From assembly GCF_008831285.2 (NCBI RefSeq), contig NC_045143.1:25131662-25195661 (forward strand): a stretch of DNA of 64,000 nt, read 5' to 3'. The notes beneath the pieces are model-generated. The model was not told the DNA's origin. It did not search any database and saw only the letters and a program-made list of their open reading frames with translations. This document shows positions 1-64,000 of this stretch, in pieces; the stretch's first letter is position 1, and the number at the start of each line of letters is the position of its first letter. Source of the DNA: Nymphaea colorata (lineage: Eukaryota > Streptophyta > Magnoliopsida > Nymphaeales > Nymphaeaceae). The position numbers were made by a program, and so were the translations under genes.

Positions 1-1409
1 CAAGAGATAAATGACATGAAGGCTAAACTCGAAGGAATTGAAATGCGACAATCTTTCATGGATGTGCGATCCTTGGGTCAATATCTACTCTTCTTTTTTA
101 TTTCCTAAGACGTTGGGGATGATTACTTTATGTTCATTTTTTGGAAATTTATAGGCTTCCCTTCTTGAGATTCAACAACATTGATGCGAAATGAATCCCG
201 ATGCTTGTACGGTATTGGGGGTAAATGAAAGGCATATCATTTGCACAACACGAGCACTTTCTACTTATGATTTAAATTGATGATTTATAAACTATTTAAA
301 AGTAAACACTTGACACCTCTTGTAATGTTTCCTGACTTCATGGGCAAATGAGGAACTCCCAGCCCCTCTCTGTTTTTGAAAAATGTTGTCCTTTTTATTA
401 CCAAACCACTAGTCCATTCATAGAATAGATGAAACCCCTCAAACATATTCCACTGATGCTGAGTTTTATGAATTTTCCATCTTCCCCTTTTCATGTTCCC
501 ATCATAATTTGTTTTATTGTGAAGGCTAGACAGTATTTTTGTTGATTTCTCTTTTAAGGTTTGCTAAGGAAAGGGTTTGAAAGAGTCGCTAGCTTTTAAC
601 TTTATTATTATTTTTTTTTATTTTTTTTTTACATTGTCAGTATCTTCTGATTCATGCAGCTGATGTCGAAGTTTAAAGCTCAACTCATCTGTGTTCTTGT
701 GGATGTACAGTGGTTTTGGAAAAGCCGATTCATGTTGCACGAGAGTTTGATCTTGTACTTCAAAATCAAGTTTTTATTTGAGTTCCCAACAAAGTTGTGG
801 CATCCAATTTGATTTGACTGAGTTTACATAAATTTTTGGTGAAACAGAAACTAACTAATGCTGGTTGCAAAAGTTCGCACAAAGACAAGCAAATCCTGTC
901 ATTGTTTGTTTGTGTTTTTTGTTTGTTAGCTTGTCATAATTGGTAGGAAGCCAAGTGTTATGCATGTACATTGCCTGAGAGCTCGAAACCACACCCTCTA
1001 CACCGGAAATGTCCTACAATTGCAGAGATTACTGCAGAATTCTATTCCAAAACTGTGGATGTTTGGGTGACTTTAACATTTGATGAATGATTTGTTTTGC
1101 TTGCCAAGACTTATCCCTTTGGGTTTAGTTTATTTTATTGTAGGGAATCTGATCTGACCTAGTGGTTGCAAAGTTGATGTCGAAAACAGAGAATTTTTGC
1201 TAGAGAAATTTACATATATGTGCAGAAATTAGATTGCTTGCAGAAACCAAACAAGTTTCAATTGGTCTATCTTTTACCTGAATTGAGTTAGGATTTTGGG
1301 TGTGATATGACAGCTTAAGTCAGAGTCGTGTAGGCTTCTTTCACGGTCTTTCAAATTTGCTTATATTTAGGTCCAGTTAATTTAGAGAACATAGATTTCA
1401 AGTAAGGAT
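1..1409. repeat. 1.4-kb dispersed direct repeat, copy A
   Basis: This segment recurs in the same orientation at 17309-18713 with scattered substitutions and a few small indels, for example a 4-base difference near 1200. Similarity stops abruptly after the shared AAGTAAGGAT at about 1409. The left limit is unknown because the repeat already matches at base 1. There is no intact ORF and no terminal signature. Short coding-like stretches occur but no protein family was recognised. It may be a segmental duplication or part of an unclassified element. Confidence 0.9.
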
Positions 1410-3235
1410 GATAGTTCCAGTATACCTTCTCATGCTTTGTCGCATTGAAGCTCTTCTGGTTTAATTTTCACTAGATTAATGATGATAGTTTCCCATCTAG
1501 TGTGTTCCTTGATGCTGAATTTCCTCTCTTTTATATGCTTATGGGGGCTGGTTTTGTTTTCTATGAACTAATCTGGCTCTGAGGTGATGACTACCTTTAT
1601 TTGAAAGCCTGCTTACTGGAAGCTGATTTGGTGATGTTGGTTTTATGCCTGGTAGATGAATCAAAATGAGAAATGGAGCCTATGGCTGTTATTAGTAGGT
1701 GAACTGGCATGATGAGGATGGTCTCTTCATATTGGTCATCTGAATCAGAAACATCCGGAAAGAGAAGCTTCTCTCATAACTGGAAAAGATGCTACTTGCA
1801 TCCGCAAACATGGTAAATGAATATAAAATTGCTGATTAGAAGCTTTTGTTTTGAGATGTTTTGAGTTAAACGAGTCTTGTATGGGTTTTATGAATCTCAA
1901 TGTATGGAAGTTGTTGCTTGAGTTGAATTTATAATTGATACCTTTTCTGTACGTGATGTTTCGCTAAGATATAGCTTTTCTCAAGTGTATACTTGTAAGT
2001 TACACTATATCCTAGCCAATTGTTACCATTGTGCAACTGTTACATGAGATTTGCCAGAATGCTGCTTTCATGTTTTGTATGTAATTTTTGATGGCATTCT
2101 TTCTAGAAGAGAGTTACTACTGTAGTTGTTTAGAAATCTAAAAATATATTTATTTATCATCAAACACAGAAATATAGTTCTAGAAATATATTTCTCATCA
2201 TCACACACACATCAAAATGAGAATCGGAAAGATTTTTCCCATTCATTTTTTCCAAGAAATATATTTCTATATTTTCAATTCCAGATTTTCAGGCCATCAA
2301 ATGGCCCCATAATGAAGATGTAAAGTTTGTCAATGCATGCAAATCATTCCCTTTAGTGGAGAAGTGCTGAAGTTTGCCAACGTTTGGAACACAGCTTTGA
2401 GGTTCTTGGAGTTGCAGTCTTGAGGTTCTTGGAGTTGCTGCAATAGAAGAAAGATGATTCTCTTTTTCCTTCTCTGGGGGGTTATTGTTTCTTGCAAGAG
2501 CTTTCCTTCTGGTTTAACTTAAGAAGATTGTGCTCGCTGGAATCAACTTTTGGATGCTTACTGATGATAAACAAAATACAGCCATTCAGATAGCACTCTC
2601 TTGCAACCTAATTTCTCCTGGTTAGTCATGCTTCATTCTTATTTTTTCATGATCCCAGGTCACTTCTTTCTCTTGCAACTCTCTCTCTCTGAGATAAGTT
2701 TGAAGGAAGCTTGTTGCTGTAGCTTAGAGAGACAAGAGTGTAGATGAGGAGGACGAGCAGGGAGAGACTTCAGAACCTCCTCTCCTTCACGCTTCCTTTT
2801 ATCATCCCCTCTAGGATTCTGTCGTTCACCCTTGTCACCAGCTCTACCACTTCACTTTATCCTACCTCCCATCTGGACCATCCCTGGTGTAAAATATTGT
2901 TTTGAAATTGCTATCTTTCAACAAATAAATTTTATACATAACATGAAATTAATCGGCTCATATATATAAATAAATAAATATATCATATATTTATTTATTT
3001 AATCTGATATGTGCATAGAATATTTGGCAATCGTAAGAACAAGAGAATAAGTCCTCAGAATTGATTTAATGAATAGTCGTTGAGAACAAATGCTCATAAT
3101 TGGCTTAATTAATTGTATTAGCAGAGACCCACTTCTCAGTTTTGAGTGAGACAGGGACCAGGTTGAGATCCCGGCTAACATTATCCGGTCTGATTTAAAC
3201 TGTTCATTCTTGTTAGCTTTCATTTACATATGTTC
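1410..3235. other. Non-coding A+T-rich DNA
   Basis: No gene was recognised. A short imperfect tandem copy around 2390-2440 repeats a unit containing TTGAGGTTCTTGGAGTTGC. Reading frames are short and broken. Confidence 0.5.
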
Positions 3236-3239
3236 AACT

Positions 3240-3400
3240 AGTTCAGCCAACTAGGGTTGGACTCGAACTCATCCATGCAAGTTCAACTTGTTAATGAACG
3301 AGTCTAATTTGAGTTTGATTTGCTCGAGCTCGACTCAACTTGTTTAATAAACGAGTCGAATTTGAGTTTGATTTACACGAGCTCAACTCATCGTATTGCA
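3240..3400. repeat. Degenerate CGAGTC/GAGCTC-type repeat fragment
   Basis: Two imperfect tandem units of about 53 bases each contain AACGAGTC and GAGCTCGACTC blocks. The same sequence style forms the subterminal regions of the hAT elements at 46329-50913 and 59934-60489. No terminal inverted repeats or target duplication are visible, so this is best read as a decayed fragment of that family. Confidence 0.5.
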
Positions 3401-3410
3401 TGTTTGTTAA

Positions 3411-6255
3411 TCTATATTAGCATGTCTATGACTTTTAACACTTTTGTATTTTTTTAATTTTTTAATGGTTTTGTATTGTTTTAATTTACCAGATTGTAGA
3501 GAATTTTTCCTATTATTTAAGGTCTGGATTTATGAGAAACCATATCCAATGTCCGAAACCTCACTGCTTGGATTCGGTACCCAAGCCTTTCATAAATATA
3601 TGAGACTAAAAGTGATTTGATGAGAAACATATATTAAGTTAGTTGTTTTTAAATTGTTTTAATTAAAAAAATAAACAGTTCTTATACCATCAAAGTTTGT
3701 ATAGTAGAAAAATATTTTTTTTTTACAAAAATTCTTAAACTAAAACATGATTTATAAGTAATATTATGTTTTCAAAAAGACAGATTCCAATCTCACAGGT
3801 TTGAATGCATATACTATATACTTAGTTCAACGTATGTCATTTATGTTAAATACCAAGACCCTTGTGCTCCTCTTGTCATAGAACCCAAGTCATATGGGTA
3901 AGGGTGCGGGTTCAGTACAAGAAGTACGAGGAGACGGGTACATAGATATTATATATAATGTCCATATATATATCCATAAAATTCTCGAAATTAAAGAAAA
4001 ATAAGAGGAAGATATATAATCTAGATGGATGGAAAAAAAAGAAAAATCAAAATTAAAACAAAAACAAAAAATTAAGATGGAAAAAGAAAACGAAACTAAC
4101 AGAATTAAAACAAAAATTAAATTTTAAAACCCAGCTGTATCCGCATACTTGTGAGTTACTGTACCTACATACTGACACAGATATACGTGTCACTTAGCCT
4201 AGAACCGTCACCAGTCATAGAACTATCACCATCGTTCAAATCAGAGCCAAATTTGACACTTTCAATTGGTCACGTAACAGTCTGCATCTTCAAACATGGA
4301 TCGTTTCCAAGACTCTAATTAAGGAAGAATCGGGGATCGATTCAAAATTCTTGATAAGGGAAAGGTGAATCCTGAAGATTGCCAGTAAAGTAAGGAGAAA
4401 ACTCCAAAATTTGCAGATCATTATGCTATTGCTATTCTGCGCACGATACAGTCCCTCTTCATTATCCCTATACCTTATTGATATCCTCATGTTTTTTTAT
4501 GTTCTTATCGGTTGTGACATTTATATACAAGCTCAGTTCACGGTCTTTACTGAATCGTTGATAGTTTAAATGCTGCAGGGACGATGAACAATTAAATGTA
4601 AAATTTACTTCAGAGATGTCCAATCTCAAAAACTAGTAAAGAAGCCATATGTAATAGAAGAAAATGACTGAACTACTGATTAATCTAAATTTACATGAAA
4701 TTACAGTAAAGGATTCGAATACGTTCATGGACTAATTTATGGACTGTCCTAGTCTTAGAACAATTTCACGATCTTGGCAATAAATAGCCCACTTGTTCGG
4801 GATGTGCAGGTATCAAATCTTATCGTCCTTGGAATCCTTCCACTCCTACAAGGCCAACCCTCTGCAGCACGAATATCTTGCAGCTCTAATTAAGTCAAAA
4901 CAGAGAACAATAAAAGAAAACAGTTACAGTATCTCTTTGAACAACAATTACTATCTCGATTCTTCTGACCAAATTTCAGGACATCCATGATAATAAAAAG
5001 CCAAGCAGCAAATTTTCCAGTAAATTTTTTCCTGTGTTGCTCATCGCATTCTTCTATGTGATTTCTCTTTTTCTGCCGAAGTGCCAGCAAAATCTACTGT
5101 ACTAAAGTGCAAGTAACGTTGGTGTGAAAGCATAGCATTTCAATTTGATCCCACCCAACCCAATTGAGAAGAACCAAACCTAACAGACACTTTTCTCTGG
5201 TGGGAATGTACTCCAAGTAATGGGTACCTTGCGGGGAACTCGACCCACCTAATCAGGTCTTGTATATACAGGAGGAAGGGCTGCCCCTAGGTGTATGCAG
5301 GGGGTGAATTTGTCACAAGAATGGATTCCTCATCAAATCCTTTTGGGAGTTGCCGACATGCTTGTGCAAATTCGGTCGACAGCTACAAGGAAAAGAGAAA
5401 GAAAGGAAATTGTGCCCAACCATTATGCTGCTAAATCTCTAACATCATTCCCAGCTTAACTAAAAGTCCAAAACTACATTGCAACTACATGTGCACCAAC
5501 TATTTTTTTTTTAACAGTTGCAAATTATGATCAGATTTGCAGTTGGCTATTATTGTGCAAAAATCTAGACTATAGAGTATTTTAACCATTGTCAAATATA
5601 TAGTGTGGGCATTATATGGTGAGGAAGTTCTTGGGTATAATACAAAAAAATTGTATATCTCAGGAATATCTCGGCAAATTTTTAAAAATTTAAAACTTTT
5701 AAAAAATCCTGAAAATTATAAAACAATAAAATAAATAAGAAATTAATAAAAATACGAAAAAAACACGTATAATACATGTTTTTTCATGTTTTTTAATATT
5801 TTGGCTTTTTTTCAAAAGGACGTGTCTTATTGTCGTTTTATATGGCTGACTTATTTTTCGCGTATTTAACGCCTCTTTTTCGATTAAGACACGATATTTG
5901 TGACAATGATTTATTTTCACTCTTCCTTGTGACAAATGCGTAACTTATATTGCTTGAAAATTGTATTTATGATGCTTTAATTAGTTACAATTGTTCAGTG
6001 TCATACTATGTTTTATTTTGCACTCAACATTTCCTTGCTGTGTAACCTTTTAAAAAATCATTTTTCAATTTTCTGGTTTTCTATATTTTTCTCTGAACGC
6101 TTTATCTTTTCTAAAATTGTGAAAAAGGAAAATACGTTTTTCACGGTATACTCTTCCATGGTAGGTATCGCTTGAAAAAAAACAGGTATTACAGAAATAA
6201 TCATCAAAGAAATAAAGAACTTTAACTAAGATTTCCTAAAGGATCGCGTTATTAC
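3411..6255. other. Non-coding A+T-rich DNA
   Basis: No gene was recognised. The stretch from 5600 to 5950 is very A+T-rich with many oligo-A and oligo-T runs and looks like old transposon debris, without identifiable ends. The exon 3' of the NSUN-like relic was looked for here and not found. Confidence 0.45.
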
Positions 6256-7630
6256 CAGCAGAAGGATTGTTTGAAAGAAACTGCTTGACCACATCTTCAT
6301 TTTGAGCAACAGTCAAGCTGTTCAAAGGCAGCAGTCGTCAACTACTATAGGATTAAATTCCCCACAGAAGGACTATAACATGAAATTTAAAAAACAAAAA
6401 TTGCATTGATGTCCCAACTCCCAAGTCCTAAATATAGATATTTACCTGCATGTGCTATACACAAGTGACCCTCCGACTTTAAGCAATCTAAAACCATTAG
6501 TAAGAAGCTGTAACTTCACAGAGTTTTAAGAAAAATCATTCATGTAGCATTTAGATCAAATAGATCTGCAGAAAGGTTGAACCAACCCAAAAAGCGAGAA
6601 AAAAGAGAATAAAATGATGCAATGAGAAAAAGTTTGACAACTTCAAGCAAAAAATAGGAACAACGTAACCAAAAAAGATAAACTAAAATTTTAAAGAGTG
6701 TTCCTTTTCCTGAAAAGAAAGTATCTAAAAATCAAGTCAAGTTTTGTAACGTCTAAAAATAATCAATTATTGGTAGAAATCTAAATACAGATGCACAAAA
6801 AATGGTGTGGTGCCCCACGCTTCCTGGTTTTAACCTTTTAGGAGAAGACATTGATCTACAGTAAAATGTCCTCATAACCCTGATTACTATCACGTTGCTC
6901 CTAGTGGCTTGATACGAAAAACAGTTTGAAGCACTTTCAGAAGAAGTACCTCCTAGCTGTTGTACTTCCTATTTTACCAGGTCATATTACAGATTATAGC
7001 CTTGCTTCCCAGAATCGTCCCCAAGAAAATAACTCTTCAATTTCAAAATTTGATTTCTTTTATAGTCATGGTCATACAAGTATAAACATCCATTACATTA
7101 TTTCTTTAAAGTTTAAACTTTAAACTAATCGAAGTTGACAATTACATTTTAAAAAAGAAAACTGCAAATAATTAAAATACAAAATGGATAGCACCGCAAG
7201 TTCATATTTCTCTTTTCTGTATTGACAGGCAAGGGATATGCAAACTCGTGAAGAGGATAGCATTGGATTTGCCAATCAGATCAGTAACAAATGGAAACCA
7301 ATATCTCCTCATAACTCAGGAACCCTAGTGCGGCTATTCTTAAGGCTCAGATGTCTTTTCTAAAGCAATTCAGCATCAGTAATTTGGAAACATAAATAAG
7401 GATCATAGGAATGTCAATTCAGCAGGTGAAAACCTGTAACTAAAATATGATCAATTTAAAATCTCTAGATAGATGCGGCTAGGGATTCAACATATTTTGC
7501 CTGGAGTTGAGTCAATGAACCAATGCTTTCTGAATCCAAGTCTTCTTTGAAGAGTGTCCCATCCCCAATCTTCAAACTTGAGGATGTGCTTAACAGACCC
7601 ATCATGTGTGCACTCAGCATCAACCAAGAC
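6256..7630 (-). pseudogene. NSUN/RsmB-type RNA cytosine-C5 methyltransferase, exon relics
   Basis: Three exon-like pieces lie in order on the minus strand. The first (about 7630-7486) follows a TTGTTAG acceptor and encodes VLVDAECTHDGS, the catalytic-cysteine region of one NSUN subfamily, followed by HILKFEDWGWDTL. It then shifts frame near 7545 before SIGSLTQLQ. The second (about 7433-7395) follows a TTACAG acceptor and reads GFHLL before a stop, where the family has a GF-LLKPGG segment. The third (6317-6256) follows ACAG, encodes LTVAQNEDVVKQFL, and ends at a GTAAT donor. Family members use AdoMet to make 5-methylcytosine in rRNA or tRNA. The AdoMet-binding region and N-terminus were not found. 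The frameshift and stop mark a decayed, partial copy. Confidence 0.68.
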
Positions 7631-7639
7631 CTAACAAAT

Positions 7640-9418
7640 GAATAGAAACACACACAAAAAATAAATCCGTCCAGTGCTGATAAAGGACAGAGATAGAAGA
7701 ACAGAGAAAACAAGTCACCTAAAATTTTAGCAACCATGATAAGGCAACGCACAGCTAGCCTAAAGGTACAATGTTACTGCTATCTAGCAAAAATAGAAGG
7801 ACAAGTACTAAATTACATAAACACCACAAAATACTAGTCCAACAGAGGTAGCGAAGCTATTCCTGTCTCTCTTGAGAATTAACAGCATCAAAGCATTATT
7901 GCACCCCTGAAGTAAATGTTCATGACCTTCATGCATTATTCAACAACATAACTGTTCACCATGAATATACAGACACCCAGATCTTTTTCACCTTATGAAA
8001 GTAGATTTCAAACAAAATCCTAATTTTTATATGATGGCCATAGGGATGTCAAGATGTCATCCAGGCCTGCATCGTGCAACAGAAACACATAATTTAAGGT
8101 TCAATACAAATAGTGAAAATTCAATTAAAGCAAAAAATCAATCGGAGATCCACTGAATCAACTTAGTTGGCAACGGGCTTGATGAATGTGTCACAACAAA
8201 CATACAGCAGCACTCGTGCATTGCTTTTAGTATCCAAATCTAAATCAGGATGAACCTCAATACCTACAATGTATATCCAATAAAGCAAGTATCTAATAAA
8301 ATAACACAAACATGTGCCCCCATTGAATGTGAGAAGTTGCTACTGAGTTCCTTAAACTAATAAAAAAGACTTCTAATTTTCATCAGAAATGGATTCAGGG
8401 TGCAGATGACACTTCTTGAGAAAGCTCGGGTGTGGGGCAATGATACATTGTGCATGTGTTTTTGTGGTGTGTCAAAGAGAGGGAGAGAGTTAAAAGCAAA
8501 AAGAAGCTTTTTTAAAATTGTAAAATAATCTTGTTCGTGTAAATTGTAATAAAAAGATAACTTCAAAAGTAAAAGCATAAAATGTCAAAAAGAAACTTTT
8601 CATAAATTGTAAAATGATTCACTTTCTGGATCTTTTCTTTGTGTCCTTTCTTTGTGTTTCCCTCCATTGATGGTTGAACCATGCAGCCACTACTCCTCCT
8701 GCTGCAGATGGGTTCCCTTCTTCATTTTTCTCCTTCTCCTTCCTCCTTACTTCTCCACTTTCTCCTTCTCACCTCTTTATTCTGTTCTTTTTGTGAATTT
8801 TCACACACCCAATCAGCACTGGTATATGCATTGCATTCACACGGGCTAAGCTCCCAAACAGGTGTGTCTATGTCACTAGAGAACAGTCATTAACTGGACG
8901 AAGTACATCTAGATAGATAAGTTCTGAAGGTCTATTTGCTTAACACTGTACTTCTTTATATGGTTGCCTTGGAACTTTTCCATGTTGACACCATAGCCAC
9001 AAGTATCGTTCTCGGTTTTTATCGGCGAGGTTTTTTTCAGGTATTTATCATTAAGTTGTTTTTTTAGGAAAATTTCAGGACAATCTCTGAGTTTTTTTAA
9101 AATTAAAAAAAACAAAATGTCAGTCAAAAAATGAAAAACTAATAAATATTATATTGCATTTCAGAGGTCATGTTAAATACTTAAAACAAGAGGAAATAAG
9201 ACAATGAAACAAAATTTGAAAAAAAATAAAAAACAGAAAGTGAAATTAAAAAATAAATTAAAAAATTGTGAAAAATCGCCATAAATTGCTATAAAATTAT
9301 TTTTAACATTTTTTTTTTCAAAATATCACAATATTTCCCCGTTTTTATTGTTTCTTTTGTTTTTCCATTAATATCATGAAATTTTCGAAAATATCACAAT
9401 ATTTGTGGGTATGGTTGA
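7640..9418. other. Non-coding A+T-rich DNA upstream of the NSUN-like relic
   Basis: No gene was recognised. Missing 5' exons of the NSUN-like relic would be expected here but none is evident. A pyrimidine-rich block sits at about 8690-8790. The stretch 9000-9400 is extremely A+T-rich, with repeated ATATCACAATATTT. Confidence 0.45.
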
Positions 9419-9656
9419 TGTTGCGTAGAGAGGTAGAGAAGAGGGAGAAGAGAGGAACGAGAGGAGAGAAGAGAGAATAGGTAGCAGTCCTAAATCAGTC
9501 AGCTACTCCTTTTCATTAGACTAAATAATGATTAGGGTTAAGTTTAACCCATTACATAAAGAGTCCAACAAAATTTAAAAAATCTGAAAGCTACCTCATA
9601 TAAAACTCCAAAATTCATAACACTTTTAAAAGCCAAAGTAGCACGTTTCCTCAACA
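9419..9656 (-). repeat. 3' LTR of the minus-strand copia element
   Basis: The LTR is bounded by TG...CA (plus strand TGTTGCGTAG to CCTCAACA) and lies directly beside the polypurine tract, which fixes its inner edge. The outer edge is inferred from the TG dinucleotide. The partner LTR is absent. Confidence 0.75.
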
Positions 9657-9663
9657 CTCCCCC

Positions 9664-11246
9664 TCAAGCTGGAGCATAGATGTCGATCATGCTCAGTTTG
9701 CTACAACACTTCATAAAACAGGATATCGGAAGAGCTTTGGGGAATATATCTACAGGTTGGTCTTCTGAAGCAACACACTCAGTAGAAATAATTTCTGTTT
9801 GAACCAAGTCTCTAATGTAATGACAATCAACCTCAATATGTTTGGTACGTTTGTGGAAGACTGGATTATTTGCTATATAAGTAGATGCTTTATTATCACA
9901 TTGCATTTTTATAGGCAATTCTACCTGAATTTCAAGACCTTCTAGCATGCCTCTCACCCGCGTGATTTCAGTGGTTGTTTGGGCCATGGCTCGATATTCT
10001 GACTCTGCACTCGATCGAGCTACAACAACTTGCTTTTTACTTCTCCAAGAGACTAAGTTACCACCAACAAAGATACAGAATCCTGTAGTGGACTTTCTAT
10101 CATCAATTGGGCCAGCATAATTAGCATCAGAATAAGCTTCTATCTGAAGTGAGGTGCTTCTTCTAAATAATAGACCCTTTCCAGGAAAATCTTTTAGAAA
10201 TTTCAGCAATAACATAGCTGCATCCCAATGGGCTTTCCTTGGCTTATCCATAAATTGACTTAGCTTTCCCACAACAAAGGATATATGTGGTCTAGTAATC
10301 ATTACATATAATAGCTTTCCAATGAGAGACCGATATGATTTGCTATCAACAGGTTCCGATTCATCATCATATAAATGAGTGCGAGAATTCATAGGAATAG
10401 AAGTTGGTTTAGTTCCTGTCATACCCGTTTCGTGTAGGAAATCAAGAACATATTTCCTTTGATAAAGAACTAGACCTTCTTTACTTCTTGCCACTTCTAT
10501 CCCCAAGAAGTAACGTAGAGACCCAAGAACTTTAGTAACAAAATGTTGTTGTAAATACTTCTTTGTGTCTTTTATTTCTTGTTCATTGTCACCGGTTAAA
10601 ATAATATCATCCACATATATCAACATAACAACCATACCTCTTGAAGTCATTTTTATGAACAATGAATGATTTAAAGGCGATCTCTGAAACTCAAACTTAG
10701 ACACAACGTCGCACAACTTCTGAAACCATGCTCTAGGACTCTATTTCAAACCATATATAGCTTTCTTTAACAAATATACCTTGGTAGATTCCCCCTGTTT
10801 CTCAAAGCTGGGCGGCTGCTGCATATAAACCACTTCAATTAAATCCCCATACAGAAAGGCATTTTTAACATCGAGTTGGTACATGTTCCAACCATAATAA
10901 CTGCAACAGATATAATGAGTCTTATAGTGCCCAAATGTGCAAGAGGAGAGAAAGTTTCAAAGAAGTCAACACCATAAGTCTGTGTGTACCCTTTTGCTAC
11001 CAAGCATGTCTTGTAGCGCTCAACAGTACCATCTGAGTTGTACTTGATAGTAAAAACTCATTTCGAGCCAACAATATCTGCCCCAGAAGGAGGTTCAACG
11101 AGATCCCAAGTGTGACACGATATTATAGAATCTATCTCCTCCTTCATAGCCTTGTACCACTTAGAGTCCAACATAGCTTGTGCATGTGAAATAGAAATGG
11201 ATGTAGCTGACAAGACATCAATAAATTTGCACATATGATCTCCCAC
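9664..11246 (-). pseudogene. Copia reverse transcriptase / RNase H
   Basis: An open 350-residue frame (9664-10716) contains the RT active-site YVDD (LIYVDDIILTGDN), the FLGIEVA region, SDANYAGPIDDRKSTTGFC of RNase H, and the terminal HIEVDCHYIRD region. The N-terminal RT portion continues at 11246-10717 but is broken. One open piece (11058-11246) holds WYKAMKEEIDSI and stops at a position where the family continues with a lysine-rich RT segment. More stops follow down to 10741. These proteins copy the element RNA into DNA in cytoplasmic particles. This copy cannot make a full RT. Confidence 0.9.
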
Positions 11247-11249
11247 ATG

Positions 11250-13078
11250 AGTTTTACTAACAAACTTAGAAAGAGGATGAATAGGGCATTGTCTAGTCCC
11301 TTTACGCAGTGCAATAAGTCATCAAAAACAGGAGCATCAAGGGAACACTCAGGCATGTCTTGTAATTCAGATCTACTTACCCCCCGAGAGCAAGATGGTG
11401 CAGGGTCATTAGATGATGGATTCCTTCTTGAATACGTGAGAGGTGGATCTTTAAACCGTGGAATGGAGGGAGTGGAACAGGTGGGTGATGATGAAAGAGG
11501 AAAAGACTCAAGTGGAATTGGAGGAATTGGGAGAGGAACAGAAGAGGGCATCTCAGATTTTGTATATGAAGGACTTACAGGAAAGAATGGAGACGACTCG
11601 AGAAAGGTTACATCGGCACTGACAAACTCTCGATTAGATATAGGATCTAGGCATCGATGTCCCTCTTGATTTTTAGAGTATCCCACAAACACAAATTTAG
11701 TTGCTTGAGCAGCTAGCTTATCTCGATTGGGACCATGTTTATGTACAAAGCATGTGCACCCAAATATTCGTGGGGGTAAAGAAAATAAAGCTCTATTTGG
11801 GTAGAGAATTTGTATTGGGATTTTGTCATCTATGGAAGATGATGGCATTCTATTTATCAGGTAACATGCGGTTAAAATTGCATCTCCCCAAAATTTGGAA
11901 TGCATATGAGAATGAATCATGATTGTGTGGGCTACATCCAACAAATGGCGATGTTTTCTTTCAACTACACCATTTTGTTGAGATGTGTGAGGGCAAGTAA
12001 AATGTGACACAATACCATGGAATTTATAGAATTCAAGTAAGTGAGAGGATTTGAACTTGAGAGCATTGTCAGTGCGAACAACCTTGACACAGGAATTAAA
12101 TTGAGTTTTTATTTCCAATATGAAAGATTTCAAGATACAAATAGCTTCAGTTCTGTCTTTTATCAAGAACACCCAAATGACACGAGAAAAATCATCAACA
12201 ATGAAAAGATAATAACAAGACAACAACCGACTTGGAACCTGACTCGGCCCCCAAACATCAGCGTGAACTAAATCAAATAGATATTGACTAGACTGACTTT
12301 GACTCGATGGAAAAGAAGTGTGACTATGATTGCCCAATTGACAAGCTTCAAATTCAATGGACGTTGTGGAAGAAATCTGAGGACATAGCAGACGAAGTTT
12401 AGCAAATGATGGATGACCCAATCTGAGATGCCACTGGAAGGCACTTGAAGAAGAATCTACTAAAAATGACGCCTCCTTATTGGATGTATCCAAGATGTAT
12501 ATTCCATCTATCTCATGGCCTCCACCAATCTTCCTCCCAGTCCATAGGTCCTGAAATACACAAGTACCCGAGTCAAAAATAACTTTGCAATTCATCTCTT
12601 TAGTTAGTTTGCTTACAGATAACAAATTCTTCGAGAATTCATGAGTATATAACACATCATGAACATGTAAAGATGGAGAAAGATAAACATCTCCATGTCC
12701 TTCTACTGGCGATAGTCTTCCATCTGCCAACCGAACATGTTGTGGTGAATCAAATTTCTGCTGGTTTGAAACACTAGTATCTCCACAAAAGTGTTTAGAG
12801 GCTCCAGAATCAATTATCCAACAACCATTAGAAGTAGTTTTACCTGCAGAGTATGTTGAACTTGTAACAACTGTAGATGCGGATGATGTAGAAGAAGTAG
12901 CATTAGATCTATGCTCCATAATTAGATCAATTTCAGCTGGACTTAAATTAAGAGATGTAGCATCTACTGAAGCAGCAGTGGGATTCGACTTACGAGCTAT
13001 ACTGATAGACTGTGTATTTGGAGTAGAACCAGATGAAGATGTTACAGTCGAAGAAGTGGATGAATTAGGTTTACCCAC
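11250..13078 (-). pseudogene. Copia protease and integrase
   Basis: A long open frame starts just after the zinc knuckle. It has the aspartic protease motif (CWIIDSGASKHFCGD), the GAG-pre-integrase segment (HLRLGHPSFAKLRLL), and the integrase core with its acidic residues in VHADVWGP, VVRTDNALKF and SQQNGVVERKHRHLLD. The copia integrase C-terminal block (KFVFVGYSKNQEGHRC) follows. It is the best preserved part of this element. A frameshift near 11250-11300 separates it from the RT frame. The plus-strand ORF at 11235-11669 is only its antisense shadow. Confidence 0.9.
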
Positions 13079-13082
13079 TTTG

Positions 13083-13897
13083 TTCCAGCACCTATCCTCT
13101 AAGTGACCGAGACAACCACAATATGTGCACTAAAGTCTCCCACGTCCTCCAGAACCTCGACCTCTTCCTCTACCACGGGAAGAGTATAGTCCACTTATTT
13201 CTCCTCCAAATGAAGCAAGGGCAAAAGGTTGTGAGTTGTTTGATGATGGAAGAAGAGTAACAACCAATCTGTTTAGTCTATTGAAGGCCTCATCAAGATC
13301 AGGAAAATCTGAACCTGTAAGCATTTGTGCCTCGAAAGCAGAGTAATCAGAAGATAGTTCAGCAAGAAATTTAACCACAATCATTTGCTCCATGTGAGAT
13401 TTGAGACAATGCTTACAGCGCGGTTTTAAGGAATTCATCTTTTCATAAGTAAACTTCAACTTTGTAAAGTATTCCGTCAAATCCATGTCTCCTTGCTGCA
13501 TTTGTAACAATTCTTGTTGAACCTGTAAAATTTTGTTGATGTTTTAATCTTGAGAGTACATCTATCGAAGAGAATTTCATATATCTTTGGTTGTATTATA
13601 ATAACAAAGCCCTGCTGCAATGTAAGGCTGAGTGCTATTCATAAGTCAAGCACTAATAATGTTGTTTTCTTCCTTCCACCGTACGTATTTGCCAGTCTTT
13701 TCAATTGGTTCATCTTCTTCTAGTATATATTTCTTCCCATGTCCAACGACTGACAACATGAAGGTTCTAGCCCATACATCATAGTTGGTTCCATCAAGTT
13801 TGATAATGGATCCAAACGTGAATGGATTGGAGAAAGCTTTGTATTCAACACCTGCCTCTGTGTGTTGATTTCCAGATTCAGATCTGTTGGCAACCAT
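13083..13897 (-). pseudogene. Copia Gag
   Basis: The N-terminal gag piece (13897-13646) reads KLDGTNYDVWARTFMLSVVG, the usual copia capsid start. The C-terminal piece (13510-13130) ends in an RGRGRGRGSGGRGR basic tail. A TAG codon (13130-13132) interrupts the frame just before a CCHC zinc knuckle (CTYCGCLGHLEDRC) that continues in the same frame into pol. Gag packages element RNA. The stop and the broken middle make it non-functional. Confidence 0.85.
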
Positions 13898-14329
13898 GGT
13901 AAAATCTCAAAAGTTCTCGGTAGACTAAGTATTGACAAAAAGAAATCAAGCCAATCACCAACGGCACTTTCTAAAATTTCTCTTCGAATTTGTCAGGTAG
14001 AATTCTATTATTCTATATATTGAAATACTGGGTGCATTTTCTGTTTCGATCTGCATTCTGTGTCTCGTTATTTCTATTTACAAGAGGTTCTTGAGCTGCT
14101 TTGAAGTCAAAACTAGAGACTAGAGTTAGATATGTTGGTACCACTCCTTCCTCCTAGCTATGATATTTATCTGGTTGAGATTGTATTCTTCCTTGACGTT
14201 CTTGCATTTCTAAAGTTTTTATCTTTTCTTCTTGAACTCTGCTGTTGATATGTCAACCCTTTTTCCTCCTTGCATCCTCTGCTGTTTGTGTTTGTTTGTC
14301 CACTAATGGTTACATTTTCTTCTTTTCAG

Positions 14330-14963
14330 AGGATATCTGTAAAAGATGCACTTGATGCTGAGTATTTCTGGTGTGATCCGTTGCCATGTGTCCCGAAAAG
14401 GTACAAAATCTTTTGTTCATGCCAAGTATCACAATTGATGGCCTTTTGATAGCCGGTTCTGGCCTTCCTCTTAGTTTACCCAAATACGAGCCATCTCATG
14501 AGTTCCAGACCAAGAAGAAAAGACAACAGCAAAGGCAGCACGAAGAAACAGCCAAGAGGCAAAAATTACAACATCCTCAGCAGCATCAACGTTTGCCGCC
14601 AATTCAGCAACCAAGGCAACCGCATATGCAAATCAGGCCTGGCCCTAACCAATGCCCCACCTCAAGTTGTTGCTGGGCCAAGTCACCACTACAATAAGCC
14701 CGGGGACCCCAGGAGGACAGAACAGGTATCCTCAAGGCCAAAACCCAAGTGGTGGATACAATCCAAATCGTGGTGGCCAAGCTGGTGGATATGCTACTGG
14801 ACCTTATCCACCTCAAGGTGGAGGTCCTGGTTATGCTGGAACCAATATGCCTAGAGGTGGTCGTCCTAGAGCTACAACTGGTGCCTATGGCAAGTCAGGT
14901 ACTGGTCGAGCGCCCAACATGATGGGTGGTAATCGGAATCCACAATATGGTTGGCCACAGTAG
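14330..14963 (+). pseudogene. CDKC: Cyclin-dependent kinase C (CDKC) C-terminal exons
   Basis: The first exon (14330-14400) follows a TCTTTTCAG acceptor and encodes RISVKDALDAEYFWCDPLPC, the end of the CDKC kinase domain. A 74-base GT-AG intron (14401-14474) splits a serine codon. The last exon reads LPKYEPSHEFQTKKKRQQQR and then the Gly/Pro-rich tail ending MMGGNRNPQYGW plus a stop at 14961-14963. CDKC is the plant P-TEFb-type kinase that phosphorylates the RNA polymerase II C-terminal domain in the nucleus. Two frameshifts in the tail (about 14645 and about 14700) break the frame. The catalytic exons are absent; upstream lie intron-like sequence and then the copia element. It is a 3' fragment, probably a pseudogene. 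Confidence 0.88.
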
Positions 14964-17308
14964 TCTGGAATCAAACTGAAGCATGATCTATTCAATATAT
15001 CTGTGCCCTTGACTTGTGATCCTACATTGTGAAGAGAAGGGCTCTGCCAAGGACTTCCGCTTTCACCTCAAGTGGGTCGATGGGAATTGGTTTAATGCAC
15101 CAGAGGTATTCCTACAAACCGGTGTTGGATATTTAAGAATATCCCTTGACCTGGATTTAATTCACGCACTTGTTTTTAGTTTTATATGGAGAAAGAGGAG
15201 ATGGTTAGGTATTTCATTACTACGCTGCTCCTTTGTCCTGCAGACAGAAATAGTTTAACAAGAATGTGTGATTTTCTCTTCGATGTTTATCATAGCTTGA
15301 CTGGCGATGATGGACTTGTCAGTATATGGATGGGTTATGTGGGTTTTGTCTTGTGACTAGAATCTTCGTAGTAGCTATGCAGTCCAATTTCATGGTATTC
15401 CTGGTTTACTTTTTGTAAGTTCAAATATCGTGCCATAGTCATAATTACTCACCATTACAGTTTCTTTTATTGTATTTACATGCCTCGGGGCACGTAATCT
15501 GTTTTTTTTTTCAGTTGAATTGCATGCTCCAAGTACAATTGTTGGTACACTTCTATGAAAGTTTTGGATTTGAACTTAATATCTAGTGAACACAATCAAT
15601 CCTGTTTCATTTTTGCATAGGAATGGTTGGGTTGTTTGTATGGTGTAGCGGTTCTGAAGTTCTTTCACCAGCTACTTCTCCCCAATATGCCACTTTGCAG
15701 TCCCTTCACATCAAAGGCTGAAATGACTTGAACGTGGGAATGCCTCTTTGTGAGAATACAGGAAGATCAATGAATTAGTGGACCTAGGGAGCCCTTTAGA
15801 AGGGCGAACTAATCTTGGACTATCACTAATTCTTCTTTTTTAAAAAAAAAATCTCAGGTTTGGTGCTTTTCTGTTCATTCGTCTCCAATTAGCCCTGGAT
15901 GTGCTTTGTGCTCCAAATTACCAAGTCGGGCCCCTTGTGCGAAGGGGAGATGGCCTAAGGTCCTGGAGAACAATGAACTTTTATTTGTAAGATCGTTTTT
16001 GAAGTAGACTAGGAATTGTAGTTGTTGTCCTGTGTTTCTGATATAATTTTCATCAAATTAAAAATCGTTTTTAAATATAAAAACAACCTTCAAATTTTTT
16101 TTTTTTGTATCTAAAACTTCTTTGGCATATGTAAAATGGCCACCAGTTTTCAGTTGGACCAATTAGGTTGGATTTGCAGCATTATTTAGTAGTCTTCATT
16201 TTTTTAGAATTTTGGATCTTCAGTCATTAACCTCACACGACATTGGTGGAAAGGTTTGCTTTGTCATTTTCTTTTTTTTTTTTTGAGTGAAATTTTATAT
16301 CTTATAGTTGGTAAGGGTTCAACTTAGTAAATATAGGTTCACTTCTTTGTTTTTAGGATGTGTTTATGTTCCTATAAACTTTTATTTTTTTTGCTTGAAT
16401 TCTTGATTTATTTAGCATAAGGTGCAAGGGAGGAGTGACTAGATAGGCGGGGATAGAGTAGAATAGATGATTTGTATTTGATTTTTGAATTCGATAGCTC
16501 GATTTTTGAATTGGATAGTTTGATCTTCCCTACTTTTATAGGAGAGCATATGAAGTTCTTCTTCTACCCAACAAATCAGTCTGGTTTCATAAAAACTCCT
16601 CTTTTGGTAGAAGAGAGTTCCTACTTCTAGGTGATATGCCATTTAATGTCAAGTAGTTTTTTGAAAGAGAAAATTTTTTATTGTGCCTAGAAACATTTTA
16701 AAAGTGTCTTATCATGCAATGATATGCCTTCATTTTGTTCTTACTACCTGCTCAAGTAAAATGAAACTTTAAGTTTTTTTTGTTGTCAATCATTAGAAGA
16801 GGAAATCTGGAAAAATCCTATGAAGCTGAGAAAGTCAAGACTAGGAGATGGTATTGGCTCTAGTGATCAAGTGTCTGTAAGGGTTTAGCAGAAAAATGTC
16901 CTAAGAGAAAAGCCATAATGCCTTATAAAATATTGGCAGGTAGCAAAATAAGAGTTGAGAGATGGGCTCGGGGCTTATGTAGTTGTTCTTCTGGGTTAAT
17001 AATCAAGAGTACGAGGTAGGCATATAGGTGATTTATGTCTATGCCGCGAAGATAATGACTTATGAACTTTTGACATGTTGAAAACCCGCAAAGTGAAACG
17101 GGTTGATATGTGACAAAACTACACCATACCACCAAAGCGGTGGAGCTTCGTAGTAGCCTTTGGGGTGGTGAGGTATTCCCTCAAAGGTGAAGGTCAGCCT
17201 GAAAAAAAAAAAATCAAAAGCAAGAAAAAATGAAAAGGCAAAAAGCCAAATGCAGAAAAAATGTAAGAAAAAGAAACAAAACCAAGAAAAACAAAAAAAG
17301 GTGTTTGT
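14964..17308. other. Non-coding DNA downstream of the CDKC fragment
   Basis: The first few hundred bases are probably the former CDKC 3' UTR. Beyond that only short frames and oligo-A/T runs are visible. A block at 17080-17210 shows codon-like bias on the minus strand but no family was recognised. The stretch ends at the sharp left edge of the second direct-repeat copy. Confidence 0.5.
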
Positions 17309-18713
17309 CAAGAGATAAATGGCATGAAGGCTGAACTCGAAGGAATTGAAATGCGACAATCTTTCATGGATGTGTGATCCTCAGGTCAATATCTGCTCTT
17401 CTTTTTTATTTCCTAAGACATTGAGGATGATTACTTTATGTTCATTTTTTGAAAATTTAAAGGTTTCCCTTTTAGAGATTCAACAACATTGATGTGAAAT
17501 GAATCCCGATGCTTGTACGGTATTGAGGGTAAATGAAAGGCATATCATTTGCACAACACGAGCACTTTTTGCTTATGATTTAAATTGATGATTTATAAAC
17601 TATTTAAAAGTAAACACTTAACATCTCTTGTAATGTTTCTTGACTTCATGGGCATATGAGAAACTCTCAGCCCCTCTCTGTTTTTGAAAAATGTTGTCCT
17701 TTTTATTACCAAACCGCTAGTCCATTCATAGAATAGATGAAACCCCTCAAACATAGTCCACTCATGCTGAGTGTAATGAATTTTCCATCTTCCCCTTTCC
17801 ATGTTCCCATCACAATTTGTTTTATTGTGAAGGCTAGGCAGTATTTTTGTTGATTTCTCTTTTAAGGTTTGCTTAGTAAAGGGTTTGAAAGAGTCGTTAG
17901 CTTTTAACTTTTTTATCATTATTTTTTTATTTTTTTTTTACATTGTCAGTGTCTTCTGATTCATGCAGCTGATGTCGAAGTTTAAAGCTCAACTCATCAG
18001 TGTTCTTGTGGATGTACAGTGGTTATGGAAAAGCCGATTCATGTTGCACGAGAGTTTGATCTTGTACTTCAAAATCAAGTTTTTATTTGAGTTCCCAACA
18101 AAGTTGTGGCATCCAATTTGATTTGACTGAGTTTACATAAATTTTTGGTGAAACAGAAACTAACTAATGCTGGTTGCAAAAGTTCGCACAAAGACAAGCA
18201 AATCTTGTCATTGTTTGTTTGTGTTTTTTGTTTGTTATTTTGTCATAATTGGTAGGAAGCCAAGTGTTATGCATGTACATTGCATGAGAGCTCGAAACCA
18301 CACCCTCTACAGCGGAAATCTCCTACAATTGCTAAGATTGCTACAGAATTCTATTCCAAAACTATGGATGTTTGGGTGACTTTAACATTTGATGATTGAT
18401 TTGTCTTGCTTGCCAAGGCTTATACCTTGGGTTTAGTTTATTTTATTATAGGGAATCTGATTTGACCCAGTGGTTGCAAAGTTGATGTCGAAAACAGAGA
18501 ATTTTTGAGAAATTTACATATATGTGCAGAAATTAGATTGCTTGCGGAAACCAAACAAGTTTCAATTGGTCTATCTTTTACCTGAATTGAGTTAGGATTT
18601 TGGGTGTGATATGACAACTTAAGTCAAAGTCGTGTAGGCTTCTTTCACGGTCTTTCAAATTTGCTTATATTTAGGTCCAGTTAATTTAGAGAACAAAGAT
18701 TTCAAGTAAGGAT
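17309..18713. repeat. 1.4-kb dispersed direct repeat, copy B
   Basis: This is the second copy of the segment at 1-1409, same orientation, 17.3 kb downstream. The left edge in this copy is CAAGAGATAAATGGCATG, after A-rich sequence. The right edge is the shared AAGTAAGGAT. Both copies share the same run of short broken frames, so neither appears to code for protein. Confidence 0.9.
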
Positions 18714-19228
18714 TTTGGTTATTTTATGTTTCATGTATATCGTTTTAAAGTGTTTATTAGTTCAGCTTAGAGTTCTTGCTCGTGAGTGGGTCTAAGCTCT
18801 AAGTTTATGCCCTTATTTTTCTTTGTTCTCATTTGTTTTCAAGTTTGTCGTTGCAGCCGCAGGCACTTCTGGATAAATGTAAGGGCGGATGCATTCAGTG
18901 GAGGAGTTGGAGCACAAGTCAAAGATCTAAATTGACATAGGGTTGCCCTTTCAAGCAACCACACTTTAGGAATTGTTTATTTTTCAACTTCTGTAATTAA
19001 ACTAGTAGCATCACTCTTGAAGAACCTTTGACTTGTTTCTATTTGAGGTAGTAAATGTGCATTTTTTGGTCTAACTTAAAATTTGTTTGTTCCCTGTGTT
19101 CGATCTTTACTTCTCACTTATTGGACTCTTAGTTTCCTCAAACTGCATAAAACTGCTAGTTCCACCAGTGATTTTGCAGAGGTTAGGGACCGACTTTTGT
19201 ATGGTTTTTGGGTCCAAGTTGGGTACTG

Positions 19229-19367
19229 TTTTGTTATGGATATGTTGATACATCAATTTAGATGATTCTCGGTTTTACTATTCAATTTGATAGAAGCTTT
19301 TCCAAGAATTGGTTGTTTGAGACTGAAGAGGGATTGACCAGGATTAGATCTGGACCCATGAAGATGA
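19229..19367. repeat. Local direct repeat, first copy
   Basis: The segment from TTTTGTTATGGATATGTTGA to GGACCCATGAAGATGA recurs at 20933-21092 in the same orientation, with an insertion of about 20 bases in the second copy (around 21045). The two flank the clathrin exon relic. No function is apparent. Confidence 0.7.
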
Positions 19368-19994
19368 TAGACACGTTGTTGAAGCAATTACTACCTGAAA
19401 CCAGCTCCGCCTGCTCATCTTGTTAACAGTTAACTAGTGTTTCAGCAGTATGCTTACAACATTACACAGAAAATCAAAGATACTACTTGCACACAAAATG
19501 ATCAAACATAGAACTATATCTGCTTCCAGTTTACAACAAAATACTTGGATTGGATTTTTGTGTGCTATGCATAATCTACAGGTTTGGAAAGTAGAAACCA
19601 TACTGAAATGTTGTATATGTTGTAATTCACTTATATTCGTATCTCAGTTGGGTAATGCTTGACATTTCGTGGTCATTTCAGTACACAAAATGTGTAAGCA
19701 TAGCATGTAAAAGCAAAAATCTTTTACTAAGTTATTGGATGTACGTGAAGTTCATCCATCCAACTCTTTGTAGGCACTAGGGGCCAAATTGGAGCTCTGT
19801 AGACGAGGTCGTTGTCAAGTTTGAATGTTCAAATGAATGGACCAACATGTAGCTACTTAGCAATGGCTTGTCTATTGGCCATGCTTTTGGTCTCCCTAAA
19901 GTATTATGCATGCATTCTTTCTAGTTGGCATGTGATGTTGCATTTAAGTTTCAGTTGTGTTGTATTATTTATTAACTATATATATTCTTGATAG

Positions 19995-20112
19995 GTGATC
20001 AATCTTGCAAATGCTCCATCAATTGTTGGCAAGCATTTAGACGATGAGTGTCCTGAAGATTTCATCAAAGGCCATATTCTCTTTGTTTCTTCCTTTTTTC
20101 AGTTGAGAAGAG
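19995..20112 (+). pseudogene. CHC: Clathrin heavy chain, single exon relic
   Basis: After a plausible acceptor (ATTCTTGATAG) the frame reads [20 protein letters not shown] and then [11 protein letters not shown]. This closely resembles the clathrin heavy-chain segment containing [20 protein letters not shown]. Clathrin heavy chain forms the triskelion legs of coated vesicles. Substitutions in the usually invariant stretch after EDFIKG, and loss of the following residues, suggest decay. No other clathrin exon was found nearby, so this is an isolated fragment of a protein of about 1700 residues. Confidence 0.72.
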
Positions 20113-20932
20113 GTAATTCGTCTTTCTCTCTCTCTCTAAATATTTTGTTCTTGTTGAGAGGAGGTAATTTGTCTTTCTCTCTCTCTCTAAATATTTCAAT
20201 GTCTGCTTTTGCAAGAACCCATATGTTCTTGACCTTAAAGTATAAGACAAACTTCTGATGAAAAAAATTGAGAAACTGTGGAATATCATAAACATAATGG
20301 CAAAAATGAAAATGAAGAAGTCAATAAAAATGAGAAATGGGGCCAAAGATAGTGATCCCACTTGAGTCTAGCAGCAATCTACTTTATGTACACATGGATC
20401 GTATTAGTTAGCCAGCTCCTTTGGCTTACCTTTTTCTGAAAAATTATGGCATTACAAATTATCTTGTGTTTGAATGTGCTACAACATTGATATTGTATTA
20501 GCTAATGATTAGACACTTTGGCCCACTTAGTTACTTTCCATGGTATGGACCATGGCCAAAAATCTTATTTGTTGTAGTGATCAATCATTTTCTTACATGT
20601 AGATTTGCAGAGCTGCTGGATGCAAGCCCATCCTTGCCGTATCTGATCTTCTGGAACCCAGCCAAATTCTTGCCTCTTTTTTATGAAGCCGCTCACATGG
20701 CCCAAGTAACAGGTCATTATATTGGGTGATATTTAAGGGAGAGAAATTTTTTCATGTTTTTGATGGACGCATGGAAAATGAAATCATGCAGGAAGTGGTG
20801 TTTGATGCATGCAAAAGTTGCAAGGAGATGGTGTTGAAGGATTCCTTGCATATGCACGTGGTTATGTGGGCGGTTCTCCATTGGAGGGTTCCAGTATATT
20901 TATTTTATCTATAAGCATTCTTTCTTATTCAG

Positions 20933-21092
20933 TTTTGTTATGGATATATGTTATACATCAATTTATTTGATTCTTGGTTTTGCTGTTCAATTTGATAGAA
21001 GCTTTTCTAAGAATTGGTTGTTTGAGACTGAAACACAGGGATTGGTCTCACTTTGAAAGGACCATGATTAGATCTGGACCCATGAAGATGAC
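20933..21092. repeat. Local direct repeat, second copy
   Basis: This is the partner of 19229-19367. It shares the GATAGAAGCTTTTC-AAGAATTGG block and ends in GGACCCATGAAGATGA. The two copies are 1.7 kb apart. Confidence 0.7.
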
Positions 21093-21679
21093 AGAAGGCA
21101 AAATAGAATATAAGTTCAGAAAATGCAAGCACATTTACGTCTTATTTCTTTCATGCTTCTCTCGTCCTCGTTGTCTCTTAGTCCTCATCGTCTCCCTCAC
21201 ACTCTCACTCTCCTGCTCCAGCAAGTCACCCTCATCTCTCTCTCGCTGCCTCCCCTGACTCCCTCCCTCACTGTGTCTGCGCTCTCGCTCCCTCCTGACT
21301 CCCTCCCTGGGGCCTCTGGATGATCGATGACTTCGACAACGACGGCACCGTCTTCGATTCAGGTACGACCCTGAGCTTCTTCCTCGAGGGGTGGCATCCC
21401 TTTTTAAAGAACGACTATGATAGAACCCAACATGGTCAGAAGAAGAAACAGTAATAAAAACATTAAGAAGAACGTCAAATCAAGTTAGAGAGGATACCCG
21501 TGGGAAGCCCTAGACTATCTCAATTTGACTAACCACAAATTTCTAAGACGATTAGAGTTCAACCTTATAAATGCATTCTTATAACAAATGTTTAGAAGCT
21601 ATTTTGCACATCATCCTTGATTAATACTTGATGTGCATGCATTAGTACTAGTCATACTCATGCTTTTACTTTGATTTGT

Positions 21680-21730
21680 GCACACACACACACACACACA
21701 CACACACTTATATATATATATATATATATA
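21680..21730. repeat. (CA)n(TA)n compound microsatellite
   Basis: About 14 CA units run directly into about 11 TA units, followed shortly by GA-rich sequence to 21780. Confidence 0.95.
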
Positions 21731-23925
21731 CGTGGAGAGAGGGTGGGAGAGAGAGAGAAAGAGAAGAGAGAGAGAGGGAGTTATGACGTGGTCTTTACCA
21801 TCTATGTCTTAATTTCAAGTTTGAATGCAATTTTATACTAAGAAGGTAGTTATGTGTATATCCATTTAAACATATGCACATCTTAACCATAATTTAGGTT
21901 ATTCCATTCCCAACCTCAACATTCTTCCCCATGCATCTAATATCATAATGTGGAATATAACTACTTATAAGTAGTTCTTATGAGACAATTGTAAATATAG
22001 CATTAGAGACAATACTTTGGACTCACATCAATCTTGAGGTTATTTCCTTTTTCTAGATTTTTAATTAAGCAGTTGCTCAAGCATTAGTCAATCACTCCCT
22101 AACATGAGGTAAGAGACATAGCCACTCAACTCAACACATCCATTTCTAAGGTTAAGAGGCTAACAAGTTGGATAGCAAGTATGTAGGAGGTTCACCCAGG
22201 TTAAGGTAAGAATAAGTGATGTAAAATACCTTCTAACAAATCCAATTAACCATCATAGGGATTCTGACTCTAATCATATTTTTTATTTCCTTGTTTTTAG
22301 TTAATTTGGCTTACTCGTTGAGCAGGTTTCTTGCATTAATCAAATCTATGATTCTTTTTTTGTGACAATCTAAATCTGACATCAATGGCTATTCCTTAGG
22401 TTTGGTTCTCTTATTTCTATGGCACTAGAATCACTTTATTCTTACTTAAGATCTAAGTATCCACATCCAGATTTTTTTTTCTTATGTTTTATTTTTGTGC
22501 AGCTACTCAACACTAAATAATACGTTGGTAGAGGAAAATGTTAATATCTTACAACCTGATCAGTCTTCTCAGGTTACATTCTATTTAGCCTTATTAAACA
22601 AAAACATCAACATAATAGGGAGTATCAGGCTTGCTCATACTATTTCTAGAAGTAGACATAATTAGTTAGATTAGTCTCTACTCATTGCTTTATTTGCAAT
22701 AGAATTTTCTACACACTTCTCTATTCGGCCAGACTTGTTTCACAACTAATCATCACAAACTTGTTTAGTAGTTCTAAACTTCAAGTGTTTTACACACTGT
22801 GGCGTTTGAGAGTAATTTGTGATTCTAATCACATACTATATTTCAGAAAAGATTGTAAATGTGCCTAGCTTCTTATAAGAAGGATTGGATGCATTGTTTC
22901 ATGTTAATGTTAATAGAAAATAGAACCACCTTTAACAGTCTATGTGTGTGTGTAATCAACCTATATGCATAATTTCCCACACTTATACATTGATTTACAT
23001 GCAACCACATGCAAAGGGTGAGACCTACATACTTCTCTCATGTCTGAATATTACCATGCATGTTTAGTGCTGGTAAATGCAAGTTATTCCATAATATCCA
23101 TAGACTACCAATAATCACATATTATGATAACTCTGTTTTAGTGATATTTTGATTTCACAAATTCTAGTACCGGTAAATATATGGTTGTCTTTTTCTTTTT
23201 TTCTCCTATGTTCTGTTATAGTGATGAATTAACATGATGTATTAAATCTATAAGCAAAGTAGAGACACAATCAATGAGCAGTAATTTTCGTTAATCTGAC
23301 TTGCTCATCCTAATTTGTACAAGTATCCTAATTTGTACAAGTAACCTTCTTCAGCTTTGACTGCTTAGCAAACCAGATCACAAAGAATCTTGATAAATTC
23401 CTTATTCAAGCGGTTTTAACAGACATGCATATTCATGTCAAAGGTCATTACATAGGTTTATTCAATTCTTTTAGCAGAACACATACAGACATATATACCA
23501 ATATGGTTTAAGGAAGAACAATAGTTTCTATGCATGGTTTACTATCCAACAAAATTGATTACAAAAGATTCTTTTGAACTCTCTGGTTATGGACTTTTGA
23601 AATTAAGGCATTTTCATCTCACAACAACCATTTAGTAATTTGCCAATGTACTAAGAAAATATGATAATCTTCTCTTGTAATTTGATTGTATTTTGAATTC
23701 TAAAAGAAACTTAATGTCATGCTTAGATTCCTAGAAACATGATGAAATGCATAATATCATATGCAAAACAATTATTCTCATTCACAACCTAAGTGTTCCT
23801 AAGTGTGTGTCTACGCATATACAGATTTACATATTTATGTTTATATATATCTATATGCACATAAGCACATTAACGTATTTGAACAACATGTTTCACACAT
23901 ATCTGAATATTTTTCATTCATGTTA

Positions 23926-24160
23926 AAACATAAAACAAATATAATTCCAACAACTTACAAAACTATCAACATCATGAGGCCTCTGGTTCTCTAGGACTGC
24001 TTCATGTTTGCTTTCTTCTCTTGTAGTACATACACAAATTAAAACATAAACAAGTATAATTCCAACAACTTACAAGACTATCAACACCATAAGGCCTCTG
24101 GTTCTCTATGACTGCTTCATGTTTGCTTTCTTCTCTTGTAGTACATACACAAATCAAACT
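23926..24160. repeat. 115-bp tandem duplication
   Basis: Two adjacent copies of a unit containing ATAATTCCAACAACTTACAA, GGCCTCTGGTTCTCTA and TCTCTTGTAGTACATACAC lie at a 115-base spacing (23941 and 24056). A few substitutions separate them. Confidence 0.85.
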
Positions 24161-24682
24161 TATAATTTGTTCAAACTTATATACTTATTCATATATATAT
24201 ATACTACTTTCTAACGCCACAAAATACAATACTTACTAGAACCTTTGCTGACTAGACACATCCCTGAGTTTCAATCAACAACCCCTTCTACTTCTTATTT
24301 TCTTAAGTAGCTGAGACAATCGAGGAGTACACCATTTAGTACCAAATTTAATCCCAAATAGAAAAGGAGCATAAATGAAGACTTACCTCTCTCTTTTCTC
24401 CAATTTTCTGTTGTTAGGACCTTCCCCTATAAGAATGCAGCAAATTGAAGGTTAAGATACTACAATACAAGGTTAAAGTGGTTATCTTCAAGGCCACTAA
24501 AACTATGATCAGAATTTGCAACTTCTCCCAAGAAGGATGTCCTACAGTTTCCCCCTCAACAATCTTTCGATACACCCATTAACATATTTGATCAACTTAT
24601 TTTCTCATGCAAAAGTAGTAACCCCCTATTTAATGTATATAATTTATGCTTCATTATGACTTAATGAGAGGTTTAATTAGGC

Positions 24683-24683
<1 letters not shown>

Positions 24684-24715
<32 letters not shown>
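24684..24715. repeat. (AT)n microsatellite
   Basis: An uninterrupted AT dinucleotide run. Confidence 0.95.
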
Positions 24716-24717
<2 letters not shown>

Positions 24718-25024
24718 TCTCTAGAAACATATTCAGTTCTATATAATGAAAAATGACAGGTTTTACAAAGAAAGAAAGAGAGATAAATACATAAACAATA
24801 TATAGAGCCCGAGTCAAAAGAATTGTATCAGGCCGAGTTAGATTCAGACCCAGGCCCGACTCTACCCAACAAAATTTCTTTGACTAGGCCAGTTTGTGGA
24901 AGGAATAGCCGGCCCAAAGCCTGATGTACCCGATCCCCACCTTTATTGGCTGCCCCATAGAGGTTGTAAATTAAAATATTAACGCCCATCTTTCAAATAT
25001 TTTTGGCTCCTTACTAATTTCAAA

Positions 25025-25090
25025 AAGTTGGAAGGAGCGGCATCATCATTCACTTAAAGTTGGAAGGAGCGGCATCATCATTCACTTAAA
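25025..25090. repeat. 33-bp tandem duplication
   Basis: Two near-identical adjacent units contain GTTGGAAGGAGCGGCATCAT and CATTCACTTAAA. Confidence 0.9.
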
Positions 25091-25289
25091 TATATGATGC
25101 TTGGAAAATACCACCGAACATTAAGAAATATCACGCCGAAACAAAAAGAGTTGAAAGCTTTTACAAAGTCATGCTGAACACATGCAATGTCGAAACTGAT
25201 TTTGCAGGAGATGAATGAGAGTTATATACACATACAATCTTTTATGTATAAATAATTAAGTGTGATAGTATTTGAGAAAGCGTAGAAAG

Positions 25290-25684
25290 TAGACCTGGGC
25301 ATCGTCGGCCCGGCCTGGCTCCATAAGAGTTGGATCGGCCATTGTGATAGCACCTCACAACTTGAACATCACAAGTTGGGATCAGGCCCTGATGCATAAG
25401 CCTGGGCTTTGGCTTCATACTCGATATTCGAACCTGAGCTCGGCCCAACCCGATTAAAATAAAAAATATTTTTTAACATCTAAAATAAAAATTTTTGAAT
25501 GTAAATAAAAGTAATTAAAATTTTAAAAAATTAATCAGGCCGAATCGGGTCCCATCGAGCTGACCCGGGCTGGTCCGAAATATTATCGGGCCAACCTGGG
25601 CTGGTTTTTTCAGCCCGGGTCTTGGGCCCGATTGGGTTATGTATCGAGTACTTGTCGGATATCGGGATCCATTGCCCATGCTTA
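25290..25684. mobile_element. Small hAT-like non-autonomous element
   Basis: The ends are imperfect inverted repeats: TAGACCTGGGCATCG on the left and CATTGCCCATGCTTA on the right. Flanking 8-base sequences GTAGAAAG (25282-25289) and AAAGAAAG (25685-25692) match at 6 of 8 positions, as expected for an aged hAT target duplication. The interior has GGCCCGG-type blocks near both ends and no coding sequence. Confidence 0.6.
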
Positions 25685-26269
25685 AAAGAAAGACAGGATG
25701 ATGAATAATAGAAGTCCTCACAAAAGCATTTTTAATCATGTCTATATATAGCTATTCTTGTATTACAAACAAGAGGTATACATGCCATCTCATTTGTTGA
25801 TGATCAAGTGCAAACATATATTTATGGCAAAGATAGAGAAAAATTTTATGATAGAGATTCTTACAATGTGTTTCGATGGATTGAGAAGAAGAGAAGAAAG
25901 GATTACAGATGTAAGGGAAAAGAAAATAGACGAAGAAATTATTGATAAAGAGGGAAAATAAGGGAAACAAAAATATAATAGTTTGTTTGGATAAGAAGAA
26001 AAGACAAGGAAAGGAATAGTCAAAAACCATTGTTCGTTTAGCTGTATAAAGAATATTATATACCTAGCATATGCATTATTTAATGACATGAACAGTAATT
26101 GAATGTTTATAAATTTTGAAGGTACACGCTTAGGGGATATTTAGATGGATACTTAAAATTGAGTTTGTCAAAAACCCAATTGTTTGACAAAACTTTTTTT
26201 TTATAAAGGCTTTGAAAAATGAACCCTCAATTTTTTTTTGAGAAAATTGGGTTTGGCCGCTGTCAAGTT

Positions 26270-26530
26270 TTTACTAAGGTTGGACATCGTAATAAAGAGT
26301 TTGGTTCGGGCTTCGGGTTCGAGCTGTGCCATGACTAGACTACCTGAAACAGAGTTCAACCTCGACCCGGCTTGGTTAAAATTAAAATACATATAATTTA
26401 ATATAAAATAATCTATATATAATTATTTGTAATAAAGTATATAATTATATATATATCAATAAAAATCATATTATAACAAAGTTATCGCATTAACTCGAGC
26501 TGAGTCGAACCAACCTAAGCTCGTGTTGAG
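26270..26530. repeat. Degenerate GGTTCGGGCTTCGGG-type repeat fragment
   Basis: G+C-rich blocks such as GGTTCGGGCTTCGGGTTCG and CTCGAGCTGAGTCG lie at either end of an A+T-rich centre. This resembles the small elements with repeat-rich subterminal ends seen elsewhere in the window. No clear target duplication was found. Confidence 0.35.
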
Positions 26531-26865
26531 TCCGGCATCCAATTTTTATCATTACATCTATACAAATAAATCAATTTTCAAAAATTATTTTACAAATTTA
26601 TTTTTCATAAACTCGGTTTTCAAATTGCTAAATCACTTCGATGACTTTTAAAATGAGCGGTCGAACGCAAACGGTAAATCCAACGCAGTGAGTTTATGTG
26701 GCGTGAATTTCATGAGGAACTTTTGAAGGAGGTTTTTTGTTTCATTAATGACAAAGGGTAATTTAGTTATTTCGAGTGGGAGTTAACGGACAATTCATTA
26801 GATCAGTGATTTTTAGATCACCAAAAAATTTTGGGCGGCTTTTTGTAATTCCTTTAAAAAAATTA

Positions 26866-28203
26866 ATGCGATCGCCGACCTGCATCCCTTTCCCGGGAAC
26901 TCGAGTCCTACACGCACCCCTTTGCCGCAGCGGAACTACGGACGCAGATCAGAGGAGGGAAGTGGCGCCCACGCCGCCCCTTCCGCCTGCTTCCCGTTTT
27001 TTTCTGAGCGGCCGAAGGTGTCGGAATCATCCCTTTCCATGGGTTGCCTCGTGGCCGTTCACGTCGGTTAAGACTCAACGGCGCATCATGCTGTCTGGCA
27101 CACCCTTCCAGAACAACTTTGTGGAGCTCTTTAACACATTGTACTTGATTAGACCAACATTTGCAGAAGGAATTTTCAAGAGCTTTGGGGACCATGAAAA
27201 TGGCTTAGAAGCTGATCCAGTTGAAAAAGAAATGAGTTTGCAGGATAAAAATGAGACGGTGTTCAGACGTACTTTTGCAACATTTTCAGGTGGCATAGAA
27301 CCACGGGGAAATAGCTCAAGATTAAAAGAGCTCAGATTAATAATTGATCCTTTCGTCCATGTCCATGAAGGTAATCTCCACAAGCTTCCTGGGTTGAGAG
27401 ATTATTTTGTCTTTCTGTATCCATCTACTCTTCAGAGGTGCATCCTTGAGAAGCTAACCGAGAAAAGTAACTTCGAGAATAACTATAGGGTGTCGTGCAT
27501 CTCCGTCCATCCATCCATTCTCTTGGGAATAGAGACCCTGGATGCAAAGGATAGAGACGTTATCAAAGAGCACCAAGCAGACCTGTCAAATGCCCGAATT
27601 ACTGATGGAGTTAAAGTAAGATTTGTGGTTGAGCTTGTTAGGCTGTGTGCAGCTTTGAATGAAAAAGTCTTGGTGTTCAGCCAATTTGTCCTCCCACTCT
27701 CCAATATCAAACATTTTCTTATTTCATCCTTCAATTGGACCACTGGCCAGGAAGTTTTGCAGCTTGATGGAGGAATTGCACAAAAATGTCGTCAGCCAAT
27801 AATTCATACTTTTAACAACTCACAGAAAGTAAAGGTACTACTTGTTTCCACAGAAGTGTGTGCCGAAGGGATGGATCTGACAGGGGCTTCAAGAGTGGTT
27901 TTGCTTGATCTTGCTTGGAATCCATCAGTACGAAGGCAAGCCATAGGTCGAGCTTATAGGATCGGCCAGAAGAAAGTTGTTTATGCATACAATCTGATTG
28001 CGTCTTCTACATTGGAGGAAAAGAAGCATAAAATACAAGATACAAAGGACAAGTTCTCACAGTTGGTGTTTTCTACAGTTGCAAAGAACGATACGTTGGT
28101 AGACACTTTAAAGGAATGCGATGATGGAGTCCTCTGTGAACTGATTAAGCGGGACATATCTGCTAGCTTTTTTGAGAAAGTTCTTGAACCGAAGTGCGGT
28201 TAG
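26866..28203 (+). CDS. CLASSY-type SNF2 chromatin remodeller, C-terminal half (chimeric, truncated)
   Basis: A continuous 445-codon frame runs from the first in-frame ATG at 26866. Roughly the first 65 residues match nothing recognisable and are G+C-rich. From about 27067 the protein is a CLASSY-family SNF2 helicase: RRIMLSGTPFQNNFVELFNT near residue 77, STEVCAEGMDLTGASRVV near residue 328, and RRQAIGRAYRIGQKKVVYAY (motif VI) near residue 360. Family members recruit RNA polymerase IV for RNA-directed DNA methylation in the nucleus. The Walker A and DE-H ATPase motifs lie upstream of motif III and are missing, so it cannot hydrolyse ATP. The intact frame suggests a recent truncation or fusion. 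It could be transcribed, but a functional remodeller is unlikely. Confidence 0.8.
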   Translation: MRSPTCIPFPGTRVLHAPLCRSGTTDADQRREVAPTPPLPPASRFFLSGRRCRNHPFPWVASWPFTSVKTQRRIMLSGTPFQNNFVELFNTLYLIRPTFAEGIFKSFGDHENGLEADPVEKEMSLQDKNETVFRRTFATFSGGIEPRGNSSRLKELRLIIDPFVHVHEGNLHKLPGLRDYFVFLYPSTLQRCILEKLTEKSNFENNYRVSCISVHPSILLGIETLDAKDRDVIKEHQADLSNARITDGVKVRFVVELVRLCAALNEKVLVFSQFVLPLSNIKHFLISSFNWTTGQEVLQLDGGIAQKCRQPIIHTFNNSQKVKVLLVSTEVCAEGMDLTGASRVVLLDLAWNPSVRRQAIGRAYRIGQKKVVYAYNLIASSTLEEKKHKIQDTKDKFSQLVFSTVAKNDTLVDTLKECDDGVLCELIKRDISASFFEKVLEPKCG

Positions 28204-28704
28204 GATCTTGAGGTCTAGCAGGAGGACTGCTTGGTGGACTATCACAATGGAGGGGCTTGCGTTTCAACTTCGTGGTTGTTTTGTTGGGTTTCTACGCTGA
28301 AAAAGCGAAATAAAGAAAGAGATCAGGAGCGTGGAACTGCACTATAAGAGTTGCTATTTCCACTTTTTTGGCTCTAGGCTTCTGAAATTTCCGAGTTGCG
28401 ATGGTCTCTCCCATATGCTTTCGAAAAGTTTACAGAGTGGTTCCCATCTGTTAACCATTGGATGCCTAACTTTTGAACCTTTTACAATTCATTTTTGGGG
28501 TAACAAATCATTTTTTCGTATAAGAAAAAGAACGCTGTAATTCTTGTTACAAAAAATTATACCCTTCAGTTTCAATTCTTTTTTTCTCAACGCATGTTCT
28601 CCTCTTAGCATTTACTGTCCATCGCCCCCATCACTAATGGAGTTCCATAGTTTCGGGTTGCTACCATCATTTCAAAATTCACCAGATGCTTTTCATTCAC
28701 AGGA

Positions 28705-28742
<38 letters not shown>

Positions 28743-29578
28743 ACGCTGTGTGTGTGTGTGGTTCTTAGTGCTTTTCTCTTGAAGATATATGTTGTGCATA
28801 AATCATGGCCATAAAGATTCTACTGCAAAGGGCGGAGAAGCTGGGGGCTTGACAACATGTTCTTTTTTTTTTTTTTCCTTTTCATTTCTTTGTTCTTTCA
28901 TTCCTTTAAAAAGTGTTTGACAGCTATCAAGCACTGTTCACTGTTACAGATATGCAAAAGGAATTTCAGCCGACAACGTGAAGCATGAAAATAGTTAAAC
29001 TTCACAAATCATCAACGGCATCGTATATCCGATGATAATTCTGGAATCTAGAGGTATTCCTCATATATGGTTCTCCCGTTGACATATGCACAGCCCGTGG
29101 AGAAACCGTAACGAAGGAATCAAGTTTTTTGAAATCAGTTTCTTGGGTCCGTGATATTCTTGATGGAGCACTACAGCTTTAAGTTTGCTAATTGATGCAA
29201 TGAAATTGCATCCAAGTCATTCATTTTTTTCCCCAGAAATGCTAAATGGGAAGTCTGATTCATCAATTTTAAGTTCCAAATTTCCTAAATCTGATGGTTG
29301 TAAGGTTGTCTGGCTTGTAAAATTTAAAATACCAAGGACGCTCTAGTGTTCAAGCTGACAGTGCCCAAACTCTAATGTATTTCTGGACTTGGTAGTCCTG
29401 TCTTTTTCTTCATGATTTTTTCAGAGTTGTGATGAATATATTAGTTTGAAATCTATCAACTTATTTGGGCGTTGGTTCTTTTCCTTTTGGTTAGCATTCA
29501 TATTCTCTCGAAGCTTCTGCTGTTAATAAATTTTTCTTTTTTCTTGGTCATTTTTACGACTGTTTGAATATGTCCAAT
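28204..29578. other. Non-coding DNA downstream of the CLASSY-like frame
   Basis: Probably 3' flanking sequence. It contains the CT microsatellite at 28706-28740 and nothing else recognised. Confidence 0.5.
28706..28760. repeat. (CT)n(GT)n microsatellite
   Basis: About 17 CT units are followed after a few bases by a short GT run. Confidence 0.95.
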
Positions 29579-30095
29579 TAGGGGTGAACACGAGCGAGTC
29601 GAGCTCGAGCTCGGCTTGGCTACTAAATCCTCGAACTCGGCTCGAGCTCGTCTCGAGCTTGTCCAAAGCAACACCAGCTCGACTCAGTAGAATTTGTCGA
29701 GCTCGAGCTCGATTAAGCTTGACAAACTGGACTCAACTAAATCCTGCTTTCCCTTGAAATCATGGAGATCTACACCGGTCCACCGCCACCCCTCTCGTCT
29801 TCACCACTGCCAACACCAACCATTGGCATTTTCACATGCTTCTCCCCTACCCAGAATCCACCTTAAGCCCTGCAATGGTTAAGGGGCTCTCGCTCAAGCT
29901 AGGGTTTCTAAAACCCTCACAACCCACATTTGGGCAAATACCCTCGCCCAATCCAAAGAGTGAGGGAAACCCTCGCTTGGGCAAAACCCTTGCCCAAGAG
30001 AGGGTTTCAGAAAGCCTCCTTTGGCAAAACGAGAGAGAGAGTGATATCAGAGAGGGAGAGAGAGAAGGGGAGAGTAGAGGGAGAGGCTTGGACAA

Positions 30096-30141
<46 letters not shown>

Positions 30142-30683
30142 AAGAGGGGAAGAGAGAAGGGGAGAGTAGAGGGATAAGAGCAGCCGAGAGCAAGAGGGTG
30201 TATACCTTAATGTTGATGTTGAAGAATCGGTGGCTGGTGGGGGTTCATGAGAATGAAGGAGAAAACCAGTCAAGAGAGAGGTGAGAAGCCCAGTGAAGAG
30301 AGAGGTGAGAAGCCAGCAAGTAAAAAAAATGCGAAGAAGAAGAAGAAGAAAGAGCGGAGAGAGAACGCAGGGGATGAAGCATGGAAGAAGAAGAAGAAAG
30401 AGGGGAGAGAGAATGCACGGGATGAAATGAAACGTAAAACGAAAAAATCAAAATAAGTATTGCTTTTGATTGAGCCGAGTCGAGTTGGCTCGACTAAAAA
30501 AACGAGCCGAAAAATGAGTTTGAGCTCGGCTCGATAAAAAAATGAGTGGAAAAAATGAGCTCGAGCTCGGCTCGATAAAAAAAATGAGTGGAAAAAATGA
30601 GCTCGAGCTCGGCTCGTTTATTGAAATAGTCGGCTCGAACTCGATTTCGAGTCGAGTTTTAACGAGCTTGTTGTTCACCCTTA
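29579..30683. mobile_element. hAT-like element with GAGCTCGAG subterminal repeats
   Basis: The ends are TAGGGGTGAACACGAGC on the left and, inverted, TAAGGGTGAACAACAAGC on the right, both followed inward by dense GAGCTCGAGCTCGGCTCG repeats. The middle carries GA-rich microsatellite sequence (about 30040-30140) and purine-rich sequence with no believable protein. No clean 8-base target duplication was found (TGTCCAAT versus ATTGCACT). The termini closely resemble the two hAT elements that do have duplications. Confidence 0.7.
30099..30138. repeat. (GA)n microsatellite
   Basis: A GA run of about 20 units inside the CGAGCT-rich element. It creates long but meaningless Arg/Glu open frames. Confidence 0.9.
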
Positions 30684-31560
30684 ATTGCACTGCAATTGCA
30701 TTTTTAAAAGTCTCACACACGAGTTATCTTCTGCAAAATTCCGGAATTTGGTGAGCCGGCAAGACTCACTGCCTCATTCAAAGCTCCCACCCAACCCGTC
30801 TTGCAGTTGTTTGTCTTCTGTTACTTCAAAATATCCAAAGATTGCCCTAAAACATTGTCGCTAACTGTGCATCACATGGCTTATTTGAATCTAATTTAAA
30901 GGGAGAAACAACCTTTTGAATTTTTTTTGAAGATTCAAAAGAATTCCAAGCTAATCTGGGAAAGAAATTTGAAGAAAGAAGAACTTGCTATGAGTTATTG
31001 GAGAATTAACTATGATGAGAATACCCAATTAATTTTGTAAAGAGATTGAAAACAAGACTTGGGAATTTGAGAGAGAAAATTTGGGCTTTCAGGTCTGGAT
31101 CCTCATCGTTAGATCTGAAAAAGTAAAGAATGAAGATCAATTTTGGCCTTCATATTTGAGTCTTCATCATTACGTATAATATGAGGAACTTTGAAATAGA
31201 TCTGGAAGATGGTTTTGAAAGCATCACTTGAAATGAGTTTTAATGATTTCATTTAAGGATTTCCTTTTGAGATAAGAATTTATATTGAAGGTTGCTTTGA
31301 ATGTTTAGCAAACATGAACCACTTTAAAAATTGGAATATGCTTCCATGAAGGTTAAAAAATGGATATCTTTTGCATCTTCACTATGACCAATTATGTGGA
31401 TTAGATCCAATTCCATACATTTTATCAACAAAAAATGCTCAATGTTGTTCGTCTCATTCGGTTGTGCAGATTTTTATAAGTTAGGCGCAATGAAATGCAA
31501 TTAAATTTGCAAAGAAAAAGACCTATATGTTCTATGTAACTTTTGATTATGATTGTCAGA
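30684..31560. other. Non-coding A+T-rich DNA
   Basis: No gene or element was recognised. Confidence 0.4.
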
Positions 31561-31985
31561 TTATTTGTATCTCAAACTAGAAAACTGTCGGATTAATTGG
31601 ACTGGAAAACTCTATTAAGTGGGTATATAAACTGCATTAAATATATTTGAAAAAGTGTATTAAATGGATTTAAAAGATGTATTAACAAATTTGAAAAATT
31701 GCATTAATTGGATCTGAAGATTTGCATTGATTGGATTTGCAAACTGTATTAATTGTATTTGGAAAACTGTCAATTGGACTGGGGAATTGCTTTCAATTGA
31801 TTGAATTTGAAAATTGTGCCGACTAGATCAAAAGCTTCCATGGATTGGGTTTGGAAGCTGTACGGATTGAATTTGAGAACTGTATTGATTGGATATATAT
31901 ATATATATATATATATAATGTATGTATTGGATTTGAAGGTTTATATTGGTTAGATTTGAGGATATGCATTGCTCGGATTTAAAAA
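31560..31985. repeat. Degenerate minisatellite, unit about 28 bp
   Basis: Many diverged head-to-tail copies of a unit resembling GGATTTGAAAACTGTATTGA or GGATTTGAAAATTGCATTAA fill the interval, with an AT microsatellite near 31893-31916. The copies differ from each other at many sites, so the array is old. Confidence 0.75.
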
Positions 31986-32499
31986 TTATACGAATTGCAC
32001 TGCCCCTCTTCTTCCTCTTTTAAAAAAAAAGTTCAAAAATTTACATATAAATTTTCACAAAAATATTTATCATATATAAAAATTTTGAAAAATGGTATTT
32101 TGGTTCATATCAAATTTTTGAAACGTCTGATAGAAAAGTTACTGGCTACAGCCGTGGATAGACGGGTTGATGTCTTCTTGAAACTCTGTTTTCTCTTCAC
32201 CAATGGAGGTAGAGGCCGACTCTCCACCAAGGTAGTCAATCAAAATTTTCACTTGGCGGCGTTTGATGGCAGTGAAACTACAAAAAAAAATTTTGTGAAT
32301 TTGAAGAATTCACCTCGACTCAGTGTGCACAGGTAATTTGCCTGTTCTATGGCGACCCTGATCTACAGACTTTTGTCTGTGTTAAAAACTCGGTCTTTAT
32401 AGGGGGTCTGACTTTTGGCCGTGGATTTTTTCTGCAGCTTAAACCAGCCTTCCCCTTTCCTCCTCCTTGATGCCTTCTCTTCTCGAGTAGCAGCAAGTG

Positions 32500-32690
32500 T
32501 TTACGGTGAACAAGCTGGAGCTCGACCAGTTAAATCTAGGCTCGGGGTCTTTTATTGAACGAGTCGAGATGGATTTCACGAATTGACTCGTTTATTACCC
32601 GAGTCGAGCTCGAGTTCAATTGATTCGTTAAAGCTTAGGGTGGCTCGAACGTTATCTGGTTCGATTTGTTCATATCGAATCGTTTTCAAA
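32500..32690. repeat. CGAGTC/GAGCTC-type hAT fragment
   Basis: Blocks GGAGCTCGACCAG, AACGAGTCGAG, CCCGAGTCGAGCTCGAG and a GGTGAACAAGC-like end match the subterminal style of the 29579-30683 element. No paired termini are intact. Confidence 0.5.
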
Positions 32691-32749
32691 TATTAAACCG
32701 GTTTCCAAATGAAAAGGTGAAAGGCTGAAAGTTAAAAAAACCACCTGGC

Positions 32750-32940
32750 GTTCTCGCAGGGCGGGAATCCTGACTTTCGCAGTTCCCGCAGGGTGGTCGT
32801 CCAAACCTCCGTCGATTCTCCCTGGCTGCCGCTTCCTCTGACTCCGAGTCTCCGACGGCGGCTCCTGTAATTCCTCTAGCGTTTTCCGTCCGCCGTCACT
32901 CCGGCCGGGATTCAGGCGTCAGGTATCTCACTATTTCTCG
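32750..32940 (+). promoter_or_regulatory. G+C-rich block, possible promoter / 5' leader exon of PSF1
   Basis: A G+C-rich island stands out from its A+T-rich surroundings and ends in GGCGTCAG|GTATCTCAC, a reasonable splice donor. The PSF1 start codon at 37024 lies two bases after a TTGTGCAG acceptor, so a non-coding first exon here joined by an intron of about 4 kb would fit. This is inference; no transcript evidence is available. Confidence 0.35.
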
Positions 32941-33116
32941 TAAGTTCTCTCGTCTCTCTCTCTTTGCTAGGGTTATGCCGTAGCCGGGCGAACGATCTCC
33001 CGCTCGCCGCCTCGCGTTCCCTGTTCCAGCGCTAGGCGGCAGCCATCGGCTCATCGCTGTTCACGATCGCTCATGGCTGCTGATGGGAAAAATAAAGAAG
33101 CGGGGGAATTTTATGA

Positions 33117-33217
33117 AAACCGTATGGGTCGATTTATGAGAGGGCAGGGCTTAATTGAGGCCTCCCGCCTCTTTCTCCTTCTCTAAACCGTATGGGTCGA
33201 TTTATGAGAGGGCAGGG
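33117..33217. repeat. 33-bp direct repeat pair
   Basis: A unit of about 33 bases beginning AAACCGTATGGGTCGATTTA and ending GAGAGGGCAGGG occurs at 33117 and again 68 bases later at 33185, separated by a pyrimidine-rich spacer. Confidence 0.85.
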
Positions 33218-33219
33218 TT

Positions 33220-34960
33220 TGAAAAAGCGAGAGAGGGAGACAGGGAGAGAAGTAGAACGGGAGAGAAAGTTTGGGAGAGGTGAAGAGAGAAAAAGGGAGA
33301 ACGAGAGAGAAGAAACGAGGGAGGAAGGGAGCAGGCGATGGATTGAGAAATAGAGGACAAGAGGGACGGTAGTGGAGGTTGATCATCCGAAATTCATTTT
33401 CTTCTTCAATTTTTAAAATTCCTTTCTAGATTAGAAGCCTGAATCTCTACCTTGTTAATTTGTGATAGATAAATTTGGTTTTTTTTATAAGTTTTAGCAT
33501 GAAATTTTTTATAGAAATGATGCTTATTGTCTATAGAGGGTTGTATGGAACATACGGTTTGAGTTTTTCACGGCTGTTTCTCTGAGTTCGGGCGTGGATG
33601 GCTAAGGATGCAATTTTGAGCACAGAATATGGGGCAAAGAGAGAAATTTCAGTTCTGTAATTTTTTTCAGATGGGGGGTCGAAACTGCACGGTTCCTTTT
33701 GGGGTCTTAATTAGAGTTAATTTTAAAATAGAAAAGGGGCTTTTATACTCTTGTATGAGCTGAATGAAAAGGAGGGGAATTTGGGAAGACATGGCACCGT
33801 AGTTGAAGGGTTTGTTGTTGGTGAGGCTGCTGGACATATAAGGGGAATGAGTTGAGAGTCTTGAGACCTCTAATGGAGGTTAATATTTAATTTTCACTAG
33901 GTGGGCTGGTTCGCGAAAACACACCAAAGGACGTGCCCAGAGGGCAGTTTAAGTTGAACCATTGAATAGTATTTCCTTCTTGGGTTTGCAGTTTTCTACT
34001 ATAATTTCTTTAAAACATATGTTCTTGTTGTTTAGTCTGTTGAACCATTGATGGTTACGCTCAACATGCAATAGATTGTTAGCGCAGCTGAATTTAAATG
34101 TTTGTTTACAAGTTATTTAATTATTGGATGTATGCCCTCATGAAATAGATAAATATAGCAGATGGAGCATGATGGACCTCTTGCTTGACCATGATTTGTT
34201 ATTATATGCTAAACAGATTTAAATTTAGATGTTCATAGCTATTTGAAGTTGTTTAAATCATATTTTATGCTTATCTCATTATATCATGTATGATGAGCTG
34301 CTTGACAAAAGAATTGAATTAAGTCTACAAGCAGGGTTAGAATTAAGATAAAAAACGCCAGACTATGTCATAGTACAGACAGAGATTGACTTGTTAATAA
34401 TTCAGATATTTGAGAATTGAGACAGAACTCAGTTAATAGAGGATGAAACATTTGAAGGCAAATAGTTATAATGATTAATGAGAAGACAAATTTATCAGAA
34501 TGCTAATAAAATTTTTCAGCAAGTCTCTATCGTGATTGGCCGTGAGGCTGCCTAAGGTCAGTGACCATTGATAGCCCCCCGCAAGCCACGAGGGGCGTGA
34601 AGCTAGTCCTCTTAACTCTCCTGCATTGTTACTTATGGGTAGTTGGAAAAAAGTAAAAGAAAAGGAAGATGGTCACTAGTCGTTTGATTCCACTAAGAAG
34701 TGAGTCCTTCAAGAGTGGGGCCTCAAATGGAAAATGAGTCTCGCTTGAGGTGATAGAGCGAACTCTAGGAAAGAGATTGATATAAGATAACTAAAAGTCC
34801 AATAGCAATCGATTAAATTTTAAGTGAGTTGGATGGTAGAGATGTAAGTTTTAAGCATAAAACAACTTTAAGAGATGTGCTTGGATACTTGTTTATATTA
34901 GTGTGGTCTCTTGATTGTTGATATCATGTGTTTACTTTCGATTCGTATGATCTCACTGTC
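33220..34960. other. Non-coding DNA
   Basis: Purine-rich at first (33220-33370), then ordinary A+T-rich sequence. It would be intron if the proposed PSF1 leader exon is real. No gene was recognised. Confidence 0.4.
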
Positions 34961-34963
34961 TTA

Positions 34964-36013
34964 GTTGTCAAGGTGCCCAGGCAGCACCTAGTGCCTAGGT
35001 GGAACTAGGTGCGCCTAGGCAAAAAAGGCGACCCTTGTTTTTGGCTTTTTTAGTTATGTTTACCATTACATAATAAAATTTTGTACTTACTGATTGAACT
35101 ATAAGCTTCTATTCCAAGTAAAACTTGAAAAACTGTTATGTTCTGTTCTAATTGAATGATTTACTTTGTAAGTGAAGCCAGAAAGTAAAACATGAAAAAT
35201 TGTTTTGTTCTTGTTTACATGACAGATTAACAGTACATTTTCTGCTTGTTTACATACTGAAAAACTGTGTTGTTCTGTTCTAGGTGATGCCTCAGTTTGA
35301 TACACAGAAGAAAACACGTCATTCTTGTTTACATACTGGACACAATGCATGCATTTCTTATGACTATTTCAGTTATAGACCTTATAGACTATTTCATTTG
35401 AATCATTTCAAACCAAAATCATATCAAGTCAGTACATGTAATATACATTACAAGTTTACAACAGATTGTACATATAACATATAATATACATACAACACAC
35501 AAAACACCCTCACAAATGAGAAAGCAAATCTGTAATCAGGTTGCAAAAGCGAGGTCTCCACGTATTTCTCTAATTACTAGACATGCACTAAACAAGAGCA
35601 ACTGGTGGTCTTTTTACCATAAACCTAGGTTTTTAATATGGGTAAGAAGGCTGGCATAGGTTCCACAAAATGTGTTTTAGAGCACATAAGATATATACAG
35701 AAATTCATTGGTTTTATAGAATATGTACTTAACGTATGGCTGGAACTTCCACTTGATGAGTTTATGTAGAATATGTAATTAACGTACAACAAACTGTACT
35801 TAAAGAACAAAAATTATATAATATAACTGCATATAATATAAGTATATATGGTATTATAATAAAATTACAGGACTTAATTTGAAGGGAAAGTGACTTTTCA
35901 CCTTCCCATAGACTAGGCATTCTAGTGCCTAGTCCAGCCTAGGTGCACCTAGGTGCCAGTCTAACATCTGTCGCCTAAGTGATGGACTAGGTGCACCTAG
36001 ATGCCAGTCTAAC
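34964..36013. mobile_element. CTAGGTGCACCTAGG-type non-autonomous element
   Basis: Both ends are built of repeated CCTAGGTG, GTGCCTAGG and GGTGCACCTAG blocks. The left end GTTGTCAAGGTGCCCAGGC and the right end, inverted (GTTAGACTGGCATCTAGGTG), are similar. The interior is A+T-rich with internal repeats of TTCTTGTTTACAT and CTGTTCTA and no coding frame. The design resembles hAT-type elements, but no target duplication was found. Confidence 0.55.
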
Positions 36014-37023
36014 ATCCAGCAATGAAGCATGATTTCAATCAAGATTGGGTGAGAATAGATGTTGGCCTCCACAAGTGAGGGTCTCTAATCTCATAAATGA
36101 GAGGTTTGCACAAATGCCTGCAGTAACACAGCCCCCCTCACTCTGTGGCCCGTTTTATTGGTGTAGGAATCAGGGTTGCTGTTCAATTCATGGAGGTATG
36201 GTGAATTGATGGAGCTATATGTGTATGAGTCCTGATTAAGGCTGAGCAATTGGATGTTCAAATAGGTGCTATGGGAGTAACTGCTTATGAGCTTGTAATA
36301 AGTGGAGCAATGAGAGCGATTTCTGCAGTATTAACGCCTTATTTGTGTTCTGTGCATGTGACCTGTTTTCTCTATTTGCAAATGGGTCAAACACTATTTA
36401 GTGTAAGTTGTCCTGTATTGGCCAATTTTTTCCTTGCGCACTTGTTGGTATTTGATACAGGAAATTTGTTCCATACTAATCTGCAAGTTGTATACTTGTA
36501 TTTCTTGGCAATTTCATGCATCTCAATAGCTCAAACTAGATACTGATAAGGGCTGCTCTTTTTTCTTTGTGTTTTGATGTGAAAAATGTGTCTTTGTTCT
36601 TTTTATGTCCCTACTAGATTGAAAGCAATTTCATGTTATTTTGATATTCATGAAACCAAAAATGGAAAAAGAAATGTTTATGAATCATGCAGAAGATAAA
36701 TTTTCCCAGTAATAATTGGTCTTGGAGGACTTTTATGCTGGACAAGTTGTCCAAAAGATTATGATGGATACTTATCTAAGCATTGAAATACCCTCTTAAG
36801 ATTTAATTCTACTCAACGGAAACTCTAAAACAGTAGATAATTTGGTTTGTATTTTTAACTTTTGATCTTTTAACGTTATATAACTTTAATGTAATGCCAG
36901 AATTGTAGGTTGTCGGTTGTCCTGTTGAAAATCTTGAACTGATGCCATCTCCTAAATAGGAACCTGATGGCGCCTTAGGGGAAAGAGAGTTGGAGGCTAC
37001 TACGGTACCACCCTTGTGCAGAA
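36014..37023. other. Non-coding DNA 5' of PSF1 coding exon 1
   Basis: Holds an unremarkable open frame at 36250-36546 with no recognised domain. It ends with the splice acceptor (TTGTGCAG) before the PSF1 start codon. Confidence 0.4.
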
Positions 37024-40000
37024 ATGTTCTGCAAGAGTGCATCTCAGTTGCTGAAGGAACTAGCATACAATGACAATGATCAGCTAACACCATTCAATGT
37101 AAGTTCTGCTCTTACTTGGTTATTGCTACAAGCTAAGCTGAGTGAATACTCTGGCTCTTTTCTGCTGTAGGTCTTGAGGGATACCTTTTGGTACGATCTG
37201 TTATTGCAGTTGTAAGATCCTCTTTTTGCCCAAAACCAAGTTGATCGTGTTAGATACATTAAATTATTCCTTCTTTTATGCAAAACGAGCTGTTTAGAGT
37301 TAATCATTTGCAAGGTTAGGCAGTAATATTAGGAGAGGATTATAGTATTATACATTGTATCTGACACACAACTACTGGAAATGTGCTAAAGCAAGGCCAA
37401 CTATATTTGCATGATTATGTAGTTAATAAAGAAAAAGGAGGAAGGGGGTGTTGAACAGATAAATGCACACATGGATGTTTTCTTGGGAGTAGATCAATGA
37501 ACAGTACTTAGATACGAGCATATGGACAACATAAAACGGTATATGTTGAGCATATGGACAACATAAAACAGTATGTATCTGTGGAAATGTAGAGAACGTG
37601 TCCAGTGAACTGGAAAGGTGGTGGAGGTTTTTCTTTTTGGTGTGTCTATGTGGCAGAGGTGTGGATGCGTATGTAAATGACATCTAATCATGCTAAGACT
37701 TAAGATACATGGTCCTAAGTACTTTTTCTTAGACAAATTCAAACCTATAGATGTGTTTGCATTTATTTGTCAAGAGTATTCTTATTTGATAAAAACCATG
37801 CCTTGTAGATCTTGTGTCACACCAGGAATTACCTTGTTCTGTTTCATAAAATCAAAGGTTACAGTCCCATTGAAAGTATTGCAACTGTATCATCATTGCC
37901 AAGTGAGCTGATAATATCTTCAAAATGCCACAATATTTTCAAGCAATCACAACAAAGACCAACTCTTTGGAAAAAAGGAATCGTAGAAAAATCTTGTAAA
38001 GAAATTGTGGAGAACATTGATATCTTATGGTACCACTTGTGAATGCTTCTTAGGAGGTATCTTCATCCAGTCCAGTTATCAATTACTTTGTTTAAATTTC
38101 GTCATTTATATGATTGCTTTTTTTTTTTTAATGTTAAGAAACGCTCATCACACTATACATTAAGCTTCTGTTTTGTTGGATGGGGGAAGAGGGGGTGTGG
38201 AGGGGAAATACCCGGAAGTGGCCAAAGCCTCTTCGGGCTCTGTACATGTGTGCATGTGCTTATGTTTGTACTCAGAAAGTATCCTTAGGTAATGTACTAC
38301 AGTGCTGATGTTACCATTTCAGGCAATGTTATCACTGCCGTATCGTATCATGTATCGGTCGGGCCGACCTATACGCCGTATCGTAACGTATCGTAAAATT
38401 AATTTGTTAACTTGTAAAAAATATTAAAAAATTCTAAAAAATCAGAAAAATTCTAAAAAAATCCGAAAAAACTAGTAAAAATCAGAAAAATTCAAGAAAA
38501 ATGTATTTAAAGGAACATTCATCATTCATGTATATGAATTATGAAGTATGAACTATGAAGTATGCATATGAACAACACATTCCAAAATAAGAAATCAAAC
38601 ATTTAAAAATCAAAATAACATACTAAGCAGCTTAAGAGTATTCAATCACATCACAATTCATAAGTTCAGAAGTCAAAACTCAAAACATATTGACATAGTT
38701 TTCAAAACGCAAAACAAAAAGCATCATCAATCGTCATCTGCATCATCATCTTCATTTTCTTCATTAAGTGCTTCTTCTATCCCCTCTGTTGCAAATGAAA
38801 TGTCACCAAGATTCCATTGCACCCCCCCCCCAGCCTCTCCTTCTTCAATAATCTCTGTTGTTCCTTCAACGTTCAAAAAATCAAGATCGTCCTCATCAAG
38901 TATTGCAGATGGTTTTTCTTCAACCCAAGAATCTAATATATCAGAATGGTCAATGAAGATAGGATCATATTGAGTGTGATGCTTCCTCGTAGATGTTGTT
39001 TCTAGTTGCCTAACAAGAGAAAAATTTAACAAATTGTTAGAAATTAAAATATATATTAGAATTTTCTATTTTGTATAACAAAATACAAATGTTTACCTTT
39101 GTCTCAACTTCATATTATAACGAACATAAACAAGGTCATTCAACCTTTTATGTTCCAGCCTATTCCTCTTCTTACTATGGATGTGTTGAAATACACTCCA
39201 ATTTCTTTCACATCCAGTTGCACTACATGTTTGGCTGAGGATTCTAATTGCAAGCTTCCTTAATTCTGGGCAATCAGGCCCAAACCTTTCCCACCACAAA
39301 TCCAATAACAGATGGAAAGTAAAAATGAGATAGAATAAATATATGAGAAGGTAGAATAGAAGCTAAACAACAAAAAGTATAAAGTATCTTTTTCTAATAC
39401 CTGGACGCATAGTTGTCCTGCATCGAACTGCTGTGTCTCTCGCCATGGTACCAGAAGCCGTATCATATTTGTTGATCGACATGTGGATAGCGTCTTGTTC
39501 TTTACTATCACTTACTAATACGTCAATGCAATCCAACATGCCATACTCGACCTCTTTGTCCATCTTAAAACTGTGAAGATATGTAATAGTAGGATTTAGG
39601 TAGTAGGATGCTGCATGAAGTGGGCGATGAAGTTGTCCAGACCACCTTTCATCTATAATCTTCCATATAGGCATGTACAACTTCCTTTTTCCCTTCATAT
39701 TATCTCTAATGGCCTCCTTGGCTCTGTCCATAGACTCATATAAATATCCAATAGAAGGTCTATCTTCACTATCAACTAATCTGAGGACTTTCACTAGAGG
39801 TACACAAATCTTCAATAACTGCACACATGATTCCCAAAAGCCAGCATGGAAGATGGTATCCACAACTGTCATAGCCTTTCTTTTATAGGCATGTGGATAT
39901 GCAGCCCAATCATCACTTGAAAACATCTGTCTGAGAGGAGTTCTTTGCTTGACTATACCCTGCACAGTCAAACCATTTGTGAATTTCCTCATAAAATTCA

Positions 40001-42787
40001 AGACATAAGCATGATTATAAATAAACTTCGTGATTTCTTGGCATCTATGAACTGTCAACTTCATATCATCTCTTTCACCTAGATCCTGAAGCATAAGATT
40101 TACACAATGAGCAGCAAATGGACTCCAATAAAATATCCCATATCATGTTGCTAACATTTCACCTGCAGCTTTATAATTTGTTGCATTATCAGTGATATAT
40201 TGCATAACATTTTCAAGCCCAACTTCTTGTATAACTTTATCAAAAACCCCAAACAAAACATCAGCAGTTTTAGGAGTATCAGACAAATCAACAGATTTTA
40301 AGAACATAGTACCAAGGGGGCAACATACAAGAAAGTTTACCAATGTTCTGTTCTTGATGTATGTCCACCCATCTGCCATTACACTGCATCCTGTAGCTTT
40401 CCAGCTCAATTTTAGTTCATCACAATATGTCTTGACATCTCTAACTACATTGTTGAGAATTTTACCTTGCAATTTATGAAAAGAGGGCATTTTATACCCT
40501 CAGCCTACACTAGCAATTGCATCTGCTATAGGCTGAAAATGATAAGAGTTTGTTGCATTGAAGGGAATAGATGCATCATAGAACCACCTTCCTATGGTTT
40601 CATCTGCTGCTTCAACAACATCTTTTGATTGCATGGCTATACGAATCTCAGGCTGAGCACCAGCAGCAGTATAATTGGGAAAAAAAATTTTGATCGAACC
40701 AGACATATTACTCGACCTCATAGTAGGTACTCTACCACCACCAGTACAACCATGACTCCTGCCACGTCCTCGTGAAACTGAACTTGTACTTGCACCTCTT
40801 CTTTTTCTGGTTGCAGTTGCAGAAGAACCACCTCCATGCATGATGCCTTTCCCTTTATCTTTTCTCAAACTGACACCAACATCTTCTTCTTCAAGGTCAA
40901 CATCTTCACCTTCACCTTCTTCCTCATCATGTGGGTCCCCATATCCTTCCTTTGCATCTTGCATTTCCTTTCAATCCTATTTGCTTTCACTGCATTAAGA
41001 AGCTCCATACACTGGTGCTTTACATACGCTGGCAATGGGTTCTCTTGGGAGCCAGTGCAAGCAGCCACGTCGCTGTGTGTACCAGCTATATGGTTTTTAA
41101 AGCGAGAGATCCCTCCTGATATGATTTTCTTACAATAATTGTACTTAACTCTTAACCTATCTTTGGGATTCACCCTTGTACACCACTGCCATGCAGGATC
41201 CGACATTATATCTTCACAAAACAAGTAAAAACATACAAATAAATGTAGGAAATAAGAGAAATGAACGATTCAATGGAAAAAATGAGTTATTTCTTACCTT
41301 CTTGGTGTTAGAAACCAAAAAACCCCTCTTCCTCCAAGCTTCCCACCGTCCTGAGGCTTCCTACTACGAAAAATAAAGCTTCTTCACCGGCAAATCTTGA
41401 TGCAACTCTCCCTCTCACGTCTCTTGCAATGTTTAGAAAGAAGAGAAGAGAGAGAGAGAGAGGAGCGTCGGCTTTAAAAAAAATACGCAAAGAAGGGGCT
41501 GTCGGGCCCCTTTTTAGTTTTGATCCCATATCGCACGATACAGATAACATTGATTTCAGGTATTACTTTAATTCAATTTTATAGGTCAATGAGATTCAAC
41601 TTTCTTTCCTTTTTTTTTCTTTCAATCTCAGAATGATATCTTTGAACAAGTTTTCAGAGAATGTGATGAGCACCACTTGCATCTTCAGTCTTTGATGAGG
41701 TATGATCATTACTCTCGTAGTTTTCAGTTCTATGTAGGTGGCTGTACTCTTGAAATATTTGATAATTCTTATTCCAAGATTGTTTCTGCAATTAAAGGAA
41801 AAGACTTGTAAGGACTTGAATATGTGAATGTGAGAAATTTGGTTAGCTTTGTTCACTATGTCACAGTTTGGATTTACTAGTACTGTGGTTGTGCATCTTT
41901 TCTTGTTTGTATGGAATTGTTGCGACTTAGCTGTATGTTTTCTTTCATATTTCTATCTTCAGTAGCTGCACTATTGAGATTTACCTTGGACTAGATGCTA
42001 ATTTCTTTGTTTATTTTTCACAGGAAAATTCAGGATGATGGATTAGACATACAAACAACTAGAAATTCTGATCATTTCGGTGCTGTAATTCACCACCTTT
42101 CCCTGATAAGAAACAAGCGTTGTCTTATGGCCTACATGTAATGACCCACTTCTTATCGTTTCCGTATGCTTGCGGAAAATGGGGGCCCTCATTCATATCC
42201 TTTCTTGCTCATCTTTCTCTCACTCTTGTGGATATCATCTAGGTACAACCGGGCAGAAATAATACGGAGCCTGAGATGGAAAATTGGGACTATACTTCCC
42301 GAAGAGATTCAATCAAAGCTTAACTACTCAGACGAGGAGTATTTCAAGAATCACTGTGCTGCTTTGGAGGTTTATATGTCAGAAATAGATCTGGATTTGA
42401 CAGTGGTCTCTCTCTCTCTGTCTCTGTCTCCCTCTCTCTCTCTTTCTCTCGCTCTCTTTTCTCTCTCATTAAAAAATGTTTATACTGTCTTTAACAGGAC
42501 ATGATCCCACCTAAGGATCCATCGATACAGGTCCGTGTCCGTTGTGATATTGGTGATGTCTTGCTTGGTGACCAGGTAGCATCACTGACTAACAACTCGG
42601 TGCATTTGATGAAGCGTACAGATGCCGAACAATTTATTTCCCAGGTAATCTAGGAATCATAAGTGCAGCTTATGTGCCTTTTTTAATTTTATGCTTCTAT
42701 ACACGTACTGGAAACGGGGGTGTATATCATCTCCTAACGTGCGTCCTATTTTGGAAGTTTCAGGGGCTGATGGAAGAGTTCACTTAA
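37024..42787 (+). CDS. PSF1: DNA replication complex GINS subunit PSF1
   Basis: Six coding exons join in frame: 37024-37098, 41632-41699, 42024-42137, 42243-42405, 42498-42644 and 42764-42787, giving 196 residues. All introns are GT-AG. PSF1 is one of four GINS subunits; GINS joins MCM2-7 and CDC45 as the replicative helicase in the nucleus. Recognisable stretches are MFCKSASQLLKELA at the start, HHLSLIRNKRCLMAYMYNRA in the middle, EEYFKNHCAAL, MIPPKDPSIQVRV, and HLMKRTDAEQFISQGLMEEF at the end. Length matches plant PSF1 (about 200). Phase is preserved at every junction and no stops intervene, so the gene appears intact. Intron 1 is 4.5 kb because it contains a complete hAT transposon. Intron 4 carries a CT microsatellite. 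The usual tyrosine after the initiator methionine is phenylalanine here. Confidence 0.92.
37516..37579. repeat. 32-bp tandem duplication in PSF1 intron 1
   Basis: Two adjacent near-identical units contain GAGCATATGGACAACATAAA. Confidence 0.85.
38324..41552 (-). mobile_element. hAT transposon inside PSF1 intron 1
   Basis: Perfect 8-base target duplications ATTTCAGG flank the element (38316-38323 and 41553-41560). The termini are inverted: CAATGTTATCACTG on the left and, inverted, CAATGTTATCTGTATCG on the right. GTATCG-rich sequence lies just inside each end. The interior encodes a hAT transposase on the minus strand. Eight-base duplications, the DUF659-type domain and the C-terminal dimerisation domain place it in the hAT superfamily. 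The exact duplications suggest a fairly recent insertion, but coding lesions make it probably non-autonomous now. Confidence 0.95.
38727..41224 (-). pseudogene. hAT transposase (BED finger, DUF659, hAT C-terminal domain)
   Basis: Minus-strand order: a BED-type zinc finger (CKKIISGGISRFKNHIAGTH, near 41100), an acidic then basic linker, the DUF659 region (GRWFYDASIPFNATNS near 40550; CSVMADGWTYIKNRTLVNF near 40380), a middle domain (39363-40094), and the dimerisation region (CSATGCERNWSVFQHIHSKK, about 39200), then an acidic tail ending at 38727. Two gaps look like introns in the 3' part. Lesions are a frameshift near 40970 and in-frame stops at about 40498 and 40140. Such enzymes cut and reinsert hAT elements in the nucleus. 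This copy looks recently inactivated. Confidence 0.88.
42406..42468. repeat. (CT)n microsatellite in PSF1 intron 4
   Basis: An interrupted CT run begins directly at the splice donor of intron 4 (GTG|GTCTCTCTC). Confidence 0.9.
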
Positions 42788-44211
42788 AACATGAGCGAGA
42801 CTTTGCTTGACGCATAATTGGCTTTCCTTTTAGCATTTAAATGTGGATAGCCCAGCTGTCTTATATAAGAGCTTTACTAGAATATCACTAAGGCCTACTT
42901 TTATGGCTGGAAATGATTTTATTCACGCTGTGGAAATCCTAGATTATTTATTCGGGCTGGTATGTATGAGTATTTGTCCAAGGGGGTGCTATGTATCGTT
43001 GTTTGCTTACCTGGATAACATTATGCAGAGCCTCTTTTATTGTTTCATTACTTGGATGATACCAGGATTTTTAGTTGCAACTTGTTTAATTTAGAACTTG
43101 AAATGAAAAGGTGCAATTACGCTCCTTATTGTGTGAGATATAATCGACTACTTCGTGTGATAATTTGATTCAATAATGAAATAAATTTGTATTGAAATTA
43201 GCCATGCAGATGATGCAAAGCGATACAGCAACGTCTTGCCAGACGTAAATGGCAAAATGAAGGCCATACCAAATGTTCTGCCAAGCAATTTCTGGATTTC
43301 TAGAATATCCTCTCTGTGCCGTCCTTCTGAGAAAACAATGAACTCGTGAATTTTGCCGGCGGAAGCCAGAAATACCGCTCCAGGGCGAAATGCTTTCGAA
43401 ACTTTGCTAAATCTTCGTTTTTGCCCAAATTTAATTGGTTAAAGTTCCAAGCAAAGCAAGTGGTTGGAGCTCTGTTGGCACCTCTGCCATTGGAAGGCGT
43501 CAAGCTGCAGAAATCAGATCTCCACAGTGTAATGCCATTAATCTACGCAAATTCGGTTTTGCGGCAGTTAACAGGATCGTTATAATAAGTCACTCGTAAA
43601 ATTAATCACGAATAGCAATTTTCAAGGGCAGGCTGATTTCCGTATCATTTTACTTAAGATTGGCGTTGGAAAGCAATTGCTAGAGAGCACACTAGCGTTC
43701 TCTATTGAGGGAAGCAGTTTCACTTCTCTCTGTTTTTCTTCTTGTAAAATAAGAGAATGCACCTCTCCAATGGAGGGGAAAGGATCCATTAACAATATCT
43801 GACTTCTTATTAATACGATTCATGGTGGTTCATTAAAACCTGCATCACCTTTTCCTCGTCTTGTTGATTGCTAAACTTTTTTATGGCACCACAGGTACAA
43901 ATGGGCAGAGGTTCATATGAAGACAGTTCCTCCCAAAGCCCCTTGAGTTTTAGTAAAGTATGTTACAACAGATTCGATCTCTTGTAGATGCCTGTTTATT
44001 GCAGTTTTAATATGAAATTTTTGTGTGGCTGTGCCTTGAGTGTATCAATCATGCAGATCCTTCCAGACCACATGAGCGTAGATCACACTAGTGGCAATTT
44101 CTTTAGAACGAGCATTTATAATCCATGATAACACCATATTATTGCAACGTTTCCAAAAAATATATTACGGTGATGAAACAGCTGGTTTGGAGATTGAGCC
44201 ATCGACAAATC
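42788..44211. other. PSF1 3' flank and non-coding DNA
   Basis: The first few hundred bases are the likely PSF1 3' UTR and terminator region. A possible exon-like fragment at about 43895-43957 (VQMGRGSYEDSSSQSPLSF between an ACAG and a GTATG) was not assigned to any family. Confidence 0.4.
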
Positions 44212-44660
44212 TCACGTGGAGTAGTTGTCACCAGACAAAGGTTGAGAAACCAATAACGCACCTGGATTGTCTGAATGGTGCAAGAAATATGGACTAACCA
44301 GATCAGCCAGCATTTCTGATGTTGAGGACAATGGTGGTGGTGTGATAACAGGAGTATTTGGGGCAGACGAACCTACACCAGCAGTAGTTTGCTCTGATAC
44401 TATGTAAAATTTCAGAGTGCAAACGAAAGAACAGAGCACAAGAAACAGAGAGGGCAAAAGGCTGTTCGCTGCCTGCTGTTTTATTTCTTAAGGAGAGGAG
44501 GAATGCTCTTTATACAATGCCTTCATAAAAATAAAAATCATCTCATGAGATATTTCATTTATATGTCATCAAGAACAGTTTGAAACATATTGCTAATGTT
44601 ATGCGGTGAACATGTAAGCTACATGTTCTCATGATAGCCAATTCATGTATATGATAACTA
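44212..44660 (-). mobile_element. Copia remnant: gag start, primer site and partial LTR
   Basis: On the minus strand, a partial LTR (44660-44403) has a TATA-like GTATAAAGAG and ends ...TTTTACA. A near-consensus initiator-tRNA primer site (TAGTATCAGAGC, 44402-44391) follows. The gag N-terminus then reads LHHSDNPGALLVSQPLSGDN, a typical copia start, before breaking off near 44212. It is a truncated element of a different family from the one that begins at 44665, which appears to have inserted into its LTR. Confidence 0.75.
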
Positions 44661-44664
44661 TTTT

Positions 44665-45008
44665 TGGTTGGGATTTCCCCGTCTCGGTAGTCCTGCGTCG
44701 ATACGGGTCTATATCCGTTTCGGACCCTTAAGTATAAATACTTGTGTCTCGTGATGGTGTTAGACACATTCAGTTTTTACCGTCTGGGTAATCGGTTCCC
44801 TTAGCCATACGTGAATTGCCTGTCCCCATCACTGGGCTGCTATGGCTGAGGAGAAAAACCCATTGCCGCCGCCGCCAATGCTGCTGGGAAACGACTCTAC
44901 GGGGACTGTAGCCGTTCTTCCCACAGCCGCCGACTGAATGTCGGCGGTCGCCTCTACAGGTTCTTCTTTCGTTTGTGCGCTATCTAGATTTCTAGCAAAG
45001 CTCCAACA
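44665..45008 (+). repeat. 5' LTR of the nested copia element
   Basis: It begins TGGTTGGGATTTCC and ends GCAAAGCTCCAACA. It contains TTAAGTATAAATACTTG, a TATA-box-like promoter element. The first bases differ slightly from the 3' LTR (TGGTTGGG versus TGTTGGG). Confidence 0.8.
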
Positions 45009-46320
45009 ATGGGTTATGGGCCCACACCACGCTTCTGCTGCGCAGTTTCCCTTTGCATACTGTCTTCACTCAAAGGGAATAGGGCAGAAACTAGGGGCGC
45101 CGGATTCCGGCCGTCAGGCAGGCATTGGCCGGCCATTAGGCGACGGCCGGACCTCTGCGTCCTGGCGTGACTCGCCGGCAGCCACCCACGCCGTTGGGTG
45201 GCCTGCCGGTGGTCTTTTCGGCACCGTTTCAGTCGACAGAACAACAGGGAAAGGGGAAGGCGACGGGTGTCTGCAAGAAGGGAGATCACCCGTTCCGTTG
45301 AACATCGATTGCAGGAAGGGAGGCCACCGGCGGGTTCGCCGTCGCCGGACGGCCCTGACGGCACCCGTCGGTGTCCACCCAATCACCCGTCGTCCTCCCG
45401 CTGCCACCGGTCGTGCCCAAATCTGAAAAATGGAGGGCACAGGGACAGACGATGGCTGAGGAGGGCGATGGCCGGTCAGAGGCCCGCCGGCGCCAACCCA
45501 AGGCTTCCCTCAGCCCGTCGGAGAAGAACCCGCCGTTCCCTGCGTTCGGCGTTTTGCAGAGGAGCGGCGGTTTCTCCCCGCCTGAAACCGCTCGCTCAGT
45601 CGAGCGGGAGACGGTCGAGCGGGGAACGGTTGGACCCGGGTCGGGTCGTGTTGACCCGACCCAGATCCATAATGTTAAAAAAAAAAAACCCGTTCCCGCT
45701 CGTCTTCCGCCCGCCCGCTTTTTTCATTTCATTTTGGGTCGGGTCGGGTCCTGTCGATCCCGATCCGTATCTATTCGGTTTGTTTTTAAAAAAGGACCGA
45801 TTCGGTCCGTTTTAGAACCGATCCGATCCGTTTCAAGACCGATTCAGACATTTTGGGACCGATTCGGATCTTTTTTGAACCGGTTCAGTTGAATTTCAGA
45901 CCGGTTCATTCAGTTTTAGAACCGATTCGGGTCTTTTCAAACCGATTCATAGTTGTTTGAGACTGGTTCTTTCCCTTTTCGGACCGATTCATCTAGTTTT
46001 CCACCGGTTCGGTCCATTTAGGACTGATACGGGACCGATTCTAAGCTATAGGAAGCTGATATATGTGTTTTTATGCCCATTTAAGGTGATTAATGGATTG
46101 GTTTGATCATTTTAGATCGATACGGGACCGATTCATTATGTTTTATGGAGCTTTAATGAACAATTTAGATAGCATTAAGTTGATTATGCAGAAATGATTC
46201 GTGTGTTTCATTTTAAATGCGTTATTATGACATATTATATTCTTGTATTCTGTTTTGTTTAGGATTATGCTAAAGTTAATTTTTATTGCAATGATTATAA
46301 AGTTGTACGATAACGCTAAT
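45009..46320 (+). other. Copia leader: G+C-rich block and GACCGATTC array
   Basis: Between the LTR and the hAT insertion lies a strongly G+C-rich segment (about 45090-45660) with several overlapping open frames on both strands. I regard these as composition artefacts. No convincing tRNA primer site was identified directly after the LTR. Confidence 0.5.
45755..46055. repeat. Degenerate GACCGATTCGG tandem array
   Basis: About ten diverged copies of a unit of roughly 30 bases, containing GACCGATTCGG or GAACCGATTC separated by T-rich spacers, follow a GGGTCGGGTCG block. It lies within the copia leader. Confidence 0.8.
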
Positions 46321-46328
46321 GTAAGGAA

Positions 46329-46530
46329 TAGGGGTGCACAACGAGTCGAGTTACTCGAACTCGACTCGTTTAACTCGACTCGTTAGTGTAAACGAGCTAC
46401 TTCATTAGTTAAACGAGTCGAGCTCGAGTTCACGAGTCAACTCGTTTAACTAAGCGAGTCGAGCTCGAGTTCACTTTGCGAACTCGTTAAAGCTCGACTC
46501 GGCTCGATTAACATACCGGTTTTAAAAAAA
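46329..46530. repeat. Left subterminal CGAGTC/GAGCTC repeats of the Pack-hAT
   Basis: Clustered AACGAGTC, GAGTCGAGCTCGAG and TCGAACTCGACTCG motifs occur in both orientations. hAT transposases typically bind short subterminal repeats, so these are candidate binding sites by analogy. Confidence 0.8.
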
Positions 46531-47708
46531 CCGGTTCACTAGTCACGACTCACTTTGCGAACGGGAAAGGGTTTTTTTTCGTTCTAGGGTTCGTTAACTT
46601 TGTTTTCGTTCTCCCTCTCTCTCTCTGACTCCGACTCTCCCTCTCTGGCCTCTCGGCTCCCACCTCCTTCTCCGCCTGTGCTCCCACCCTGCTTCACTGT
46701 GCTTCTTCTCCGCCCGCCTGTGCTCTGCGCTCCTGCTGCCCTGCGAGGCTGCGTCAGTGTGCTCTCCCCGCCTCTCCGCTTCTCCAGTGAGTCAGTGATA
46801 TCCAACTCTCAAGGAAGAGGTTCTGCCAGCAGTGTAGCAAGTTCGATGGCTCTTTTTTCCTTCTCTGTTTGCCTTAATCTCTACTTTTTGTTGGTTCCGT
46901 TGACGCATCAAAAGTCTCTTTCCTTCTCTTTGTTGTATCGGATGTCTATGGTGAATTCTGACAGTAGCCTATTATTTTCATGGTTTGTGCTTGATTTAAA
47001 GGGTCTTACTTAAGATTCCAAGGGTATCATGCATCATTTAAATTGAGTATATGTGCGATATGATGCTTGGCTTGCTCGTATTTCTGCCGCTTATTTCATG
47101 AACTATGGTCGGTCGTTTGTTAATCTGGGAATTATGGATTTATGCTGAGGTTATCGTCTGGTTTTTCTGGGTACTTCCCTCGACTCTGTAACTTTTACCG
47201 AACTGTGTTAAAGAGTTTTCTTTGTTTTTATTGCTTTATCTTGTTTGTGTTAGGTGGAAGTACTGATGAACATTGAAGTCTCCTTTTCCCCTATAGTTGT
47301 CGTTGTCATCATTAGCAGCAGGACCATTATGTCTATTATGGATAATGTCGTTCTCCTGTTTACAAATGGCACTCTAGTTTCTTATGATGAAGTTGGTTAA
47401 TTTGCTGCTAGCTTGATAACTGATGCATTTTTATTGTTTAACGTGTTGTGACGGAAAGTTCTCATAATGGATCTAGGCAGCAGAAGAGAAATAGGGAAGA
47501 AAAGGAAAAACTGTGGAGAAGATAATGTTTTTCTCTGCCTTCACCTAATCCCAAAATATGCTCTGTTTTACTCTTTCTTTGGTCTTGGTTATTTGTCTGT
47601 CATGCTACTTATATGTGCTAGCAAAGGTATATTAACCAAATAGGGTACAAGGAAAATTAAGTGGACCATTTTCTAGTTGATAAGTTACATGACCAGGTTC
47701 TCTGATGC

Positions 47709-48066
47709 TTAGTCATCTGATGCTTTTGGAGAGCTCTCGGGTGTTTCTAGACTTGCTGTTTTCTTCCGTGTGATCCATCACAGCAGTTCGAAATGCATCC
47801 ACGGTAGCACTTTCCTTGAACTTCAAAGCAAATGTAGAGAGGGTGTTCCTTCCTTCAACAGAACTGTTAAAGCACGAAAAGGTAATGCCTTTCTTCACCA
47901 GTTTCAACTGGGACCTCCTGCATCACAAGCAGAGCATTTCCACTGGATTTGTTAACCTCTGTAGATGAAGAACCAAGACCCAGAGGAGATGAGCTTCCAT
48001 TGTTTGAGCTTCCAGTACCAAACAACGGCAAGGATGTGCTGCTGCCCTTTAAGCTAAAGGTAGAAC
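47709..48066 (-). pseudogene. NUP50: NUP50-like nucleoporin C-terminus, captured and rearranged
   Basis: On the minus strand, after a TTGCAG acceptor (48067), the frame encodes Ser/Gly-rich sequence with LPLFGTGSS, then NKSSGNALLVMQEVPVETGE as in plant NUP50. It then jumps directly to KKGITFSCFNSSVEG and LSTFALKFKESATVDAFRTA of the Ran-binding domain, and ends LETPESSPKASDD plus stop (TAA at 47711-47709) after one frameshift. NUP50 is a nuclear-basket nucleoporin that binds Ran and importin alpha. The N-terminal half of the RanBP1-like fold is missing, so the piece cannot form the domain. It lies wholly inside the hAT element. Confidence 0.75.
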
Positions 48067-48082
48067 CTGCAACTAGTTAGAG

Positions 48083-48201
48083 AAAATGATCAATAGAGGG
48101 ATTAATCTGCAACTAGTTAGAGAAAATGACTTCTAGTGGTAGATATTGTATTTTGCAATTTGGTAGATCATAAAATCAATGGTTTTGTTTAGTTCGATAA
48201 T
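48083..48201. repeat. 119-bp inverted repeat, left arm
   Basis: The reverse complement of 49179-49297 with only about two mismatches seen by eye. It begins AAAATGATCAATAGAGGG and ends TTTAGTTCGATAAT. It starts beside the 5' edge of the NUP50 fragment and carries a partial tandem duplication of CTGCAACTAGTTAGAGAAAA. Confidence 0.9.
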
Positions 48202-49178
48202 CTGAGGGGCATTTATCAGCATGATCTGAGGGGCATTTATTTTCTTGTTGGTGACCATGCTCACCCAAGATCTGAGGACATATATAAGATGCTTAATTGC
48301 CTGATCAGCGATATGAAATTTGTTGGTTATATTCCTTGTGACATTGATACATACGATGAGGAAGAAAACCTGTAATGAGGAGATGAATCATTGGAGGGCA
48401 GGTCTATCTTGCCTTTTTCTTGAGAACAATTTCTCTTGCTGTTGTGCACATCTACCAATCATAGGTTGAGGCATCTCTAGTGGCAGGATTTCTTAGGAAC
48501 TCATCCTCTTAACAAGAACTTGGTGGATCATGCATGGAATTTCTTTCCTAATAGTAACGGTCAACAAATTATTTCCTAATTTGAATTTAACTTTCAAATC
48601 TGCCATCTCATTTATTCCTGCTTTTGTATCTAAAAAAGCAAAGTCACTCCCATAAAAATAACAGAGAATTGCCGTGAAGCTTTCATATGGTGTCTAGTTT
48701 TCACTTGCTAATGTCAATCCTTACATATAATAATATAGTTTCACCTGGTAATGGCATGGTACCCAATTTCACGTGTGGCTTTGTGTGGCTTTGGTCTGTG
48801 CATTATATGCGTCCTTCTTGTAATCTGTCTCGTGTATGCAGTGCTGGTTGCTTTATGTTAATGCTTGATTTTCTGAAAAATACTAAAGCTAGATGTCACA
48901 TGTGATCTGATTTGCATGAGCCCATGAGTAACATGATGAAATGTCGCTAGGTGAATTTCACTTTAGATCTTCAAATTCAGTAATCATATCTGTGTATTGT
49001 TTCTTGTTCTTCATCGGTTATAGTCCATGAATTATATGTTATAACCAAAGAATCTATAAACTTTCGGATAACATTAGTGGTTGACTATATGATTCTCTAA
49101 TTTACATTATGCCATGAATCTGGCATAATTGCTCAAGGCATCTTAGTTTGCTCCTTTTCTAAACCTTTTTCCTATTCT
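48202..49178. other. Spacer between inverted-repeat arms
   Basis: About 980 bases of A+T-rich sequence with a short tandem of TCTGAGGGGCATTTAT near its left edge. No protein family was recognised. If transcribed through both arms it would form a long-stem hairpin. Confidence 0.5.
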
Positions 49179-49297
49179 ATTATCGAACTAAACAAAACCA
49201 TTGATTTCATGATCTACCAAATTGCAAAGTACAATATCTACCACTAGAAGTCATTTTCTCTAACTAGTTGCAGATTAATCCCTCTATTGATCATTTT
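49179..49297. repeat. 119-bp inverted repeat, right arm
   Basis: Partner of 48083-48201, beginning ATTATCGAACTAAACAAAAC. No target duplications were seen just outside the arms. Confidence 0.9.
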
Positions 49298-50094
49298 TGA
49301 AGTAAAGTTATGTGAGGGGCATTTATTTCTGTATAAATTAACGCTTTTTGGTTGAAGTAAAGTTAGAAGCATTTTAACTGTGTAAATTGAAACCTTTTTG
49401 CTTCTTCTCGTTGCAGCTCAAACTGCTCAACTTCAAAAACTCTCACCAGAAAACGCTGCGTCCGCCCCTCCCTTTGGTGAGCAGTCTAGCGGTGACAGTA
49501 ACATCTCCGGTGGCAGCAGCTCTCTCCCTGGCTGTGACAGCTCTTTCCCTATGGCAGCAGCATTCTCTTCACATTGCAGCTTAAGCTACTCAATATCAGA
49601 TTATCTCACCAGAGATTCAAAAAATGCTGACATCCACCCCAGCCTTCAGTGAATTAGTTTTTTCTTGCTAGAATATTATCTTGAGAACAATCACATTTAG
49701 CTTAACATTTTTTTGTCTATGAAATTTGCTTTGTTTTCTTTGAACCCTTCACAATTTGCATTCAGTTTTGCTCCTTTTTTTTCTGATTGCTTAGTGAATG
49801 GTGGAAGTTCATAGCATTTGAACGCATCTTGTTTTATGCAAGTAGTCACATATGTAAATGTCGTAACACGGTAACAGGTTGCCAAAATTCTTTACCCGTC
49901 CAACTGGTTTGAATTTAACCTTCCCTATTACTGTTTTCTGAACTTCATTCTTTTGATTGGTCAGGCTGCAATGATCAGCCATGCAAAATACAAATGAGGT
50001 ATGAAATCAAGGTCGATAAATGTTGGATTGACTGCATGTCTTCGATAAACCCCATATTGGTTTATATTTCTGATAAGAATGTGATTCATGTAGG

Positions 50095-50451
50095 AATGAT
50101 GCTGTTGAGGATGGTATCTTCAATGACCTGTTTGTTTTTCAGCATGATCTACTAAGAGACTTGGCCATGTATTCTGCCAAGTCTAATTATTGCAAATCAT
50201 CACTGTTCTTTTGTGACGTTGATGAGGCCAATCGCCATTCAAGACTGAATATTGTAGACATGTTTCCAGAGCTCACAGAACTCGAGATTGACTATTGCAG
50301 TAATTTGGTATGTCTACCTCCTGGATTATGTGAGATTATCAAACTAAAGAGCCTCAGATTTTTTGATGTGTTTGACTGTGCAACCATCAGTAGCTTCCCT
50401 GATGAATTTGGTGACCTGACAGGTTTGAGAAAGATCAAAATGAGGTGGTGT
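50095..50451 (+). pseudogene. RPW8-class NLR (ADR1/NRG1-like) fragment, captured
   Basis: The frame reads LFVFQHDLLRDLAMYSAKS, the end of the NB-ARC region typical of RNL helpers. After about 30 residues come leucine-rich repeats: MFPELTELEIDYCSNLVCLP and PDEFGDLTGLRKIKMRWC. In complete RNL proteins many more residues separate these parts, so an internal piece is missing. RNLs are helper immune receptors acting below sensor NLRs. RPW8, P-loop and most of NB-ARC are absent. Tandem CAGTCATTGCTTGTATGT units follow. It lies inside the hAT element, just before the right subterminal repeats. Confidence 0.72.
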
Positions 50452-50689
50452 TTGCAGTCATTGCTTGTATGTTTGCAGTCATTGCTTGTATGTATAATGT
50501 ATCACGAACTTAAAATTTTCCACTGTGCCCCTCAGATTGTTCTTGTTGTGATCTCGAACTTGATATAGTCATTGCTTGTATGTATAATGTATTCCAAAAA
50601 TTGTTGACAATTTGAACATAATTAATGCCAGGTGGTTTTATATATCTTTTTGATGAAACTGTTAGCAGTAATACAATTGGTTTGATTCA

Positions 50690-50913
50690 GTAAACGAGTT
50701 AAACGAGTCGAGCTCGACTATTGGTTTAATAATCAAACGTTAAACGAGTTAAACGAGCCGAGCTCGAGCTCGAGTATGTATAGTCGAGTCGAGCTCGAGC
50801 TCGTGTTAGGAACTCTACTCGAGTTCGAGTTCGAGTTCGAGCTCGAGCATTTCGAGCCGAGTCGAGTTCGAGCTGGGCGAGCTCGAGCTCGACTCGGCTC
50901 GTGTGCAGCCCTA
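50690..50913. repeat. Right subterminal CGAGTC/GAGCTC repeats of the Pack-hAT
   Basis: Dense AACGAGTTAAACGAGTCGAG, GAGCTCGAGCTCG and TTCGAGTTCGAG motifs lead into the terminal GGCTCGTGTGCAGCCCTA. Confidence 0.8.
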
Positions 50914-50921
50914 GTAAGGAA

Positions 50922-51369
50922 CCTATGATTAGTTAAATCATGTTATACCTCACCAAAGTGACTACGCATGATTTAAATGCACATTAGTGTTTCATGTTGT
51001 ATTTATTCTCATTTGAAGTAACATAATTACCCAAAGGTAATGTGTTATGTTCAAGAGAATAAGTAGAGTAAAATAGGAAAATAGATCCTTACATAGTTCT
51101 GTCATTTTACACCCAAAGGTGTTATGCTTAACTATAGTTTGGATTTACATTTCCTAGTTTTACTAGATAAAGTTAAGACGGAATACATGTGCGTATTAGG
51201 TATATTACCAAAGTAGTATCCTAATGACCCCGGGTATTTGTCTTGGAAATAGTAGACATAAAGAGCATTTATTTGGTTTACTGTTCTATATGGTTTGTCT
51301 CATATACTGTTTTATATGGTTTGTCTCATATAATGCATGTCAACTTATAGATGTCTTTTGTCGTCTGCA
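50922..51369 (+). other. Rest of the copia leader before gag
   Basis: A+T-rich sequence resuming after the hAT target duplication. A tandem of CTGTT(C/T)TATATGGTTTGTCTCATATA occurs near 51280-51330. CTGCAG just before the gag start could be a splice acceptor. Confidence 0.45.
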
Positions 51370-52783
51370 GTGCCTGGATCTATTTATTTTAATGGTTCAA
51401 ATTCTATCCCTTTACTTGATTCAAATTATGCTGAATGGAAAGAAAATGTTGTGTTTACATTGGGGTATATGGATCTAGATATGGCTTTGAGGCGACCTGA
51501 GCCACCACCTCTTACACCAGAAAGTACACATAATGAAATAGTGTATTTTGACAAGTGGAAGCGTTCTAACCGACTAAGCTTGCTGCTTTTGCAATCAAGG
51601 GTCGCTAAGAACATACGTGGTGCTATCCCACCTTATAGATCGGTGAGAGAGTTCTTGGATGCAGTTGAGGCTCAGCTTGTCAGTTCTCATAAAGCCAGAG
51701 CTAGTACCCTAATGTCAAAGTTAATATATATGAAATATCAAGGAGGGGGTAACATTCGCCAGCATATGTTAGAAATGAGGAACATTGCTTCTCAATTGAA
51801 TGACATGAAGTTGACTATTTCTGAATCATTCTTGGTATTCTTTACTTTGACCTCTTTACCAGCTGAATACACTCCTTTTTAAGATCAGTTACAACACACA
51901 TAATACTGAATGGACATTCAATGAATTGATGTCTAAGTATGTTGAAGAGAAGGAAAGAATGAAGGGTGAGAAGTTGCAAAGTGCACATATGGTTTCTCAT
52001 TCTGGGGCTGGTAAAGTTAGCATAAAGAAAAGTTTAATGAAAAGGAGTGCCAAGAAGAAGTCAACAGGACAAACTGCTTCTCAAACTGCGCAGACTAACT
52101 TAGCCCCTATAAAGTGTTTCTTTTGCAAGAAAAAGGGGCGTAAGAAGTCAGACTGCATCAAGTACAAGAATTGGTTAGAGAAGAAAGGTAACATGTCATT
52201 TGTTTCACTTGAAAGTAATATGTTACATGTTCCTATTAATAGCTGGTGGATTGACTCTGGTGCTACTGTGCATATTGCCAATAATTTACAGGACTTTCTG
52301 AGCAAAAGAGAACCAACACTACATGAGAGGAGCATTTTCTCAGGAAACAAAATGCGCTCACATGTGAAAGCTGTAGGAGAATGCTAGATTAGGCTTGATA
52401 CTGGCTTTGTTTTGGATCTTCATGATGTTTTCTTTGTTCCATCATATAGTAGAAACTTAATTTCTGTATCAAGACTGGACAAATTTGATTTTTATTTAAA
52501 GTTTGAAAATTCAAAAATGTTGATTTATAAAGATCTTGTTGAAATTGGTTCTGCTATATTTTCTGATGGTTTATACAAGTTGAATGTGAAGATCCAATCT
52601 CCTGAATCGTTGGTTTCTAGTCATACTATAATTGGCAATAAGCGTAGTACCATAAAGGATGATTCATATATGCTATGGCACCGCCGTTTGGGTCATATCT
52701 CTGAAAAGAGAATAAGGAGACTCATAAATGAAGGGATCTTACGATCTCTTGATTTTACAGATAACGACATATGTGTAGATTAG
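51370..52783 (+). pseudogene. Copia Gag and protease
   Basis: Gag begins around 51370 with GSIYFNGSNSIPLLDSNYAE and continues through the usual capsid region to a TAA at 51880, where a frameshift occurs. The frame from 51926 carries the zinc knuckle (CFFCKKKGRKKSDCIKYKNW, with arginine in place of the usual glycine and serine in place of the usual histidine-side residue). The protease motif SWWIDSGATVHIANN follows, then a TAG at 52385, then the GAG-pre-integrase LWHRRLGHISEKRIRRL and a TAG at 52781. Confidence 0.88.
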
Positions 52784-53656
52784 ATAAAGGCAAAGCAAAC
52801 TAACATATATAAAGAAGGTGTCGAGCGATGTACTGAAAAGTTAGGAATTGTTCACACAGATGTTTGTGGACTTTTTCCTCCTTGTTACACAGGCGAAAAG
52901 TATTTTGTCACCTTTATAGATAACTATTCTCGGTATTCGTATCTCTACTTAATCTTTGAAAAATCCGATGTGTGTCAAGTTTTCAAAGACTATACGAAAG
53001 AAGTAGAGAAACAAACCGGTGATGTTATCAAGATAGTCAGATCAGATAGAGGTGGTGAATATTATGGTAGGTTCACTGAGATAGGACAAAGGGAGGGACC
53101 ATTAGCGCGATTTCTAAAGGAAGAAGGCATTGTGCCTCAGTACACTATGTCAGGCAGCGCCTACCAAAATGGTGTTGCTGAAAGAAGAAATCGTACGCTT
53201 AAAGAAATTGTTCGAGCTATGTTAAATTACTCTACTCTCCCTCTAACCTTGTGGGGTGAAGCTCTCAGGACAGCAGTGCATATACAGAATAGGGTTCCTA
53301 CTAAGGTTGTTCCCACAACTCCTTACGAGTTATGGACATGTAGAAAACCTTCTCTTTCTTATATGCACATATGGGGATGTCCTGCTGAAGCTAAATTGTA
53401 TAACCCCTACATAAAAGCCTTTGATCCTAGAACAACCAGTGGTTTCTTTATTGGTTATCCAGAAAGATCGAAAGGCTATAGGTTTTATTATCCATCTCAT
53501 ACACCACATATTGTGGAAACAGATAAGGCTAAGTTCCTGGAAGATGGCTCATTTGGGTTAGATGCATTACAAAACCTCAATTTTGAGGAAATACAGGATA
53601 CTGAAAGTAGACCTGATAAAGAGAATATAAATGTGTATGATTATGTTGTCTCTTAG
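52784..53656 (+). pseudogene. Copia integrase
   Basis: In the same frame as protease but after a stop: a core with [45 protein letters not shown] and [18 protein letters not shown], which hold the conserved acidic residues. The C-terminal [17 protein letters not shown] follows. It ends at a TAG (53654). The enzyme would join cDNA to host DNA; here it is interrupted by stops on both sides. Confidence 0.88.
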
Positions 53657-53662
53657 GATGAC

Positions 53663-55439
53663 ATGAATGCAAATCATACAGGCAATGCATCAGATCTAGA
53701 TGAATTAAGTGTAGATCATACTGATGAATACGAACAGGATGTGGACATACAAATTGAAAATGATCAATTACATGTTCGTAGATCTACAAGGGTCAGGAGA
53801 TCTGTCATATCATCAAACTATGTGGTATACTTACAAGAGCCTAGTGATTTCATAGATGTTGATGATGATCCTTCCAAATTCATTGAAGCCGTTGAAAGCA
53901 AACAATATAGGCACTGGATTAATGCCATGAAAGAAGAGCTTGACTCTATGGCTAAAAACCAGACATGGAGCCTTGTGTCGTTGCCTGAAGGAGTAAGACC
54001 CGTAGGGTGTAAATGGGTCTATAAGACCAAGAGGGACTCTAAAGGCAACATAGAGAGATACAAGACAAGATTGGTTGCTAAAGGATTCACACAAATGGAG
54101 GGCATTGACTATAATGAGACATATTCACCTGTCTCTGCTAAATAGTCAATGAGGATTGTCCTTGCACTTGTAGCTCATTTTGACTTAGAGCTACATCAGA
54201 TGGATGTGAAAACGGCTTTCTTGAATGGTGATTTGGATGAAGAGGTATATATGGATCAACCTCAAAGGGTTTTCTGAGAGTGGTAAAGATCATTTGGTTT
54301 GCAAGCTTAATAAAGCGATTTATAGACTTAAACATGCCTCACGTCAATGGTACATTAAGTTTTCCGAAGTCATTACGACTTTTGGGTTTATAGAAAACAT
54401 CATTGATCGATGTGTGTATCTTAAGACATGTGGGAGTAAGTTCATAATTTTGACTTTATATGTGGATGACATTTTACTTGCTTCAAATGATCTTCAATTA
54501 CTAACAGAAACCAAACTTTTTCTCGCATCTCATTTTGAGATGAAGGACATGGGTGAGGCTTCATTTGTTCTTGGCATTGAGATTCGTTGAGACAGATCTA
54601 AATGTGTTTTAAGTTTCTCCCAATCAACATACATCAATAAAGTTCTTAAAAGATATGGGATGGAGAATTGTTCTCATATTTCGGCACTCATAGCTAAAGG
54701 GGACAAATTGAGCCTAAATGATTGTCCAAATGACGAATTTGAAAAGGCACAAATGATCAACATTCCATATGCATCTACGGTTGGCAGCTTGCAGTATGCG
54801 CAGTTTTTTACTAGGCCTAACATTTCCTTTGCTGTTGGCATGCTTGGTAGATTTCAGTCTAATCCAGGCATGGCACATTGGAAGGACATAAAGAGAGTCA
54901 TGCGGTACTTGCAAGGGACAAAAGATTACATGTTGACATATCGCAAGGTGGACCATTTAGAAGTAATTGGCTATTCTGATGCCGATCTTGAAGGATGTAC
55001 CGATAGTAGAAAGTCTACTACTGGTTTTGTTTTCCTTCTATCAGGAGGTGCCATCTCATGGGGGAGCAAAAAGCATACTGTGACTGCTGCTCACACCATG
55101 GAAGCAGAATTCATTGTATTATATGAGACTACATCACAGGCAATTTGGATAAAGAACTTCATTTCACAGCTCAAGATAGTGGAATCCGTTGATAGACCAC
55201 TTAAGGTTCACTGTGATAATGAAGCTGCAGTGTCTTTTTCCAACAACAACAAAAGTACTACTTCTTGTAAGCATATGAAACTTAAGTATTTTGTTGTTAA
55301 GGAAAGGACAGAGAATCAACTAGTGTGTATTCAACACATTGGAACTACAAATATGGTTGCAGATCCTCTTACTAAAGCGCTAGCATCTGGTATGTTCTTT
55401 GAACATGTTAAGAGGATGGGTTTGTGTAGTTCAATGTAA
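53663..55439 (+). pseudogene. Copia reverse transcriptase / RNase H
   Basis: Motifs in order: KWVYKTKRDSKGNIERYK, then a TAG at 54143; MDVKTAFLNGDLDEEVYM, then a frameshift near 54260; the active-site LYVDDILLASND (near 54460); a TGA at 54588; GYSDADLEGCTDSRKSTTGF and VHCDNEAAVSF of RNase H; and the copia ending CIQHIGTTNMVADPLTKAL, with the stop at 55437-55439. The polypurine tract and 3' LTR follow within 200 bases. Confidence 0.9.
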
Positions 55440-55639
55440 ACACACTATTATGCAAATATTTATGAATGTGATCACATACAGTTTGTTGATTCTCATTAAG
55501 TTTGTTGTCTATTTATTTTGTATTCTCATTTGTTTGTTGAGAAGTTTTGTAAGACAACAAGGTGAGACCTTGGAATGGATTTTAAGGCTAATCCATTCAT
55601 TTTGTTTACCCTTGATATCGACTTGAACTAGTGGAAGAT

Positions 55640-55706
55640 TGTTGGGATTTCTCCATCTGGATAGTCCTGCGTCGATACGGTCTAGATTTCTAGCAAAGCT
55701 CCAACA
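55640..55706 (+). repeat. 3' LTR of the nested copia element, internally deleted
   Basis: The first 41 bases and last 26 bases match the two ends of the 344-base 5' LTR. The middle, including the TATA-like element, is absent. Confidence 0.8.
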
Positions 55707-55860
55707 TTTTTAGCACATGACTTGAACTATGCATAAAATGATGTAGCGAAATAATAACACAAATGGTACCAAACAATTTGTTAGATTAAATGCATTGTTG
55801 TGCATTAACAGTTCATGACACCTTTTTTCTTGTTCTCATAAACTACCAAATATTTCGATA

Positions 55861-56165
55861 GGTTCAAATGTTTGCGTAATATGTTTAACTATGAGATTGT
55901 TGAGACCAACTTTTGAACATGCAATAACAATATGACACTATGAAACATGGTTTTTTCGTATAAACATTCGATTTTTTGGACAAAACATGACAACATAAAG
56001 AGGCCGATAACAATTTTACATGTTCAAATGTTTGTTTAATATATCCAACTATGAGGCTGCTGATACGAACTTTTGAACATGAAAGAACAATACAACACTA
56101 TAAAGCATGGTTTTTGAGCATAAGCATATGGTCTTTGAACAAACATGATGACATAAAGAGGTCCT
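55861..56165. repeat. 160-bp imperfect tandem duplication
   Basis: Two adjacent units both run from GTTCAAATGTTTG through TTTTGAACATG to GACATAAAGAGG (ACAACATAAAGAGG in the first), with many substitutions. Confidence 0.8.
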
Positions 56166-57213
56166 TGCTTGATTGTGACTCCCGTCAATTTTGTTTGCCA
56201 GTTTATTTATTCAGCATTACTTCCAACTATAATTTTTTTTTCTCTCTTTCTTTGTGGCTTCTTTTGTTGTGTCCAATGATTTGATGAATTGGCCTCTGTC
56301 TTTTTCTTTAGACTCTATCATCTTATTCACTAATACATGTCAACTTTCTGATGCAATCAATTTGTCTATTTGGAGAATCCAATAAAATTGAAACGATGTA
56401 GAGAGATTAACATGGCCCCCGCTCAGTGGCGAGACAGAAAAATTTTCTGAAAAGTCACTATTTCACAAACTTTTATATCTGAATGAGCATTTACATATAT
56501 AACAAAAGTAAATATTACAAGACCTTAAGAGGTCGTTTGATGGTTGTACCATAGGACAGAACAGACAGGACGTCCTGTCTAACACACTGCTGTTCTGTCC
56601 ATCCTGTCAATGTTGTTCTCTGTCCATCGTTTGACAATTTTAAGAACGAACATCATGTCCCTTATATCCAGCGTTTGTTTTATCTCTACCTGTACTGTCT
56701 GTCTTGTTCGTCCTGTTCAATGTTTGTTTCTCGGAGTCTCTTGTTCCATTATAACAATACTCAAAAAAAGTGTTTGAATAGCCATGAAGCAATAGTTATA
56801 TCTCTCTCTTTCTCTCTCTTCTTCTCTCTCTCTCTCTATATATATATATATAGAGAGAGAGACAAAGAGATCATCAATTGCAAAAGACTGTTGATCTATC
56901 AGAGCTTGCCATGATAGTTCGTTCAAAGAAAGTTCACTTGACCAGTTTCCCAATTCTATGCTTAAAATATAGAACTTAATACAATGATCTACTGAGACTT
57001 GAACCAAGTCATGCCCTTTTTACAAGATGCCCTTTTTACAAGAATCCACAATATAAAGCACAGTACAAAAGCACACATTAAACAATTTTTGTTGGTTTAT
57101 CACCAAATTTTCACTAAGATTCCATATGGACATACATTCAAAAGAAAAAATAAAGAACATAGTATTTGATAGTTTTTCTTTCAATATCTATCAACTTTTA
57201 CCCTTCAATGATG

Positions 57214-57366
57214 CTATGGCAACCGAGAATACTTTGCAGCAGCCATGGAGTCATGAACCTTCTTGCAGAAAACTGCTGCCTTGAGCTTCTTCCAAATGTT
57301 TGCCTTCACTTTTCCGCTCTTTGGTGGAAAGAACTGCAGGGGAGCTTCTAAACCTCTGTTTACATT
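57214..57366 (-). other. Exon-like open frame in the Harbinger-like element, unidentified
   Basis: Immediately after a GATTTCAG acceptor, a 50-codon frame ends in TAG. It is basic and contains EAPLQFFPPKSGKVKANIWK and CKKVHDSMAAAKYSRLP. It looks like a real terminal coding exon, in the same orientation as the MET1 exons about 700 bases away, but I do not recognise the family. Joined directly to the second MET1 exon its frame would not match: a stop appears after two codons. It therefore probably came from another gene or lost an intervening exon. Confidence 0.4.
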
Positions 57367-58044
57367 CTGAAATCTGTCCATGGTAATGTGGTACCATGTT
57401 GTGTGATGGAAATCTAAGATGTGTTAGTAGAACCTAATACATGAGTAACGGTATGTACAAACTTTGAAACTGGTAATTTATACGCTTGAAACTAAAATTA
57501 TGAATTTTCCTTATGCTCATGAACTAACGCTATCATGTCACTGGAAAGAATACTATCCAAAATGTTGTGGAGATGTTAGAAAGCAAAAAATAGCATTTCA
57601 TAAGAAAGAAAACTAGAATATAGGTTCTTGCTAAATGATTTTAAACACTTTCAGTAAAAAAGAAATGCCATATGCTCTTCCATGATCAGGTTCACAAAAT
57701 TGGCAAGACATTAATTGATCAGGACTCAGGAGACAATACAAGACGGATAGAGATTCATTAACCCAACTAAATGTTATTCAGATCAAGATCCCAACAGGAG
57801 GTGTATTGGCATGAAGCCATGCTTCCAGTTTCATCATATTTTATTTATGTAGCTATATCGAAGAACATAGACAAATCCATCTAAGGACCTGGAAAAAATC
57901 CATATATCCATTTCAATTAATGGTACGTAATATTTACCAAAAAGAAATAGAGGACACGTGACATGCATGACCTTCCTCTTCCCACCACCCTACTAGAAAG
58001 AAAGAAAGCAAGAAGTAAACAAAAGCACAGAAGAGCTAAATCAC

Positions 58045-58359
58045 CTCAAAATCACATTGCAGTCTTCATTAAACACTTGTGCTTCTTTGTGGTTAAGTTT
58101 GAATGCTTCAGCAGCAGCAGCGTCATGTTCAATAGCCCATTTAGTCATTGAAACCCCTGATTCACAACAGAAAAAATTATTATTCCAGTCACCAAAGACA
58201 CCTGAATAATGTCACAGGTTTCTTCCTTAAAGAATTACCTGACTGCTGCAACCCCTCAGACAAACCACCACATCCAGCAAAAATATCAAGTGTAGCCAAC
58301 ACTTCTGAAGATATTTTATTGTAAACAGAGTCCCATAGATGAAACATTTTATCAAACAT
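58045..58359 (-). pseudogene. MET1: MET1-class DNA (cytosine-5) methyltransferase exons, captured
   Basis: Exon A (ending 58239) encodes LATLDIFAGCGGLSEGLQQS, which is motif I, the AdoMet-binding loop of plant MET1/DNMT1 enzymes. A GT-AG intron (58238-58157) follows, then exon B (58156-58045) encoding GVSMTKWAIEHDAAAAEAF and KLNHKEAQVFNEDCNVIL up to a GTGATT donor. Phase is kept across the junction and no stop intervenes. An in-frame ATG at 58359 precedes exon A by 20 codons of unrelated sequence. MET1 maintains CG methylation behind the replication fork. The PCQ catalytic loop, target-recognition region and N-terminal RFTS/BAH domains are absent, so no methyltransferase activity is possible. 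Confidence 0.85.
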
Positions 58360-59272
58360 GTGGAGTGCAAGTCTTGATACATAACTTCAAAAGAGATACA
58401 AATGTGTTGTTCCTACTAAAATACAATTCGGTGAGGGAAGTAGACAATGAGTGATAGAGAAAGGGTGAGAAAGAAAGATAGAGTGAATGAGAGAAATCTA
58501 TGCCCTACCTGTAGAAGGGCTGCAATGAGGCGGCGTTCCATGAATATAGGGATGAAGCTGGCCATCAAAGGGTTGAAATGTGTCATTTGACGGATATGAA
58601 GCTGGCTACGAAAAGGCTGTAGAAGGCCTGCAAATGAAGCATCTTATGGGATTTAGGGCAGAAGCTGGAGGGAAAGAGAATGAGAGAGAGAACTCTATGG
58701 CTTTCTCATGAAGCTCCAAATCATGGTCATCGGTTAGAGTAGGAGACGAGAGCCTTCTATTATGCCCTAAACCCCTCGTTCAGAAGATGAAGATTGGGAG
58801 AAGAATGAACATAGATGGTGAAGAACAGTCATACTTGCTAAACTACGGTAAGCAGCAAGAGATGGGCGAGAAATCCAGGTATTGAGAGAGGGAGAAAGAG
58901 TGCAAATAGCAATCAATCGCTGGATACCGTCACTGGCGCATTGTGAGGAGCAGGGAGCAGGGAGCAACGACTCACGGTGAGTGATGGGAGAGATAGACTT
59001 CATCTCCATAGCATCGGTGAGGAGCAGTGTGCAAACACTCATGGGGAGAAATGAGAGAGAGAGAGATGATTATCGAGAGAGGGAGGCGAGCGAGTGTCCT
59101 GTCAGTTCCGTGGTTAACCACGGAACGGTACAAGACAGGGGAGAAATATATACCCCTGTCCCAGTGTCCGCTCTGTCCGTTATGTTCCGTGGACAGCGTT
59201 TGATGCACATTTTAATAAATGGAACGCACGTGTCTGTTCTAGCCTGTTCCATTGCCATCAAACCACCTCTAA

Positions 59273-59925
59273 ATGTAAATAAAAAGAAAAACTGAGGCAC
59301 TAGTTGCCCACACCAGCCTATAACCTATATGTGGCTCCACAACTGCCTGCCCAAATGCAATCAAATCAACTTTTCTGCCAAGATAAGTCTATGTCCACGA
59401 AACATTATGTCAAACCATGCAATGTAATAGGGTTTGAGGGCATTTTTTGGGCAACTTCTTTGTTCATAAGCAATATGGGAATTAGATATTTTGCATCTCC
59501 ACCAAACACACGACTGCAATGAACATGCAACACCCTCTTGTCATGGAGTTTTTTCCTTGTAAATTATTTCATCAGCTGAAGTGGTGAAATGCAGACTTTC
59601 AAAAGCTAAGAGCTCATTTTTGGATTAATCAAAAGTTGAGTCTCTTAATTTTGATTCCCTTGGAGCACATGTGGTTCTCAAATGCACTTTAAATATATAA
59701 GACAATGTTAAAGTCTTGAACAAATTGGCCTCTATACATCCAACAAACGGAGTTAAGTAGGACTATTTTTTTTGGTACTTATACGAGAAGGCAGTGCACG
59801 GTCAATTTAGTAATACGCCCCACTCAACTCATAGAGCGCGGCACCAATAGGAATTAAACTGGTGATGTGAGTTGTTCATATGAACCAGTTTTACCAGCTA
59901 TGCAAATTATGTTAAAAGCTGATAG
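59273..59925. other. Non-coding DNA between two transposons
   Basis: No gene was recognised. Confidence 0.4.
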
Positions 59926-59933
59926 TTACTGAG

Positions 59934-60489
59934 TAGGGCTGCACACGAGCCGAGTCGAGCTCGAGCTTGCCCAGCTCGAGCTCGACTCGACTCAACGAGC
60001 TCGAGCTCAAACTCGACTCGAACTCGAGTCGAGCTACCTAACACAAGCTTGAGCTCGACTCGATTAAATAAAGTCGAGCTCGAGCTCGACTCGATTAGCT
60101 CGTCTAAATAAAATATGATCCTTCTTTTTAAAATATCTAGTAAATTTCATGACGTGGGATGAAATTTGTGAATCACTCAACCGAGTCAACCCTGCCAACA
60201 GTTTAGAGCTGCAAATAGACACCATTTGGTATTAGACTGTTCTCATTATTAACTATTATAGAATCATAAGCTGATGACTGAACAACTGAACAAAATGGAA
60301 ATAGGACATAATGTATATAAACGAGTCGAGTCGAGTATAAACGAGTCGAGAACTCGACTCGTTTACTCATTCGAGTTTCATTGTAAGCTCGAACTCGACT
60401 CGTTTATAAACGAGTCGAGCTCGAGCCGAGTTTAACCGGGCGAGTTCGAGTCGAGCCCGAGCTGGCTCGACTCGTTGTGCAGCCCCCTA
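59934..60489. mobile_element. Small non-autonomous hAT element
   Basis: Perfect 8-base target duplications TTACTGAG (59926-59933 and 60490-60497). Termini are TAGGGCTGCACACGAG and, inverted, TAGGGGGCTGCACAACGAG. The interior is mainly CGAGTCGAGCTCGAG-type subterminal repeats around a short A+T-rich core. It belongs to the same family as the 46329-50913 element by its ends. Confidence 0.93.
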
Positions 60490-60539
60490 TTACTGAGTCG
60501 TAAATAAAAAATTATGTTTTAAAACAAGAAATCAAGAAA

Positions 60540-60996
60540 TCGGGTTAGATGAACGATGAGGTGCCAGATTTAGCGAACAAAGAGGCGAAAAAAGAAAACG
60601 GAGGAGAGAGAGGGGGTGAGCGTGTGCGCGTTAGCATACATTTTAGATTTTACTAATTGCAGCACCCTTGCGTTTCTCAATTACGCATAGCCCGCGTTCG
60701 TTCGGAAGAAGGAAGAGAGAGCGATAGAGACCGTTCTTCGTTCTTTGTTCTCTCCCTTCTTCTTCTTCTTCTTCTTCCCTTCCGTCTTCTTACGAATCTA
60801 TTAATTGCGCTCCACTTTTCTTTCTCTATCAGATATCTCAGATCCGATCACCTCATTCTCTTTCTTTCTTTCTTTCTTGCGGTTCCGAGGTTGATCTCCG
60901 ACGACCCCGGCCTCGTCTAGATCGGGGGGCGACGATCCTTGGTTTATCGACAAATCGCGCGCGTCCGCGACGGAATTGCGACAGGATCGGTCGTTT
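60540..60996 (+). promoter_or_regulatory. Probable promoter / 5' UTR of the SEC24-like gene
   Basis: Composition changes from A+T-rich to a pyrimidine-rich, then G+C-rich leader (CTTCTTCTTCTTCTTCTTC near 60760, CTTTCTTTCTTTCTTTCTT near 60860) running into the first coding exon. No clear TATA box was singled out. The hAT element ends 50 bases upstream of this block. Confidence 0.4.
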
Positions 60997-61870
60997 ATGG
61001 CGTCCTCGGCACCTAGACCTGGCTACCCCGGCCATCCTCAGGGGCCGCCCGACGCTCTAGCCGCGGGTATTGAGAACCTGTACGTGACTCGCCCTAACGC
61101 GCCGGTTACTCGTCCTCCGCCCTTTGCCGGCGCCGGATCCTCCCCAACGCCCATCGCTCGCACGGACGCACCTACGTACGCTCCTCCTCTTTGGGGCGTG
61201 TCGCCTCCGCCGTTTGTGACGGGGAATATTGGGCCTGGTCGACCGATGGGGTTCGCTCAGCCGCCTCCTCCGGCCGCGTCTAGGCCGGGCCCGTTCTCCG
61301 CTTCGCCGCCCTCAAGCGGTCCGACGGCTATAAGTAACGGACCAGCAGCGTTTGTGCCTCCTGGATCTCGATTTCCTCCTACCGTGCAGGGTCTGCCTGG
61401 TTTGGCGCGTGGGCCTCCGCCGCCACCCGGCGTACGTCCGATGGCTGATAGTCAGAACGTTCCCGGCATCCTGCCGCAGGTTTAACAGTCTCGCGCCCCA
61501 TTTTTAGGTGGCAGCCAAGGAGTACCGGGTCCAATGATGCAGCCCCAGGCGACGCCGTTCGTGGGCGCTAGTCATGCTTCAGTTGCCCCACCGATGCAAG
61601 CAGCCCCAGCGCCATTCAGCGGTGGCCAATCTGGTTCACCCACTATGCGGCCGCCTGCACCTCCGTTCTTGGGAGCTACTCAGAGCGTACCCCCGTTGAT
61701 GCAGGCACCTCCAGCACCATTTATGGGTAGCAGCCAACCTATGCCACCTCCCATGCAACAGCCTCCTCCGCCATTTGTAGGTGGTAGTCAAGATGCCTCC
61801 GCCACCACCACCCACGTCCTTACCGTACGGCTCCCAACCATGGCCGAGTCAGCTCGCTCAGACTCCACAA
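60997..61870 (+). pseudogene. SEC24-like COPII coat protein, first coding exon (interrupted)
   Basis: From the ATG at 60997 the frame encodes a Pro/Gly-rich domain like the N-terminus of plant SEC24 of the At4g32640 type. It has AAGIENLYVTRPNAP near the start and repeated PPPF(V/L)G segments. SEC24 selects cargo on COPII vesicles leaving the ER. The frame is broken by TAA at 61483-61485, resumes in the same frame (GGSQGVPGPMMQPQ), then shifts near 61785 to give PPPPPPTSLPYGSQPWPSQL. The exon ends at a good donor, CACAA|GTAAG (61871). Zinc-finger and trunk exons are not in the remaining 2.1 kb. Either this is a decayed copy or these are sequence errors in a real gene continuing past the window. 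Confidence 0.65.
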
Positions 61871-64000
61871 GTAAGAAAATTGAATTGTGAACACCTGTGT
61901 AATTCACTTGTTTATGCCGATGAATCACTTCGAAGTTCTTTTGAAAAATTTTTATATTTTCTAATCATGCTTTTTTTTTTTTGGCGATGACCCTCTTTCT
62001 TTTTCTTTGTCTTGTATATATGGCCTTCTCCATTCTTACGCTGTTTGTTGGTATATATGGTCGCCTCTCTTTCAAGTAAGATGTTGAATTGATTGGAGTT
62101 CCATCTGAGAAAACACAATCAAAGTTTCTTAGAATGCCATGCTTTAGAAACGATTATTTGTCATCTAGAGGTACTTGCCAAAGAGCCATAAGGTTTGGAT
62201 GTGATTGTATCTATTTTTTTGGGATGTTCCTGTTTCGATTCATCTTTTTTGTGGAGTCTTGTTGCTTGATCCATGTTGTGTTTGTAGTCAGTTACTGTCA
62301 ATGCCTTCAATTCAGGGAATTTTCGTTGTATTCATTTATAGTGTTATACTCTTTAATAAATGCGATTTCTTACTTAGACGTATAACAAATTAAGCGGTTG
62401 GGGGAAAAAATGGGAGGTTTCTCCGCAAGTTGAACTGCTTTTGTGTGACCTTAAAGAAGACGTATATTACACAGATCATGGATCGCATAAGAAATTACTT
62501 GATTGGAAATGCTGTTTTGTTGGTAACTCAACAGGGCAGAAGCTATGCCACATGGGTGCATGGTGTTGTCTGCAGCGGTTTTCTGAAAACCTTGGGTTCT
62601 TATAGATATATATATGTGTGTGTGTGTGTGCATACTGCATATATAGTTCACAAACAATAAACTTAACAATTTACAACTATCAAGCTGTCATAGTATCAAT
62701 CTATCAATATTTCACTGAAAAAGAATTGTCCATGTTCACTAAAATAGGTTCACTACAAACAGATTAAAATTAACATAAAAACCAATTATAAAAGACCAAG
62801 ACAGGTGATAAACCGGATTATATAATAAAAGTGAAACAGATTAAATCAGATCGTTACATACAAAATAGATTACAGAATAAAGTAGGACGGATTATATATG
62901 TCAGCTAAAGCTAGTTCACAGCACACAAATTAGAAGTAAAATAAGAACAGATTAAAACAGATTTTAAGACACTAAGACAGGTTATACTTATAAAGCAGAG
63001 TGTATTAATAAAAGTAAAGTATTATAAAATAAGTCAACATCAGATTAGTAACAGATTATAAGACACTAAGACAGTTTAAATTAAACCAGAGTCTAAAATA
63101 AAACTAAAAAAATAACAACAATTCAATAAAACAGATTGTAACAGTAGCAAACAGGAAAGTCATAATTAACATAAGCTGTAAGGTGTGAGGTCATGGTGCT
63201 TGGAGAGAAACACCATAAAGAGGACTCTTTCACCATCGGCCACTGCTGGAAGCGATGAGACAGGGAGGCTGATGGTCACCCAAAAAAAGGCATGGAGGAA
63301 GCTGATAGCTGCTAGTTGAAGTTGTCGATTTCTGTTCGGATATTGATCGGTCTTGGTTTGACATGGTTTACAATTTACACGTTACTGGTTCCTGGAAGCT
63401 TAAATAAAGAATGACAAAATGCTCTCTAAACTGCAATATATGTTGTTAAACGACTAGTTGCCAGTCAGCTGTGGATGCTAGCCTATGGATGCGTCTTTGG
63501 TCTCCAAATTGTAAAGGTGTAGGTCAGACATAGGTTGGTCAACTTAGGCAACGAATCACTGACTAGTTGTTGACCAACTTGTTGCTTGTTTGGGCCCATT
63601 CACTTTGCATTTGATAATATTTTGTAATATCCTTATCTTTTTTACATCTTTTGGAAAATTTATTGGTTTCCCCCTTTTCTTTAAGAGGTAAGTTTTGGCA
63701 ACTATTATTGTAGTGTCCTACTGGATGTGGCTTCCTAATTCATCCAGATTCTTTTCAATTCTCTGTGTGTGTGTGCACACTGACATAAGGTTGAAGCATT
63801 GTCATACATGTGGGCATTTTTTCAAAAAGCACCAAAAAAGAGAGAATGAGGAGAATGAACAAATGTGAAAAAATTGCATTATTTTGGAAAATCACCATAA
63901 TGAAAATAACATGCTTTTATTGATCTCCTTTTGCATTAAAATGTATCCAAATACAATGTTAATTTTTTGAGATTTCTTTTAACAATTTAATGATCTTTCG
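61871..64000. other. Non-coding DNA, possible SEC24-like intron 1
   Basis: No further exon was recognised. A GT microsatellite lies at about 62615-62630, followed by the repeat-rich A+T tract. Confidence 0.45.
62690..63150. repeat. Degenerate A+T-rich tandem repeats
   Basis: Many diverged copies of a short motif resembling AACAGATTATAAGACACTAA and GACAGGTTA run head to tail. No coding content. Confidence 0.6.

Follow-up and report, generated by a model that had tools for sequence, protein, structure and literature searches.

A water lily Pack-hAT element carrying pieces of three host genes, probably assembled stepwise in transposase-bearing relatives

Between its hAT ends, the element at positions 46329-50913 of our window (the whole 64,000-nt stretch of Nymphaea colorata DNA that was analysed) holds foreign DNA consisting of pieces of three host genes plus a further segment, X, and its chimaeric junctions are common to copies at different loci with different target-site duplications. 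The element is a Pack-hAT that descends, without autonomy of its own, from a large hAT family in the water lily genome, some members of which retain transposase. The cargo is likely to have been gained step by step in transposase-bearing hATs, probably through repair with template switching; the transposase would have been replaced last, and the resulting Pack-hAT then moved. Relevant features of the window are as follows, with C1, C3, C6 and so on denoting contigs.

44666..55706, plus strand: host copia retrotransposon with the hAT in its leader (gag, RVT_2, LTR remnants)
46321..46328, no strand: target-site duplication, left copy GTAAGGAA, abutting the left terminus
46329..46808, plus strand: native left end, with TIR TAGGGGTGCACA and CGAGTCGAG-type subterminal repeats to ~46506
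46809..47704, plus strand: module M, common to relatives L021, L024 and L026 and to C7:19571108-19573377
47705..48069, minus strand: NUP50 C-terminal fragment; donor C1:31518755-31519327
48083..48201, minus strand: inverted second copy of the PPR segment's tail (fold-back arm); partner 49179-49297, 98%
48202..48240, no strand: junction filler with two copies of the TCTGAGGGGCATTTAT motif
48241..49311, plus strand: PPR gene 3' end; donor C3:9606904-9607959, 99.3%
49319..50030, plus strand: segment X, ~0.7 kb; donor C6:11092093-11092835, 94%
50047..50457, plus strand: RNL (ADR1/NRG1-type) fragment; donor C3:21519820-21520827
50461..50913, plus strand: native right end, with short tandem repeats, CGAGCTCGAG-type subterminal repeats and TIR (inverted TAGGGCTGCACA)
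50914..50921, no strand: target-site duplication, right copy GTAAGGAA, abutting the right terminus
59934..60489, minus strand: short hAT of this element's family, non-autonomous; 8/8 duplication TTACTGAG

A sequence-only reading of this DNA had described a complete ~4.6-kb hAT-type element without transposase, and the ends bear this out. The GTAAGGAA octamers are identical at 8/8 positions and have no third occurrence in the window; 2.5 occurrences would be expected by chance anywhere in it, and both observed ones abut the termini exactly. Its left terminus is TAGGGGTGCACAACGAG; the right one, taken from the outer end inward, is TAGGGCTGCACACGAG. Its short TIRs, TAGGG(G/C)TGCACA, are accompanied by subterminal repeats of the CGAGTCGAG and CGAGCTCGAG types, an arrangement typical of plant hAT ends, and beyond ~46506 the left end continues as a pyrimidine-rich, 5'-UTR-like stretch. 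Within 46329-50913, tblastn at 1e-5 gave no match to the 691-aa transposase of a relative, and no transposase domain was found in six frames. Pack-MULEs also carry gene fragments and belong to another superfamily, with long TIRs and 9-bp duplications; here the outer TIRs are short and the duplication is 8 bp. The short family member at 59934-60489 resembles the element at both ends, one match being 87% over 175 bp and the other 72% over 141 bp. A further candidate at 29579-30683 has similar ends and was rejected as a family member, as no 8-bp duplication was seen.

The proposed nesting in a copia leader is likewise upheld, since the two flanks adjoin uninterrupted in other copies of that leader. 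The right flank directly follows the left, with an 8-base overlap, in at least 24 of the 39 other leader copies listed; the remaining 15 left-flank copies have no partner among the right-flank matches listed. In all eight empty sites read from these 24, the octamer is single and has the form GTAAGGAG, one base apart from GTAAGGAA, so the window's copia copy presumably had an A at that position before insertion. These empty sites are other copies of the copia, as distinct from an empty allele of the locus 46329-50913, and 1 kb of each flank gave no match when searched against 31 loci fetched as family members or donors. The copia itself has gag and RVT_2 domains inside 51337-54145, a 5' LTR at ~44666-45009 and a shortened 3' LTR at ~55640-55706, the LTR extents being drawn from a 48-base and a 26-base match, both short.

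Alignment to donors confirmed the NUP50 (minus-strand) and RNL (plus-strand) identities given in the sequence-only reading, with an internal deletion in each; its count of two host gene fragments was too low, as the donors, which are spread over contigs C1, C3 and C6, show four foreign segments. The NUP50 piece has a net internal loss of ~208 bp relative to its donor, at a 7-base TTTCTTC microhomology. That donor has Pfam NUP50 and Ran_BP1 domains; direct Pfam and PDB searches gave no RanBD match in the window copy's piece, the NUP50 identity of which comes via the donor and L021. The RNL fragment (PDB RNL match, E=5.1e-20) opens with what is probably the tail of a GT-AG intron (50047-50094, splice sites inferred from sequence); the rest is exonic, from parts of the NB-LRR linker and the LRR, and the fragment has three deletions relative to the donor. 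The PPR piece comprises the end of the coding region (E+ motif, with a match in the window copy under the Pfam cut-off) and 3' flank reaching ~0.9 kb beyond the stop codon; its 119-bp fold-back arm is single at the donor locus, and a third related copy of the TCTGAGGGGCATTTAT motif lies at 49307-49326. The captured part of segment X has no Pfam domain in six frames; its 2.3-kb donor stretch gave four Pfam hits, including two of copia type, all of which fall short of the cut-off and lie beyond the limits of what was captured. For module M no donor was found, a DNA search of 46780-47704 giving matches in family members and one further, weak match (75% over 100 bases). Capture of an SBP-box was also considered for a 26-aa piece (46794-46871; Pfam SBP E=0.0034, under the family cut-off) and dropped because relatives have ordinary family sequence or module M where this stretch aligns; the DNA search just described gave no recognisable SBP donor. 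The donor matches stop within the element, so the NUP50 and NLR pieces do not extend past its termini, as the sequence-only reading had required, and elsewhere in the window the only match to any of the four donor stretches is one 24-base repeat.

A genome search also found other elements with the same ends. Positions 46329-46520 have 40 scored genomic matches, and the relatives considered here are 20 left-end loci fetched by similarity, from 760 first-look candidates of which those 40 were scored. In 15 of these 20 loci an identical 8-bp duplication is present at the paired right end; L035 has paired ends with one duplication mismatch, and in four (L028, L031, L033 and L038) the ends are not paired with a duplication. 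The left-end match reaches 46685 or further in 19/20 of the other fetched loci, and in L029 to 46555 only. Similarity to hAT transposase was detected in 12 of the 21 sequences compared, leaving nine, the window copy included, without it. In L021, a 691-aa open frame matches hAT-like_RNase-H (1.5e-29) and Dimer_Tnp_hAT (5.4e-28), and the locus is flanked on both sides by TCTATCAT.

These relatives reveal how the cargo is distributed. Among 36 matches, the X|RNL junction is present at 10 places in the genome. In five of the 20 fetched loci (L021, L022, L025, L027 and L035) this junction, with its X and RNL cargo, is found alongside hAT transposase sequence, which in L025 covers residues 1-226 only. 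In the window copy and its sibling L024, the PPR piece occupies the place where transposase-bearing relatives have transposase. The element was mobilised as a unit after capture: L024 (C13:17743058, 4561 bp) shares its NUP50, PPR, X and RNL blocks but has a different duplication, CCACGAAC, and no flank homology to the window copy.

Comparison of the copies also bears on the deletions. The NUP50 segment of L021 is 628 continuous bp and retains sequence missing from the window copy, so the NUP50 deletion post-dates capture. The same holds for some RNL deletions, relative to the version in L026, which consists of donor 315-708 (a part that spans the probable intron), 1035-1310 and 1483-1590; the window copy still has the donor 708|1035 junction and ~17 bases after it.

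From which copies share which junctions, RNL would have been captured ahead of X, and NUP50 ahead of the PPR piece. Junctions show microhomology and templated repeats, and their shape suggests that repair by template switching was probably the route by which cargo entered: each capture would be the copying of an ectopic locus during break repair within a hAT element, with template switching at microhomology. A final repair would have cost the element its transposase and put the PPR 3' end, along with the fold-back copy, in the gap. Transposase from relatives could then have moved the product in trans, one copy landing in the copia leader. Exchange between copies may have blurred this order, as L026 lacks X and NUP50 yet shares module M. 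Separately, X, M or other blocks could stem from fusion of neighbouring insertions, as modelled in PMC8903248.

As an account of the whole element, fusion of closely spaced hAT insertions with re-mobilisation of the intervening DNA, and with no template-switch repair, is possible and appreciably less probable than stepwise capture by repair. This tandem-insertion model has been put forward for Pack-TYPE elements from several superfamilies, hAT among them (PMC8903248, in its available text), and it would suit a hAT family that has many copies and members differing by modules. Simple fusion is not expected, however, to produce the fold-back copy of the PPR piece or the short repeated border motifs, and nothing within 46809-50460 matches the element's ends at E<=1e-3. 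Joint capture of the NUP50 and RNL fragments in one step by a transposase-less hAT, as the sequence-only reading implied, is very unlikely. Viewed alone, the window copy has that look, but identical chimaeric junctions occur in relatives with transposase, which carry NUP50, X and RNL pieces; the X|RNL junction recurs at its 10 places, and the donors lie on three contigs. It is more improbable still that the PPR piece arrived within a second, nested transposon, such as a Pack-MULE, corresponding to the 1.2-kb inverted-repeat block 48083-49297. Although 119-bp arms, 98% complementary, bound this block, the PPR donor has a single arm as part of its downstream sequence and aligns to 48241-49311 without a break; no target duplication was seen by eye at the block's borders, and among the matches listed the block occurs only in the window copy and L024. 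Insertion of the gene pieces as reverse-transcribed mRNA, for which we found no support, is hardly credible given the probable intron end that opens the RNL piece, the retention of donor 315-708 across the RNL intron in L026 and the continuation of the PPR piece past its stop codon.

The element at 46329-50913 most likely encodes no useful protein. In the four copies compared, the deletions leave the RNL piece in a single open frame, and RNA fold prediction, run without a shuffled control, gives the expected long hairpin for 48060-49320. With that frame kept, and with the PPR piece and its 119-bp fold-back arm forming a long hairpin if transcribed, there is a slim chance that the element is not inert and that the family makes a truncated RNL protein, or small RNAs that act on the donor PPR and RNL genes. 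Among the four copies, pN/pS of the RNL frame is 0.39-1.03 over 345 aligned bases with only 5-15 changes per pair; between donor and copies it is 0.22-0.43, with only 11-17 changes and donor-side change included. These values leave out L027 (deletion) and L021, L022 and L026 (parts of segments missing).

Capture of genic sequence by hATs is already published for grapevine (PMC2528002) and maize (PMC8903248), and the water lily element is a further case of known hAT transduplication, unusually well resolved. As described in the accessible text of Gisby and Catoni 2022 (PMC8903248), Pack-hAT and other Pack-TYPE elements of maize and rice share with it hAT TIRs, an 8-nt duplication, host coding DNA, absence of transposase and related copies that combine modules. 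Relative to that text, the water lily element adds another plant and traces donors, transposase-bearing carriers and stepwise deletions, with cargo present before transposase loss. The Hatvine-6 hATs of grapevine (Benjak et al. 2008, PMC2528002) keep transposase and TIRs while the remainder varies, and the variable part often matches genic sequence, introns and exons; a transposase-less derivative with a common cargo junction is not described in the portion of that paper available. Published hATs with captured sequence also show breakpoint microhomology, with template switching proposed; in the available text nearly all such elements are single-copy (four multicopy, 1.4%), whereas the water lily family is multicopy with several fillers. 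A literature search on Nymphaea colorata hATs and transposable elements turned up nothing, judged by title, on such elements.

More broadly, the water lily element touches on the question of how DNA transposons collect pieces of unlinked genes, and a 2026 review, in its available text, holds that an undiscovered mechanism of fragment gathering by these transposons may exist (PMC13317346). Here the donors, carriers that have transposase and less eroded cargo, and the product that lacks transposase are all present in one genome, so that it can be tested directly in what order pieces were captured and deleted.

The window copy, a hAT-type element at 46329-50913 of the window (C6:25131662-25195661), spans 4585 bp, has inverted ends of hAT type and is adjoined at both sides by the target-site duplication GTAAGGAA; it shows the tested features of a hAT element and likewise those of a Pack-hAT, in which pieces of host genes are carried without a detectable transposase. 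It is an insertion in the leader of a copia retroelement, whose gag and RVT_2 domains lie downstream, inside 51337-54145, and whose extent (~44666-55706) is placed by two short LTR matches. When the flanks were searched against the genome (a 408-Mb assembly of 783 contigs; 40 matches scored per flank), left and right flanks, which lie 4585 bp apart in the window, overlapped by exactly 8 bases in 24 of 39 left-flank copies besides the window's own; 15 copies lacked a counterpart among the right-flank matches listed. In all eight empty copia sites read from these 24, the octamer was single and read GTAAGGAG. Because both octamers in the window read GTAAGGAA, the copia there presumably already differed at that one base before hAT insertion.

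The left end (46329-46520) yielded 760 first-look candidates in the genome, and all 40 that were scored matched at 87-100% identity. Among 20 loci fetched for family comparison, 15 have a matching right terminus and an 8/8 duplication, L035 has a duplication of 7/8, and four lack paired ends; the shortest paired element is 549 bp long and the longest 12.9 kb. A relative, L021, carries a 691-aa transposase frame with hAT-like_RNase-H and Dimer_Tnp_hAT domains. Similarity to this frame at 1e-5, in some cases partial, was found in 12 of 21 sequences (the window copy plus the 20 loci); the other nine, including the window copy, had none at that threshold. Nested within L021, the 12.9-kb relative, is a copia (2483-7442) with identical 255-bp end repeats, presumably LTRs. 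The window also holds a 556-bp non-autonomous family member at 59934-60489, with the perfect duplication TTACTGAG, which L029, a 549-bp copy elsewhere in the genome, resembles. At 29579-30683, hAT-like inverted ends (TAGGGGTGAACA / TAAGGGTGAACA) accompany subterminal repeats of the CGAGCTCGGCTCG type, and no matching 8-bp duplication was seen at those ends. Elsewhere in the window, a direct repeat (1-1409 / 17309-18713, 95% over 1.4 kb) possibly represents the LTRs of another retroelement, and the open frame at 26776-28203, where Helicase_C was found together with an SNF2-related match close to the cut-off, resembles a chromatin remodeller, either a gene or a piece of one.

The interior of the window copy is composed as follows.

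Segments of the window copy and their donors
46809-47704, module M; no donor recognised outside the hAT family in a genome DNA search
47705-48069, NUP50 piece; donor C1:31518755-31519327; two blocks, 98% and 100%
48083-48201, inverted, fold-back arm; second copy of the PPR-piece tail
48241-49311, PPR piece; donor C3:9606904-9607959; 7 substitutions in 1070 aligned bases
49319-50030, segment X; donor C6:11092093-11092835; 94%
50047-50457, RNL piece; donor C3:21519820-21520827; three blocks, 93-99%

The NUP50 donor encodes Pfam NUP50 (8.3e-14) and Ran_BP1 (2.6e-17) within one frame; ~208 bp of it is absent between the two blocks of the window copy, where the deletion junction is a TTTCTTC microhomology. 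The PPR donor contains an open PPR frame in which an E motif (1.6e-23) is accompanied by a less strongly matching E+ motif, and segment X has additional homologues on C13, C11 and C2. The translation of the RNL piece resembles RNL proteins of solved structure, with a best E of 5.1e-20; its frame is open in 4/4 copies compared, and the substitution counts there are too small for separating selection from chance. Other family members carry different pieces. At ~450-950, after a 5'-UTR-like left end, L025, L027 and L035 share what is perhaps another captured exon, the L025 frame of which resembles glutaredoxin (Pfam E=0.03, below cut-off). L034, a 3769-bp element, has a different PPR fragment on the minus strand at 6440-7024 (PPR_2, 6.3e-07, just below cut-off).

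Block patterns across the relatives support a single capture of NUP50 and a single capture of RNL sequence, followed by separate losses. Within a set of 36 genomic matches, 10 places carry sequence that runs across the X|RNL junction (50030/50047). The RNL piece of L026, where X is absent, is longer and comprises donor 315-708, 1035-1310 and 1483-1590, and the window copy has donor 574-708, ~17 bases from 1035 onward, 1188-1334 and 1464-1581; thus, the 708|1035 deletion is common to both and the window copy carries additional deletions, in a pattern also present in L024, L025, L027 and L035. The longest NUP50 piece, in L021, runs for 628 continuous bp to donor position 1965; L025 and L027 retain 1767-1965, and L035 and L022 retain shorter parts starting at 1767. 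Among the PPR-query matches listed, the PPR block is limited to the window copy and its sibling L024 on C13, and its place is occupied by the transposase in L021, L022, L027 and L035. The two PPR blocks differ at 9 of 972 aligned bases, and that of L024 lacks ~100 bp of the window version. The same composite was inserted at two loci whose duplications differ and whose flanks are not homologous.

Different donors, common junctions, later deletions and the two insertions of one composite are shown directly; the shape of the junctions suggests that cargo was captured through template switching during repair of a break. The PPR block fits this route best, because NUP50 ...CCTG adjoins a stretch reading CTGCAACTAG, as in the inverted arm, which is partly repeated at an offset of 40 bp; because the block returns to the forward direction after that arm; and because the GAGGGGCATTTAT motif occurs three times at its borders. 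The gap-filling and fork-stalling capture models outlined for Pack-TIRs (PMC8277862) operate in a similar way. For the non-PPR blocks, acquisition via fusion of neighbouring insertions, as modelled in PMC8903248, is possible.

Transduplication by hAT elements and Pack-hATs are already in print: grapevine Hatvine-6 elements, alike in transposase and TIRs, are described as having genic sequence inside (PMC2528002), and Pack-hATs have been published for maize (PMC8903248). What the Nymphaea colorata family adds is a resolved route that leads from an element with both cargo and transposase to one lacking the transposase.
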